Shown one piece after another: positions 1 through 47,970 of a stretch of 47,970 nucleotides of DNA. The DNA lies in IMG/VR virus record IMGVR_UViG_3300045003_000008, positions 1 to 47,970 of that record; one strand, written 5' to 3'. The stretch's first letter is position 1, and the number at the start of each line of letters is the position of its first letter. Under the pieces are notes generated by a model. That model was not told the DNA's origin. It did no database searches and was given only the letters and a program-made list of their open reading frames with translations. A program made the position numbers and the translations under genes. This DNA comes from a virus.

Positions 1-223
1 CATTGACGCTCTGACTTCAGACTGGAAGAACAAACCCGATGTTGAAGTCGTCAATAAAGTTGATGACATTCAAGACCCCAAGGTTAGGCAAGAAGCTCTG
101 AATGATGGGGTTGATCATACTAACACTGTCGGCTTTGTTGGCAGTGATGGGAAGGTTCGTGTCTTTGCCGGACAGGTAAAATCTCCCGAGGCTGTGAATG
201 CGGTTCTGTACCACGAAGCTCTG
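1..223. repeat. Left copy of 223-bp terminal direct repeat
   Basis: Bases 1-223 match 47748-47970 except at one position (G128 versus A47875, a Val/Ile change in the encoded protein). The repeat lies inside an uninterrupted reading frame. It is best read as the overlap left when a circular or circularly permuted phage genome was assembled. A true terminal redundancy cannot be excluded. Confidence 0.95.
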
Positions 224-3200
224 GGTCACTACGGTCTTGCCCAACAGTTCGGTGCTGGTCTGGACAAGGTTCTCACGTCCTTAACCGAACGCAATGTTGG
301 TGGCTTCGGAAAGGAAGTTGCTGACTGGCAGAAGGCTAATCCGGGAGCATATGGTGGAAATAAACTCCGAGCTGCGGAAGAAGTTCTGGCTGAGAAGTCT
401 CAAGCCGGCCCCCTCGCTAAGTCCTGGGGTGATGCTGTCGTTGCTCATCTCCGCCGTTTTGGTCGGCGTATGGGTCTTAATCTGTCATATTCAGATGCGG
501 AAATAAACCACATCCTGTCGATGGCCCATGATGCGGTCATCAACGGTAAGACTGACGCCGCTAGCAATCGCTTCGCCGCACCCAAGGCCACTCAGGATCG
601 TGGTACATCTCAATGGTTAAACTTTGCAGACAACGAATCCGATACTGGTAATCGTTTCAAGACTGCAACTAAAACTGGTGAGCAACTTGGTCGTGAAGCC
701 GATGAGGCCATGCGAAACGCTAAGTGGGGTGAGACGGCCAGGGATCGTCTGATCAAGGCTCAACGTGTTCTGTCTCAATATGGTGGTGATCATCCTGAGG
801 CCCGTCAGATTGCTGATGAGGCTGCGGATGAACTCGGCTATCCTCGTATTGAACATGCCACCGTTGATACTGAACGTCCTGAACTAATTGGTGACTCCGT
901 CTTTGACAATCGTCCCATCAAGCCGGGTGAGGAGTTCCAAGGTCATTCCCCCGCTGAACTTGAACAGGCTGGGGTGATCAAGAACATCCGGGCCAACAAC
1001 AAGCTCATGACCCCTAATCAGCTTAACCGATCCATCGCTGATGGTAGCTATCAAGTTAAGCAGATGGAGTACGCTTACCACGCCACTGATCGGGATTATG
1101 TTCCGACTGAGCGGTCATGGGATGATGTCCGTCAAGAGGCTTTGCAGTCTGGTTTCAGTCCGTCTCAGATTAAGGCCATGGGTAATGGTCCAGACATCTC
1201 CAAACGTCTGTTCCGTATTCAGGCGGCTGCCAAGGTTCTGGACAACCGTATCTCTGGTATTCTTGAGAAGTTTGATACCCCCGAATGGTCTGAGGGGCAT
1301 AAGGACGAACTCCGCCAAGCTCTGGTCGATCATGCGTACATTCTATCAAAGCTCCGTGATGAACGGGCTGAGACCGCTCGTGCGCTGAACATGTCCAAGC
1401 TTGGTTACACTCGTGACCAAATGCAGACCTTCGGCGAAATCCTTCGGGAGAGTGGCGGCACTCTGAGTCCGTTGGGCGATGACGAGACCCTCAATCGTTT
1501 CGCTCGTACCCTTAAGGGACTTGTTGGTGGTCACAACCCCGCCGGATTGAACTCCGCTGTCAGTTCTCTGTCCAAGCCCAATTGGGAAGACTACCTGACC
1601 ACCCTGCACCAGAACATGATGCTCAGTGGTCTAAGTACTCACGTCAAGGCTCCCCTTGATATGATGATCGGTATCGGTCGTGATCTGTTGGACAATGCCA
1701 CTGCACTCCCCATGAGTGCCGGACGAGAAGCCCTGAGGTCTATTGGTATCAACGTTAAGCCGGGTGTTCATCCGACTGAAGTTGCTGCCCGTCTTTGGGG
1801 TATTCTTCGTGCTGGTCTTGATGCTCATACGTATCAATCCACAGCGTCCACCTTCATCAATGGTGGTTACAATCCCAATGGCTTCGGTGGAAAACAAAAC
1901 GCCCGTATTCCTGTTGTCTCCAAGGTCACGGACCTGATCTCTGCTCAGGACGCGTTCTTCCGTGCGTTTGCCACTAACATGCACCTCTACGGTCTTGGTA
2001 CTCGTCAAGCCCTTGAGGAGGCTCGGGCTAACGGCACCTCTAAGGATTGGGACACGATCATGACCCAAGGTGCTAACTATGCTCGTAACCCCAGCGTCAA
2101 GCTCCTCAACGATGCCAAGGCGGCCGCTGATGAGAACTTGCTCCTCAACAAGAACAAGTTCACTGAGCCTCTGGACAAGTTGAAGAGGACTGGTCCAGAC
2201 TCCAGTTTCCTTCAACGCGCTGGGGCATTCGTTGCCAACTTCCTCACTCCGTTTGTTCGAGTTGAGTCCAACAGTTTGATGAACCGTGTCATCCGTCGTA
2301 GCCCATTGGCCTTCTTCGACCAGAAGACGATCAATGATCTCAAGGCGGGTGGTATCCATGCGGACGTGGCTATGAGCCGTATCATCATGGGTACCGCGGC
2401 CATTGCGTCCTACTGGATGGCTGCGGGGCAGGGTAAGACGACTGGTGAAGGTCCGGACAATCCAGCTAAAAAGGCTGTTCTCGAAGCGGCTGGTTGGAGA
2501 CCCAACGCTGTTCACGAGAATGGACAGTACAATACTGGTAATAAACTTGGTATCAGTCTTAACCCCTTCGATGTACACAATGCCACAGCCTCTATGGTTG
2601 CTGATCTACGTGAGGCGTACGAGAAGGGGGCGAACCAAGGCCAAGTTGGTAATGGACTGAAGTTGGCTGTTCTGTCGTCCATCAAGTCACTTACCGATAT
2701 GAGTTGGGTGTCTGATATTGCTCCCGCTGTCAACGCTCTGACTGCACCGAACACCTCGATGGAGCAGAAGGTTGCACAGTTTGCTGGTGATCAAGCATCC
2801 ACTATGGTTCCCAATCTCTTCGGCCAAGCGGCTCGTGTGTCCGATCAGGGGCAACCTATGACGTACACTCCGGGCTCGATCAGTGACACCGTTAGGAACT
2901 CTGTCATGGCGAACATCCCCGGCCTTCGGGAACAACTACCCAAGCGGATGGACGTGTACGGTGAACCTGTTCAGTCTGGTGCTACTATGTTTGGTCAACA
3001 TACTTGGCTGCTTCAGAACAACCGTTCCGTTGCTGGTAATCACGTTGATGAGACTACTGACGTTGCCAAACAAGAGGTTACTCGTCTGAGCGAGTTGTAT
3101 CAGGAAAATCTTATTAGTCCAATTCAACGAAACATCTCCGTTAATGGACAGAAGATGAAACTGACCAATGACCAGATGAGCGAGTATCAACATATGGCTG

Positions 3201-3343
3201 GTCAGGAAATCTTGGCTCGTCTCCATGAAGAGATGAGTTCACCTGAATGGTCCACCATGTCTGATGAGGACAAGGCTGAATGGATCAGGGACATGCAGAA
3301 GTCGGCTAAGGCTGATGTGAGGGGGTATCTCTATGGAGAATGA
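1..3343 (+). CDS. Giant ejected virion protein with metallopeptidase motif (C-terminal 1,113 residues)
   Basis: This is the downstream part of a gene that starts at 46675 and crosses the contig junction; the frame is open from base 2 to the stop at 3341-3343. Joined, it encodes about 1,471 aa. An HEALGHYGL motif (HExxHxxG, His429-His433 of the joined protein) is the zinc-peptidase signature seen in phage polyvalent proteins. A later stretch containing FLTPFVR followed by an arginine-rich helix resembles the helical polyvalent-associated domains (LPD38-like, tentative). It is the last of three ejection-type genes, in the position of P22 gp16, so it is probably packaged in the capsid and injected with the DNA. 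Peptidase activity is inferred from the motif only. It overlaps the holin gene by 11 bases. Confidence 0.85.
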   Translation, partial: IDALTSDWKNKPDVEVVNKVDDIQDPKVRQEALNDGVDHTNTVGFVGSDGKVRVFAGQVKSPEAVNAVLYHEALGHYGLAQQFGAGLDKVLTSLTERNVGGFGKEVADWQKANPGAYGGNKLRAAEEVLAEKSQAGPLAKSWGDAVVAHLRRFGRRMGLNLSYSDAEINHILSMAHDAVINGKTDAASNRFAAPKATQDRGTSQWLNFADNESDTGNRFKTATKTGEQLGREADEAMRNAKWGETARDRLIKAQRVLSQYGGDHPEARQIADEAADELGYPRIEHATVDTERPELIGDSVFDNRPIKPGEEFQGHSPAELEQAGVIKNIRANNKLMTPNQLNRSIADGSYQVKQMEYAYHATDRDYVPTERSWDDVRQEALQSGFSPSQIKAMGNGPDISKRLFRIQAAAKVLDNRISGILEKFDTPEWSEGHKDELRQALVDHAYILSKLRDERAETARALNMSKLGYTRDQMQTFGEILRESGGTLSPLGDDETLNRFARTLKGLVGGHNPAGLNSAVSSLSKPNWEDYLTTLHQNMMLSGLSTHVKAPLDMMIGIGRDLLDNATALPMSAGREALRSIGINVKPGVHPTEVAARLWGILRAGLDAHTYQSTASTFINGGYNPNGFGGKQNARIPVVSKVTDLISAQDAFFRAFATNMHLYGLGTRQALEEARANGTSKDWDTIMTQGANYARNPSVKLLNDAKAAADENLLLNKNKFTEPLDKLKRTGPDSSFLQRAGAFVANFLTPFVRVESNSLMNRVIRRSPLAFFDQKTINDLKAGGIHADVAMSRIIMGTAAIASYWMAAGQGKTTGEGPDNPAKKAVLEAAGWRPNAVHENGQYNTGNKLGISLNPFDVHNATASMVADLREAYEKGANQGQVGNGLKLAVLSSIKSLTDMSWVSDIAPAVNALTAPNTSMEQKVAQFAGDQASTMVPNLFGQAARVSDQGQPMTYTPGSISDTVRNSVMANIPGLREQLPKRMDVYGEPVQSGATMFGQHTWLLQNNRSVAGNHVDETTDVAKQEVTRLSELYQENLISPIQRNISVNGQKMKLTNDQMSEYQHMAGQEILARLHEEMSSPEWSTMSDEDKAEWIRDMQKSAKADVRGYLYGE

Positions 3344-3560
3344 AACCGCTATTGATCTGGCGGAACGGGTGGCGGTCCTTGAGACTGAGTGGTCCAATAC
3401 TAAGGACGACCTGAAGGAGATTAAGGGTAAGCTCGATGATCTCCTTCATCTTAAATCAAAGGGGATGGGGGCCTTGGGGCTTGTGTCCCTTTTGATTGGT
3501 TCAGGCATGATCGGCTTGGTTATTACTATCGTCAACATCTTTAGACAGCCGCATCTCTAA
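3333..3560 (+). CDS. XhlA-like holin or holin accessory protein
   Basis: This is a 75-aa protein with an acidic heptad-like coiled coil (residues 7-38) followed by one hydrophobic segment (about 46-68) and a short tail. That is the layout of the XhlA/haemolysin family of phage membrane proteins. It starts inside the end of the ejection-protein gene and its stop shares one base with the start of the endolysin gene, so the lysis genes are translationally coupled. Its expected role is an inner-membrane lesion or depolarisation that triggers lysis. The family call rests on topology rather than conserved residues. Confidence 0.7.
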   Translation: MENETAIDLAERVAVLETEWSNTKDDLKEIKGKLDDLLHLKSKGMGALGLVSLLIGSGMIGLVITIVNIFRQPHL

Positions 3561-4090
3561 TGGGGAGGAAGATCGTACTAGGAGCAGGTGCAGGGGCATC
3601 CATAATGGCCATCGTAATGACGGCTGTTGTCCCCGAAATCCAACAGTTCGAAGGCTACCGCAGTGTGCCATATCATGACATCCACGGAGTACTGACTGTC
3701 TGCAATGGGCACACCGGCCCCGATGTAGTAGTTAAGAAAGTGTACAGCCAATCTGAGTGTGCAGACCTTACGGCTAAAGATGCAAGTAAGGCGGCGGATG
3801 GTATCCTTAAAGTTAGCCCTCATCTTAAATATCATCCAATGCAACTTGCAGCGGCTATTAGTTTTGGTTATAATGTAGGTGTAGGGAATTACGCCAAGAG
3901 TTCTGTTGCGTCCAATTTCAATACTGGTAACTTCCAGGCTGGATGTTCGGCTCTACTCAAATATACCTATTCAGGTGGTGTCTATTCCAAAGGTCTCGAC
4001 GCTCGTCGGCACTACGAATATGACATCTGCACTTCAACTCTAACCCCAAAAGGATTAGTTAATGTGGGCGTTAGTACTCAACCTAGTTAG
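3560..4090 (+). CDS. SAR endolysin, glycoside hydrolase family 24 lysozyme
   Basis: This is a 176-aa muramidase. The catalytic triad spacing E-x8-D-x5-T is intact (Glu31, Asp40, Thr46), as in T4/P21-type lysozymes that cut the MurNAc-GlcNAc bond. Residues 5-24 form a weakly hydrophobic segment rich in Gly and Ala after Arg-Lys, typical of a signal-arrest-release (SAR) domain. The enzyme would be exported by Sec, tethered in the membrane and activated on depolarisation. Cys48 lies close to the active site and could take part in disulfide control, as in other SAR endolysins (inference). Its start overlaps the holin stop, and the i-spanin begins inside its 3' end. Confidence 0.92.
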   Translation: MGRKIVLGAGAGASIMAIVMTAVVPEIQQFEGYRSVPYHDIHGVLTVCNGHTGPDVVVKKVYSQSECADLTAKDASKAADGILKVSPHLKYHPMQLAAAISFGYNVGVGNYAKSSVASNFNTGNFQAGCSALLKYTYSGGVYSKGLDARRHYEYDICTSTLTPKGLVNVGVSTQPS

Positions 4091-4655
4091 TAAAGTAATA
4101 CCGAACCTTAATATGGCATCACTCATTCAATGGATACCTAAATATCTTGGACTGGTGTTTTCCTATATTGCATCACACTGGCGTGTTAGTCTCGGTATTT
4201 TTCTCAGTGGATTGCTGCTCGGTCTCAGCTACATTGGGTATCATGAGCATAGTCTCCTTCTAAAGGAACGAGCTGCACATCAACAAGACATTGCTAACTT
4301 CAAGCATGCTCAAGCACTATCAGACGCAAAGGCTGAGGGTGAGAAGAACGCACTTCAGAAGGAGTCACAGGCAAATGCGGACGAAGCGGATGCTAAGTAT
4401 TCCGCTCTGCTTGCTGAGTATCGCGCTAACCTCGTGCGCTACAAAGCCAGTCAAAGTGGAACCAGTCAAGCCGATCATAATCAACTTCAACCCACCCAAA
4501 GCGGCGACGGACCCGGTACAAGTTCCTCAGTTCCTCAAGAACTGACAATTTCGCTAGAGGATGCGAATATATGTGCGGTGAACACGGCTCGTTTGCAGTC
4601 CGTCCACGATTGGGCGATGGAGGTACAAAAATCTAATGGCACTGAAACCAAGTAA
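4062..4655 (+). CDS. i-spanin (Rz-like inner-membrane spanin subunit)
   Basis: This is a 197-aa protein with one strong transmembrane segment (about residues 41-60) after a short amphipathic leader. A long charged helical region (about 66-128) would span the periplasm as a coiled coil, followed by a low-complexity Ser/Gln/Gly stretch. An AAGGA ribosome-binding site lies 8 bases before the ATG, which is inside the endolysin gene. The o-spanin gene is embedded entirely within it in the +1 frame, the classic Rz/Rz1 arrangement. Together they disrupt the outer membrane of a Gram-negative host. Confidence 0.88.
   Translation: MWALVLNLVSKVIPNLNMASLIQWIPKYLGLVFSYIASHWRVSLGIFLSGLLLGLSYIGYHEHSLLLKERAAHQQDIANFKHAQALSDAKAEGEKNALQKESQANADEADAKYSALLAEYRANLVRYKASQSGTSQADHNQLQPTQSGDGPGTSSSVPQELTISLEDANICAVNTARLQSVHDWAMEVQKSNGTETK
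4375..4545 (+). CDS. o-spanin (Rz1-like outer-membrane lipoprotein), nested in the i-spanin gene
   Basis: This is a 56-aa reading frame wholly inside the i-spanin gene. It starts with basic residues (MRTKR), then a hydrophobic signal and the lipobox LTSC, whose Cys21 would be lipidated. The mature 36-residue peptide is proline-rich (six prolines), as is usual for Rz1 proteins. The start was chosen for the AAGGAG sequence 10 bases upstream of ATG 4375; an in-frame ATG at 4390 is a possible alternative. It acts with the i-spanin to fuse inner and outer membranes in the final lysis step. Confidence 0.88.
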   Translation: MRTKRMLSIPLCLLSIALTSCATKPVKVEPVKPIIINFNPPKAATDPVQVPQFLKN

Positions 4656-4824
4656 AGTCCCTGGTAAAAAGGCAGGCCCGAATGGATCATTCCCTGTGGG
4701 TGACAAAAAGCACGCTCGCCTAGCCATTTCTGGTGCAACCCGATCTGAACGGGCGGGAAACATTTCTAAATCGACCGAAGCCAAGATCAAGGCTGAGGCA
4801 CGAAGGGAGCTAAAAAAGAAATGA
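4636..4824 (+). CDS. Small basic phage protein, function unknown
   Basis: This is a 62-aa, strongly basic protein with a central FPVGDKKHARLAISGA-like segment. Similar short motifs (F-P-x-x-D-x-x-H-A) recur in small phage and bacterial proteins of unknown function. GGAGG lies 12 bases before the ATG. It starts within the i-spanin 3' end and its stop overlaps the next start (ATGA), so it belongs to the same rightward transcript. No enzymatic motif is visible. Confidence 0.7.
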   Translation: MALKPSKVPGKKAGPNGSFPVGDKKHARLAISGATRSERAGNISKSTEAKIKAEARRELKKK

Positions 4825-5054
4825 GACGGATGAGAGCTGGTGGTCTTCATGTCCCTCATCCAGGGAATACTCCTATCGTTGACCATACTAATTTTACTGA
4901 CAATCGTCCCACTATTGGTGGACAGAGTAGTAACTTTAACCCTGGTGCCAATGCTGGCCCACTTCCTAATGGTCCGATGAGATATCCTCCTGGAGAGTCC
5001 AGAGTTCAGAAGAACGTGGCTCGTAATCTCAACAAGGGGGATGTACCTTACTAA
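4821..5054 (+). CDS. Hypothetical protein, 77 aa
   Basis: This protein is rich in Pro, Gly and Asn, with no hydrophobic segment or recognised domain. It is linked to its neighbours by an ATGA overlap upstream and a one-base TAATG overlap downstream. That tight coupling supports translation in the late operon. It could be a minor virion or morphogenesis protein, but nothing in the sequence decides this. Confidence 0.65.
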   Translation: MRRMRAGGLHVPHPGNTPIVDHTNFTDNRPTIGGQSSNFNPGANAGPLPNGPMRYPPGESRVQKNVARNLNKGDVPY

Positions 5055-5179
5055 TGCCACTTCAAAAGGGCAAATCCAAGAAGGCGTTTGTGTCTAATAT
5101 CAAGGCTGAGATTGCAGCAGGTAAACCTCAGAAGCAAGCGGTAGCAATCGCTTACAGTCAGAAACGAAGGAGCAAGTAA
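5054..5179 (+). CDS. Conserved tiny phage protein, 41 aa
   Basis: This is a 41-aa basic protein with the pattern K-G-K-S-K-K near the start and G-K-P-Q-K-Q-A-V-A-I-A-Y in the second half. I recognise this as a small protein type widespread in tailed phages, often near structural or lysis genes; its function is unknown. It starts at ATG 5054 in a TAATG overlap with the preceding gene and ends in a TAATG overlap with the next. These junctions and the family resemblance make it a credible gene despite its size. Confidence 0.75.
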   Translation: MPLQKGKSKKAFVSNIKAEIAAGKPQKQAVAIAYSQKRRSK

Positions 5180-5280
5180 TGGCTAAGAAGATGACCATGG
5201 CACAGTACGAGAAGACTGCTGCTGATAAGAAGGCGGACAAGAAGGCTCTCGCGGCCATCAACAAGAAGCGGAAGAAGTAA
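5179..5280 (+). CDS. Lysine-rich micro-protein, 33 aa
   Basis: This is a 33-aa reading frame, about 40 percent lysine, with no hydrophobic residues to suggest a membrane role. AAGGAG lies upstream and both ends share one base with neighbouring genes (TAATG), so it fits the run of coupled small genes. It could bind nucleic acid or packaged DNA, but this is only inferred from charge. Confidence 0.6.
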   Translation: MAKKMTMAQYEKTAADKKADKKALAAINKKRKK

Positions 5281-5531
5281 TGGACTTCCTCAAGCGCTTC
5301 GAGAACTTTCTCCTCCTTGAGGACAAAGCTGCCGATGCACTTGGGGGAGACAAGCCCGGTCACACGCTCTCAGGCACATTCGGTAGAGCATATGCCAAGC
5401 ACAAGATTTGGGCTGTCTATCTCGTAGTTCCGGTCGTTAACTTCTTCGCATACCTTATTGCAGGACAGAAAGATCATTGTCAAACTGTTGCTGCTAACGA
5501 GGCAGCTGAAGACGGTGGACCAGGAGAATAG
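5280..5531 (+). CDS. Small single-span membrane protein, 83 aa
   Basis: The N-terminal half is amphipathic and charged. One transmembrane segment (about residues 44-62) follows, then a short acidic tail. The ATG is coupled to the previous gene and has a GGAAG-type binding site. Its last 17 bases overlap the preferred start of the DUF1003 gene. Lying close to the lysis cassette it could be a second holin-like or antiholin-like protein, but no family is recognised. Confidence 0.65.
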   Translation: MDFLKRFENFLLLEDKAADALGGDKPGHTLSGTFGRAYAKHKIWAVYLVVPVVNFFAYLIAGQKDHCQTVAANEAAEDGGPGE

Positions 5532-5898
5532 CTTTGGTGGTCGGGTGGCTGATAAGATTACAGCTTACATTGGTAGCTGGTCTTTTATCATCGCCCAGGC
5601 CATCTTGATGTTTTTCTGGGGGGCAATTAACACACTAGCATTCTGTCGGGTCATTCAGTTCGACCCATATCCTTTTGTCTTCTTGAACCTGTTCATGTCG
5701 GCGGAGGCTGCGTTCTCGACGCCATTAATTCTGATGTCTCAGAACCGAGCAGATGCTCGTTATAGACACCACGTAGAACAGGTAAACAACGCGGTGCTAT
5801 TGCTTCTCACGAGGATGGCACTCAAGTTTAATATCCAAATTGAAGAGTCTGTGTCTGATCTGGCCGATGAGGCCGAAGAGGAGCTAAACGATGATTGA
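5515..5898 (+). CDS. DUF1003 family membrane protein
   Basis: The protein carries the hallmarks of DUF1003: R-x-A-D-K, then GSWSFI, a first membrane helix, FDPYPFVFLNL, an AAFSTPLILMSQNR segment and a trailing charged helix. Two transmembrane helices are expected. Family function is unknown. I chose GTG 5515 (127 aa) because it falls just before the conserved DQENSFGGRVADK start and has GAGG upstream. The longer frame from TTG 5458 has no ribosome-binding site and would overlap the previous gene by 74 bases. DUF1003 genes are mainly bacterial, so this may be an acquired accessory gene. Confidence 0.8.
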   Translation: MDQENSFGGRVADKITAYIGSWSFIIAQAILMFFWGAINTLAFCRVIQFDPYPFVFLNLFMSAEAAFSTPLILMSQNRADARYRHHVEQVNNAVLLLLTRMALKFNIQIEESVSDLADEAEEELNDD

Positions 5899-6028
5899 AA
5901 CTAATCCTTTTAAGTCCCCTCCCGCTGCACCCATTGACGTGGCACTTGAGGATCGAACACATCCAAGTATTTACTTCGGTAGGAATACCAGCCTAGCAAA
6001 GGTTGGTAAAGAGTTCAACAAAGACTAA
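5891..6028 (+). CDS. Hypothetical protein, 45 aa
   Basis: This small reading frame starts at ATG 5891 inside the end of the DUF1003 gene. A good GAGGAG site lies 7 bases upstream, and it ends just before the terminator at 6034. It is the last gene of the rightward transcript. No motif is recognised. Confidence 0.6.
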   Translation: MIETNPFKSPPAAPIDVALEDRTHPSIYFGRNTSLAKVGKEFNKD

Positions 6029-6033
6029 CAAAG

Positions 6034-6072
6034 AAGGCCCCCGAGGAGTGATCCCCGAGGGCCTTTTCTTTT
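6034..6072. terminator. Intrinsic terminator between convergent operons
   Basis: The sequence forms a GC-rich hairpin with a seven-pair outer stem (AAGGCCC/GGGCCTT), two further pairs on each side of an internal mismatch and a six-base loop, followed by TTTTCTTTT. It sits between the end of the rightward genes and the end of the leftward ribonucleotide reductase gene. The opposite strand carries CTTCTTTGTT after the same stem, so it may work in both directions. Confidence 0.88.
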
Positions 6073-6113
6073 AGTACCCTGCGTTATTCATCAACCAAAG
6101 CCATGCTTGGGCT

Positions 6114-7994
6114 CTAGATGATTTCACAGAAACCTGCTGCACAGGCGTACTCTTGGGTTCCGGTGGTTGTGTCTTCTTTTTCGTAGTCTGCAAGTTTGCT
6201 CCAATCAATTGCCTTTGGCATCTTGGTCATCCAGTATTCGTATTCTTCCTTTGTACACTCTTGATAAGGAGCTTGCCGATAAGAGTGCTCACTATAAGGA
6301 AGGAAACTAACTCCAGAAATACTATCGAAGTTTCGATAAACCCAAGCCCCGACGTCGATCCATTCATGCTCTCGAACGTTGATTGTAACGCTAGGCTTGT
6401 GTTCACAGTACTGCTCCTGAACTCGCTTCCATAGTTCTAGATGATCAATAGCAGATAGATGATCGCGGGTAATAGCACCAGCAGGTGAACAATGAGGGAA
6501 ACTAAAGACGACGGTATCATCAGGCTTCGTGACGTCCGGTTCATTCGGCACACCTTGATCAATCATGAACTGCGTGATGGGGTCTTTGCGATCCCCTCGA
6601 ACAGTTCTAATGTAATACTCACTATGTCGAGGATGAATGCCACTAGCACTGTCCACCAGCTGGGAGACAGTACCCGAAGGCTTAACACAAGTGATAGCAG
6701 CAGAAGGTTTAATGCCAAGTTTTTCAGCGAACTCTTTATTAGTTGCAATGGCAATTTCCCTGAGATGACTGAGCAGCTTGGGCTCGTATGCTAGTTGGTT
6801 ATGATCGAGAATTCCGGTAAGGCTGACCCCAAGGAGACGTTCTTCTTCTGTATTACGCCGCCATACACTTCGGAGATATTTAAAGTCAGTGAGGGTAGAT
6901 TGAAAGGTCCCGAGAATGGTGGCCAGTCGCACCTTTCGTCGAAGACTTGCCAAGTTATCTCCAGATCGTACGACAACCTCCGTGAGATTGCAGAATTGAT
7001 TTGGCCTAAGAATGATTTCACTACAGGGATTTGTGCCAAAGTCCCAATCGACGTCTCGTCTTCCATTTCGTGCAGCTTGAGCCACACTTGCTTGGCGATT
7101 AAAAATTCCTCGTTCGCCACTCTTGCTGTCGTAAAGAGATTGCCACTCGCGTAGAAACTCCCCGATCCCAGGTCTTCCCAGGTACACCGCAGAGTTATTA
7201 GCCAGTCCTCGTTGGGCTTCATTCTCCCACCATGCTCCATGCTTTGCGTACCTCATGTCGTCATCCCGTAGATCGGACAGACTGATCATGGCACTACGTC
7301 GGACACCGCCAACCACAACAACATCCGCAATCTTACACATGATGTCATGGCATTCTAGACTGGTTAGTCGTCGTCCACGGGCTTTGCCAATAACTTCACT
7401 GACAAAGGCAAATAGGTCAACCAAAGGCCCAGGTCCACTAGCTCGACCTCCGAAAGTCTTAAGGCGGGCTCCAGCGGGACGTACTCGACTGACGTTCCAC
7501 CCAGGGGTGTAGCCTTCATATAGATAAGTGATGAGATGTCGTAGAGAGCTAGCCCATCCCTCTTTACTGTCGGGTACGATGACCTCAGGCTGATCACCTT
7601 CGATCTTATTTCCGATAATAGGCAGCTGTTCAATGTACTGTCGCTCCACACTGTAACCGACACCAGTACCACACATGAGGATGTACATAGCTTCGTCGAA
7701 AGCTCGGAGGTCATCAACAGTCACATAAGCGCAGTTATAACCAGCCACATGAGTCCTGTCCAAAGCGGGGCCAGCAGTCATCAGGCAACGCATCGAGGGC
7801 ATAATCTCCAGGTCGTGGATCGCATTGGCAATCTCAACCCAGAGGTTAGTATCTTTCAGGCCGAATTCTTGTACTCGTTTGTCCATCCAACCGCAGTAGC
7901 GGGATACAACTTCACCCCAAGTCTCACGCCGGTTTTCTTCGGGCAGCCATCGTGCGTACCGGCTGTATGCGATGAACTTCTGGTAGTCCGTCAT
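6114..7994 (-). CDS. nrdJ: Class II (adenosylcobalamin-dependent) ribonucleotide reductase
   Basis: This protein of about 626 aa matches the monomeric class II reductase that converts ribonucleotides to deoxyribonucleotides with coenzyme B12. Visible features: the active-site loop NPCSEI (Asn322, Cys324, Glu326), a partner cysteine in GYNCAYV (Cys88), and a C-terminal CAAGFC redox pair that would be recharged by thioredoxin. No separate small subunit or activase is present, consistent with class II. It is shorter than the Lactobacillus-type enzyme, as is common in phages. The start is ATG 7994 in an ATGA overlap with the upstream gene; in-frame TTG 8015 and ATG 8000 are less likely. It is the last gene of the leftward transcript. 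Confidence 0.93.
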   Translation of the reverse strand: MTDYQKFIAYSRYARWLPEENRRETWGEVVSRYCGWMDKRVQEFGLKDTNLWVEIANAIHDLEIMPSMRCLMTAGPALDRTHVAGYNCAYVTVDDLRAFDEAMYILMCGTGVGYSVERQYIEQLPIIGNKIEGDQPEVIVPDSKEGWASSLRHLITYLYEGYTPGWNVSRVRPAGARLKTFGGRASGPGPLVDLFAFVSEVIGKARGRRLTSLECHDIMCKIADVVVVGGVRRSAMISLSDLRDDDMRYAKHGAWWENEAQRGLANNSAVYLGRPGIGEFLREWQSLYDSKSGERGIFNRQASVAQAARNGRRDVDWDFGTNPCSEIILRPNQFCNLTEVVVRSGDNLASLRRKVRLATILGTFQSTLTDFKYLRSVWRRNTEEERLLGVSLTGILDHNQLAYEPKLLSHLREIAIATNKEFAEKLGIKPSAAITCVKPSGTVSQLVDSASGIHPRHSEYYIRTVRGDRKDPITQFMIDQGVPNEPDVTKPDDTVVFSFPHCSPAGAITRDHLSAIDHLELWKRVQEQYCEHKPSVTINVREHEWIDVGAWVYRNFDSISGVSFLPYSEHSYRQAPYQECTKEEYEYWMTKMPKAIDWSKLADYEKEDTTTGTQEYACAAGFCEII

Positions 7995-8536
7995 TCCCAT
8001 CCGATTAGCTTCCAATTATCCTTACCCTCCGGATCAAGTTTCTCAATTTTCTTCAGAGCCCGGAGTTTAGACTTCTCAGGCTTCTTATTGTTAAGCAAGG
8101 TGACGGTCTTAGTATTGAGAGACTCGAATACCTTACGATGGATATACACCCCATTCTTACTGAACCATGCAAGCGTTAGGGTATGGTCAAAGTTCTTCAA
8201 GTGTTTACGTGCATCATCATAGTCCACATAGATTAGCTGAACTCGAATGATCTTGTCATCCAGTTCGACATCAAAGTCATTAACCTCTTTGATTGGGTTA
8301 AGACCTTGTTTGTTTTCGATGTCGTACTCAGCTTGACGAGCCTTAATTTGATCAGCGTTCTCAGGCTTGATGTACTTCCAATTCTGGGGGATGTTCCAAC
8401 CAACACGCTTGGTGCAGAAGATGTCATAGTCCTTGGGTACAGCTCCGACCAGAGAGTCAACAATGGCCCCGCCCATTAGGACGGAGCCTTGAGGAGCCTG
8501 ATCAATGAGCTTACCCCATTGTGTTACGTTACTCAT
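7991..8536 (-). CDS. Pol-beta-type nucleotidyltransferase-like protein
   Basis: This 181-aa protein opens with GSVLMGGAIVDSLVGAVPKDYDIF. That is a recognisable variant of the GG-x-x-R-D ... D-x-D head motif of CCA-adding/poly(A)-polymerase nucleotidyltransferases, though the usual Arg is missing. A later I-R-V-Q-L-I strand could carry the third metal-binding position less clearly. The protein lacks the C-terminal tRNA-binding region of true CCA enzymes, so the substrate is unknown. ATG 8536 was chosen because the longer frame upstream runs across the preceding 56-aa gene. It is coupled to the reductase by ATGA. Confidence 0.7.
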   Translation of the reverse strand: MSNVTQWGKLIDQAPQGSVLMGGAIVDSLVGAVPKDYDIFCTKRVGWNIPQNWKYIKPENADQIKARQAEYDIENKQGLNPIKEVNDFDVELDDKIIRVQLIYVDYDDARKHLKNFDHTLTLAWFSKNGVYIHRKVFESLNTKTVTLLNNKKPEKSKLRALKKIEKLDPEGKDNWKLIGWE

Positions 8537-8699
8537 CGTTCTCGTATTCCAGATTGAAGTAGTCTTCCGTCTCGTCGTACTTCCGCCCAGCGGGGATGAT
8601 CCGCTGAGCGTACTTCGGAGATCGTAGATCTTTGGCAATATGGTTCTTCATTCGTTGACGCCGACGATCTTTGCCTTCGAACTTACTAAGTCCTGACAA
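8529..8699 (-). CDS. Small basic protein with TTG start, 56 aa
   Basis: The frame begins at TTG 8699, 7 bases after an AGGAG site, and overlaps the 3' end of the preceding gene by 14 bases. It ends overlapping the nucleotidyltransferase start by 8 bases. The first half is strongly basic (GKDRRRQRMKNH), followed by AKDLRSPKYAQRIIP and an acidic tail. The central segment resembles short conserved phage proteins I have seen next to replication genes; function is unknown. Confidence 0.7.
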   Translation of the reverse strand: MSGLSKFEGKDRRRQRMKNHIAKDLRSPKYAQRIIPAGRKYDETEDYFNLEYENDE

Positions 8700-9036
8700 T
8701 TTCCTTCTCCTGACTGACGATTAGTTCTGCTCTCGCGAGGGCATTCCAGGCAACGTGCCAAGCGTGAGGAAGTCCAGACTCAGAATCCAAAACCTCTCCT
8801 TGAGCTTCGGCGGCAAGGTGTCGTACCATTGCATCAGTGTAGCGATCAATTCCGTTATCGACGTGACGCCACCCTCCCCAAGCGTATTTAGTTGCTCCAA
8901 AGTTTGAGACGGAAGCAACTCCAGCAATTGCCCTTGGGAAGTAACCAAGGCCTCCCTTAAAGATAGGAGCCTTTCCGGCGTCATCTTTGCGTGCCCCAGC
9001 AATGCCTTGGACCTTGTCACCTGTCACCTCACTCAC
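8686..9036 (-). CDS. DUF5664-type dATP/dGTP diphosphohydrolase
   Basis: This 116-aa all-helical protein shows the DUF5664 pattern: R-K-D-D-A-G-K, then F-P-R-A-I-A, G-A-T-K-Y-x-x-G-x-W, R-Y-x-D-A-x-x-R-H and a final P-H-A-W-H-x-A-W-N-A-L-A-R. Members related to MazZ hydrolyse dATP or dGTP to the monophosphate. Here no PurZ homologue is seen, so a plain pool-sanitising role is more likely than synthesis of a 2-aminoadenine genome. It starts with GTG in a GTGA overlap. The nearby MazG-like gene and reductase show a broad nucleotide-metabolism programme. Confidence 0.8.
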   Translation of the reverse strand: MSEVTGDKVQGIAGARKDDAGKAPIFKGGLGYFPRAIAGVASVSNFGATKYAWGGWRHVDNGIDRYTDAMVRHLAAEAQGEVLDSESGLPHAWHVAWNALARAELIVSQEKEIVRT

Positions 9037-9188
9037 AGTAGTTCACTCCAGTTAGTCCGTAGAACCTTGTCTTGGAAGTTGTCGAATAGGTCATCAACAG
9101 TCAGACCCAAAGCTTCACACACTTCCTCGGCCGTGAACCTATCGTTCAGAACCGACCGAAGATGTTCAATCTGACCTTCATCGAGCAT
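9033..9188 (-). CDS. Small predicted helix-turn-helix-like protein, 51 aa
   Basis: The start is ATG 9188, sharing one base with the stop of the exonuclease gene (TAATG); the stop overlaps the next gene by GTGA. Residues 19-40 (FTAEEVCEALGLTVDDLFDNF) have the spacing of a helix-turn-helix or death-fold-like helical pair. The protein is too short to assign. It may be a small DNA- or protein-binding regulator. Confidence 0.65.
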   Translation of the reverse strand: MLDEGQIEHLRSVLNDRFTAEEVCEALGLTVDDLFDNFQDKVLRTNWSELL

Positions 9189-9895
9189 TAGACTTTTACT
9201 CTCTGGCCTGTTGACCAGCCTCCGCACTCCTGACATTGAAGTCGCTGAACCTTGAAATATTTAGTTCTGCGCCACCCTCGTTGTTGAATATGATTTGACC
9301 CACATGAACCACACAACCCTTTCTCGTCCCCAAGATGGGGATGATCTGCGATGAATGGCTTGATACGGAGGTAGAGCTTTTCGAGCACGAGCACATCTTG
9401 TTTGTTGTACTTCTCCATCCGCTTCCTGGCATTCTCGTCTCCTTCGAGTACTGAGCGCCAGAGGGCAAATCCTTCGTGCTTCATCTTCTGTCCAACATTA
9501 AGTAGAGGACCGATGAAGGCAAGCTTGTTGATAAGGAAGCCTAGTTTCTTGACAGCCTTGAGGACATCAATAGACGTAACTGGAGCTGGAGGCTTAAGAC
9601 CAGCAAGAGCAAACTCCCCTTGGAGTTTCGGTAGATCGAACCTATTACCATTGTACGTGATTACCGCATCCGCCTCGTCCAATAGCCCACGAATGATATC
9701 AAGCATCTCAGCTCTGGTGTGCGTCCATTCAGACGCAAAGAACATACCCTTCTCACCAACCCACTTGGCCGCAAAGCAAAGGACGCCACCCGGATCAATC
9801 ACATGATCGGGGGAAATGTTTACATCGTACGCGTCGAATACATATGCCACTGCGGGTTTGGTCTCAATATCTAGCGATAGAATTTTAACCACCAA
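9188..9895 (-). CDS. DnaQ-like 3'-5' exonuclease with C-terminal zinc ribbon
   Basis: This 235-aa protein has the three DEDD-exonuclease motifs: LSLDIETKP (Asp9, Glu11), VITYNGNRFDLPKL and a YNKQDVLVLEKLY helix with Tyr and Asp. This is the RNase H-fold YprB-like (RNase_H_2) type. A zinc ribbon follows (CGSC ... CQEC, about residues 197-226), which probably binds nucleic acid. It lies in the leftward replication block beside endonuclease I, suggesting host DNA breakdown, recombination or DNA-end processing. The DNA polymerase has its own proofreading domain, so this is an extra exonuclease. Confidence 0.88.
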   Translation of the reverse strand: MVVKILSLDIETKPAVAYVFDAYDVNISPDHVIDPGGVLCFAAKWVGEKGMFFASEWTHTRAEMLDIIRGLLDEADAVITYNGNRFDLPKLQGEFALAGLKPPAPVTSIDVLKAVKKLGFLINKLAFIGPLLNVGQKMKHEGFALWRSVLEGDENARKRMEKYNKQDVLVLEKLYLRIKPFIADHPHLGDEKGLCGSCGSNHIQQRGWRRTKYFKVQRLQCQECGGWSTGQRVKV

Positions 9896-10061
9896 CTCTC
9901 CAATCTAGCACGGCGTTATCATACCCCTCCCAATTCTCGACTCCGTTGTTCTCAAGATAACGGAGAAACTTAATCTCGTCGTGCATGTGAAGATACTCAT
10001 CAACCGGGATGGTTACAGTATCGTTCTCCATATCATCAGGTTGTGGGATTATTACGCTCAT
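9885..10061 (-). CDS. Hypothetical acidic protein, 58 aa
   Basis: Translation probably starts at ATG 10061, 8 bases after AGAGGA inside the 3' end of the endonuclease I gene. The protein is acidic, with a helical YLHMHDEIKFLRYLENNG segment. It overlaps the exonuclease start by 11 bases. No family is recognised; the coupling on both sides supports it. Confidence 0.6.
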   Translation of the reverse strand: MSVIIPQPDDMENDTVTIPVDEYLHMHDEIKFLRYLENNGVENWEGYDNAVLDWRVGG

Positions 10062-10407
10062 TAATCCATTCCTCTGGGATTTCGCCTTCGGCCCATTTGA
10101 AACCATTCTTGGTCGCCCACTCAGCGTGAGTTTGCTTGGAGCCGGGGACTTTCTTATCTGCGTACATAAAGAGGAACCGAATATCCAACTCGGGGTATTG
10201 CTTTTTAACGGCGACCATCTTACGCTTACTGTCTCGATCGAGCAGTCCCTTAGCCTCCACGATGATACCATTGGTCTTCAAGACGAAGTCCGGATGGTAT
10301 TCACCGTGGAGAGTGTAGGGAAGGACCAACTCCTCATATGTGAAGTCGACCTTGCGAGCTTTGAGATTAGCGACGATGGTTCGCTCAAAGCCCGACTTGA
10401 GGGCCAT
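10036..10407 (-). CDS. T7-type endonuclease I (Holliday junction resolvase)
   Basis: This 123-aa protein aligns by eye along most of T7 gp3: an N-terminal S-G-F-E (Glu8), then Y-E-E-x-x-x-P-Y, H-P-D-F (Asp40), I-I-V-E-A-K-G (Glu51, Lys53) and a C-terminal I-P-E-E-W-I. These are the metal-binding residues of the PD-(D/E)XK resolvase fold. The enzyme cleaves four-way and branched DNA, and in T7 it also degrades host DNA and resolves replication branches before packaging. Its start shares one base with the previous stop (TAATG). Confidence 0.93.
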   Translation of the reverse strand: MALKSGFERTIVANLKARKVDFTYEELVLPYTLHGEYHPDFVLKTNGIIVEAKGLLDRDSKRKMVAVKKQYPELDIRFLFMYADKKVPGSKQTHAEWATKNGFKWAEGEIPEEWINERNNPTT

Positions 10408-10661
10408 TAGTCCTCTTCGTCGTCCTCAAACAGTTCAGCAACCTTCAGACGATTAAGCGGGACCACCATAACGGGGACAGCCCCCTTACCAGTGTCCCTC
10501 ATGATCGCCACATGCTGAGATGTGAAGATCAGAAAACCCTCAGCGGGGAACTGATTACCGTCGATGTCTTCCAAGATGTAGGGGAGGGTCGGGATCGAGT
10601 CTTCGGTTTCTTCCGTCTTGCCGCCATTAACCACTCCAAATTGGGTGATGTTGTCGTTCAC
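10407..10661 (-). CDS. Hypothetical acidic phage protein, 84 aa
   Basis: The frame starts at GTG 10661, 9 bases after AAGGAG. The protein has a beta-rich middle (LPYILEDIDGNQFPAEGFLIF) and an acidic C-terminal tail (FEDDEED). It lies between the PD-(D/E)XK nuclease and endonuclease I, so a role in DNA metabolism is plausible. It has no catalytic motif. Confidence 0.7.
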   Translation of the reverse strand: MNDNITQFGVVNGGKTEETEDSIPTLPYILEDIDGNQFPAEGFLIFTSQHVAIMRDTGKGAVPVMVVPLNRLKVAELFEDDEED

Positions 10662-10673
10662 GCTTGTACTCCT

Positions 10674-11546
10674 TTAGAATGTGATTTCTTTGACGTTTGG
10701 TTCCCTGGCCACATGGGTCAGGAACTTAGGACCAGAAGCGTACAGGAAAGTCCTAAGACCAAGCCCGCCATTAGCGTCCGCCCAGCATCTAGTTTTGTGA
10801 GAACAGTATGAGCAGTTGACACCAAGCTTGCGATTACCCGACGCTCCATCTTCCTCGTCCGGATAGCATCGCTCAGGTTCAACATCACTCTCAATTACAT
10901 CTTTAATATACTTAATCCTACTCTCAACGTCAAATACTTTCAGCTCATCTTTACTGAACGGAAGATAAGCTACTGTCCCATTTTGCTTATCAACAGCAAG
11001 GAAAGCTCCATCCGTGTCTCTCGCTTTGCAGTAACCAGCCATCTGCTCGACGTACCCAAACGGATCGTTCTCCGCGAGAGTTCCGTCGACAAACTTCCGG
11101 AAAGCATGGGTAGACGCCGACTTAACATCGATCGTTACTCCTCCGATATCCGCGTCGATATGTCCTTTAACACCGTCGACATGGACCTCAGCTTGTCTCT
11201 CCGTAACGACCTGACCACCCAATTCGGCGAGAAACAGTACGAGGGACTCAATGATATCACCAAACATAAATTTGATGAGTGTGCTAGGAGGGAGTTCTTC
11301 CTCAGTTCCGTACCTCTTTTCGTACCAGAGTTGTCGTGCGCCCTTACCAATGTTGGACATTCGAAGAGTAAACTTACGCTTACCTTTCTTTGTCTCTCGA
11401 AGGCGTTGAGCGATGAGGTTACCTAGATGCTTACCGAACTCATCGGCCTGCTCTTGGGTAACCTCATAGCCCTCTTTGACAACCCTGTAGATGTCTTCGA
11501 CGACGGTCGATGACCGCTTGGACTCAACTACAGGGTGCAAGGTCAA
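10674..11546 (-). CDS. PD-(D/E)XK exonuclease, RecB/Cas4-like
   Basis: This 290-aa protein has a nuclease core G-H-I-D-A-D ... I-D-V-K-S-A-S (Asp131, Asp140, Lys142), preceded by a helical arm and followed by a Y-V-E-Q-M-A-G-Y helix with the typical Gln. A later N-C-S-Y-C-S-H-K-T-R-C-W cluster resembles the cysteine region of Cas4/AddB-type nucleases. It probably supplies the 5'-3' exonuclease needed for recombination and end processing next to SSB. The start is TTG 11546, right after the stop of the previous gene with AAGG upstream. Confidence 0.85.
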   Translation of the reverse strand: MTLHPVVESKRSSTVVEDIYRVVKEGYEVTQEQADEFGKHLGNLIAQRLRETKKGKRKFTLRMSNIGKGARQLWYEKRYGTEEELPPSTLIKFMFGDIIESLVLFLAELGGQVVTERQAEVHVDGVKGHIDADIGGVTIDVKSASTHAFRKFVDGTLAENDPFGYVEQMAGYCKARDTDGAFLAVDKQNGTVAYLPFSKDELKVFDVESRIKYIKDVIESDVEPERCYPDEEDGASGNRKLGVNCSYCSHKTRCWADANGGLGLRTFLYASGPKFLTHVAREPNVKEITF

Positions 11547-11717
11547 TTAGCTAACCTTATGGGCAGTGATCTTGGTGATCGTAGCCTGGGCCGACTGCTC
11601 AGCCTTCTTCACAACGTCGATGGCCTTGTCAACCGACACAACGTTATGGGCACCGACAGCAACACCAACCACAAACGTTACGACCAGAACCAGGGCTTCA
11701 CCGATGATATTAAGCAT
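11547..11717 (-). CDS. Small single-span membrane protein, 56 aa
   Basis: A hydrophobic helix (about residues 7-24) at the N terminus is followed by a charged amphipathic helix. This suggests an inner-membrane peptide with its tail in the periplasm or cytoplasm. ATG 11717 was chosen over an upstream in-frame start at 11738. A 12-codon frame (11748-11710, with GGAGG upstream) links it to the end of the ssb gene. Such peptides are common beside phage replication genes, but no function is assigned. Confidence 0.65.
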   Translation of the reverse strand: MLNIIGEALVLVVTFVVGVAVGAHNVVSVDKAIDVVKKAEQSAQATITKITAHKVS

Positions 11718-11747
11718 TAGCGGAGTACACTTCAGCACGAGTGGCCA

Positions 11748-12194
11748 TTACACAACCTCCTTCGACCAATCATCTTCTTCGTTGTCTTCACGGGTGGGGA
11801 ATTCACCACCTTCGTACTTGACCAGCTCCCAAACTTGAAGGCTCAGGATATTGGCCGATTTCTGGTTTTTGCCAAACTCATTGATCGCGAAGTTAACGTT
11901 GACGATAGAACCATTACCAATCTTCTGTTTGGGGTTCCACGCCTCGCCCTTGTGATCCACAATACGAATCGGTTGGTTGGGCGAACCGTCTTGCTTCAGT
12001 TCCTTGCGCTTGAAGGTAATATAGGTTCCGTTGCCCTTGTCCTTGAGCTTCGAACCCAAACCTTCCGCCTTCAGACGCTTCTCAGTCTCTTCATCGACAT
12101 ACACGTCGATGGACCATTCCTTGAACTTATTCTCATAGCCCCAAACGGGTTCACCAAGTACCTTCGCCCATTTGGCCTTACCACGGATCAGCAA
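11748..12194 (-). CDS. ssb: Single-stranded DNA-binding protein
   Basis: This 148-aa protein of OB-fold type resembles the phage SSB group that functionally replaces T7 gp2.5. It has beta strands with exposed aromatic residues, a KDKGNGTYITFKRK strand, a NIGNGS-like turn (IGNGSIVNV) and an acidic C-terminal stretch (TREDNEEDDWSKEVV). The tail lacks a terminal Phe. The start is TTG 12194, 7 bases after AAAGGAG; a nearby ATG out of frame opens only a 6-codon peptide. It is the first gene behind a near-consensus promoter and precedes nuclease genes. Confidence 0.82.
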   Translation of the reverse strand: MLIRGKAKWAKVLGEPVWGYENKFKEWSIDVYVDEETEKRLKAEGLGSKLKDKGNGTYITFKRKELKQDGSPNQPIRIVDHKGEAWNPKQKIGNGSIVNVNFAINEFGKNQKSANILSLQVWELVKYEGGEFPTREDNEEDDWSKEVV

Positions 12195-12228
12195 TCATTT
12201 TCTCCTTTACTTGCTGCCTGATATTATT

Positions 12229-12256
12229 AGTATACTCTACTACTCTAGATTGTCAA
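12229..12256 (-). promoter_or_regulatory. Sigma70-type promoter for the ssb operon
   Basis: On the minus strand TTGACA (12256-12251) and TATACT (12234-12229) are separated by 16 bases, about 35 bases upstream of the ssb start. This would drive the leftward block of ssb, nucleases, pyrophosphohydrolase, nucleotidyltransferase and reductase. Confidence 0.8.
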
Positions 12257-12260
12257 CAAC

Positions 12261-12288
12261 TTGACAGAATTAAAATCTATTGTATAAT
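12261..12288 (+). promoter_or_regulatory. Divergent sigma70-type promoter pointing against the polymerase gene
   Basis: TTGACA (12261-12266) and TATAAT (12283-12288), 16 bases apart, form a perfect pair of hexamers on the plus strand. It is back to back with the ssb promoter, four bases between the two -35 boxes. No plus-strand gene follows, so any transcript would be antisense to the 55-aa gene and the DNA polymerase. Confidence 0.65.
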
Positions 12289-12314
12289 CCTATTAATGCC
12301 CCTGGGAAATACAC

Positions 12315-12482
12315 CTATACTTTATCAAACAGAGTAATGGTATAAGTACCATCCTCATTCTCATGCCATTTAACAAACTCCACCCCCTCAAACTCATAGA
12401 CAAGTTCAAGAGGGATGGGGAGAGTCGTATGTCCACGATTACCCTCGTGAACTTGCATCACGTAGTCAGGCCCAAGTCTCAT
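12315..12482 (-). CDS. Hypothetical protein, 55 aa
   Basis: This frame from ATG 12482 has a strong GGAGGAAG site upstream and ends at a TAG just before the divergent promoters. The protein is acidic and beta-like, with VYEFEGVEFVKWHENEDGTYTI resembling a small sheet domain. It is the last gene of the block that includes primase-helicase and DNA polymerase. Function is unknown. Confidence 0.7.
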   Translation of the reverse strand: MRLGPDYVMQVHEGNRGHTTLPIPLELVYEFEGVEFVKWHENEDGTYTITLFDKV

Positions 12483-12556
12483 GCAACTTCCTCCGCCTCA
12501 ATCCTTGCCGATCATCCAACCTTCGGTCTTAAAAATTGGTGTAGTAGATGTGGTCA

Positions 12557-14389
12557 TCAGTGGCATTCCGCCCAATTTGCGCCGATCTTGTATTCTCCTG
12601 TGAGGGGAACGTGAAATCCAAGAACTTCTCCAGCCTGCGCGATAGCTGAGACACAGGTAGAACCAACCTCTTGTCCGTCTTTGGGGTCGACATCATGTTG
12701 TCCTTCATCGTGGATGGTACCGACAAGCAAGCTATCAAGGCCCTTACGGATGATCTCCCGCCGAGCAATGATAGCGGCAGCCTTCATTACGATAGCACCT
12801 GCACTTTGGAGTTTATAGTTGAGCGCAGCGTGTTGAGACGGACACCGTACAAATCCCCCATCAATTGAACGTAGTACTCCACCAGTATGCTTGAATTCAT
12901 CCTTGATCTCAGCGACAAGAGCGGAGAGACCAGGAGTTCCTTTCTCAAGGATTGAACGAGCTTCCTTTCCATATATTTTAGCCTCAATCCCTTGAAGTTC
13001 AGGCTTGAGCGTTCTGCCCAGCTTGGGGTCTTGAGCGCCATAAAGATAAGCATAGAACCCGTTCTTAACTGTAATATCTCGCATTTCATCTGGTAGCCCG
13101 AGATTTCGAGTGTTAACAATGTGCGGGTCGCCTGTGGTGAACAGCGTAGTAGCTTCTTCATTATTGAGATACTGAGCAAACATACGCATTTCAAGGCCAG
13201 AGGCATCGTATCCAACTTGGACTCTATTCGGTCTGGCTCGCCATAGTCTTCGGCATTCAATTCCATATTTGACCTTTTTCTTGGCCTTTGGGATGTTAGC
13301 CGTGTTTGGGCTGTTGTGTGTCATCCGGCGGGTTGTTGCCCCACAGGTGATTACCCGTCCATGCATACAGCTATCATCGTAATTGACATTGTTCAGCCAG
13401 GTCTCGATCATTGTGGATCGACCCTGAAGTACTAGCCAATCCGCAATGGCCTGAACGGCAGGCTGCTTGGACAACTCAGCATAAGCGACAAGAGACTCTT
13501 CATCGACCTTCGGGAAACCCTTCTCAGTGTAACTGACAGGCTCCCATCCAAGCTCTAGTAGTCTTTCCACCCGTTGCTTAGGTGAACCAATGTTGAACTC
13601 GGACCAGTCTAGGACGCTGTACGTTCCATCATCATTGTGTCTGACCTCAGGGTACTCCGAGAGGTGTCTATTGTATGTTGCATAATCCGAACCATCTCGT
13701 TTAAATCGTCGATTATACGTTCCATACACCTCAAGTTGAGGCGGGAAGAGTTCCCGGATAGGTTGTTCAAGATCAGATTGTTCAGCACGAAGTTGACTGA
13801 AGAGAGCCTGCGCCCCAGCGATATCAAAGTACCAGCCGTTTCTTTGTTGCTCATCGAGCACCTCACGGATTTCATGTTCAATCTGGCATGAGAGTTCACT
13901 GTACCCCATGCGAGACATACGCTGCCATAGAGCTTTGGCAACCTTCTTACCTAGTCTTACGTCCTGTTGGCAGTACGTATCCATCTCCGGAGAATACCCG
14001 GACCAATCGTTAAAACTACCTTTAGGGTCTTTAAGACGTTCACCCCAAGCTTCCAGGCTATGGCCACCAGGAAGAGAGGGATCGTACAGATAAGACAGAA
14101 CAAGAGTATCGACAGTGTTAGAAGTGTTCGCCAATCCGTTCGCAAGTCGTTGCGTATGGACACAATCATACGAAATGGCATTGTGACCGACAAAGTACGT
14201 GTCCGTTCCCCGGAGTTCATCGAAGAACCTCCTGATCTGTTCGTGCCCCACGAATGAGAGAACCTCGTCTCTGTCCATCCGTGAGGCACACATCATCCAT
14301 AGCTTGTCTGGCCACAGCCCGTTGGCCTCTACGTCTATATAATAGTATTTGTGATACTCATTGGGCTGGGGAAGATACTTTATGCCCAC
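12557..14389 (-). CDS. Family A DNA polymerase with 3'-5' exonuclease (T7 gp5-like)
   Basis: This 610-aa replicative polymerase has an N-terminal proofreading domain with Y-I-D-V-E-A-N-G (Asp19, Glu21), a V-G-H-N-A-I-S-Y-D motif and Y-C-Q-Q-D-V. Polymerase motif A reads G-Y-D-A-S-G-L-E-M-R; the O-helix lies in the following Lys/Tyr-Gly region; motif C is T-I-H-D-E-G (His560, Asp561, Glu562). T7 polymerase is about 100 aa longer, mainly in the thumb and thioredoxin-binding insert, so processivity may depend on something else here. The annotated start is GTG 14389, only 2 bases after GGAGGT. An ATA two codons later has ideal spacing. It overlaps the primase-helicase stop. Confidence 0.95.
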   Translation of the reverse strand: MGIKYLPQPNEYHKYYYIDVEANGLWPDKLWMMCASRMDRDEVLSFVGHEQIRRFFDELRGTDTYFVGHNAISYDCVHTQRLANGLANTSNTVDTLVLSYLYDPSLPGGHSLEAWGERLKDPKGSFNDWSGYSPEMDTYCQQDVRLGKKVAKALWQRMSRMGYSELSCQIEHEIREVLDEQQRNGWYFDIAGAQALFSQLRAEQSDLEQPIRELFPPQLEVYGTYNRRFKRDGSDYATYNRHLSEYPEVRHNDDGTYSVLDWSEFNIGSPKQRVERLLELGWEPVSYTEKGFPKVDEESLVAYAELSKQPAVQAIADWLVLQGRSTMIETWLNNVNYDDSCMHGRVITCGATTRRMTHNSPNTANIPKAKKKVKYGIECRRLWRARPNRVQVGYDASGLEMRMFAQYLNNEEATTLFTTGDPHIVNTRNLGLPDEMRDITVKNGFYAYLYGAQDPKLGRTLKPELQGIEAKIYGKEARSILEKGTPGLSALVAEIKDEFKHTGGVLRSIDGGFVRCPSQHAALNYKLQSAGAIVMKAAAIIARREIIRKGLDSLLVGTIHDEGQHDVDPKDGQEVGSTCVSAIAQAGEVLGFHVPLTGEYKIGANWAECH

Positions 14390-15990
14390 ACCTCCTCTGC
14401 GGCATTACCGCCAGCATTGTAGATTTTAATCTGCTCATCAGTCAGTTGATTGAGACGCCCTGTGAACTCGTTGTAGTGCAAGTACGCACTTGGGCCGGTA
14501 CGACCACAGAAACGATTCTTCTCAATAGTGATCTTGGTAACATTGCGCCGCCACGGGTCTTCGGACAGCCGTTCACGATTAAGCTTCATAACAATATTGG
14601 CTAGCTGCTCGACACCAGCAGTGCCTCTAATTTGGCCCTGTCGGTTCTGGTGGATCACAGCGATCACCGCAATATTAAGCTCCATGCAGAGCGTCTTCAG
14701 CTTGGTCGAAATCTCATCCAGCTGTTTACGTTCATCCCCACTTTGATCAGACACAACGATAGAAAGGTGATCCAGGATGATATACTTGCACCCCAGATTG
14801 TGCATGTGTCTGACTTTATTGAGAATTTCTTGAATGCTGTTTGAACCAAAGTGATCGTAGATAACAAGCTTGTCGGTGTTGATGATCTCATCGAAGTACT
14901 TTCGCAGATCCTCTTGAGGAACTCCCTCACGCACATCGGGTAGATGCAACGGGAGGTTGGCCTCAATGGACATCAACCCCAGAGCTGTGTCCGAGTTTGG
15001 TTCTTCAAGATGAAGAAGACCAATACCGGCATCTGGTTTCGTCTTGCGGATGTGGTATTCAATTTCTTTAAGTACCGATGTCTTTCCAACTCCGGTCTCA
15101 GCTGTAACGACAACCAACTCCGATAGACGGATGCCGTAAGTCTGAGTATTGAGACCCTCCCATGGGTATGGAACGGTCTCATAGTTCTTTGGGGTGCTAA
15201 TCTCATCCCACATTTCACGGCCAAGTTTAAGGCCGCTAGGTGTGAACGATGGCGCTGCCCACCACTCACGGTTAAAGGCCTCCCGGAGACCAGCCTTAAG
15301 ATAGTCGTTCGGGTCTTTACCTTCTGCGAGAGTAAGAATTTTAACCTTGCCGATAGGGAACATTCCCGCCACAGCAATTGCTGCTTCTTGACCAGGGTAT
15401 CGAATTTGGCCAGTGCGTTCATTGACCTTAGCCTCGTCCTTGTCAAAGACAATTACGATGTTTGGGAAGCTGTTAAGGTACTCGAAATTGTCAGCAACAT
15501 CTTTAGCAGCTCCATCAGCTCCATTCCGGACAGAAACGACGGGCCACCGACTTCCCATGAGTTCAAATGCCGCCGGAGCGTCATATTCTCCTTCAACCAA
15601 GGTGATAAACTTTGCCGAGCCGGCCGGGAATAGCTGGCTTCCAAAGAGACCAGAGTGTTTGATATCTCCCTCGACAGAAAATTCCTTGTCCGGGTACCGA
15701 ACTTTATTCGCGAGGTGTTTGTTGTCATTGAAATACGGGAAATAAGTGATCCCGCCTTCTCGCCAGATACCATACTTCTCAGCACTTGCCCGGCTAATCT
15801 TTCGGTCTTCAAGTGCAACGAAGTTCTTCTTAAGCTCAGTCAGCTCCGCTGGCAGTTTCTTGCCCTCCTTGAATGTCGTTAGACCACATGAAAAGCAGTG
15901 CGTGTGGCCATCGTCATACAAGGAGTTGGCGTCTGAACTACCGCATCCGTCGCAGCTTAAGTGCCGTATGAATTTCGATTGGCTCGAAAT
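14380..15990 (-). CDS. T7 gp4-like bifunctional DNA primase-helicase, apparent ATT start
   Basis: This protein of about 536 aa has a zinc-binding domain with Cys13, Cys16, Cys32 and Cys35 (CDGCGSSDANSLYDDGHTHC), a TOPRIM-like primase core (TLVEGEYDAPAA, IVFDKDEA) and a RecA-type helicase domain (AETGVGKTSV Walker A near residue 295, YIILDHLSI Walker B, HQNRQGQ). The zinc region matches T7 gp4 closely. No ATG, GTG or TTG lies in frame between an upstream stop (TGA, 16008-16006) and the zinc domain; the first one is TTG 15921, beyond two of the cysteines. ATT 15990, 7 bases after GGAG, gives an N terminus of the T7 length. Confidence 0.92.
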   Translation of the reverse strand: MSSQSKFIRHLSCDGCGSSDANSLYDDGHTHCFSCGLTTFKEGKKLPAELTELKKNFVALEDRKISRASAEKYGIWREGGITYFPYFNDNKHLANKVRYPDKEFSVEGDIKHSGLFGSQLFPAGSAKFITLVEGEYDAPAAFELMGSRWPVVSVRNGADGAAKDVADNFEYLNSFPNIVIVFDKDEAKVNERTGQIRYPGQEAAIAVAGMFPIGKVKILTLAEGKDPNDYLKAGLREAFNREWWAAPSFTPSGLKLGREMWDEISTPKNYETVPYPWEGLNTQTYGIRLSELVVVTAETGVGKTSVLKEIEYHIRKTKPDAGIGLLHLEEPNSDTALGLMSIEANLPLHLPDVREGVPQEDLRKYFDEIINTDKLVIYDHFGSNSIQEILNKVRHMHNLGCKYIILDHLSIVVSDQSGDERKQLDEISTKLKTLCMELNIAVIAVIHQNRQGQIRGTAGVEQLANIVMKLNRERLSEDPWRRNVTKITIEKNRFCGRTGPSAYLHYNEFTGRLNQLTDEQIKIYNAGGNAAEEVWA

Positions 15991-16462
15991 TGGTGTGCTC
16001 CAGGCTCACGCATACATACCTTTCATCGTTTTTCACCTTGTTGTAATGGAGGTGCCCATGAATGTTAGTACCATAACGGTCCAAACCATCAGCATAAATT
16101 GGGATGTGAGACAGGATGACCTTATGGCCATCGTGGTCTTTCTGGACGACGTACGCCCGGATGTCATCGAAGTACTTTAGGTAGTCTTTGATCTTGAAAA
16201 TATCGTGGTTACCTTTGACGAGAACCAGTCGACCGTTGAGGCGACTAACAAGATGAAGATTTCTACGTTGAATACAAACATCACCAAGAAGATAGACACG
16301 ATCATCAGGGGCAACCCGTGCGTTGTGTCTTGCAATAATTGTTTCATCATGCTCCTCGATGGTATTGAAGGGACGCAGTGGTGAGCCATCGTCCCTTTTG
16401 AAAGTCAGAATGTTTGCATGACCAAAGTGATGGTCAGCGGCTACCCAGGTCCTGTGAGACAT
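15938..16462 (-). CDS. Calcineurin-like metallophosphoesterase
   Basis: This 174-aa phosphoesterase has all metal-ligand motifs: A-D-H-H-F-G-H (Asp10, His12), L-L-G-D-V, K-G-N-H-D, S-H-I-P and G-H-L-H. The family includes small bacterial and phage phosphodiesterases acting on nucleotides, RNA ends or phosphoproteins; the substrate cannot be told. The start is ATG 16462 with GGAGG 12 bases upstream. Its last 53 bases overlap the primase-helicase zinc domain in another frame, which fits translational coupling to the unusual ATT start. Confidence 0.9.
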   Translation of the reverse strand: MSHRTWVAADHHFGHANILTFKRDDGSPLRPFNTIEEHDETIIARHNARVAPDDRVYLLGDVCIQRRNLHLVSRLNGRLVLVKGNHDIFKIKDYLKYFDDIRAYVVQKDHDGHKVILSHIPIYADGLDRYGTNIHGHLHYNKVKNDERYVCVSLEHTNFEPIEIHTALKLRRMR

Positions 16463-16568
16463 GGTTCAGGATTTCCTCCAGGATGGTGTACATATCTCTG
16501 ATCTCCTCCAAGTTGGGTAACTTCTCCCCACACTGAATTGCCACCTTGATGCCGTTACGCACGATCAT
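16434..16568 (-). CDS. Hypothetical protein, 44 aa
   Basis: This frame runs from ATG 16568 and overlaps the phosphoesterase start by 29 bases. The protein reads as one amphipathic helix (NLEEIRDMYTILEEILNH) after a short strand. No clear ribosome-binding site precedes the ATG, so the start could lie a few codons upstream. Gene status is supported mainly by residue composition and position. Confidence 0.45.
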   Translation of the reverse strand: MIVRNGIKVAIQCGEKLPNLEEIRDMYTILEEILNHVSQDLGSR

Positions 16569-16588
16569 GACAGATGGATCGAAGTTGA

Positions 16589-16684
16589 TCAGCTCGCTTC
16601 TTGTTCATAGACCTCCATTGCCTTCTGACCCCTTTCAGTCGGCCTACCAAATTCACCAAGCCCAGCACCACGACAGAACTCCAT
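16589..16684 (-). CDS. Possible micro-protein, 31 aa
   Basis: The ATG at 16684 overlaps the stop of a 19-codon frame (TAATG). The peptide is Gly- and Glu-rich with one Cys. Composition is unlike a membrane peptide. It lies in a stretch of raised G+C, and there is no homology cue. Confidence 0.35.
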   Translation of the reverse strand: MEFCRGAGLGEFGRPTERGQKAMEVYEQEAS

Positions 16685-16743
16685 TACGACCGCGTAGGAC
16701 CCTGCTCCTGCGCGGCGAGAGCGGCGTGGTATGTCTCGGTCAT
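16684..16743 (-). CDS. Possible leader micro-peptide, 19 aa
   Basis: The frame ATG 16743 to TAA 16684 has GGAGG 10 bases upstream and is joined to the next small frame by a one-base overlap. It could be a leader for the following genes or chance. Nothing in the 19 residues identifies it. Confidence 0.3.
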   Translation of the reverse strand: MTETYHAALAAQEQGPTRS

Positions 16744-16781
16744 GGTTCTCGTGCCTCCGCCCGCGAGGGGCTTTTGTCTGT

Positions 16782-17123
16782 CTAACTGGCGTCGGCGGCC
16801 ATAGCCGCTTCGTCTTCGTCCGTGTCGCGGCAGGCAAGCTCGCCGCGCAGGTCGTCCAGCTCATCCAGGGCCGCTTTGAGGTCGGCCACGCGGACGCTTG
16901 TCCAGATGCGGTCAGCGGTGACGGCGTTCTGGAGCATGTCGCGCAATCGCTTCTCGCTCATTTCAACCTCCAGTGTGGTGGAACCCAACTCTGTCCTACT
17001 CGCCGTCATTGCCTCGATCCAGCGCTCTGCAGCGACCGCGACCTCTGCGGCGACCGCACCCCAGGTAGACCACATCTCCTCGTCACCCGTTAGGTATCCG
17101 TACTCAAAGTGGTTAATCTTCAT
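16782..17123 (-). CDS. Hypothetical Ala/Glu-rich helical protein, 113 aa
   Basis: Translation probably starts at ATG 17123 (AGAGG upstream), overlapping the MazG-like gene by 11 bases. The sequence is nearly all helical, rich in Ala, Glu, Asp and Arg, with the C-terminal half acidic (TDEDEAAMAADAS). Its DNA is clearly richer in G+C than that of its neighbours. No domain is recognised. Confidence 0.6.
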   Translation of the reverse strand: MKINHFEYGYLTGDEEMWSTWGAVAAEVAVAAERWIEAMTASRTELGSTTLEVEMSEKRLRDMLQNAVTADRIWTSVRVADLKAALDELDDLRGELACRDTDEDEAAMAADAS

Positions 17124-17388
17124 TGAACCTCTCATTGTACTTGTTGATCTTGAACTTGGCACGCTCAGTGATGCGACTGACGAAGTGCTCGGACGCATTG
17201 GCAATGACGAATGTAGTGGATGCAAGAACGTCTCCGAACTCCTCCACCAATTTCTCGTACAGTTCATTGCCGTCCTCATCCATCTCAAATTCATCAATGA
17301 GATTGATAATCTTAAAGAGAACTTGGGCCAACTCCGTGCCCTCCTCCCCGGACTTCATCAATCCGAAGAGAAGCTTCTGATCACTCAT
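17113..17388 (-). CDS. MazG-like nucleotide pyrophosphohydrolase
   Basis: This is a 91-aa four-helix protein with the all-alpha NTP pyrophosphohydrolase signature: G-E-E-G-T-E-L-A-Q in helix 1 and E-E-F-G-D-V-L-A in helix 2 (an ExxE plus ExxD metal site). Such enzymes convert (d)NTPs to monophosphates, cleaning pools or lowering alarmones. It is coupled to the HAD gene by a one-base overlap and sits near thyX, within the nucleotide-metabolism group. Confidence 0.82.
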   Translation of the reverse strand: MSDQKLLFGLMKSGEEGTELAQVLFKIINLIDEFEMDEDGNELYEKLVEEFGDVLASTTFVIANASEHFVSRITERAKFKINKYNERFNED

Positions 17389-17876
17389 CAGTCATGGTCC
17401 TTTGCTTTGATGTCGTTGTAGGTTGAGAACAGAAATCCATCATAATAATTAACCAGAACAAGACGGGATGACATGCCAACAGGATGTTCGAACTCTTTAC
17501 ACTCGTCCGGGGCGTAAGGTTCATCGTCTACCATCACATACTTGTCGACTTCGGGATGACGCGAGAGCCACTCAGCAACACGACTGTAACGCCAGTCGAT
17601 GTGCTCATTGCACCAGGCATCCTGATGGAAATGCTGTCGCTCAATTCCCTGGTCAATACAGTGCTGATGAGTTTTCTCACCGCCCTCGATCCTGACCCAG
17701 GAACTGTGCAACACGATCTCCCATCCGTGTTCGTCGCACAGGTGGTTGAGGAGGCTCACGGCAACTGGATCGAAAAGAGTCATGATCGGCGTCTGCTTTG
17801 GCATCACAAGACACCGATACGGAATCATTGGCCCGTCGATGTCGAGAAACAAAATCTTCTGACTCTTTGAAGTCAT
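17388..17876 (-). CDS. HAD-superfamily phosphatase-like protein (HAD_SAK_2 type)
   Basis: This 162-aa protein opens with ILFLDIDGPM, the Asp-x-Asp motif I of HAD hydrolases. A motif II-like strand IVLHSSW follows, and Y-V-M-V-D-D-E supplies the acidic motif IV. There is no large cap domain. The pattern resembles HAD domains linked to nucleic-acid end repair (the Swiss-army-knife repair group), so 5'/3' phosphate removal is possible, as is action on nucleotides. It lies between thyX and the MazG-like gene. Confidence 0.78.
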   Translation of the reverse strand: MTSKSQKILFLDIDGPMIPYRCLVMPKQTPIMTLFDPVAVSLLNHLCDEHGWEIVLHSSWVRIEGGEKTHQHCIDQGIERQHFHQDAWCNEHIDWRYSRVAEWLSRHPEVDKYVMVDDEPYAPDECKEFEHPVGMSSRLVLVNYYDGFLFSTYNDIKAKDHD

Positions 17877-17914
17877 AGCTCTTTATCATCTCCGCTATTG
17901 AAGCTCTTGCCTCG

Positions 17915-18571
17915 TCAATGGTGTTGAGCAGCATTAAGCAGGCCGGCCTGTCTTGCCGCCGCAAAAACAATTGGGCAGTGTCCTTCAAGTTGTTCCTGGA
18001 TTGCCTGAGCAATAATTCGGTGCTCATACTGTGTCTCCGGGCCAGTACGGATGGCCAGATAGTGCAACCAATCCCTAATGGTACCGTTCATGTACATCCG
18101 TGTCTGGGTCAGGCCCTCAGGGAGTAGTTTGCGAGCCAGCTCCTTGGCGATTCCAAGCTTGAGACACGTCTGATAACCCATCCAACAGAAGTCCCAGACG
18201 GTGTTCTGCCAATGTGCCCAATTCTGACTGATCTCTTCATCATGGGTGATGATGGAGTTCTGTCGGTTCTTGGTGTCTTGTAGACGTGCATCACTGAACA
18301 GCGGCTCCTCGGGGACCACGCTGTAACGCTGACTGAACTCTTGGAAATGGAAACTTCGATGTCGGAGAATTTGGCGTGCGATGTCCCTTGTGGTGACGAT
18401 CTCAACGCACGCATTCGCCATTTCAAATGGGGACCAGTGCTTGTGACTGATCAGATAGGCGATGAGCTTTTCAACAGGATCGTCAGGGTTGGCTTTGGGG
18501 TTGGACACCCGAGCCATGTAACCAATACGTTGATCCGCCTCGGGCGTGATCCATTGCAGCTTAGCAGCCAG
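17915..18571 (-). CDS. thyX: Flavin-dependent thymidylate synthase, non-canonical start
   Basis: This enzyme of about 218 aa makes dTMP from dUMP using FAD, NADPH and methylene-folate. The ThyX motif RHRx7S is present (Arg70-His71-Arg72 to Ser80), as is the C-terminal R-x-x-L-P-x-G-L-T-Q-T region. No ATG, GTG or TTG lies near the expected N terminus. ATA 18574 is 7 bases and CTG 18571 is 10 bases after GAGGAG. The only upstream ATG (18697) would add a lysine-rich 42-aa extension, translated out of frame across the zinc protein. I use CTG 18571, but ATA 18574 is equally possible. Confidence 0.9.
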   Translation of the reverse strand: MAAKLQWITPEADQRIGYMARVSNPKANPDDPVEKLIAYLISHKHWSPFEMANACVEIVTTRDIARQILRHRSFHFQEFSQRYSVVPEEPLFSDARLQDTKNRQNSIITHDEEISQNWAHWQNTVWDFCWMGYQTCLKLGIAKELARKLLPEGLTQTRMYMNGTIRDWLHYLAIRTGPETQYEHRIIAQAIQEQLEGHCPIVFAAARQAGLLNAAQHH

Positions 18572-18725
18572 TATCGTAGAACTCCTCTTCTTCCAGTTCG
18601 CTTTCTTCTTCTTTATCCTGGTCGTATGAAAGGATAGTGTCTGTGATAATGGCTTGGCATTCTCGACAGTCAGTATTGATATGATTGACCGTCTCATCTT
18701 CCTTGTCGCAGATCGCGCAGCGCAT
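18561..18725 (-). CDS. Small zinc-ribbon protein with acidic tail, 54 aa
   Basis: Two Cys pairs (C-A-I-C and C-R-E-C) about 14 residues apart, with a His between, would bind one zinc ion. A very acidic tail follows, ending D-T-G-C. ATG 18725 shares one base with the stop of the preceding gene. Its 3' end overlaps thyX and its Glu codons supply the thyX GAGGAG site. Confidence 0.72.
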   Translation of the reverse strand: MRCAICDKEDETVNHINTDCRECQAIITDTILSYDQDKEEESELEEEEFYDTGC

Positions 18726-19153
18726 TAGCAGAAGCCTCCACAGAATTCGAAGTTGCTGTCGTCCTCCCATGGAGGATCGTCGTCTTGTGGATGATCTTCT
18801 TCCTCGTCAATCACCCGCCTGATCCAATCTAATACCCACGCCCTTTGTTTCGGCGTCAAAGTACGAGCAAGATTAGTGCAGCGAGTTTTGATCTGCGGAA
18901 GATGTTCCTCCGGGTTCTCAAAGGAGGAGACGATACGATTAACACGACGGGTAAGATCAGTAACAATGTCATCAGCAAGATCAGAGAAGTCAACATGACC
19001 CGGATTGATTGTCCGTTCATAAATGACCCACTCGTTCTTCTTGCGGGCGAAGTATTGAAAGCCAAACCGATTGACCAAGGCGTATTCAAGACGGAGTGGA
19101 ATGTCCGCCTTGAACTTGATCCTACGCTTCAAAGTTTCGGAAGGCATTGGCAT
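18725..19153 (-). CDS. Hypothetical protein with acidic tail and terminal CGGFC, about 142 aa
   Basis: The basic N-terminal half (PLRLEYALVNRFGFQYFARKK) and a helical middle end in a long acidic tail (EEEDHPQDDDPPWEDD) finished by F-E-F-C-G-G-F-C. The start is uncertain: ATG 19153 and ATG 19147 both lie inside the 3' end of the ATP-grasp gene and lack a strong ribosome-binding site. The terminal Cys pair recalls redox tails, but no family is recognised. Confidence 0.65.
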   Translation of the reverse strand: MPMPSETLKRRIKFKADIPLRLEYALVNRFGFQYFARKKNEWVIYERTINPGHVDFSDLADDIVTDLTRRVNRIVSSFENPEEHLPQIKTRCTNLARTLTPKQRAWVLDWIRRVIDEEEDHPQDDDPPWEDDSNFEFCGGFC

Positions 19154-19895
19154 AGCTTTCAATTGTTTGACCTTCAAGCCCGGGGGCGGTGTTGATTTCC
19201 AAGACATAATATGTGCCCGCCTTATCACGGATGATGTCCACTGCGCCAAAGTCGAGCCCTATTGCGCCGGTGGCGGCGATTGCCAGAGCGTCACGATCAG
19301 GATCAGGATTGATATTATTACGAGCAAAGATAAATCCATTTTCGTGAGACCTCACCTTCCATGAAGTGGGCTCCTTGTTCGGGTCCCTGATCTTCTGTTG
19401 TGTGTCGATTACTTTCCCACCAACAACGTGGACACGATACTCCTTCTCTTTGAACACGTACTTTGTGTAGAGTGGAGCGGGTGGGACTTCTTGTTTCTTA
19501 TCTACAATTATAATACCTTGACCAGAGTGACCTGTCAACTTGGTACGTGCAAAGACAACAAATTCATTGTCTGCCCAAGACTGAGCAACCTTCGGATCAT
19601 CAGTCCAGTCAACTGTCTTTACGTGTATACCGTTATAAGGATTTTGAGACTCAGGCCCAAATAAAAACTGGAAGAATGAAAGTTTATTTGTAACAATACC
19701 AACTGCATTCGGTGCATTGAGGATTTTAACGTTGTTAACGTTCTTAAAACCATAAGGTTGGCTCGATCCCCAATTGATCACCAAGTCGGTGGTCTTGATC
19801 TTCCCACCTTTGCGAGCCCGTACGAAGCCGGGTTGTTTAGCCAACTCAGCCGCCCCATCGCTGGGGCGACCATTAGTTGCGATCCAGATGGTCAC
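19122..19895 (-). CDS. ATP-grasp ligase
   Basis: This 257-aa protein has an ATP-grasp fold: a Gly-rich loop T-G-H-S-G-Q-G-I, a Y-V-F-K-E-K-E-Y-R-V-H-V strand, Arg/Lys residues for ATP, and the metal-binding E-I-N-T-A-P-G (Glu233, Asn235), close to RimK and D-Ala ligase types. Such enzymes activate a carboxylate as acyl-phosphate and join it to an amine or thiol. It is translationally coupled (ATGA) to the amidoligase. Comparative genomics has described phage gene sets combining ATP-grasp with amidoligases and amidotransferases. The substrate is unknown. Confidence 0.85.
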   Translation of the reverse strand: MTIWIATNGRPSDGAAELAKQPGFVRARKGGKIKTTDLVINWGSSQPYGFKNVNNVKILNAPNAVGIVTNKLSFFQFLFGPESQNPYNGIHVKTVDWTDDPKVAQSWADNEFVVFARTKLTGHSGQGIIIVDKKQEVPPAPLYTKYVFKEKEYRVHVVGGKVIDTQQKIRDPNKEPTSWKVRSHENGFIFARNNINPDPDRDALAIAATGAIGLDFGAVDIIRDKAGTYYVLEINTAPGLEGQTIESYANAFRNFEA

Positions 19896-20959
19896 TGCTC
19901 AACTTCCACCGGAAGATCAGCCCAATTCAGGGCCCAATGCTGACCACCAGCTTGGATGAAGTTCAGCAGACCATTGCCGGGAGCATTACCAACTGGGGCT
20001 TGAGCCTCGATGTCCATAGCAACAGGGGCCATCCCGACTACCTTCTGATACGCTTTCTTCTTACGCTCATAATATTCAGCATCATCCTTCTTCTTGTCCC
20101 GTGTAGCCCATTTGGACGCGAAGGCAAGGTCCTGGGCGAGGCGCATCCCCTCACGGAGCATCCCCTCGAAACCCGCCACCTTGGCGTACTTGGATGCACA
20201 GTGACCGAGGACAAAGTAAAGGAACTCCTTCTCGGACATACGAGAGAAGTAACGGATGATGTCCTGGGGATCGTCGAACTGTCTAGATGCCGCCTTGAGA
20301 GTGGCCAGCGTTTCCACCCAATGTTCGACCCGCTTGAAGTCTGTGGTGCATTCGAGCGACCGGAACTCCAGCGTACCGTACTTCATCAACGACACAAAGT
20401 TCACGGAGCTGTAGCGATGGTTCGCGTTCAGCCCGTACAGATTGCCATGATGCATGATGGAGTTGATCATCTCGGCGATCTGCCCTTGAGCGTCCTTCGC
20501 CCTCAGACAGAAGTTGTTCCCGATCCGATGTTCCCCATTCTGGGACACGAACAGCTCATCGAAGATGATGGCCAGAGTAATGAAATTGTAGATATGACGA
20601 AGAGTGTCAGCAGCACAATTGACGTGGACGTGGATCGAAGTCCGATAGCTGGGAAACACTTCCACACCCTCCCCGTTCAAGTGATCGAACAAGATTTTGA
20701 TGGCGGTGTACGTGTCTTCCAACTTCAGCGGACGACGCAGCACGTATTCGATGGCTTCTTCCCCCGGCTGCTTGATACGAAGGGAACCATCATTGTGGAT
20801 GTCCCAGAGCGCAACAATGTCACGCTTCTGGGTCTTGAGTTTCTTACCTTCCAGCTCAATCTCGAACCCGAACATATCGGGAAAGACAACACAATCCTGA
20901 TGGTGAACTTGGATGTCCTCGAACAGCTTTCGATCGAGGTGCATCGGATGAGAGTACAT
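19892..20959 (-). CDS. Amidoligase (glutamine-synthetase-like COOH-NH2 ligase)
   Basis: This 355-aa protein has the amidoligase pattern: F-G-F-E-I-E-L-E-G (metal Glu residues), I-H-N-D-G-S-L, T-S-I-H-V-H-V-N and R-Y-S-S-V-N-F ... G-T-L-E-F-R-S. These are the ATP- and metal-binding strands of the two-domain GS-like fold. The family forms amide or peptide bonds between a carboxylate and an amine with ATP. A helical extension rich in Lys and Ala (after about residue 290) is added at the C terminus. It is the central gene of the modification cluster and overlaps the ATP-grasp gene by 4 bases. Confidence 0.88.
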   Translation of the reverse strand: MYSHPMHLDRKLFEDIQVHHQDCVVFPDMFGFEIELEGKKLKTQKRDIVALWDIHNDGSLRIKQPGEEAIEYVLRRPLKLEDTYTAIKILFDHLNGEGVEVFPSYRTSIHVHVNCAADTLRHIYNFITLAIIFDELFVSQNGEHRIGNNFCLRAKDAQGQIAEMINSIMHHGNLYGLNANHRYSSVNFVSLMKYGTLEFRSLECTTDFKRVEHWVETLATLKAASRQFDDPQDIIRYFSRMSEKEFLYFVLGHCASKYAKVAGFEGMLREGMRLAQDLAFASKWATRDKKKDDAEYYERKKKAYQKVVGMAPVAMDIEAQAPVGNAPGNGLLNFIQAGGQHWALNWADLPVEVEQ

Positions 20960-20960
20960 C

Positions 20961-21548
20961 TTAGGCCACCGCCTCCTTGAGTGCCTCGATTAGATGTTGG
21001 TACTCATCCATCAGCTCGAAGTCTTTCTTAAAACAGCCGATGGCTTTACCCTTGTACTCCAGGATCATGTCCTTATGGATGTGATCCCAACATGCGGCGA
21101 AGTCCTTATGGAAGGCCAACACTTCCGCGTTGCGATCCTTGAGAGGTTTCTCAATTTCCTCGAACTTCGGATAAACATTCTCAAGCATATCAATGATAGG
21201 CTTGTTCATTCCGAATTCGACGCGGTGAAGGAATTCCTCCTTGGAGGCGAACGGCCGCACTTGCTCTGCCTTCAGACCTTGACGGTACTGCTTCAGTGGT
21301 ATCCTGTACCACCAAGCGGCGGAGTGACCATGGTTGGAATAGCCAAGATTATAACGCATGAAATTCAAACCCTCATCGTTGAGGAACGCGGTCTTGTAGT
21401 TCCGAGCATTCGGTGTCGCCAGTTTTAGGGCGTACTTACCCATCTCAACTTCCATCGCGTCCTTAACCAGGTGGACCTTGCCATCGTAATAAATATAAGT
21501 CCCGAGGAGCTTGGAACGAACGTCTTCCAGATTATCGTACTGGAGCAT
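20961..21548 (-). CDS. Uncharacterised protein of the amidoligase cluster, 195 aa
   Basis: The start is probably ATG 21548, two bases after the preceding stop; longer in-frame starts would overlap the ligase gene. The sequence has an N-terminal beta region (TYIYYDGKVHLVKDAMEVEMG), a W-W-Y-R-I-P motif and helices rich in Phe, Lys and Glu (KDFAACWDHIHKDM). The conserved-looking aromatic and His residues suggest an alpha-beta domain, but I recognise no family. Sitting between two ligase genes, it may be a substrate carrier or accessory factor (inference). Confidence 0.75.
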   Translation of the reverse strand: MLQYDNLEDVRSKLLGTYIYYDGKVHLVKDAMEVEMGKYALKLATPNARNYKTAFLNDEGLNFMRYNLGYSNHGHSAAWWYRIPLKQYRQGLKAEQVRPFASKEEFLHRVEFGMNKPIIDMLENVYPKFEEIEKPLKDRNAEVLAFHKDFAACWDHIHKDMILEYKGKAIGCFKKDFELMDEYQHLIEALKEAVA

Positions 21549-21550
21549 TG

Positions 21551-22366
21551 TCAGGCGGGCACCTTCTTCAAACCGAGGTCCAGTGTCGGCCACTTGGCCT
21601 GCCAGTCCACGATGTTGTTGTCGATGATGTGTTGGGCAAGGTCCTCGTAACGATCCTCCGCCCAGAAGTTATCGAGAGCGTCTTTCATGCCGACCTGGAT
21701 GGAGTAGTAGACCCAGCGCATCAGCGCCTCGGAGTCAAGCCACCGATTGGACATGACACGATACTCCATACCGTATGGCTTAGGTCTGAAAGCTCCCGCC
21801 TTGCCGTATAGGAGGCGGCGGGTGGGGTCCTTGTCCCAAAGCAAGGAATGAATACCAAGATAATAATCCATTTGACGGGCGATCTTGGCACAATAGACAT
21901 AATGTTCCTTGTCATTCACGTCCTGCCCCTCGGTCCAGCCAATGTGGACGTGACCGGATGCGGTACGCATGGGCTTGTTGCCCGGATCAGGGCTGGGGTT
22001 CTGATCCAACGTCCAGCCGTTGAAGTCCGGATCGCAACCCAGGGTCTGGGCGGTTGCAGGAACCTCCCAGGTGAAATACGCCTCGTCGTAGAGGGCCACC
22101 GGCTCGGCCACCACGTTGAACCCGGGGACGTAACTTTCGAGGGTCTTGCGAACCTCCTTGATACGATAGACGAACTGATCAACCGTTTCGGCCGGATCAA
22201 TGTTGAATTCGAGAGCCGTTCCGTCCACTTGGATTGCGCCGAAGGGCACCTTGAACGGCTCATACTTGGTGCCCGGAACCCGGTCATGCGCCGAGACGAA
22301 CTCGCCGTTGTTGGGGTTCCGCATGAACAGCTCGGGGTCAGCCCCCACGAGGATTTTGGTCGTCAC
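21551..22366 (-). CDS. phiEco32-type COOH-NH2 ligase
   Basis: This 271-aa protein matches the second amidoligase type first noted in phage phiEco32: V-G-A-D-P-E-L-F at the N terminus, V-D-G-T-A-L-E-F-N-I, G-C-D-P-D-F-N-G-W, S-G-H-V-H-I-G-W and Y-R-V-M-S-N. These are counterparts of the GS-fold metal and ATP sites. GTG 22366, 6 bases after AAAGGG, is preferred over ATG 22372, which directly abuts the same site. Two ligases of different subfamily in one operon suggest successive coupling steps or two different carboxyl acceptors. Confidence 0.87.
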   Translation of the reverse strand: MTTKILVGADPELFMRNPNNGEFVSAHDRVPGTKYEPFKVPFGAIQVDGTALEFNIDPAETVDQFVYRIKEVRKTLESYVPGFNVVAEPVALYDEAYFTWEVPATAQTLGCDPDFNGWTLDQNPSPDPGNKPMRTASGHVHIGWTEGQDVNDKEHYVYCAKIARQMDYYLGIHSLLWDKDPTRRLLYGKAGAFRPKPYGMEYRVMSNRWLDSEALMRWVYYSIQVGMKDALDNFWAEDRYEDLAQHIIDNNIVDWQAKWPTLDLGLKKVPA

Positions 22367-22406
22367 TATCATCCCTTTCTTGCTTCGTAAAGCAACGCTT
22401 GTGTTG

Positions 22407-23531
22407 TTAGATGATGTTCTTGCAGAGTTCGAAGACTTCCTCGTCGTTATAACATTCCTCACAAAGGAAAGAGCCGCCGCTTTCCACCGTCTTAATAGGT
22501 GCGATGAATTCACCCCACATTATGTTGTTGTTACCACAAAAGACACAACCATCAGCAGTTATACGATTGAATTCTTTCTTGTTGATGATCTTGCCGTTGT
22601 GGTCTTTATACGGCGGACGGAACCGCCGGGTGTCAACCCGACGATCAAATGCCGATGTAGTCGCCGTACTCCGCTTCCCACCATGCTGCGTAGTCGTCGT
22701 TCTTCGGTCGAAAGGGAGAACGTTATCGCCGCTTGCGCCCCCGCGATTTCCGTGCCCACCATGGTAAGGTGACCAGTTCCCCCCGTAATAATGAACCACG
22801 GGGGGCGGCGGAGGAGGGCCTTTCATCTCCTCCTTCCTCGGTTGGCCGAACTTCTTGGAGATGCTGTCGGGGATTTCCCATTCGAAATGGTGGTCCACTT
22901 CGAGTTGATAGAACTCCCCATTCTCTAGTTCGACCTTGGATCGCTTGAGGACAAAGTCAAGGATGCCCGCCTCGGACCCCCAGATAAGGGTGCAACGGTC
23001 CTTCGAGTAAGCGTACCACAGCGGACGCTTCTCGTTTCGCAGCAGGTTGATGGTGTTCTTCGTGGCGTCGTACCACGTAAGAGCCCACGCCCCACGGAGC
23101 TTGTCGATGGTGTCCTTCAGACCGTTCTGGTTGATGTTGGAGAAGATCGCAGCGCTGTCGGTTCCGAGGTGCTCGTTGCCGTACAGCTCCTTGATCGAAG
23201 CCCGCTCCAACGTACCATTGTGAGCACCCACGACCTTCGGGAATGCGAAGGGATGGGCGTTCTCGATGGTGTGCTCACCGATAGTTGCATATCGGTTGTG
23301 GCCGATGATGCACTTCACAGGTGGGTTGATGGACTGTTTGTACTCGGGGTCCATAATCAGATTATGGGGACCACCCGGTTGCTTTACCAAGCCCACCTCG
23401 TTCTGGTAGCGTTTGACCGCTGCCATTCCAGTTGAATGGGCGCCGCGAAGACTGTCAACAATGAGTAGATCAGTAAAAGTGTCCTTCCAGTGGCTGGATG
23501 TGTCTCCAGCGATACCGACTAGTCCGCACAT
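22407..23531 (-). CDS. Class II (Ntn) glutamine amidotransferase with C-terminal zinc ribbon
   Basis: The 374-aa protein begins M-C-G-L-V-G-I-A-G with Cys2 as N-terminal nucleophile after Met removal. R-G-A-H-S-T-G, G-H-N-R-Y-A-T-I-G, A-H-N-G-T-L and G-T-D-S-A-A follow, as in GlmS/PurF-type domains that release ammonia from glutamine. There is no synthase domain. A Pro/Gly/His-rich linker (about 240-290) leads to a zinc ribbon (C-V-F-C ... C-E-E-C). The ammonia could feed the neighbouring ligases. Its start overlaps the 62-aa gene by 13 bases. Confidence 0.9.
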   Translation of the reverse strand: MCGLVGIAGDTSSHWKDTFTDLLIVDSLRGAHSTGMAAVKRYQNEVGLVKQPGGPHNLIMDPEYKQSINPPVKCIIGHNRYATIGEHTIENAHPFAFPKVVGAHNGTLERASIKELYGNEHLGTDSAAIFSNINQNGLKDTIDKLRGAWALTWYDATKNTINLLRNEKRPLWYAYSKDRCTLIWGSEAGILDFVLKRSKVELENGEFYQLEVDHHFEWEIPDSISKKFGQPRKEEMKGPPPPPPVVHYYGGNWSPYHGGHGNRGGASGDNVLPFDRRTTTTQHGGKRSTATTSAFDRRVDTRRFRPPYKDHNGKIINKKEFNRITADGCVFCGNNNIMWGEFIAPIKTVESGGSFLCEECYNDEEVFELCKNII

Positions 23532-23707
23532 TTAATTTCGCCGTTCTCCACGAGAAATCCATAGGCGATTGCCCAGGCACGATCACCATGGGCAACCCAT
23601 TGGCTGAGCAACGTGCCACCGTCCCGGACTTGGACAGAGCCCCACTCAGATTTGACTAGATCAGCTTTCGGTCGAACTCGCCTTACGGCTTCCCGACAAT
23701 AGTTCAC
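23519..23707 (-). CDS. Small protein of the amidoligase cluster, 62 aa
   Basis: The frame starts at GTG 23707 in a GTGA overlap with the class I amidotransferase stop and ends inside the class II amidotransferase start. The sequence has a helix (REAVRRVRPKADLV), then a beta hairpin with W-G-S-V-Q-V-R-D-G-G-T and W-A-I-A-Y-G-F-L-V. It could be a small stabilising partner of either amidotransferase. No family is recognised. Confidence 0.65.
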   Translation of the reverse strand: MNYCREAVRRVRPKADLVKSEWGSVQVRDGGTLLSQWVAHGDRAWAIAYGFLVENGEIKCAD

Positions 23708-24342
23708 GCAGCCGCCTTGTAGCAGCCTAGGAGCAGCTCCACGGACCAGTCGGCGAACTCGCTGCCCGGCATGTATTCCGGGTGCCCTTGGATGCACAGC
23801 GAGCGCGACTCCGGGTACCACACCGTCTCGATGTCATGGTTGGTGTCGTGGATGTCGTTAAGCGTGTCTTTCTCGGAGAACTTGTTCTTGGACTCCGAGG
23901 CCACCGCAATGACTGTTCCCTTATTGAGGTTGGGCCGCATCATCTGGTGGTGCGTGGACGAGATGAAGATGTTCTTCCCCGTTCTGAGGTCGAGCATCTT
24001 GTGGTACTTGCCGTGGTTGTCCACATGTTGCCATAGCGTACCGCCGTTGAGACAGTTGAGAAGCTGAGCACCACGACAGATGCCAAGGAAGAACTTGTCC
24101 CCAACATAGGTGTTGAAGATGTCGATCTCCTCGTCATCTCGCCTGGAGCGGAACGCGGGGATGCCACGGAAGGCTGGTGCCTCGCCGTAGATTTCCGTCC
24201 CGATGTCCGCACCGCCGTTGAAAACGATGATGTCCGCCAGATCGGGGTTTCGCACCTCCGACATCTGGTGAAGACGAAGAAGGTAGCTCATCGAGTCCTG
24301 GCCACCCCAATCTCCGATGGAGTAGAATTTCAGTCGTTGCAT
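23704..24342 (-). CDS. Class I glutamine amidotransferase-like hydrolase (peptidase C26 type)
   Basis: This 212-aa protein has the class I amidotransferase triad: nucleophile elbow G-I-C-R-G-A-Q (Cys89), and G-H-P-E-Y (His187, Glu189). F-N-G-G-A-D-I-G near residue 42 and S-T-H-H-Q-M match the PuuD/gamma-glutamyl hydrolase branch, which cleaves gamma-glutamyl bonds. It could release ammonia or trim a gamma-glutamyl group made by the nearby ligases. AAGGGG lies 5 bases before the ATG. Confidence 0.88.
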   Translation of the reverse strand: MQRLKFYSIGDWGGQDSMSYLLRLHQMSEVRNPDLADIIVFNGGADIGTEIYGEAPAFRGIPAFRSRRDDEEIDIFNTYVGDKFFLGICRGAQLLNCLNGGTLWQHVDNHGKYHKMLDLRTGKNIFISSTHHQMMRPNLNKGTVIAVASESKNKFSEKDTLNDIHDTNHDIETVWYPESRSLCIQGHPEYMPGSEFADWSVELLLGCYKAAA

Positions 24343-24351
24343 GTCTTCCCC

Positions 24352-25284
24352 TTAGAAGTCATCGTCAATGTCATCATCCCAGTCGGGATCATCATCGTCA
24401 TCAACATCATCATCGTCAGCAAGATCAACAAGAAGATCATCTTCTTCATCGTCTGGCACAGCTTGGGCAAAGCTATCGACCATATGTTGGATGGTTGATT
24501 TCTCCCCAACCTTGGTGAACCCAAAGAAATCGGACAATTCCTTGACCGTTTTACCGATCAGGGCCTGACCTTCCGTCTGTTTAATTGACCCCCAAATCTT
24601 ATTGGTGGGGCGACAAGAACGAGGGTTCTTTTTATAGTTCTCGGAGAACTGCTTGACCAGCGGCTCCCCGAATAGGATAGGCTTCCACGCGGACGTGGGG
24701 TCGATCCAAAAGTGTCCAGACGGACAATGGATTTGATGTAGCTTCCACCCCCAAGGATCACCCTCAGGTAGCTTCAGGCCGTCAACATCGTAGACGTTTC
24801 CACCATACGAGATACGACAGGCGATCAACCATGCTAACGTCTCATCAACGCCAGCGGCGGAGAGCTTATCCCAAAAAGGCAACATGTACGGATATTCAAC
24901 GGGAACCCGAGTTGCAATGCAAAAGTTGTAAATGACGTTCGAGGGCCAAGTGTCTAGCTTGGTGCAACGAACATAATACTTCTGCTCACCATCAACCTCG
25001 ATGCTTTCGAGACTAATGCGATCGCGGAACGCTCGGAACGGTCCGTCGATAAGGAAAGTGATATAAGACAGATCGAGTGGTTCAGACATCGGAATACTGG
25101 TAATTATTTGATCGTAACAACCAGGTTTGTGATACTGCATCTGTGCGTGACAAATAGCAGTCCAATGATGTTCAGCCTTTGCCAGATCGTCGGTGAAGAC
25201 GAACCAACTACACGGACTGGCTTTTGAAAGTTGAGGATACGTTTTAACGAGCTGCTCAGTTAGTTCGCGCTCGCGTGGGATCAT
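24352..25284 (-). CDS. Uncharacterised protein with SSB-like acidic C-terminal tip, 310 aa
   Basis: Residues 1-270 form a mixed alpha-beta domain with many aromatic residues and several Cys/His (for example W-K-L-H-Q-I-H-C-P-S-G-H-F-W), but no family I know. The last 35 residues are mostly Asp and Glu and end D-D-I-D-D-D-F. A terminal Phe after an acidic run is the hallmark of bacterial SSB and T7 gp2.5 tails that dock onto DNA-metabolism proteins. The gene starts directly after the preceding stop and lies in the amidoligase operon. The acidic tail might bind SSB partners or be a carboxylate-rich substrate for the ligases; both are inference. Confidence 0.8.
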   Translation of the reverse strand: MIPRERELTEQLVKTYPQLSKASPCSWFVFTDDLAKAEHHWTAICHAQMQYHKPGCYDQIITSIPMSEPLDLSYITFLIDGPFRAFRDRISLESIEVDGEQKYYVRCTKLDTWPSNVIYNFCIATRVPVEYPYMLPFWDKLSAAGVDETLAWLIACRISYGGNVYDVDGLKLPEGDPWGWKLHQIHCPSGHFWIDPTSAWKPILFGEPLVKQFSENYKKNPRSCRPTNKIWGSIKQTEGQALIGKTVKELSDFFGFTKVGEKSTIQHMVDSFAQAVPDDEEDDLLVDLADDDDVDDDDDPDWDDDIDDDF

Positions 25285-25701
25285 TTAGGCGTTGACGACC
25301 TTTCCCTCGTTGATGGGGTCGGAGACGAAGCTGTTGCTCTCGTCGCGGATGAAGAAGCCCTGGGGCCCACCCCGCGGCTTGGCGGTGCCTAGACGAACGA
25401 AGCCGGCCTTGGCGATCACGTCCATGATCTTCTTGGAGCCCATCTGAGCGCTGTTGAGCGTCAAGAAGGTTAGTTTGGGCTTCATGGTCTCGTAGGAGAA
25501 GACCTGATGGTCAGGGATGGACGTGTTGAGAACGCCGTTGATCTGTTCGAGAAGGTCCTCCTCGGACAGCATATGGACGTTCTTGAAGCCGGAGATAATG
25601 CGAGCACCACAGCACAGCGGCCACAGTTGGGTGCGCATCTCATCGGGGTAATGCCCCGGGTAGGACGGACCGAACTTGGCGGGGACCTCAGCTTTAGCCA
25701 T
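25285..25701 (-). CDS. Hypothetical protein, 138 aa
   Basis: The ATG at 25701 has AAGGA 9 bases upstream. The sequence contains L-W-P-L-C-C-G-A-R-I-I-S-G-F near the start and a F-V-R-L-G-T-A-K-P-R-G-G-P-Q-G-F-F strand-turn-strand near the end. I do not recognise the fold. It directly precedes the acidic-tail protein and shares its operon, so it may be a partner of that protein. Confidence 0.75.
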   Translation of the reverse strand: MAKAEVPAKFGPSYPGHYPDEMRTQLWPLCCGARIISGFKNVHMLSEEDLLEQINGVLNTSIPDHQVFSYETMKPKLTFLTLNSAQMGSKKIMDVIAKAGFVRLGTAKPRGGPQGFFIRDESNSFVSDPINEGKVVNA

Positions 25702-25794
25702 GACGATGTTCCTTTTGCTATCGTCGTGTTGACGTGGTTCTCCTCGTGCGTGTGAAAGACAACAAATAATTAAAGGGAAAAGATTGCCTCGCGA

Positions 25795-26193
25795 TCAGTT
25801 ATCGCTGGAGGTCTTGTTGCCGGCTTCAGCCTCGTTCTTCGAGATTTGCTTGTCGAGCCAGCTTTCGAGGGCCTTCTCGGCCTTACCGACGACTGGTGCC
25901 TTGATGACCTGTTCGCCGAGTTGGGACGCTGCGATGGCGTACATGGTATCCTTGGACGGACACAAAGCTGCCAGTAGAAGACATAGAAAGACTAAGAAAG
26001 CCAATACACCAACATTCTTAGGCTTTTTGGCGTCCCTGTCCTCTTTGGACGAGTAACGATTATCGCACTCAGCCCAATAAGGTATCCATCGCATTATGCT
26101 GAAAACCAGCAGCGCAAGTCCAGCGAAGATGAACAGAGGTCCCAGGTTCTCCAAGACGTTGGCTGTGTAGATCAGCCAGGAAAGATAGTTCAT
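25795..26193 (-). CDS. Conserved phage membrane protein, 132 aa
   Basis: Two hydrophobic helices (about residues 14-37 and 63-83) flank a charged Cys- and Arg-containing loop. A C-terminal P-S-K-D-T-M-Y-A-I-A-A-S-Q-L-G-E helix and a W-L-D-K-Q-I segment follow. I recall this layout, with the M-Y-A-I-A-A-S segment, from several podovirus genomes; its role is unknown. ATG 26193 (AAAGGA upstream) is preferred over a longer frame that reads into the leader. It is the first gene after the 26.3-kb promoter. Confidence 0.75.
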   Translation of the reverse strand: MNYLSWLIYTANVLENLGPLFIFAGLALLVFSIMRWIPYWAECDNRYSSKEDRDAKKPKNVGVLAFLVFLCLLLAALCPSKDTMYAIAASQLGEQVIKAPVVGKAEKALESWLDKQISKNEAEAGNKTSSDN

Positions 26194-26316
26194 GGGAATT
26201 GTATCCTTTGACAGCGAATGTCTCAGCGGTATCAAAGGAAAAGTTGAGGGGGAGAATGCTCTCAAACCCCTCAAAGGGAAGATAGTTATAGGTATATTAC
26301 CGGGGGCATAAAAAGG

Positions 26317-26344
26317 ATTATACCCCGAAAATCAGACCTGTCAA
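26317..26344 (-). promoter_or_regulatory. Consensus sigma70 promoter for the amidoligase operon
   Basis: On the minus strand TTGACA (26344-26339) and TATAAT (26322-26317), 16 bases apart, lie about 125 bases before the membrane protein gene. It is the only perfect hexamer pair facing into the 26.2-12.3 kb block and so probably drives the amidoligase cluster and the replication genes. It starts within the 3' end of a 35-aa gene. Confidence 0.82.
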
Positions 26345-26448
26345 GAGGTCCAACACCAAATGGCCCAAATGATCAGGCCCCACAGACCGAAAGACAAGCC
26401 ACCAGATAGAAATACGGCTTGAATACCGTTAAACTTCTGGTCGTTCAC
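26341..26448 (-). CDS. Single-span membrane micro-protein, 35 aa
   Basis: The frame runs from GTG 26448 (GTGA overlap with the preceding gene) to TGA 26341. Residues 11-32 form a Leu/Gly/Trp-rich transmembrane helix. AATCC-rich sequence gives only a weak binding site, so translation would rely on coupling. The promoter -35 box overlaps its stop. Function is unknown. Confidence 0.6.
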   Translation of the reverse strand: MNDQKFNGIQAVFLSGGLSFGLWGLIIWAIWCWTS

Positions 26449-26654
26449 TTAATCCTCCAGACTAACAACAGGCGGTCCACCCGCACCGTCCTGTAACGTC
26501 TGATACCGTCGTGATTGATCTTGTACAACTCTTGTCGGAGTTGCTTCATCTCTTTCTCGGACAATTCGAATTCAACCCCAAGGCTGAGCGGAATTGACGC
26601 GATTTCTCGCTCGTTAGGCAGACGTGTGAAGTGGTGCGGGTTTCTGGCCAGCAT
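26445..26654 (-). CDS. Hypothetical early protein, 69 aa
   Basis: AGGGA lies 5 bases before ATG 26654. The protein has a basic N terminus, a Leu/Glu helix (LSEKEMKQLRQELYKINHD) and a basic beta-like end (RTVRVDRLLLVWRIK). It lies just downstream of one copy of a repeated regulatory element (26682-26719). No family is recognised. Small basic early proteins often target host enzymes, but that is only a general expectation. Confidence 0.65.
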   Translation of the reverse strand: MLARNPHHFTRLPNEREIASIPLSLGVEFELSEKEMKQLRQELYKINHDGIRRYRTVRVDRLLLVWRIK

Positions 26655-26681
26655 GTTTATCCCTAAAACTTGGCTAAAACG

Positions 26682-26719
26682 AGGGAGTAGGACAGTTTAA
26701 TGACTTATCCCAGGTCAAG
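26682..26719. repeat. Regulatory direct repeat, copy A
   Basis: An 18-base block (agggagtaggacagttta) and a second block ending cccaggtca recur at 27470-27510. The distance between blocks differs by about four bases. Both copies sit 20-30 bases upstream of a leftward gene, suggesting a protein-binding or promoter element rather than a mobile repeat. Confidence 0.7.
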
Positions 26720-26727
26720 CGCGCATT

Positions 26728-27033
26728 CTACGCGGCGACAGCGTTGGCCGTCTCGCCGGCGAACTTCTGCGCCAGCGCCTTCTTGGCGTTTTCGAGGTAC
26801 TCATCAACCTCGGCGTCATTGGCGACCATGGTTTCGACCGTATGGCCGTTATGCATGGCCCACCAGTGGTGGTTTTGGAGCCAGTTGCGGGTGCCGTAGT
26901 GGTACATGTCGACCACCCTCGTTCCGATCTGCTTTCCGTCCTGGTTGTACGTGTTGACCGTGACGAAGAGATTGCGGTTTTGCGGGGCGGCGGCACATTG
27001 AGCGGCGTCCTGCGACTGGACTTGCGTGAGCAT
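26728..27033 (-). CDS. Hypothetical early protein, 101 aa
   Basis: ATG 27033 is 9 bases after AAGGA and is preferred over ATG 27081. The protein has a beta strand L-F-V-T-V-N-T-Y-N-Q-D-G, an unusual aromatic/His cluster (NHHWWAMHNGH) and an Ala/Lys-rich C-terminal helix. Its DNA is G+C-rich compared with neighbours. No domain is recognised. Confidence 0.65.
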   Translation of the reverse strand: MLTQVQSQDAAQCAAAPQNRNLFVTVNTYNQDGKQIGTRVVDMYHYGTRNWLQNHHWWAMHNGHTVETMVANDAEVDEYLENAKKALAQKFAGETANAVAA

Positions 27034-27178
27034 GATACCCATTCCTTGATGCGAGAGTGTTGAGTTTCCGCCCGTCAACATAAGTGACGGTTAAAAAAGA
27101 TACCCAAACGTAAATCTCAGCAAGTCCAAGGTAGCGTGGGTTATAAAGTAGTTCGTAATGCCCCCCACTTACTACTAC

Positions 27179-27448
27179 TTAGGGCCTGCGGGCAGTCAGC
27201 TCCCTGATGACTTCTTCCTCGTTATTCCATTTGGCGTAAGGGTAAATACCCTTCACCATTTGGTTCAAGTACTTGCCCACACTTTCTGCGTGAACTAGAT
27301 CGACATAGACATCCATGCCGACATCCTCATACGAGTAGAGGCCGCCATTGTGAAACCGTACCACCATCAGTTTCGTCGGTTCATCATAGGCGACTGCCCG
27401 GACATTGGAACTATCCACCTCCGTCCAGGCAAGTTTAGGTTGGGCCAT
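27179..27448 (-). CDS. KTSC domain protein, 89 aa
   Basis: Almost the whole protein is a KTSC domain: V-D-S-S-N-V-R-A-V-A-Y-D, a V-R-F-H-N-G-G-L-Y-S-Y strand-turn and A-E-S-V-G-K-Y-L-N-Q. KTSC domains are small RNA-metabolism-associated modules named after lysyl-tRNA synthetase-like contexts, and biochemical roles are poorly known. It is preceded by copy B of the regulatory repeat. As an early gene it may bind host RNA or an RNA-processing protein (inference). Confidence 0.88.
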   Translation of the reverse strand: MAQPKLAWTEVDSSNVRAVAYDEPTKLMVVRFHNGGLYSYEDVGMDVYVDLVHAESVGKYLNQMVKGIYPYAKWNNEEEVIRELTARRP

Positions 27449-27469
27449 TAACAGCGCCTTCCACAGTTT

Positions 27470-27510
27470 AGGGAGTAGGGCAGTTTATTTTCAGGACATG
27501 CCCCAGGTCA
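27470..27510. repeat. Regulatory direct repeat, copy B
   Basis: This is the counterpart of 26682-26719: 17 of 18 bases match in the first block, and most of the second (ending cccaggtca) match. It lies 22 bases upstream of the KTSC gene. Confidence 0.7.
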
Positions 27511-27604
27511 CTGGCACTGATAAGCCAAAGTGGCGCGAACCCATTCGCCGCGCAAAATACGCTGCACAGTGCGGTTTGAACACGGATCACCTCAGTGTTC
27601 ACCT

Positions 27605-27625
27605 AAGTATTCACGCTGAATACTT
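27605..27625. promoter_or_regulatory. Operator-like palindrome with extra half-site
   Basis: AAGTATTCA-CGC-TGAATACTT is a perfect 9-base inverted repeat. TGAATACT recurs at 27629-27636 and a related GTGTTCA lies just upstream. This is typical of a dimeric repressor site in the non-coding gap between the 60-aa gene and the KTSC gene. Confidence 0.6.
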
Positions 27626-27649
27626 GAATGAATACTGATTTAACCCCGT

Positions 27650-27832
27650 TCAATCCTTAAACGATTGAGCAGCCTCCTTCACAGCCCCAAGCAGCCAGCC
27701 AAGCTGTTCAGGGTCGTCAACGACAATGATAATCTCATTACCGTCCTTATCCTCAAACTTTACCCACCTCGAACTATTCGTTCGATGGAAAGACACAAGG
27801 GTTGTGTGCTGCATTGTTGAGGTGACAGACAT
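27650..27832 (-). CDS. Hypothetical early protein, 60 aa
   Basis: ATG 27832 shares one base with the previous stop. Residues 14-40 form a beta hairpin (SRWVKFEDKDGNEIIIVVDD), followed by a helix P-E-Q-L-G-W-L-L-G-A-V-K-E-A. Small size and tight coupling fit the early gene set. Function is unknown. Confidence 0.65.
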   Translation of the reverse strand: MSVTSTMQHTTLVSFHRTNSSRWVKFEDKDGNEIIIVVDDPEQLGWLLGAVKEAAQSFKD

Positions 27833-28035
27833 CAGTGATGACTCGCCCTCTTTTCGCAGATGGCCCAAATCTTTTCAGCCGTCTCATCATCCACCCGTAG
27901 CAGAAAGCCAACGGGATCGGACCTGAACGCACCCCAACGTGGGTCGTTACGTTCCAGACAACCAGCCTGGATTAGGTCAAAGAAATCAAGACAATGAAGT
28001 GTCCTGACTCTATTGAGGAATAGGTGGAGATCCAT
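27832..28035 (-). CDS. Conserved hypothetical early protein, 67 aa
   Basis: The start M-D-L-H-L-F-L-N-R-V-R-T-L at ATG 28035 has GGGA 9 bases upstream; longer in-frame starts lack a site. The pattern 'D-x-x-R-W-x-A-F-R-x-x-P-x-x-F-L-L-R-V-D-x-E-T-A-x-K-I-W' resembles a small phage protein I have seen beside early genes. It is probably helical. Function is unknown. Confidence 0.7.
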   Translation of the reverse strand: MDLHLFLNRVRTLHCLDFFDLIQAGCLERNDPRWGAFRSDPVGFLLRVDDETAEKIWAICEKRASHH

Positions 28036-28154
28036 GTAATACGTTCCCATTGATGGGGGAGAGTGCATGGCCACCCCGTCGTCGGGCATTCACCATCCTG
28101 GGCCGCCTCATTTAGGGGGGCAGAAGCGGGTGGGGTACGCGGATGGTTATCCAT
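27972..28154 (-). CDS. Possible overlapping hypothetical protein, 60 aa
   Basis: This frame from ATG 28154 (GGTGAG upstream) overlaps the 67-aa gene by 64 bases. The first 40 residues look protein-like, with two Cys, three Trp and many Pro. The overlapping end is Ser/Thr/Ile-rich and may be chance read-through of the neighbour's other frame. Kept as doubtful. Confidence 0.35.
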   Translation of the reverse strand: MDNHPRTPPASAPLNEAAQDGECPTTGWPCTLPHQWERITWISTYSSIESGHFIVLISLT

Positions 28155-28167
28155 GCACTCACCGCAA

Positions 28168-28260
28168 TCAACGTGGATGCAGTGTGATCCAGACGGCCAG
28201 TAATACGACCATGATAAAGACTAATGACTCAAGTGAGTTGAGTAACTGTTTCCGTCTCAC
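28168..28260 (-). CDS. Membrane micro-protein, 30 aa
   Basis: The frame begins at GTG 28260 in a GTGA overlap. A basic start (MRRKQ) is followed by one transmembrane helix (VFIMVVLLAVWITL) and H-P-R at the end. The coupling and topology support a small membrane peptide. Function is unknown. Confidence 0.5.
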   Translation of the reverse strand: MRRKQLLNSLESLVFIMVVLLAVWITLHPR

Positions 28261-28361
28261 TTGATGCTCACAATCACATTGGCGACCTTGTGGAGGTAAT
28301 GAGCGGCCTCATTGACCTCATAACCAGCCCACAACAGGGCGGCGAGCATCAAGTATCGCAT
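28257..28361 (-). CDS. Secreted or membrane micro-protein, 34 aa
   Basis: ATG 28361 lies just inside the end of the preceding frame, with AAAGGGG about 14 bases upstream. A hydrophobic N-terminal helix (LMLAALLWAGYEV) is followed by an amphipathic His-containing helix. It is coupled by GTGA to the next micro-protein. Confidence 0.5.
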   Translation of the reverse strand: MRYLMLAALLWAGYEVNEAAHYLHKVANVIVSIK

Positions 28362-28639
28362 TGTTGATCGTTCCCCTTTTTATGGGTTGATGTTATGCGA
28401 CCCAACAATTGAGTACCGTTGTCAAACGCAACGGAAAGGAAATCAGCCATGTGTGTGGCCGCCTCCTCAATGGTTTCCAGACGCTTGCCTGACATTTGCC
28501 AGTCATTACGTCCTGGCCATTGTATTTCAAATGTGTATGCCAAGACAAAACCCCCATTGATGGGACGAAGACAACCAAATGTCTTGGTGCAATCAATGTT
28601 AATTGCGTGGGTGGTCAGGGGTTGGGGACTACTAACCAC
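28349..28639 (-). CDS. Hypothetical early protein, up to 96 aa
   Basis: The longest frame starts at GTG 28639, inside a 14-bp inverted repeat. A TTG at 28543 with a G-rich site (giving 64 aa beginning L-A-Y-T-F-E-I-Q-W-P) may be the real start. The protein core has a beta strand YTFEIQWPG, a helix ETIEEAATHMADFL and a Gly-rich end. No family is recognised. Confidence 0.6.
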   Translation of the reverse strand: MVSSPQPLTTHAINIDCTKTFGCLRPINGGFVLAYTFEIQWPGRNDWQMSGKRLETIEEAATHMADFLSVAFDNGTQLLGRITSTHKKGNDQQCDT

Positions 28640-28648
28640 CCACGCAAT
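28602..28648. promoter_or_regulatory. Perfect 14-bp inverted repeat (RNA hairpin)
   Basis: ATTGCGTGGGTGGT (28602-28615) and its exact complement (28635-28648) enclose a 19-base loop. It follows the stop of the 214-aa gene. There is no T-run on either side, so it looks more like an RNA-processing, attenuation or mRNA-stability hairpin than a classical terminator. Confidence 0.75.
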
Positions 28649-28660
28649 CGTTAGCAGATG

Positions 28661-29305
28661 TTAGGCGGTCTTTAGGACCTGCTCGGCCATCTCGGCCTTG
28701 CGGATGGTTTCTTGTGCCATCCTGACCTCGCGGGTGCTGTCCGCGGGGATTTCGGTCTTCATCTCAGCAATCTTGTCGAAGAACGACACGATCTTGTCCG
28801 CCCCAACACCGTCATAGAACGGCTTGGTCGGATCGATCGGCTTGCCGTCCTTGGTGTTCTCAATCGCTCGACGGAATTCGCGCTCTGCGGCGTTGATCTT
28901 GCCGAGCCACGACTCCTGATAGAGCGGCCGGACGATCTCCCGCGCTTCGCGGAGACCCCAGAACGGCGATTGCCGAGCCTTCTCGATGTCGAAAGCCCGT
29001 TCCTTGCCATCCTTGTCCTTGCCGGACATGTTGATGGTATCGCCGCTCAGCTCCATCGGGCTGAACATGCGCATCCAGACGATCAGGCCTTGACGACGAT
29101 AGCCCGACTTCGCATCGATGATGTCCACCAGAAGGCGACGCATCAGGGACGTGTCACGGTGCTTCTCGCAGTGCATGAGGCACTGAACCGCGTTGGAATG
29201 GATTTGAGCGTCCAGCTTCGTCAGATTGCGACGAATGCTGTCCTGATCTTTCTTGATCTCGTCTGGAGACAGAAGAACCACTTGCTCAAGCTTGACAACA
29301 GACAT
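28661..29305 (-). CDS. Hypothetical early protein, 214 aa
   Basis: The ATG at 29305 follows a purine-rich site. The protein is mostly helical and basic: an N-terminal region with a C-L-M-H-C-E-K-H motif, L-I-V-W-M-R-M-F-S-P-M-E-L-S-G-D and a Glu/Arg/Ala-rich C-terminal half. The central part appears in the early region of other short-tailed phages as far as I recall, without function. It is the largest early gene here, so it may be a host-takeover or DNA-binding factor (inference). Confidence 0.78.
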   Translation of the reverse strand: MSVVKLEQVVLLSPDEIKKDQDSIRRNLTKLDAQIHSNAVQCLMHCEKHRDTSLMRRLLVDIIDAKSGYRRQGLIVWMRMFSPMELSGDTINMSGKDKDGKERAFDIEKARQSPFWGLREAREIVRPLYQESWLGKINAAEREFRRAIENTKDGKPIDPTKPFYDGVGADKIVSFFDKIAEMKTEIPADSTREVRMAQETIRKAEMAEQVLKTA

Positions 29306-29339
29306 GTTAGTTCCCTTTCACAGGTTCCAGCTTGCAACA

Positions 29340-29364
29340 GTTAGCGTTGCGCGAAGGGGATGCA
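29340..29364 (+). repeat. Left arm of a 25-bp inverted repeat pair
   Basis: GTTAGCGTTGCGCGAAGGGG plus ATGCA. The reverse complement of 29664-29688 matches 23 of 25 bases. The arms bracket 299 bp containing one early gene. Confidence 0.8.
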
Positions 29365-29374
29365 ATCTCAGGGG

Positions 29375-29668
29375 TTAAGAACTCAATTCGCGGGGATTAG
29401 CTAGTGGACGCATCCACGTCCGTTCACCCTCCTTTTCTGGAAACTTGGTGTCCATAAACCTCTCTGCGAGGGTTTGAGACACAAACGGCCCAAAGTATTC
29501 GGTCGGCTCTTTCGGGCCACGTTTATGAGCCACCACGTAACGGGTTGGGGTTAGCATTTGACCGCCATAATTATGGCCACGATCAGGGACGCCAGAGACA
29601 TGCTCAACAGCGCCCAATTGGGGATGCGAAGGATCAAAGACATGATAAAACTTTCCTTCTTTATGCAT
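29375..29668 (-). CDS. Hypothetical early protein bracketed by inverted repeats, 97 aa
   Basis: The long frame starts at ATG 29668, inside the right inverted repeat and directly after AAGGGG. An in-frame ATG at 29557 would give 60 aa. The whole 97-aa frame looks coherent (KFYHVFDPSHPQLGAVEHVSG; then TRYVVAHKRG and a C-terminal helix with P-F-V-S-Q-T-L-A-E-R-F). It shares DNA with a membrane peptide frame (29551-29643). No family is recognised. Confidence 0.65.
   Translation of the reverse strand: MHKEGKFYHVFDPSHPQLGAVEHVSGVPDRGHNYGGQMLTPTRYVVAHKRGPKEPTEYFGPFVSQTLAERFMDTKFPEKEGERTWMRPLANPRELSS
29551..29643 (-). CDS. Overlapping membrane micro-protein, 30 aa
   Basis: ATG 29643 has AAGGA 10 bases upstream. 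The peptide is one transmembrane helix (WALLSMSLASLIVAIIMAVK) ending K-C. Its stop overlaps the in-frame ATG of the 97-aa frame (ATGCTAA). Either this peptide plus a 60-aa protein, or the full 97-aa protein, or both, are made. Confidence 0.45.
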   Translation of the reverse strand: MSLILRIPNWALLSMSLASLIVAIIMAVKC

Positions 29669-29688
29669 CCCCTTGACGCAACGCTAAC
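29664..29688 (-). repeat. Right arm of the 25-bp inverted repeat pair
   Basis: Read on the minus strand this matches 29340-29364 with two mismatches. It contains the binding site and ATG of the 97-aa gene, so a translation-start-like sequence is duplicated in opposite orientation at the other end. Confidence 0.8.
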
Positions 29689-30166
29689 GGTTGCGTGTGT
29701 GACTATCGGCGACCTTTTCTTCCGACTGCTACAGCAGCGTTAGCCACACGGTTTTGTGGATCTATGCTTCCGCCTATACATGGTTGTCATCACACGTTGA
29801 CGCATGTTGAGGTTCGCTACACCTCGACACTATCTCATGTGACCATGACAGACGGCCCAGCACAGCAGGTTTCACCGTTGCTCACGGATTACGTTATGCT
29901 GGGTCAATCCCAATGGACACACTTCCTCACTTGAGGCTGTGTCACTCACCAAGGCTCCACTAATGACGCTGCTATAGAAGATCCGCATTGCTAGACCCGT
30001 CACCATATCACTATGGCGCAGACACCTAGACGAGCTTCACCCCGTCAGCGTCACCAAGGATGCGTATGCCCTTGGCCGTAGGCCCGCAGGCCCCTGTTTA
30101 CATATGTGTTACTGAACTTGCAGAGGTACCCTAGCACAAGGCTAAGACACCCTGCAAGCCCCCTTG
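29689..30166. other. Non-coding stretch without recognisable gene
   Basis: About 480 bp. I see no convincing frame: a 44-codon minus-strand frame near 30.0 kb lacks a binding site. I see no tRNA cloverleaf and no clear -35/-10 pair. Several short inverted repeats occur, for example CTGCTACAGCAG near 29.73 kb. It may hold the leader of the early transcript, phage-specific sites or a small RNA. Confidence 0.6.
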
Positions 30167-30517
30167 TCAGTCTTCCCCATCGCCCGTGTCAGTGGGCAGG
30201 GACTGAGCCCCTAGAGGCGCAGCTTTGCCGCCCGCGAAACGAGCCCGCGCAATCTGACTTGGCGTCAAATCGAACGTCTGAGGTAGCGGCTTGCCCTTGG
30301 GCGCACGCACACGCTTCCCGCGGCCTTCCCAGTTGAGAGGCTTAGGTGAGTATGCACGCGCCACCGCAGGCACGACCTGAGCGGCAATGTGGGTCTTATG
30401 CGACGAGCGCACTTTCCCAGTGTCGGCTTGCGTTGTAGGGTTGAGCATCTTCGCAAACTCTTGACGAGCACGCAGAAGCGCAAGTTCCCTACGCCGCTTG
30501 CCGTTGAGACGAGCCAT
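30167..30517 (-). CDS. Basic early protein, 116 aa
   Basis: ATG 30517 is 8 bases after AGGAGG. The protein is very basic (GKRRRELALLRARQEF, then EGRGKRVRAPKGKP) with a short F-D-L-T-P-S-Q-I-A-R-A-R-F helix and an acidic end. It is the first gene of the leftward early region, about 370 bases after the likely promoter. Its composition suggests nucleic-acid or host-polymerase binding, but no motif confirms it. Confidence 0.7.
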   Translation of the reverse strand: MARLNGKRRRELALLRARQEFAKMLNPTTQADTGKVRSSHKTHIAAQVVPAVARAYSPKPLNWEGRGKRVRAPKGKPLPQTFDLTPSQIARARFAGGKAAPLGAQSLPTDTGDGED

Positions 30518-30890
30518 ATGGCCGCCCTCCTGCAAGGGGTTGCCTCGCGTGTGTGCCCCGAGGGGGCGTCGCGAGGGCCGGGCCCGGAGGCCGCTGACAA
30601 GGACACAATAGCACACCCCCTCCCTGGGTATACCACCCTATGGTTGTATTTCGATCACGAACGCGTGATGTGTTGCCATGATGTTCACGGTTACGATATA
30701 TCTTGGTGCAACCCCCGGTAGGCCACCCGTTCCGGTTGAGGGGATACCCCCGGGGGGGTACCATAGGTTGCATTGGCCGTAGAGCGTGGTTTAGGTCACC
30801 TACTCCGTTACATAAAAAATCAGTATTTTGGCGGGATGTATTACATGCGAATGTAACATTTCCCTGTTGACAAATACTTTTTTCGGGGGA
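30518..30890. other. Long leader of the early leftward transcript
   Basis: About 370 bases between the predicted leftward start site and the first early gene. It contains a G/C palindrome (TACCCCC/GGGGGTA, 30744-30760), a G+C-rich stretch at 30570-30600 and an inverted repeat TTACAT-GCGA-ATGTAA (30841-30856). No frame is credible. The leader could form structured RNA. Confidence 0.45.
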
Positions 30891-30896
30891 TGATCA

Positions 30897-30926
30897 AGTA
30901 TAGATGTTCTTTTTACTTGACATCAA
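30897..30926 (-). promoter_or_regulatory. Probable early leftward promoter
   Basis: On the minus strand TTGATG (30926-30921) and TATACT (30902-30897), 18 bases apart. Its -35 region overlaps that of the rightward promoter in the same DNA. It is the best candidate for transcription of the early genes at 30.5-26.4 kb, although the -35 box is imperfect. Confidence 0.55.
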
Positions 30927-30945
30927 TTTTAGAAAATTGTATAAT
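30917..30945 (+). promoter_or_regulatory. Perfect consensus sigma70 promoter (rightward P1)
   Basis: TTGACA (30917-30922) and TATAAT (30940-30945) with the optimal 17-base spacer. Transcription would begin near 30952 and soon meets AAGGAG without a long frame, two palindromes and a short terminator at 31074-31089. Confidence 0.88.
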
Positions 30946-31027
30946 AATACTGTAAGGACAAGGAGAAGTTTGCTCTTAAAATGAAGACAGAAGTAAACGA
31001 TCATATTTGATGTAATCAGATAATATG

Positions 31028-31043
31028 ATCATCAATTGATGAT
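31028..31043. promoter_or_regulatory. 16-bp perfect palindrome downstream of P1
   Basis: ATCATCAATTGATGAT. A second inverted pair, GATCATAT (30999-31006) with ATATGATC (31023-31030), overlaps it. These could be protein-binding sites or fold in the P1 transcript. Confidence 0.6.
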
Positions 31044-31073
31044 AACATATAATAAAATACTTAGAGGTAACAT

Positions 31074-31089
31074 ACCCCTTCGGGGTTTT
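31074..31089 (+). terminator. Short intrinsic terminator-like hairpin
   Basis: ACCCC-TTC-GGGGT followed by TTTT. It is a five-pair GC-rich stem with a tight loop between P1 and P2. It would end part of the P1 transcripts after about 135 bases. Confidence 0.5.
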
Positions 31090-31118
31090 GGTGATTAGTG
31101 TATTTGTAAACAAATGGC

Positions 31119-31147
31119 TTGACTTTGGTGGGGGAATTCAGTATAAT
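31119..31147 (+). promoter_or_regulatory. Sigma70-type promoter of the late operon (P2)
   Basis: TTGACT (31119-31124) and TATAAT (31142-31147), 17-base spacer. Transcription would start near 31154 and covers terS onward. The predicted 5' end folds into AGGGA/TCCCT, which could protect the mRNA. Confidence 0.8.
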
Positions 31148-31191
31148 GTAACTATAGGGACACTAATTCCCTTGTTTTGTTGTCTTAATCA

Positions 31192-31225
31192 ATACCTCCC
31201 CAGGAAGGGGGGTAAGCCGAGGTAT
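31192..31225 (+). promoter_or_regulatory. Leader hairpin before terS
   Basis: ATACCTC (31192-31198) pairs with GAGGTAT (31219-31225) and encloses a C-rich/G-rich inner stem. It lies about 20 bases before the terS start and may affect translation. Confidence 0.5.
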
Positions 31226-31243
31226 CGAGGAGCGAAGCGACGA

Positions 31244-31777
31244 GTGGCATACCTAAAAGGGGACGAGAAGAGCCAAGGGACCAAGGGTCGTAAACTCACC
31301 CCCAAGATGATCAGCTTTATTGATGCTTACTTCGGTGAGGCCAATTTCAACGCAACCAAGGCGTACGACCTATCAGCGTACAATAGTACCACCACCTCAA
31401 AGGCCACCCGAGACAAGAGCGTCTCCGAGCTGTTGGCCCACCCGCTGGTCCGTCAAGAAATCGAACGACGGCAAATGAAGCGACAAGAACAGTCCGAAAT
31501 CAAAGCCGAGTATCTGATCAACAAATTGATGCAGATCATCTCGGACGACACAAACGAAAAGACCTCTGACCGCTTACGTGCCATCGAACTGGCTGGTAAA
31601 GCGATCGCCCTCTGGAAAGAACGCCAGGAAATCACAGGTGCCGATGGGGCCGCCATCCAGCACGAGCAACACGTAAAGGAAAGCGTTGCCGACTTCACCA
31701 GCAGAATTTCTAGCCTCGCTAAGCGCAGCGGAGCGGACAACGTTGTTGAGTTCCCTGAGCGAGGAGGAGCAAGCTGA
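31244..31777 (+). CDS. terS: Terminase small subunit
   Basis: This 177-aa helical protein reads K-L-T-P-K-M-I-S-F-I-D-A-Y-F-G-E-A-N-F-N-A-T-K-A-Y at its N terminus, typical of TerS DNA-binding regions. A coiled-coil oligomerisation stretch and a C-terminal tail follow. TerS rings select phage DNA and present it to TerL. GTG 31244 (GAGGAG 11 bases upstream) was chosen since the longer frame begins before the P2 transcription start. It overlaps terL by 92 bases. Confidence 0.85.
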   Translation: MAYLKGDEKSQGTKGRKLTPKMISFIDAYFGEANFNATKAYDLSAYNSTTTSKATRDKSVSELLAHPLVRQEIERRQMKRQEQSEIKAEYLINKLMQIISDDTNEKTSDRLRAIELAGKAIALWKERQEITGADGAAIQHEQHVKESVADFTSRISSLAKRSGADNVVEFPERGGAS

Positions 31778-33107
31778 ACTCAGATGGTATTGGGCCTTCT
31801 GGGCCAGAGAGAACCAACGAGCCCCGCCCGGAGACTGGAACACTTGGCTCGTGCTTGCGGGTCGGGGATTTGGTAAAACTCGGATGGGGTCCGAATGGAT
31901 CAGAGAGAACGTATGTGGTAGCACACCACTCAGTTCTGGACCTGCGAGATGGGGTCGTATCGCCCTTGTGGCCGAGACAGCCGCAGACGCCAGAGACGTT
32001 ATGGTCCTTGGTGACTCAGGGATACTCGCCTGCCACCCCAAGGACTTCCGACCCGACTGGTCACCAACCAACCGATGCTTGACGTGGCCCAACGGAGCTA
32101 AGGCTTGGGTCTACAACGCCACGGAACCGGATCAGCTTCGAGGTCCCCAGCATCACGCAGCCTGGGTCGACGAGCTTGCCAAATTCCGTTACATGCAAGA
32201 GACCTGGGATCAGCTGCAATTCGGTCTTCGTCTAGGGGAACACCCCCGCGCCCTGGTGACCACCACCCCCCGGCCCCTACCGCTTATCAAAAAGCTTATG
32301 GCCGATACGGACACGGTTGTTACCCGGGGTGCGACGCTGGACAACTCGGCCAATCTGGCTGCGAATACTGTCAAGCAACTCTACGAGAGGTATGGGGGTA
32401 CCAGACTTGGTCGCCAAGAGCTTGAAGGGGAAATCCTCACCGACATCCCCGGAGCCCTCTGGAACCGCGACACAATTGATGAGTGTCGAACCTTCGAAGT
32501 CCCTGAGAATTTGGAACGAGTACTGGTTGCCGTCGATCCTGCTGTCAGCAATACCGAGGGATCAGACGAACACGGAATTGTTGTTGTCGGTCTAGCCCGC
32601 GACAAAGACGGTTACGCCAGGGGATACGTTCTAGAGGATGGATCTCTTCGCGGTAACCCCGAGGATTGGGCCAGAAAGGCTGTTAATCTTTTCAGGTCTT
32701 GGGAAGCTGACAAGATTGTTGCGGAGAAGAACCAAGGTGGCCAGATGGTTGAAAGTACTATCAAGGCCGTTGATCGTTCTGTCCCTGTTAAACTGGTTCA
32801 TGCGTCCCGCGGGAAGTACGTCCGAGCGGAACCCATCAGCGCCCTCTACGAACAGAAACGAGTTCACCATGTTGGGCGTTTCGATCAGCTCGAAGACCAG
32901 ATGTGCCTTTTCTCTGTCGATAATATCCGGTCTATATCTAATGGGTCTCCTGATCGTGTTGACGCTCTTGTTTGGGGTCTGACCGAAATCTTCGACAAGA
33001 TTACTGGTCGTCGGATTATCACTGATAATACGTCGGCCCACAAAGATGAAGAGTCCTACGTGATCCAAGAGTGGGTCACCAACACACCGAATGGATGGAT
33101 GGCGTGA
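31686..33107 (+). CDS. terL: Terminase large subunit
   Basis: This 473-aa packaging motor has Walker A L-A-G-R-G-F-G-K-T-R (about 57-66), Walker B A-W-V-D-E-L (Asp162, catalytic Glu163), a T-T-T-P-R coupling motif and an RNase H-like nuclease domain starting V-A-V-D-P-A (Asp284), with later acidic residues including D-R-V-D-A-L. It pumps DNA into proheads and cuts the concatemer. TTG 31686 lies 5-6 bases after AAGGA within terS. Headful (P22-like) packaging would agree with a circularly permuted assembly. Confidence 0.95.
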   Translation: MPTSPAEFLASLSAAERTTLLSSLSEEEQAELRWYWAFWARENQRAPPGDWNTWLVLAGRGFGKTRMGSEWIRENVCGSTPLSSGPARWGRIALVAETAADARDVMVLGDSGILACHPKDFRPDWSPTNRCLTWPNGAKAWVYNATEPDQLRGPQHHAAWVDELAKFRYMQETWDQLQFGLRLGEHPRALVTTTPRPLPLIKKLMADTDTVVTRGATLDNSANLAANTVKQLYERYGGTRLGRQELEGEILTDIPGALWNRDTIDECRTFEVPENLERVLVAVDPAVSNTEGSDEHGIVVVGLARDKDGYARGYVLEDGSLRGNPEDWARKAVNLFRSWEADKIVAEKNQGGQMVESTIKAVDRSVPVKLVHASRGKYVRAEPISALYEQKRVHHVGRFDQLEDQMCLFSVDNIRSISNGSPDRVDALVWGLTEIFDKITGRRIITDNTSAHKDEESYVIQEWVTNTPNGWMA

Positions 33108-33135
33108 TCCGCGCCCCTGTAAGGAACACATATTA

Positions 33136-35376
33136 ATGGCAGAACGAGACGAGAGGGTCAGTGAGGAGAAGCAAAATCTCCGTCGCCCCGACCTGATCGA
33201 CGCAGAGCCCGTAAAGAAGGATTACATCCCCGAGGGCTTCGAAAGCCAAGAGTCCTTCATCAGGGACATGCGGTTCCAGTATCAGGCGGATGTGGACTTC
33301 GACCGGGTTAACCGGTACGAGGCCATTGACGACCTGCGATTTGCCGCTGGCGAGCAATGGGACCCCGTTGTGCTCCAACAGCGCAAGGGACTTCCTTGTC
33401 TTGTCGTTAACACGATCCCCCAATTTACGGCACAGTTGGTGGGTGATTGGCGTGAAAGCCGTAAAGCGATCAAGGTCGTGCCGTCGAACAACAACGACAC
33501 TGACATTGCTTCCGTTCGTGAAGACCTTGTTCGCAATATCGAGATGCAGTCTCGTGCTGATCGAGTGTACGATCAGTGCTTTGAGTCCATGATCCAGTGT
33601 GGGGATGGTGCCTTTAAGGTCACCGTCGAGTACGCCAAGGATGACGTATTTGATCAGGACATCTTCCTTCGTCCGATTGAAGATGCTCTGGCAGTTGTTT
33701 GGGACCGGTTTTCTGTCGACCCCACGGGACGTGATGCCCAACGGGTGTTCGTGGATGATCGTATCCCGAAGGATGAGTTCGAACGTAAGTGGCCCAACAA
33801 GCAGCCCGGCTCAGCCATCAACGACACGGACAAGATTGACCGTGTGACCAATGTTGGCTGGTACGACGATGAGGCGTATCGGGTCACTGAATACTGGCGG
33901 ATGATCGAGCGTCAAAAGACTCTTGCCCTCTTCGAGAACGGCAAGATTTACGAGATGGACGACTCGAACATGCAGCAGATCGTTGAGGAAAACGGTCCGC
34001 CTGTTAAGTCTCGTCTCGTCTGGTGTCGGTATGCCCAGATGCATTATTGCTCTGGCTCTGACATTCTGGCTGGTCCCTACGAGTATCGACTGAATCGTCT
34101 TCCGATTGTTCGGATGTCTGGTCGTATCGTTAACGTTGCTGGTCGTCGTATTCGGTACGGTCTGGTCCGGTTCATGAAGGACCCCTCCCGCCTGAAAAAC
34201 TTCTGGCGGTCCGTTGCTGCGGAACAGCTCGGCTATGCCCCGAAGGCGCAATGGCTGGCGACGCAATCGGCTGTCGAAGGTCGACAGGAGGCTTTCCGTC
34301 GGGCTCACCTGACCCGTGACCCGCTGCTGATCGTCAACGATGAAGCGGTCATCGGTCAGAACATTCAGCGGATTGAACCTCCCGCTCCGCAAGCCGCCAT
34401 CTTCCAAGAGGTGGCAATGAATACTCAAGACATGAAGGATGTGTCTGGTATTCAGGATGCGAGCCTGGGGATCAAGTCCAACGAGACCTCTGGCCGGGCT
34501 ATTATGAACCGCCAACATGAAGGCGACATCGCTAGCCAGACCTACTACGACAACGCCGATGCGGCGCTACTCGAAGCGGGGGACGTTATCAATCAACTCA
34601 TTCCTCAGATTTACGACGGTACTCGTGTTGTCCGCCTTATCGGGGAAGATGAGTCCATCAAGTTCCAGCGGATCAATGATCCTATGGACCCCCATGCTAT
34701 TGATCTTGGGGCTGGTAAGTACGACGTGGCTCTGTCTACTGGTACGTCGTACACTACGCGTCGTGTTGAGGCTGCTCAAGCGATGATGGATGCCATCCAA
34801 GTCTGGCCACAACTGATGACTGTGGCTGGTGACTTGGTTGCCAAGGCTCAAGACTGGCCCGGTGCCGAAGAGTTGGCTGAACGTCTCAAGAAGACCATCC
34901 CGCCGAACCTCCTTGATCCTAAGGATGGCGGTGGTAGTGGCGTTCCGCCCGAAGTTCTGCAACAAATGCAGCAACAACTGCAACAACTTACTGCTGAAAA
35001 CTTCCAACTCAAGCAAGACAAGACCATCGAATTCAAGAAACTTGAGATCGAGTCTTACAATGCTGAGACCAAGCGTATTGCTGCCCTTAACCAAGACAAG
35101 GGCACTGAAACTCCGGACGACCTCGAAGCTCTGAAGATGCTTCTGGAGGGTGCGCAGAAGCTGGATGAACACGATATTCAACGTGCTCAGCTAGCTCATC
35201 AGATGGATATGGATCATCACCAGCAGGCGATGGATCATCTTCAGCACCAACAGAAGCAAGATCAGATCGAAAACGCTCAAGAAGTCGCTCTGAAAGGGCT
35301 CTCGATGCGAGCTAGTGCAACTGCGAAGCCTACTAGCTCGGGAACATCGCAACGAAGTGGCGCGCAACCCGGTTAA
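33136..35376 (+). CDS. Portal protein, P22 type
   Basis: This 746-aa protein has the extended layout of P22 gp1 portals: an N-terminal helical region with R-F-A-A-G-E-Q-W-D, L-V-V-N-T-I-P-Q-F, a long wing and stem, and a C-terminal helical barrel rich in Gln, Glu and Lys (coiled coil about 640-725). It forms the dodecameric ring at one capsid vertex for DNA entry and exit. ATG 33136 (AAGGA, 10 bases) is used; an upstream in-frame start overlaps terL. It is followed by scaffold and coat genes in the standard P22 order. Confidence 0.9.
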   Translation: MAERDERVSEEKQNLRRPDLIDAEPVKKDYIPEGFESQESFIRDMRFQYQADVDFDRVNRYEAIDDLRFAAGEQWDPVVLQQRKGLPCLVVNTIPQFTAQLVGDWRESRKAIKVVPSNNNDTDIASVREDLVRNIEMQSRADRVYDQCFESMIQCGDGAFKVTVEYAKDDVFDQDIFLRPIEDALAVVWDRFSVDPTGRDAQRVFVDDRIPKDEFERKWPNKQPGSAINDTDKIDRVTNVGWYDDEAYRVTEYWRMIERQKTLALFENGKIYEMDDSNMQQIVEENGPPVKSRLVWCRYAQMHYCSGSDILAGPYEYRLNRLPIVRMSGRIVNVAGRRIRYGLVRFMKDPSRLKNFWRSVAAEQLGYAPKAQWLATQSAVEGRQEAFRRAHLTRDPLLIVNDEAVIGQNIQRIEPPAPQAAIFQEVAMNTQDMKDVSGIQDASLGIKSNETSGRAIMNRQHEGDIASQTYYDNADAALLEAGDVINQLIPQIYDGTRVVRLIGEDESIKFQRINDPMDPHAIDLGAGKYDVALSTGTSYTTRRVEAAQAMMDAIQVWPQLMTVAGDLVAKAQDWPGAEELAERLKKTIPPNLLDPKDGGGSGVPPEVLQQMQQQLQQLTAENFQLKQDKTIEFKKLEIESYNAETKRIAALNQDKGTETPDDLEALKMLLEGAQKLDEHDIQRAQLAHQMDMDHHQQAMDHLQHQQKQDQIENAQEVALKGLSMRASATAKPTSSGTSQRSGAQPG

Positions 35377-35395
35377 AGGACCGCTAAAACCCTAA

Positions 35396-36373
35396 ATGAG
35401 TGAGACTGAAGTAACTACCGAAGCCCAAGTTGACCTTTCCGATGATCTTGACGCCTTTAGCGCTGACTTCTTTGGCCAGAAGCAGCCTGATCCCGAACCG
35501 GCCAGTTCGGAAGCGGAACAAGACGAAGGTAATGAAGCTGAAGTAGATAGTACCGAAGCTCAAACGACTGAAATTGATCAGGACGAGGAAGAAGTTGAGG
35601 AGCAACCTAAGGAAGCTCCGAAGAAAAAGACCGTCCAAGATCGCATTGATGAGCTAGTTAGGCAACGTGAAGAAGCCAAGCGAGAGGCTGACGCTCGTGT
35701 TGAAGCTCTCCGTAAGGAGTTCGAAGACAAGATCGCCGCTCTCCAGCCGCAGCAAAAGACCGCTAAGGCGCCTTCTGAGCCCAGCCCCGACGACACCAAT
35801 GAGGATGGTACCCCTAAATACGCCCTCGGTGAATTCGATCCTCAATACATTCGGGACCTGACCCGCCACACTCTTGAACAAGAGCGTATTCAGGCTGCTG
35901 AACGGCAGCGTCAAGAGGATGAAGTTCGTCAAGAGCAACAGGCTCGTGAAGCTCTGACTACTGAATGGAATGGTAAGGTTGCTGCTGCTACGCAGGAGTA
36001 CCCCGATTTCGTTGAGAAGAGTCAGAACCTCCTGAACGGCTTCAATAACCTGGATCAAGGTTATGCCGGCTACCTGTCCACTGTCATTATGTCGATGGAG
36101 AAGGGTCCGGACGTTCTCTACTACTTGTCTAATCATCCCGAAGAAGCGGTGAAGATCGTAAACAGTGGCGCTCAAAAAGCGACCCTCGCCCTGGGTCGGA
36201 TCGAAGCTCGTTTCCTTGAGGCTGATGCCCAAAAACAACTCGCCAAGCCGAAGGTGACCAAGGCCCCCAACCCCCCGCCCGTCCGGGCTCGTGGTACTAA
36301 TGGTGCCTTTATCTCCGTCGCGCCTGACACTGATGATCTAGCTGCCTTCGAGAAGGAGTTCTTCCGAAGGTAA
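35396..36373 (+). CDS. Capsid scaffolding protein
   Basis: The 325-aa, very acidic and Gln/Glu-rich protein has a long predicted coiled coil (about residues 75-115 and 150-190) and a basic, Pro-rich segment before the C terminus. Its position between portal and coat genes is the scaffold position in P22-type phages. The same short motif D-D-L-x-A-F-x-x-x-F-F occurs near both ends (residues 16-26 and 313-323). Scaffold directs procapsid assembly and then leaves. Confidence 0.82.
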   Translation: MSETEVTTEAQVDLSDDLDAFSADFFGQKQPDPEPASSEAEQDEGNEAEVDSTEAQTTEIDQDEEEVEEQPKEAPKKKTVQDRIDELVRQREEAKREADARVEALRKEFEDKIAALQPQQKTAKAPSEPSPDDTNEDGTPKYALGEFDPQYIRDLTRHTLEQERIQAAERQRQEDEVRQEQQAREALTTEWNGKVAAATQEYPDFVEKSQNLLNGFNNLDQGYAGYLSTVIMSMEKGPDVLYYLSNHPEEAVKIVNSGAQKATLALGRIEARFLEADAQKQLAKPKVTKAPNPPPVRARGTNGAFISVAPDTDDLAAFEKEFFRR

Positions 36374-36399
36374 TTCACTCATAAAGGAGATTACCCTGA

Positions 36400-37782
36400 A
36401 TGTCTACCGGTGGCGCTAACGTTACCGTTGATCAGGCTAAACTGGTTCTTAACTCGTTTGCCGCGATCTTCCAAAACAATCTGACTTCTGCTGAGCTTGT
36501 AACTTGGCGTAAGTTCGACAGCGAAATGAACGACCGCAACGCCCTGACCGTGGTCGAGCAAGTCGTGCCCCGCTACACTGTCACCCACACGGTTGGTGGC
36601 GTGAACAACCTATCGACGAACGACGTCCAAAACACCGTGTTCGGTTCCGAGCAATACAAGGTGCAGGACGTGTTTGGTTCGTCCATGGGTTGGCAAGACT
36701 TCGTGAAAATCCGGGATATCGGTGCGGCCCGCGAGAGCGAAGCCCTCCGAATGGCGGCGCTGAACCTTGCGGAGCAGATCGACGCCTACATCCTGGCCTT
36801 TGCTGTCGAGTCTTCGAACAACTGGCTTGGTACCGCTGGCGACCCCCTTAACACCTTCAACGACGTTGCCTCTGGCTATACGCGTCTGAAGGAAGAGGGC
36901 GTCGAGGACACCGACTTCCGTGCTGTGCTTAACTATTACGATAAACAGGCGCTGGGTTCGGCTATCCTGAACCAAGCTCAATCTGGTCCGTCCGCCTATG
37001 CCCAGGGCAACGCATCTCTGGCTTCGGAAGGTTCCAAGATTTTCCGTAAGGGCTTCACGGGTGAGATCGCGGGCATCCCGACGATGTTCACCCAGCAACT
37101 GCCTACGGAAATCCTTGGCACTGCGAACCGATCGACCTCCGTGGTCAACGGTGCGAACCAGTACTCGGACTACGCTTCGGTCGCCATCTCCCCGGCTCCG
37201 GGTCAGTACCTCACTCAGACCATTAACCTGACGATTGGTACCGGCACCGAGACTATCAAGGATGGTGATGTGTTTACCATTGCGAACGTGTACGCCTGGG
37301 ATAACCGCCTGCAAGCTGCACTCCCGCACCTGCAACAGTTCCGGGTGATCGGTAACTACACCGCCACTGGTGGTGCGGTTGCCAACGTCCGTATCTTCCC
37401 GGCTCTGGTGGTTCAAAACGCCAGCCCGTCCGGTTCGGACTTCAACACGATCAGCAACAACACCGCCCACGCCACGGTCGACTCGATCCCGGCTAACGGT
37501 GCTGCCATTACCTGGATGGGTACTGCTGGTCAAGCTGTGCGCCCGCGCGTCATCCTGTCGAAGGATGCGATTGTGGTTAACACGGCTGACCTGATCATGC
37601 CCGCCACCGGTATCGGTTCGCGTAAGTCGCTGACCAAGGTTCCGATCTCGGTCCGTATGTGGCAGAACTCGGTGTTCAACACTGGTGAGCACCAAGTCCG
37701 CTTCGACGTGGCTCTGTCGGCTAACGTGGTTGATCGTCGGCGTATCTGCCGCATCAACGGCACCTCGGGTACCGACCAGTAA
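36400..37782 (+). CDS. Major capsid protein, P22 coat type
   Basis: This 460-aa protein follows the scaffold after AAAGGAG. The layout fits the P22 coat protein group of the HK97 fold: an N-terminal helix, then a V-V-P-R-Y-T-V strand region, a spine helix with L-N-L-A-E-Q-I-D-A-Y-I, a Gly/Thr-rich inserted beta domain with G-D-V-F-T-I-A-N-V and a C-terminal strand region. Codon usage is the most G+C-biased in third position among the late genes, as expected for the most abundant protein. A hairpin follows the stop. Confidence 0.9.
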   Translation: MSTGGANVTVDQAKLVLNSFAAIFQNNLTSAELVTWRKFDSEMNDRNALTVVEQVVPRYTVTHTVGGVNNLSTNDVQNTVFGSEQYKVQDVFGSSMGWQDFVKIRDIGAARESEALRMAALNLAEQIDAYILAFAVESSNNWLGTAGDPLNTFNDVASGYTRLKEEGVEDTDFRAVLNYYDKQALGSAILNQAQSGPSAYAQGNASLASEGSKIFRKGFTGEIAGIPTMFTQQLPTEILGTANRSTSVVNGANQYSDYASVAISPAPGQYLTQTINLTIGTGTETIKDGDVFTIANVYAWDNRLQAALPHLQQFRVIGNYTATGGAVANVRIFPALVVQNASPSGSDFNTISNNTAHATVDSIPANGAAITWMGTAGQAVRPRVILSKDAIVVNTADLIMPATGIGSRKSLTKVPISVRMWQNSVFNTGEHQVRFDVALSANVVDRRRICRINGTSGTDQ

Positions 37783-37790
37783 TTAACCTA

Positions 37791-37815
37791 GGGGAGGTCT
37801 TAACGGGGCCTCCCC
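37791..37815 (+). terminator. Leaky terminator-like hairpin after the coat gene
   Basis: GGGGAGG (37791-37797) and CCTCCCC (37809-37815) form a seven-pair stem with an 11-base loop, followed by ACCACTCTTTCT. The T content is modest, so partial termination is expected, raising coat mRNA relative to downstream genes. Confidence 0.6.
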
Positions 37816-37838
37816 ACCACTCTTTCTAGGAGAAGCTA

Positions 37839-38126
37839 ATGGCTGGTCCCGCTACCGCTAATATCACGCTTAATCCTGGGGATGGCTGGATACAGATCGT
37901 CCCTGGCGCTGTTTCGTCTTTCTTTAGCATTCGCCACTTCCCGCATCACGTCCCCATCTTCATTGCTGTCGGTACCGCTGCCCCGGCCGATCCCGTGTCT
38001 GGTGGCCATCGTTCCGATTGTGGTGAGTTCTGGGCCAATGGTGCTCTTGCTGCTGGAACTAATGTGTACGTTCGAATTTCCAATAACTCGAACGGCCCTG
38101 TCAGCGTGTCGGCCTACTACAACTAA
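37839..38126 (+). CDS. Small beta-rich virion protein (possible head decoration), 95 aa
   Basis: TAGGAG lies 6 bases upstream of the ATG. The sequence is all beta-like with a G-D-G-W-I-Q-I-V-P-G-A-V-S-S-F-F core and an N-V-Y-V-R-I-S-N-N-S-N-G-P end. Being directly after the coat gene, it could decorate the capsid or seal the connector. No family is certain. Confidence 0.65.
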   Translation: MAGPATANITLNPGDGWIQIVPGAVSSFFSIRHFPHHVPIFIAVGTAAPADPVSGGHRSDCGEFWANGALAAGTNVYVRISNNSNGPVSVSAYYN

Positions 38127-38905
38127 TGACCGCCGTAACGGACATCATCACCTCCGCTCTACGTGAGACGAACCTGATCCCCCTTGGGGTGGCACCTACG
38201 GCTGCTCAGCAGACGGAGGCGTTTAACCTTTTGTCAACTATAGTTGCTGGTGTCCTCGGTAACGAAGCTGGTGAAAATCTCACTCCGCTTCCGCTGGGTC
38301 AAGACAATATCAACTCACCCACGGGCTATCCCTGGTGGTCCAACAGTCTTCCCGGTAACGTTTTCGTTCACCAGAACACCCGGGTCATGTGTAACCTCAC
38401 TGATCCCGGTTTCATTAATCTGGACCCCAACCCCAACGATGGTGCTCGTATGGGCGTGGTCGATTGCTCTGACAACTTTGACCTAAACAATCTGACCATC
38501 TACGGTAATGGACGACTAATCGACGGTAATACTACTGAGGTTCTTAGCACTCGTGGTATGAGCCAGCAGTGGGTGTACCGTGAAGACCTCGGCTCTTGGA
38601 TTACTGTCGTTCCGCTTAGCTTGACTGGTCAGATGCCTTGGCCACCTGAATTTGATGACATGTTCATCATCATGTTGGCTCTCCGTCTTAACCCCCGTTA
38701 CGGGCAAGTTATTCACCCTGCCTCTGAGACTGTCCTAAAGAATGCCATGCAGCGGTTCTCCGCTCGGTACGCTCAGGACCGTACTCAGGCTCCTTCAGAA
38801 GATGGTCTGCTGTACCTGACGAACTACTATCGTTTCTACGGTCGTTATTCCAACCGTCAGTACGGCAACCCCTCCGATTACTTCAACTCTGGATATCCAT
38901 TCTAA
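38126..38905 (+). CDS. Head-to-tail adaptor, P22 gp4-like
   Basis: The 259-aa protein opens T-D-I-I-T-S-A-L-R-E-T-N-L-I-P-L-G with a following helix containing Q-Q-T-E-A-F-N-L-L. This is the typical start of gp4-type adaptors that bind the portal ring. The Tyr/Arg-rich C terminus (NYYRFYGRYSNRQYG) is likewise adaptor-like. It starts in a one-base overlap with the previous gene and lies before the gp10-like gene, as in P22. Confidence 0.82.
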   Translation: MTAVTDIITSALRETNLIPLGVAPTAAQQTEAFNLLSTIVAGVLGNEAGENLTPLPLGQDNINSPTGYPWWSNSLPGNVFVHQNTRVMCNLTDPGFINLDPNPNDGARMGVVDCSDNFDLNNLTIYGNGRLIDGNTTEVLSTRGMSQQWVYREDLGSWITVVPLSLTGQMPWPPEFDDMFIIMLALRLNPRYGQVIHPASETVLKNAMQRFSARYAQDRTQAPSEDGLLYLTNYYRFYGRYSNRQYGNPSDYFNSGYPF

Positions 38906-39168
38906 TGCCTGTTCGTAGTAAACTTGATCGGGAGTGGCCTTGCTGGTTCCACGGACCGGATGGTCACTCTGCGGTCTTTAACAGCCCCGCTGAGGTTCCC
39001 ACTGGCTGGACCAGACACAAGCCCGCTCAGTTTACTGCGGCCAGCCCACTACAGGTGGATGAGGAAGCTGTTAAGGCGAAACTGATTGAACTTGGTGTTG
39101 AGATTGATCCCACGTGGGGTCGAGCCCACTTGCAAAAGGTGTTGAATGACCGCAGTCCCTCTCGGTAG
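38905..39168 (+). CDS. Small protein with HeH/LEM-like C-terminal motif, 87 aa
   Basis: An aromatic N-terminal part (EWPCWFHGPDGHSAVF ... VPTGWTRHK) is followed by a helix-extension-helix pattern K-L-I-E-L-G-V-E-I-D-P-T-W-G-R-A-H-L-Q-K-V-L. Such HeH modules occur in phage connector and head proteins. It is linked to both neighbours by overlaps (1 and 23 bases). Confidence 0.68.
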   Translation: MPVRSKLDREWPCWFHGPDGHSAVFNSPAEVPTGWTRHKPAQFTAASPLQVDEEAVKAKLIELGVEIDPTWGRAHLQKVLNDRSPSR

Positions 39169-40441
39169 GGGCGCTTACAAGCGTCTATATACCGGCGGCC
39201 CAGAAGTAAAACTCCTCAACCGATGGCTTGAGGCGAACCCTGCGAACATTCGTGAGGGTACTTCTGTTATTGCCCGTCCGGGTACCACCAACTTGATGAA
39301 CCTTAATCCGGGTGGATACGCTGGCTTCGGGGCGATGCGCGGTAATTATGCTCTGAGTGGTCTGTTCTCTGACAGTCTGTTTGTTGCTTGTGGTGAAAAT
39401 CTCTATCGCATTCACCAAGACATGTCAGTTACTCAAATATCCGGTATCTTGAATAACTCTCCCAGCCACCCAGAAGTGGCATGGCAGAAGGGCATCGGAT
39501 ACGAGCGCCTGTGGATTTCTGACGGCCTACTTCTTCAATACTATGCTGGTACGACTGCCGCTCACGGTACTCTGACCAAGACTGGGACCATCGTTACCGG
39601 TACTGACACGGTCAATATTGCTGGGACATACTACAAGTTTGGCACGACGTTCTCCGGCTCAGATGCTGGTACGTCTGCAAATCCGTTCATCGTGAACCCT
39701 CTGAGCGATCCAATGAACCAGCTGGTAAAAGCTGTGCAAGACAGCGGCACTCCCGGTACTGACTATTCGAGTACCATTGGTGGTCACAATACTTTGGTGA
39801 TGGCTGCTGGTGATGGTAATAGCCCAGTTACTACTGTTACCATCACTGCCCTGAGCACTGGTACTGTCGGTAATACTTATGCTCTTGTTGTGACTGCTGG
39901 TACTGGTATCACCTCTTCCGGGGCAACCCTCACCGGTGGTGGTATTGACGCCCTCCAAGGTTGTCCCATGCCCAACGGTCTCGCCCCTAGTACACTTGCT
40001 CAGGTGTCCAGTTACATCCTGGTTGGTGTCACCAATAGTCAACAGTTCTATTGGATTAACCCTGGTGCGACCACCATTGATCCTCTGAACTTTGCCTCGA
40101 AGGAAAGCTCCCCCGATCCCATTACACACATCCGAGCGGTTGGTGATCAGGTGATGATCTTCGGTGAGAAGTCCACTGAGAACTGGTACGCCACTGGTAA
40201 CCTGTCCGCCCCGTTCGCCCCCATCGAGGGTCGCGTTTATCAACGTGGGGCGATTACTGGAACTCCTGTGGTTGTTGACGATGGTGTCTTCCTAGTGGGC
40301 GATGATGGTCGTGTGTACTCCGTCGGCTTCCAGCCGGGAGACAGTACTGATGCTGGTTGGGGTGTTCAACGCGTTTCTAACAACGGTATCGAAGAACGAG
40401 TTCGTAGACAAATTAGACGAGAGGCTGGACTTAACCCATGA
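39146..40441 (+). CDS. Tail accessory/DNA-stabilisation protein, P22 gp10-like N-terminal part
   Basis: This 431-aa protein has the start typical of phage stabilisation proteins (P-L-G-R-G-A-Y, then E-V-K-L-L-N-R-W-L-E-A-N and A-R-P-G-T-T). Its end F-A-P-I-E-G-R-V-Y-Q-R-G-A-I-T-G-T ... V-F-L-V-G-D-D-G-R-V-Y-S-V-G is propeller-like. Residues about 140-270 look like an inserted beta domain similar to one in the next gene. The frame stops soon after the I-E-E-R-V-R-R-Q-I helix. The usual C-terminal part resembles the separate product of 42653-43489. It would plug the tail channel below the adaptor. Confidence 0.75.
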   Translation: MTAVPLGRGAYKRLYTGGPEVKLLNRWLEANPANIREGTSVIARPGTTNLMNLNPGGYAGFGAMRGNYALSGLFSDSLFVACGENLYRIHQDMSVTQISGILNNSPSHPEVAWQKGIGYERLWISDGLLLQYYAGTTAAHGTLTKTGTIVTGTDTVNIAGTYYKFGTTFSGSDAGTSANPFIVNPLSDPMNQLVKAVQDSGTPGTDYSSTIGGHNTLVMAAGDGNSPVTTVTITALSTGTVGNTYALVVTAGTGITSSGATLTGGGIDALQGCPMPNGLAPSTLAQVSSYILVGVTNSQQFYWINPGATTIDPLNFASKESSPDPITHIRAVGDQVMIFGEKSTENWYATGNLSAPFAPIEGRVYQRGAITGTPVVVDDGVFLVGDDGRVYSVGFQPGDSTDAGWGVQRVSNNGIEERVRRQIRREAGLNP

Positions 40442-42648
40442 CCGCACTATTTATGGATGGTTTCGACCATTACGGTACTGGATCAATCTCCCAAGCCAAT
40501 ATGAGGGCTGGTCCCTGGGCTGCTATGAGTGCCAGTTGTGGTATTCCCTCTTGGGGTGCTGCTCGTACCGGTACTTCCTGTCTTATGTTCGGTGCTAACG
40601 AAGCCGGCTTTGGTCTGAACCGTCGAGTTCTTGCCACCCCTACCAACCATCTATTTGTGTCCTTTGGATTCGCCGTGGACTCGTTGTGGCAGTTCGGCGG
40701 CGGTATTATCGAATTCCAAGATGGTAGTGCTAACTCGCTAGGCTCTCTGTGGTTCACTTCAACTGGTGCGCTTCAGTGGGTTAATGGCTCTGGCACTGTA
40801 GTTGCTCAGACTGCTGGTCCTGTTATCGTTACTGAGAACTGGCACTTCTTTGAGATGGAGATCAACCTCGGAGCTGGTACGTTTACTCTCCGTGTTGATG
40901 ATGCTCAGGCAACTGGTTCTCCCATCCTGAACGCATCCGGCCTTACCGCTGGCAGTATTGCTCAGTTCTCGGTTCTGTCTGGTAACAGCGGTACGGCTAC
41001 TCCGCCTACTACCTATATAGACGATCTCTTTGTCCGCGACTCCAATGGCACCGTCAACAATGGTTGGCTTGGTGACCGCCGTGTTGCAACCCTGTTTGCA
41101 AATGCGGACGTGGCCGGCACTCAGGGATGGACACCACAATTCTATAAACACTTTGGTGTTGGTATTCTTCAGAATGCATACATTCAATCGGGCTCATCTG
41201 GCATTTCTAATGCTAACGGATGCTTGAATACCAATTCTGCTGCTGCGGCCCTGGACATCGGTACTAATGACTTCACGCTTGAAGCATTTGTCCGGTTTGA
41301 ACAGCTTCCGACTAGTGGCTATCAGACCATCTTCAATAGGTGGGATGTCAGTACATACGCTGGACCAGCTAATAGGTCCTACCGTTTAATCCTAGGTAGT
41401 CAGGCATTTAATGGCGGTAATCTACAGTTCGATATCAGTACTGATGGTACTGGTTCGACGGTTAGTACGAAGCTTCAATATCCTTGGACACCAGTAACCA
41501 ATACTTGGTATCACCTTGCCATCTGCCGTGCGGCTGGCCAGCTGCTGCTGTTCGTTAATGGTTCTCAATTGGGTCTACCTATTTCCGACAGCTCGTCCTA
41601 TCACACCGGTAGTACTGCACTGTTTACTCTGTGTGGTGAGACTGGCGATAGTCGATATAGTTTTGGTGGTTCTGTTAATGGTACTTCTCTTATTGGCCAG
41701 ATGGATGAATTCAGGTTCACTAATGGCTTGAGTCGCTATACCGCCTCGTTCACTCCGCCGACTACACTCTTCCCGCGTGGCTCTGTGGCTGATCCAAATT
41801 GGTCTAGTGTCGTTATGCTATGTGGCTTTGATGCTGGTATCAACGATGAGTCCAGCTATGGTCGTGGCATTACTGCTGCTAACAGTACTGGTTCTATCAC
41901 CCCCAGCGATGGTGCTAGCATTGGTAACTACACGTCGGTCAACAAGGCCACTCCGGATGACAACACGTTCATCCAGGCCAGTCTGACCAATGCCACCAAC
42001 ATCCTGACGATGACCACTCAGCCTAGCAACAGCACGACTGTTACTGTTGGTACTAAGACTGGTGGTTCGGCTGCGGTGTACACCTTTGTGACCACCCTCT
42101 CAGGTGCCGCCTTTGAGGTGCTTATTGATACGACTGCCCAGAATACTCTGACCAACCTGCTCAATGCGATCAACGCTGGTCCGGGTGCTGGCACTAAGTA
42201 TGGCACTGGCACCACGTCCAACGTGGATGTCACTGCTAGTTCTTTGCCTGCTGGTCAAATCCAGGTCACTGCCAATATTGCCGGTACGTCTGGCAACAGT
42301 ATTGCGTGTTCGTCCACGTCCACTGCGTCCTGGGCCACGTCCACCTGTACTGGTGGTCAAAATATCCCCGGTCCGAGTTCGTTCCATGTTCAACGTCCTC
42401 CGTCCAATACCACGGTCATTAGTGCCATGCAGATGAACGTTCGGGCTCTCAAGACTGATGCGGGTACTGCCACCATTCAGAGCACCTTCGTTGGTCCTCT
42501 CGGCGGTACTAAGGTTGGTAACACCCATAACCTCACGGTTTCTGGTGTGTTCTACCCTGACATCATTGAAACTGATCCGGATACCAACGGGGCAATTACT
42601 CCGACCACTGTAATTAACGGATCGCTGAAAATCAATCGGACTGCGTAA
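40438..42648 (+). CDS. Lectin-like tail protein with laminin-G/ConA-type domains
   Basis: This 736-aa virion protein is nearly all beta. Residues about 1-205 look like a first ConA-like jelly roll (LFMDGFDHYGTGS ... YIDDLFVRD). Residues about 275-440 are a laminin-G-3 type domain with F-T-L-E-A-F-V-R-F, W-Y-H-L-A-I-C-R and G-Q-M-D-E-F-R-F. About 505-645 is a repeated Thr/Ser-rich beta domain. It probably binds host surface sugars. It starts in an ATGA overlap with the gp10-like gene and seems to lie between two halves of that function. Confidence 0.78.
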   Translation: MTALFMDGFDHYGTGSISQANMRAGPWAAMSASCGIPSWGAARTGTSCLMFGANEAGFGLNRRVLATPTNHLFVSFGFAVDSLWQFGGGIIEFQDGSANSLGSLWFTSTGALQWVNGSGTVVAQTAGPVIVTENWHFFEMEINLGAGTFTLRVDDAQATGSPILNASGLTAGSIAQFSVLSGNSGTATPPTTYIDDLFVRDSNGTVNNGWLGDRRVATLFANADVAGTQGWTPQFYKHFGVGILQNAYIQSGSSGISNANGCLNTNSAAAALDIGTNDFTLEAFVRFEQLPTSGYQTIFNRWDVSTYAGPANRSYRLILGSQAFNGGNLQFDISTDGTGSTVSTKLQYPWTPVTNTWYHLAICRAAGQLLLFVNGSQLGLPISDSSSYHTGSTALFTLCGETGDSRYSFGGSVNGTSLIGQMDEFRFTNGLSRYTASFTPPTTLFPRGSVADPNWSSVVMLCGFDAGINDESSYGRGITAANSTGSITPSDGASIGNYTSVNKATPDDNTFIQASLTNATNILTMTTQPSNSTTVTVGTKTGGSAAVYTFVTTLSGAAFEVLIDTTAQNTLTNLLNAINAGPGAGTKYGTGTTSNVDVTASSLPAGQIQVTANIAGTSGNSIACSSTSTASWATSTCTGGQNIPGPSSFHVQRPPSNTTVISAMQMNVRALKTDAGTATIQSTFVGPLGGTKVGNTHNLTVSGVFYPDIIETDPDTNGAITPTTVINGSLKINRTA

Positions 42649-42652
42649 ATGA

Positions 42653-43489
42653 ATGACTGGAGCAATTGCATCTGGGCTATTCGTCGAAACAATCCAGGCT
42701 ACCGTACCGCCAGTACATGTATCTCAGGGTGCATCACTTCTGGCGTACGGTCCGCCGGCATCTCAAAACGCTCGCGAGTCGCTTTCAAGCGTTCTAATCG
42801 CCAGAGCAGGGGGTAATACTAACGTGACCGCACAAGTTTCCCAAGGTGCCTGCCTGATTGCTTACGCGACTGCGGAGCCCAATCTGCCTCGTCAGGACGC
42901 GTGGACCTTCGTGCTTGACGGTCACCGCTTCTATGTCCTTCCCCTCGGTCCTGAGGGTGATTGGGCGTACGACACAACCACCCATGAGTGGTGCCAACTC
43001 CAAACGCAGGGGTTCTATGGTCTCAATTTTACTCATGGTGTTATGTGGGGCCTGCGAGTTATTGGTGGTGACGCACTTTACACGTACCTTTTTGAACTCG
43101 ACCCCGATCAACCGCTCGACGGTGGATGGTCAGAAATTCAGCGGATGGTTACTGGAGGTATTGCAACTCGCGGTAGGTCTGTTGTCGGTGTTGCTAACTT
43201 TACTGTTACCGCTTCTGTGGGTGATGACAATGCCACCGATCAACCCATCTCTCTTGCCTTTAGTGATGACAACGGCGTTACGTGGTCTCAGGAATTCGAT
43301 ATCCCACTGACTGATCAAAGCACCCAGCTTCTCATTTGGAATGCTCTTGGGTCGTTCAGTCAACCTGGGCGTATTTTCAGGATCACTGATACTGCCGGTC
43401 CAGTTAAACTCGATGGTGCCGATTGCGTCCTAACCATTGGCTCGGGCGCTGATAGTGGTCAAGACCAAGAAGGACAACAACATCCATGA
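42653..43489 (+). CDS. Tail protein resembling the C-terminal part of gp10-type stabilisation proteins
   Basis: The 278-aa product has two short V-S-Q-G-A-x-L-x-A-Y repeats near the N terminus. A W-T-F-V-L-D-G-H-R-F-Y-V-L-P-L-G core follows, then W-A-Y-D-T-T-T-H-E-W-C and L-A-F-S-D-D-N-G-V-T-W-S. The last patterns are those of the final propeller blades of DNA-stabilisation proteins. Similar stand-alone proteins exist in other podoviruses as far as I recall. The ATG has no strong binding site. Its stop overlaps the fibre gene start (ATGA). Confidence 0.72.
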   Translation: MTGAIASGLFVETIQATVPPVHVSQGASLLAYGPPASQNARESLSSVLIARAGGNTNVTAQVSQGACLIAYATAEPNLPRQDAWTFVLDGHRFYVLPLGPEGDWAYDTTTHEWCQLQTQGFYGLNFTHGVMWGLRVIGGDALYTYLFELDPDQPLDGGWSEIQRMVTGGIATRGRSVVGVANFTVTASVGDDNATDQPISLAFSDDNGVTWSQEFDIPLTDQSTQLLIWNALGSFSQPGRIFRITDTAGPVKLDGADCVLTIGSGADSGQDQEGQQHP

Positions 43490-44505
43490 CGATTGGAGAT
43501 CTGGGCCCGCTCGACTGGCGCACGCCGATCGTGGACGGGCAGGGGCGCCCCTCGCCGGAATTCCAGCGGCACTGGAACACGCAGCGCGGCAACAATGCGC
43601 TGATCGGGACCGTCACGCTCTTCGACGGCGTCCCCACAGGCACACCTGGCGAGGGTGCGCTCGCCGTGGACATCTCCGCGTCGCCCTTCGTCTTCTACGT
43701 CGGCCATAGCGGCGCCTGGGACGTGGCCGGCGTCCGCGACTTCATCAACCTGGCCGACGTCCCGAGCAACTACACCGGCGCCGCGGATCAACTGTTGCGC
43801 GTCAAGAGCGACCTGTCGGGCCTGGAGTTCGCCGCGCTCAGCGCCATCCTTGACGGTATCTCCTCGACACGCGGGAGCGTGCTCTATCGCGGCGCAAGCG
43901 GATGGGCGGCGTTGGCGCCAGGGACCGCAGGCCAGGTGCTGCAAACCGGCGGCCCCGGCGCTGACCCGTCCTGGGTGGCGCAGAGTGGGGGTGGGGGCGC
44001 GGGCGGATTTACCCTGAGCCAGCCGCTGGCGAGTAACTTCAATACTCCCTCTGCCGCGACTGTTGGAACGATAATCAGACCCATATCCAGTGGAACGATA
44101 ATCGGGATTGGCCTGACGTTTGGTATCGTTGTTGGTGGGGTTTATAAATTCGGGTTCGCACCGTTCAATAGTTCGACGAACGTATTGACCGCAGCGCCTG
44201 TATATACGCCAACCTTTACAGGAGTTACCGCGCAAAATAGGCCATTGTATATCCCTTTCGCGTCGCCTGCGCCGTTTACGCCGGGCGAGTGGATGGTTTT
44301 CATGGTGCGGTCAGATAGTACGGCCACCGTCAGTCAGTCAATATCGGTGGCGTCTGGCGCATGTACAAGTCCCGGCATCTGGGTTGACGGAAACACGTCC
44401 GACACGGCGCGCAATCTTGCCAGTGTCTCTCCGACGACATCGCAAACATGGTCAGTGCCCACCCAGTTAGCTTGGGGGTTCACGCTAGGATACACGCTGC
44501 AATGA
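43486..44505 (+). CDS. Tail fibre protein, mosaic
   Basis: The first half (residues 1-175) is a virion-attachment and linker region. It has the L-L-R-V-K-S-D-L-S-G-L-E-F and V-L-Y-R-G-A-S-G-W-A-A-L-A-P-G-T segments common in fibres of alphaproteobacterial phages. A Gly-rich hinge (SGGGGAGGF) leads to a beta-rich C-terminal domain of about 155 aa that probably binds the receptor. The DNA of the first half is far richer in G+C (roughly two thirds) than the genome, and the second half is more balanced. This marks recent acquisition by recombination. Confidence 0.82.
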   Translation: MTIGDLGPLDWRTPIVDGQGRPSPEFQRHWNTQRGNNALIGTVTLFDGVPTGTPGEGALAVDISASPFVFYVGHSGAWDVAGVRDFINLADVPSNYTGAADQLLRVKSDLSGLEFAALSAILDGISSTRGSVLYRGASGWAALAPGTAGQVLQTGGPGADPSWVAQSGGGGAGGFTLSQPLASNFNTPSAATVGTIIRPISSGTIIGIGLTFGIVVGGVYKFGFAPFNSSTNVLTAAPVYTPTFTGVTAQNRPLYIPFASPAPFTPGEWMVFMVRSDSTATVSQSISVASGACTSPGIWVDGNTSDTARNLASVSPTTSQTWSVPTQLAWGFTLGYTLQ

Positions 44506-44555
44506 CCCCAATTGAATTAAAGTACAATCCACCTACTGGCTTTACAGCTATATAA

Positions 44556-44963
44556 ATGCGGATCTACGACAAAGAAATAATCACCAACGTTATCAATGGA
44601 CTACTTGGTCTAGATAACAACGTCAACATTGATAAGTGGATTAACGATCCTGCAAACATCGTTCTAGTAAATGATCGTGGTGATGTGGCAGTCTTCGAGA
44701 TTGGCTTCAGACATGTTTACTCCGGCCATTACTGGTTTAAGTCTAGAGGACGAGCAGCTATTAGAGCGGCCTCTGAGTTTCTTGACGAACTATTCAATAC
44801 ATGTTATAATATACCTGTATTGATAGGGCTTGTTCCTCTTACTCATCTTGGGGCACGTTGGTTGTCTAGACAAGTTGGGTTCAAGTCATACGGAATTGAG
44901 CATATCGACAACAAGCCGTATGAGTTATTCATCATCACAAAGAAGGAATTTAACCGAGAATGA
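44556..44963 (+). CDS. GNAT-fold head assembly-like protein (P22 gp14/DUF2824-like)
   Basis: This 135-aa protein has an acetyltransferase-like pattern: I-V-L-V-N-D-R-G-D-V-A-V-F-E, then a helix with S-R-G-R-A-A-I-R-A-A in the acetyl-CoA loop position, and A-R-W-L-S-R-Q-V-G-F-K-S-Y-G-I-E near the end. Phage proteins of this kind lie next to ejection genes, including P22 gp14. Whether it acetylates anything is unknown. It is A+T-rich compared with the preceding fibre gene. Confidence 0.75.
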   Translation: MRIYDKEIITNVINGLLGLDNNVNIDKWINDPANIVLVNDRGDVAVFEIGFRHVYSGHYWFKSRGRAAIRAASEFLDELFNTCYNIPVLIGLVPLTHLGARWLSRQVGFKSYGIEHIDNKPYELFIITKKEFNRE

Positions 44964-45442
44964 GTAACGTCTTCGGCAAGACCAATTCCAGATCAGACAG
45001 CGTAAACACTAACAAGGCGCTGATCAATCAAACCTACTCTCCTACCATGAATACTGGTGTGGCTGCTGGTAATCAGATCGCCAGTATGCTTGGTCTTAAT
45101 GGTAACGGTGCTCAGAACCAGGCGTTCCAGAACTGGCAGAATAGCACTGGTTATAAGTTTGGTCTCCAACAAGGTCTTGACTCTATCAATGGTAATGCTG
45201 CGGCTCAGGGTCTTATGAACTCTGGTGCAACCGCCAAGGCTCTTGAGACGTACGGTCAGAACTACGCCAATACTCAGTACGGTAACTACCTCAGTGAGCT
45301 GATGGGTCTCGGTAATCAGGGCCTGCAAGCGGGTAACCTGGTAGCCAATGTGGGTCAGAACTCTAGCTCTCAAGGAGCGGCAGCTAACGGCGGTGCTGGT
45401 GGCCTCATCGGCGGTATCGCTGGTGGTCTGCTGGGCAAGTAA
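44960..45442 (+). CDS. DNA ejection/internal virion protein (P22 gp7-like)
   Basis: This 160-aa protein is rich in Asn, Gln, Gly and Ala. The central segment Y-K-F-G-L-Q-Q-G-L-D-S-I-N-G-N-A-A-A-Q-G then S-G-A-T-A-K-A-L-E-T-Y-G-Q-N-Y is a strong match to small DNA-transfer proteins. The end is a glycine-zipper-like hydrophobic tail (GGAGGLIGGIAGGLLGK) suited to membrane insertion. It is the first of three ejection genes and overlaps the GNAT-fold gene by ATGA. Confidence 0.82.
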   Translation: MSNVFGKTNSRSDSVNTNKALINQTYSPTMNTGVAAGNQIASMLGLNGNGAQNQAFQNWQNSTGYKFGLQQGLDSINGNAAAQGLMNSGATAKALETYGQNYANTQYGNYLSELMGLGNQGLQAGNLVANVGQNSSSQGAAANGGAGGLIGGIAGGLLGK

Positions 45443-46669
45443 ATGAATATTCTTTCCATGCTCCTGTCGGGCCTGGGTGGTGGACAACAACCCGCTCCGG
45501 CTGCTCAAGGGCCGTCCACTGCTGGTGCGGCTCCCCCCTCTGCTGGGCAAGTTCCCGCGTCGATTGCCAATGCTGTTGCGGCATCCAAGCAGTATGTTGA
45601 TCCCAGCGGCAAGCCCGTGGACCCCAATGCCACCGCCGAGGTTGCCCCGCTTGAGGTAACCGCTCCACCCAAGCCCAAAGCGCCCCCGCCTCAACCACCC
45701 ATCCAATACGACAACAGTCAGGATGCTCAGGCGGTTCAGAAAGCTCTCGGCCAGATGCCCCAAGTAGATGGTGATACTGGTCGTGGTCTTTGGGGTGTCC
45801 TCCCGAACCAAGTTCAACATGGTACTGTTCGTGACATCCTCGGTGCCATTGGCGATGCATTTCTAGTCCATTCTGGTCGTCAAGCGATGTATCAACCTCG
45901 TGTTGACAATCGTACCGTTGGTCAAGCGATGGCTGGTTACGCAAACAATCCTCAAGCCGCCATCGAACGTGTTGCCGCTACGGGTGCTCCCGGGTCCATC
46001 GAAATGGCGGACAAGATGGAGCAGAACCTCCAGAACCTGGAAATCCGTAAGCAGATCGCCGAACAGAATAATGACTATCGTAAAGCGATGATCCAATCTC
46101 GTAATGAGGGGATTGTTGCTCGGATGGCTCCGATAGTTGCTGGCTGGGCTCAAGGTGCCAAGACACCTGATGACTATAAGAAGGCGTACGATAGAGCCAC
46201 TGCTGCGGCTCAACGTATTGATCCGTCATACGATGCCACCATGTTTGGTTATGTTGACCCTCAAGATTGGCAACCTGGTTCTATGACGGGTGTTGGTGCT
46301 ACGACTGGTCAGATCATGCACAATCAGACGAGCCAAGACTCCATCCAGGAACGTCGTGATGCTGCCGGTATGGCTCATGCGGATCGTCAAGCGGCTCTTA
46401 GGGCTCATCCCCAGCAGGCCACTACGAACACTACTCTGCAACAGTTGATTGCCAAGCAGAACCGTGGTGAACAACTGACCCCTGCTGAGCAGGCCTATTG
46501 GAACTATCATACCACCAGAGGCAAGGGTGGAGGTGGTGGTCTTCACGCCGCTGGTGGTGGTCCAGTTCCGTCTCAATCAGACATCAACTATCTAAGACAG
46601 CACCCAAACATGAGGGCTCAATTTGAAGCCCACTTCGGTAAAGGTTCCTCGTCTAGATACATCAGGTAA
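45443..46669 (+). CDS. Internal virion/ejection protein (P22 gp20 position), 408 aa
   Basis: The start directly follows the previous stop. A short hydrophobic Leu/Gly-rich N terminus is followed by a Pro/Ala-rich linker (about 18-100). A helical Gln/Ala/Arg-rich region (about 130-330) and a Gly-rich tail complete it. This composition is typical of ejection proteins that form a channel across the cell envelope. The assignment rests on composition and gene order, not on a specific motif. Confidence 0.75.
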   Translation: MNILSMLLSGLGGGQQPAPAAQGPSTAGAAPPSAGQVPASIANAVAASKQYVDPSGKPVDPNATAEVAPLEVTAPPKPKAPPPQPPIQYDNSQDAQAVQKALGQMPQVDGDTGRGLWGVLPNQVQHGTVRDILGAIGDAFLVHSGRQAMYQPRVDNRTVGQAMAGYANNPQAAIERVAATGAPGSIEMADKMEQNLQNLEIRKQIAEQNNDYRKAMIQSRNEGIVARMAPIVAGWAQGAKTPDDYKKAYDRATAAAQRIDPSYDATMFGYVDPQDWQPGSMTGVGATTGQIMHNQTSQDSIQERRDAAGMAHADRQAALRAHPQQATTNTTLQQLIAKQNRGEQLTPAEQAYWNYHTTRGKGGGGGLHAAGGGPVPSQSDINYLRQHPNMRAQFEAHFGKGSSSRYIR

Positions 46670-46674
46670 GGTGA

Positions 46675-47970
46675 ATGGACACTCCGAGCTGGGCTCAGAC
46701 TAGTTCCCCCGACGTGCCTTCTTGGGCCGGATCGAGCGCTGCTCCTTCCGGTCCTAATGCTGTGCCCGCTTGGGCTCAAGCACAACCCGCCCCACAACAA
46801 CAGCCGCAACCCAAGTCTAGTTGGTCCAATATTGGTCGTGGTCTTCAGGGTGCGTACAGCGAGGCTGTAACTAACGGTCTTCTCATGGAGCCCGTTCGCT
46901 GGGCCATGGAACACTCTGGTTATGGAATGGATCGCCTTAAGTCCATGTTCCCTGGTCAGTCTGATCAATGGTATCAGTCCAAGCTTCATGACCTGTACAA
47001 TCAGGCCGTTGTGTCCGCTCGCCAGAATGCCACCCAAGAGGTGAACAACAATCCGTACCCTGGTCACCAGATCGGGAATACGATTGCTGCGATTGCTGGC
47101 TCTGCCGATCCCACTTGGTTTATCGCCCCCGGTGCTAGCCTTGAGAAGGGTGTATTCAAGGGTGGGGTTAGAGCTGCCGTTCCTAAGGTGGCCGCTCATG
47201 TTGAGCGTCAAGCTGCCAGGATGGCTGTGGTTGGCTCGGCTGCGGATGATGCTGCTCAGCTTATGGACATGGCTGAAGGGGTTCAGAAGAATTATGACGT
47301 CGAGCGTAATCTTAAATCAGCTGCAATGGCTGGTGCCTTTGGTGGTGTCCATGCCGCTGGTGCCGCAGCCCTGGGACATCCAGGCGTACAAGGCGCAATT
47401 GCGGATGCTCCTATCCCCGACTTTGTTAAAAACCTCTTTATCCAACGCGGCGTAGACACAACCCCTCAAGCTGATCCGCTTGCTCGTACGTCCCCGCTGA
47501 CCGGCGAACGAGTTCAACTGTCCCCCGAGGAACAGGCCCAATTCAAGCAACTGGTTAAGACTGGTACCGTCGATCAGATCAAGCAGTTCTTCCAGGGTAA
47601 GAATGGTCCTCAACCCACCTGGGCTCAGATCAACCAGCTCGTGGAGATGCGGGATAACATCCCCGAGGGTACCATTGGTGGTGACAATCTTCGACAAGCC
47701 ATCGACGAACATCTGGACACCCAGCATCGTCAGCTTGTGTCTGATCACATTGACGCTCTGACTTCAGACTGGAAGAACAAACCCGATGTTGAAGTCGTCA
47801 ATAAAGTTGATGACATTCAAGACCCCAAGGTTAGGCAAGAAGCTCTGAATGATGGGGTTGATCATACTAACACTATCGGCTTTGTTGGCAGTGATGGGAA
47901 GGTTCGTGTCTTTGCCGGACAGGTAAAATCTCCCGAGGCTGTGAATGCGGTTCTGTACCACGAAGCTCTG
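46675..47970 (+). CDS. Giant ejected virion protein, N-terminal part (cut by contig end)
   Basis: The start is ATG 46675 after AAGGTG. The frame is open to the window end and resumes at base 2. The first 60 residues are Pro/Ala/Gln-rich with three W-A-Q or W-A-G repeats (SWAQ, SWAG, AWAQ). Helical domains follow. The last residues visible, Y-H-E-A-L, are the start of the HEALGHYGL peptidase motif completed at 212-238 of the window. The position as last and largest ejection gene parallels P22 gp16. Confidence 0.88.
   Translation, partial: MDTPSWAQTSSPDVPSWAGSSAAPSGPNAVPAWAQAQPAPQQQPQPKSSWSNIGRGLQGAYSEAVTNGLLMEPVRWAMEHSGYGMDRLKSMFPGQSDQWYQSKLHDLYNQAVVSARQNATQEVNNNPYPGHQIGNTIAAIAGSADPTWFIAPGASLEKGVFKGGVRAAVPKVAAHVERQAARMAVVGSAADDAAQLMDMAEGVQKNYDVERNLKSAAMAGAFGGVHAAGAAALGHPGVQGAIADAPIPDFVKNLFIQRGVDTTPQADPLARTSPLTGERVQLSPEEQAQFKQLVKTGTVDQIKQFFQGKNGPQPTWAQINQLVEMRDNIPEGTIGGDNLRQAIDEHLDTQHRQLVSDHIDALTSDWKNKPDVEVVNKVDDIQDPKVRQEALNDGVDHTNTIGFVGSDGKVRVFAGQVKSPEAVNAVLYHEAL
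47748..47970. repeat. Right copy of 223-bp terminal direct repeat
   Basis: Identical to 1-223 except A47875 versus G128. The unit genome is therefore 47,747 bp if the contig is circularised. Confidence 0.95.

Follow-up and report, generated by a model that had tools for sequence, protein, structure and literature searches.

The 47,970-nucleotide viral window analyzed here (positions 1 to 47,970 of IMG/VR record IMGVR_UViG_3300045003_000008) contains a leftward operon belonging to a conserved phage cassette with the core H-G-E-D-C-B-A, and we see an even chance that its products act in one cytosolic pathway leading to an amide-linked conjugate of the gamma-glutamyl type. The cassette itself is already known, with a suspected effect on the host cell wall; this locus is a further member. 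Genes related to its members are found in about 300 sequenced phages, whose hosts include Pseudomonas, Escherichia, Vibrio, Salmonella and Rhizobium, and in at least 572 IMG/VR stretches. The original expectation, of known related sets with no known product, agrees with the literature: we found no cassette product identified after the 2009 prediction, nor any experiment with the cassette or activity for one of its members. Added here are a likely core set, two previously unannotated protein families (C and H) and residues to mutate, and one candidate target, hypermodified DNA, is made unlikely. Because several members reside in culturable model phages, the cassette question is directly testable.

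Organization of the operon

All nine predicted ORFs (A to I) are present on the minus strand where they had been placed, with neighbors directly adjacent or sharing a few bases (Table 1). The promoter expected at about 26.3 kb was likewise recovered at the front of the operon, as a match by sequence only. For gene D the most probable start codon is ATG 22372, a correction of an earlier call. A crude hydropathy check of A to I indicated neither signal peptides nor strong membrane segments, and no PADLOC model of a known anti-phage defense system was matched. The cassette adjoins a replication module (primase/helicase and DNA polymerase genes), here together with ThyX.

Table 1. Features of the cassette operon, in order of transcription
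Feature	Coordinates	Strand	Basis or remark
Sigma70-type promoter, TTGACA-16-TATAAT	26317..26344	-	12/12 consensus positions (sequence match)
Small protein, first ORF after promoter; phrog_3878	25795..26274	-	PHROG match; family in 10 loci
Gene I, accessory family	25285..25701	-	CCG...GF...Q...GF motif; 32/111 loci
Gene H, core cassette protein, predicted thiol enzyme	24352..25284	-	Near-invariant Cys45, Arg126, Glu130, His191
Gene G, Peptidase_C26/gamma-glutamyl hydrolase-like	23704..24342	-	PF07722; triad Cys89-His187-Glu189
ORF F, 62 aa, GTG start	23519..23707	-	Overlaps G and E
Gene E, class II glutamine amidotransferase domain with C-terminal CxxC..CxxC module	22407..23531	-	PF13522
Gene D, phiEco32-type COOH-NH2 ligase	21551..22372	-	PF14395
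Gene C, strict core partner sited between D and B	20961..21548	-	Co-occurrence; AF2 pLDDT 95.9
Gene B, Amidoligase_2, GS/GCS-like carboxylate-amine ligase	19892..20959	-	PF12224
Gene A, RimK-like ATP-grasp ligase	19122..19895	-	PF08443; GTG start overlaps B stop

Enzymes of amide-bond chemistry

Each of the five proteins to which amide-bond chemistry had been ascribed clears the curated Pfam cut-off of its family, with concurring PHROG matches: A against RimK (31.2 bits, cut-off 21), B against Amidoligase_2 (47.3 bits, cut-off 22), D against COOH-NH2_lig (29.8 bits, cut-off 25), E against GATase_6 (65.6 bits, cut-off 27) and G against Peptidase_C26 (49.9 bits, gathering score 20.5). B and D retain the conserved acidic, histidine and arginine residues of their families, and their putative chemistry is carried over from distant families that have no solved relatives.

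Judged by its score, A is RimK-like only and not a member of the RimK family proper (45.2 bits against TIGR00768, below the curated cut-off of 143.4). Its nearest solved relatives are the RimK alpha-L-glutamate ligases 7qyr, 7qys, 5zct and 4iwx, and it also lies near the peptide-modifying ATP-grasps MvdC and MvdD. RimK adds glutamate to ribosomal protein S6, and host proteins are the predicted targets of related phage ATP-grasp families; the RimK-like enzyme and the amidoligases might tag a host or phage protein, such as the ribosome or RNA polymerase, with amino acids. We consider this unlikely, given how far A falls below the RimK subfamily cut-off and that the cassette yielded no small carrier or substrate protein common to all loci. 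A small carrier peptide was rejected, as no small family is universal, and an acidic tail of H, considered as a RimK substrate, is restricted to 7 close relatives.

The class II residues of E are intact (Cys2, the nucleophile after Met; Arg80; Asn105-Gly106 of the oxyanion site; Asp125). E has a glutaminase domain of the PurF/GlmS type with no synthase domain in the same chain, and it scores below the NCBIfam equivalog cut-off for EgtC, a class II fold hydrolase (21.4 against 218.7). Its ammonia-accepting partner could be D or B; no gene fusion that would prove a partnership occurs among the cassette loci examined. The triad of G is also intact. This protein is closest to the C26 gamma-glutamyl hydrolases Lin1909, SpuA and PuuD, which it matches better than class I amidotransferases, and it stays below the equivalog cut-off for gamma-glutamyl-CDP-amidate hydrolase (23.1 against 250). 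Because G is more like gamma-glutamyl hydrolases than ammonia-channeling amidotransferases, the earlier view that the operon holds two amidotransferases, one of each class, is doubtful; and since E has no synthase domain, the roles of ammonia supply and trimming proposed with it are best read as guesses.

Conservation of the cassette across phages

Co-occurrence was tabulated on contigs anchored by D, by C26 and by ATP-grasp, and E, D, B and A recur together in nearly all of them, far above chance. The D-anchored scan (111 loci) recovered C in 111, E in 110, B in 109, A in 108 and C26 in 94. Among 43 complete C26-anchored loci, E, D and B were each present in 43/43, A in 42, C in 38 and H in 34; the 42 ATP-grasp-anchored loci had B in 42/42, E and D in 40 each, C in 39, G in 37 and H in 27. 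All but one of 108 loci preserve the order D-C-B, and in 66 of 82 the distance from H to G, on whose upstream side it lies, is no more than 120 bp; about 300 annotated phage records contain the same cassette. Residues that do not vary among 16-17 diverse phages (9 in the case of G) all occur at this locus, including the catalytic ones of A, B, D, E and G. Loss of active-site residues and lack of co-occurrence in related phages had been named in advance as outcomes that would speak against a common multi-enzyme pathway; both results instead support it. The assignment is built on observed gene content, gene order, co-occurrence, family identities and intact residues. A cellular origin of the cassette was considered and rejected, because 84,980 genomes yielded just 7 D relatives, each of them on a MAG contig.

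GGCT (gamma-glutamyl cyclotransferase) was found in only 34/111 loci and is therefore a frequent companion rather than a strict requirement; in some lineages it replaces or accompanies G at its core position. Raw counts of C26 and GGCT looked complementary, and repeated replacement was considered as evidence for a gamma-glutamyl step; this was rejected on the tree, where C26 changes 2 times (one deep split) and GGCT 11 times (sporadic gain and loss). E, G and GGCT represent three enzyme types able to cleave glutamine or gamma-glutamyl amides, and recycling of host material is mentioned in PMC5498523, so that the operon could be a loose association of metabolic genes salvaging amide nitrogen with no product made. 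We find this quite improbable, because the presence of three ligases that consume ATP, together with two dedicated partners in a constant order, points to synthesis rather than salvage.

The four partners originally described as being of unknown fold fare differently. C and H are two constant cassette families, defined here, that have no known relatives. The structure of C is predicted with very high confidence; its match to HEX-1/eIF5A (E 0.02, TM about 0.3 or less) was too weak to accept, and structural likeness is otherwise confined to a local SH3/KOW/Tudor-like barrel. H is very divergent, is present in 88/111 loci, mostly just upstream of G, and had no fold match in the PDB (best E 0.12); its near-invariant residues suggest a thiol enzyme. 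Of 80 complete loci, 10 gave no H in a profile search, that of LUZ24 among them, and profile-profile comparison did not detect LUZ24 gp14/gp15 as H homologues. The position of gp14/gp15 and a CFG-like motif are suggestive of H. Gene I is a sporadic accessory, whose family includes LUZ24 gp12 and tf_13. F was rejected as a conserved partner, as it is not detectable beyond two of the closest relatives.

Proposed pathway and candidate targets

From these families we infer the following steps. E would free nitrogen from glutamine, or handle a gamma-glutamyl amide. With C as a scaffold that holds them together, D and B would form carboxylate-amine bonds at the cost of ATP, and A may attach an amino acid in the fashion of RimK. 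G (or GGCT) could then take off a gamma-glutamyl group, and H, through Cys45, might act on an intermediate, either as hydrolase or as acyl-transferase. Gamma-glutamyl chemistry is suggested by the proximity of G to Lin1909, SpuA and PuuD, by that of A to the RimK alpha-L-glutamate ligases, and by the linkage of GGCT in other phages. The product is possibly a modified cell-wall precursor or, equally tentatively, a free small metabolite. A bolder version, which strikes us as rather unlikely, holds that it is an amide metabolite or wall precursor specific to phages, with no known counterpart in any cell, that C is the scaffold pairing both amidoligases, and that H is a thiol enzyme whose fold the PDB lacks and which carries out a committed step.

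The gamma-D-Glu and DAP carboxyls of stem peptides are natural amidation targets, and the hosts in the listed cassette records are Gram-negative. As a specific claim, the cell-wall branch of our preferred explanation states that the cassette introduces unusual peptide linkages into stem peptides, blocking superinfection or readying the wall for lysis. The name "peptidoglycan modification" is given to it in PMC5498523 and PMC11945000, which, in the parts describing the cassette, follow Iyer 2009 and Hardies 2013. However, no test was found in the literature, and no cell-wall enzyme (Mur ligase or transpeptidase) lies in the cassette regions inspected. Moreover, because all cassette products look cytosolic, only cell-wall precursors would be within reach. 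We regard this claim as possible but doubtful.

The candidate targets first proposed included a nucleotide; a hypermodified genome is disfavored by published digests. Hypermodification of DNA or nucleotides could shield the phage genome, and the neighboring primase/helicase and DNA polymerase genes, with ThyX at this locus, would suit such a role. However, many restriction enzymes cut the DNA of two phages that carry the cassette, that of tf by RsaI, HpaI, EcoRV, SmaI and HaeIII (PMC3517423) and that of the LUZ24-like U17 by 11/16 enzymes tested (PMC11945000), and no known base-modification enzyme was found among the window genes scanned. This reading is therefore very improbable, and the product is most likely not a DNA base.

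Comparison with known systems

The gamma-glutamylputrescine pathway (PuuA-PuuD/SpuA) similarly combines a GS-like amidoligase fold with a C26 gamma-glutamyl hydrolase, to which G aligns with its triad intact. In contrast, B and D belong to GCS-like families without solved relatives, and the cassette adds an ATP-grasp, a GATase II, C and H. The butirosin side-chain pathway (BtrJ ATP-grasp, BtrG GGCT, BtrH transferase) likewise pairs an ATP-grasp with an enzyme that removes a gamma-glutamyl group, an analogy of logic only; no acyl-carrier protein was found in the cassette, and H is not identified as BtrH-like because it has no fold match in the PDB. The GGCT of phage tf is annotated as BtrG-like. 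RimK alpha-L-glutamate ligases are the nearest solved counterparts of A, although A lies far below their family cut-off. The closest likeness is to the phage cassette of RIO-1, PSA-HP1, PA11, CW02, LUZ24, PaP3, tf, phiEco32 and 7-11, putatively assigned to peptidoglycan modification (PMC5498523, PMC11945000), whose descriptions in the relevant parts of both papers mention neither C nor H as a conserved family. This locus shares with it the E-D-C-B-A set, its order and its replication-gene neighbors, and unites PF14395 and PF12224 amidoligases, a GATase II and a RimK-like ATP-grasp in one operon; with C26 present and no GGCT match anywhere in the window, its layout is closest to that of the C26-bearing Zobellviridae.

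Conservation of the cassette in phages

The amide-bond enzyme cassette of the window is real, conserved and already known. A tblastn search of 50,697 phage records returned relatives of the COOH-NH2 ligase D in 316 records, of the ATP-grasp protein A in 296 and of the Amidoligase_2 protein B in 272. The same genes stand in near-identical order in annotated regions of PA11, LUZ24, phiEco32, CW02, Asterion, KZY1, tf, phiM6, LAh_9, 7-11, RIO-1, RHph_I3_11, CVT22 and T5S1, and most of these cassettes adjoin or neighbour primase/helicase. A RIO-1-like version has been named a seven-gene ‘peptidoglycan modification cassette’, with a block to superinfection as the hypothesis (PMC5498523); this was later restated, with creation of an endolysin target added (PMC11945000), and the phiEco32 proposal is credited to Iyer 2009 (PMC10580990). 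No experiment on the cassette was found in the literature searched, which took in Iyer 2009 and Hardies 2013 through papers citing them. What we add are anchored co-occurrence counts, gene C as a strict core member, a correction for gene G, the description of the H family and literature evidence against a DNA target.

The 47,970-base window is a virus record and carries genes of podovirus kind. The nine ORFs of the original prediction are genuine open frames, tightly packed on the minus strand, and the promoter it placed near 26.3 kb is of the sigma70 type. A second strong promoter-like site within A could separately drive ThyX and the replication genes. After the cassette come ThyX and a conserved phrog_1818 protein of unassigned function; downstream of A the first family occurs in 16 loci and the second in 13.

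Features of the window
Feature	Position	Strand	Remark
DNA polymerase	12557-14389		
primase/helicase	14380-15921		
phrog_1818 protein	17388-17876		after cassette
ThyX	17915-18697		after cassette
A, ATP-grasp	19122-19895	-	
promoter-like site	19510-19538	-	within A; 11/12
B, Amidoligase_2	19892-20959	-	
C	20961-21548	-	
D, COOH-NH2 ligase	21551-22372	-	
E, class II GATase	22407-23531	-	
F	23519-23707	-	
G, Peptidase_C26	23704-24342	-	
H	24352-25284	-	
I	25285-25701	-	
sigma70-type promoter	26344-26317	-	ahead of cassette ORFs; 12/12 consensus positions
terminase	31686-33107		
portal	33091-35376		
major head protein	36400-37782		

A D-profile scan found at least 572 relatives of D in IMG/VR. The comparison covered 111 loci: IMG/VR contigs anchored on D, plus 18 regions from annotated phages and the window itself, entered under two handles (L001 and WIN, of which L001 was left out of later counts). 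C was present in 111/111, E in 110/111, B in 109/111 and A in 108/111, with C26 (the family of G) in 94/111 and gamma-glutamyl cyclotransferase (GGCT) in 34/111. Since anchoring on D could bias these counts, we recounted from other genes, many of the contigs being shared with the D-anchored set, so that the anchor is changed rather than the sample wholly independent: C26-anchored complete loci held E, D and B in 43/43 each, A in 42/43, C in 38/43 and H in 34/43, and ATP-grasp-anchored complete loci held B in 42/42, D and E in 40/42 each, C in 39/42, G in 37/42 and H in 27/42. The co-occurrence looked for in other phages is borne out for E-D-B-A, near-complete from all three anchors. Complementarity of C26 and GGCT across loci, at first sight independent support for a gamma-glutamyl step, was dropped because on the tree C26 changes 2 times and GGCT 11. 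Two ATP-grasp-anchored contigs (L252, L267) carry, of the core genes, A and B alone, and may represent a minimal or ancestral form.

The system appears phage-borne, since a search of 84,980 bacterial and archaeal genomes gave only 7 relatives of D, each of them on a MAG contig resembling binned phage. L111-L117, cassette-bearing contigs assigned to Colwellia, Crocinitomix, Patescibacteria and Dojkabacteria MAGs, look like phage sequence binned with bacteria.

Core and accessory partners

Of the four partners originally left without a fold, C proved strict core and H near-core; I is a sporadic accessory family, and conservation of F was not found. In 107/108 loci the order D-C-B is intact, and the median gaps within it are -1 and -8 bases. 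Pfam gave no convincing match for any of the 67 members of the C alignment, and the AF2 model of C (pLDDT 95.9) shows weak, local SH3/KOW/Tudor-like similarity only to solved structures. C would act as a scaffold for the two amidoligases D and B. A C gene also lies at 304530-304928 of MT135025.1 (Vibrio phage V07, 349 kb), scoring equal to C of the 50-kb VPp1-like podoviruses; this jumbo-size record may be a composite assembly.

H, a near-core family, is divergent, has no known fold and shows a set of residues that looks catalytic. The window protein alone gave zero tblastn matches in phage records; iterated profiles placed H in 88/111 loci (undetected in 10/80 complete loci), at most 120 bp upstream of G in 66/82. 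Three separate PHROGs labelled ‘unknown’ merge in the family. Mean column identity in the 66-member alignment is 9%. Cys45 and Arg126 are conserved at 97-98%, Glu130 at 89% and His191 at 87%, residues suggesting that H may be a thiol enzyme. Its AF2 model (pLDDT 84.7, pTM 0.81) has no PDB fold match (best E 0.12) and ten BFVD matches at E < 0.001. The named ones include two cassette phages, CVT22 and CW02, together with Cronobacter phage GAP52, which has a D of the phiEco32-like group; Aeromonas phage 4_4572 and crAss-like cr108_1 (A0A7M1S135, uncultured phage; E 1.8e-4, TM 0.30) are also among the matches. Profile-profile comparison confirmed relatives in 7-11, LAh_9 and RHph (94-98% probability), was marginal for phi32_87 (57%) and gave no link to LUZ24 gp14/gp15. 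Two H copies lie side by side in LAh_9, 7-11 and PKM.Lu.22.1, phages without C26, and at H's place LUZ24, tf and phiEco32 carry two unrelated-looking ORFs of 300-400 aa with an N-terminal CFG/CYG-like motif. LUZ24 gp12 and tf_13 belong to family I (motif CCG...GF...Q...GF), which occurs in 32/111 loci and usually lies upstream of H/G.

Enzymes, target and pathway logic

Pfam and PHROGs confirm the five predicted enzymes. A is a RimK-like ATP-grasp protein, yet scores well under the RimK cut-off; B is an Amidoligase_2 and D a COOH-NH2 ligase of phiEco32 type, while E is a class II GATase and G a Peptidase_C26. Active-site loss was looked for against positions invariant in 16-17 diverse phages (9 for G), and conserved family residues are retained, among them those for catalysis in E and G. 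The prediction of two amidotransferases holds for E but is doubtful for G, whose closest relatives are the gamma-glutamyl hydrolases Lin1909, SpuA and PuuD. Sequence comparison gave no solved relative for either D or B.

Hypermodified DNA as the target is disfavoured, since tf DNA is cut by RsaI, HpaI, EcoRV, SmaI and HaeIII (PMC3517423) and DNA of the LUZ24-like U17 by 11/16 enzymes (PMC11945000). All members look cytosolic in a crude hydropathy check, and any cell-wall target would therefore be a precursor, which we regard as a tentative candidate. A free metabolite as product is put forward with similar reserve, and tagging of a protein is possible but somewhat less likely.

E combines a PurF/GlmS-like glutaminase domain with a C-terminal CxxC..CxxC module and has no synthase domain; it may supply D or B with ammonia, or split a gamma-glutamyl amide. 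With three ATP-dependent ligases and gamma-glutamyl-cleaving enzymes, the cassette resembles the gamma-glutamylputrescine and butirosin side-chain pathways in logic, but not in membership.
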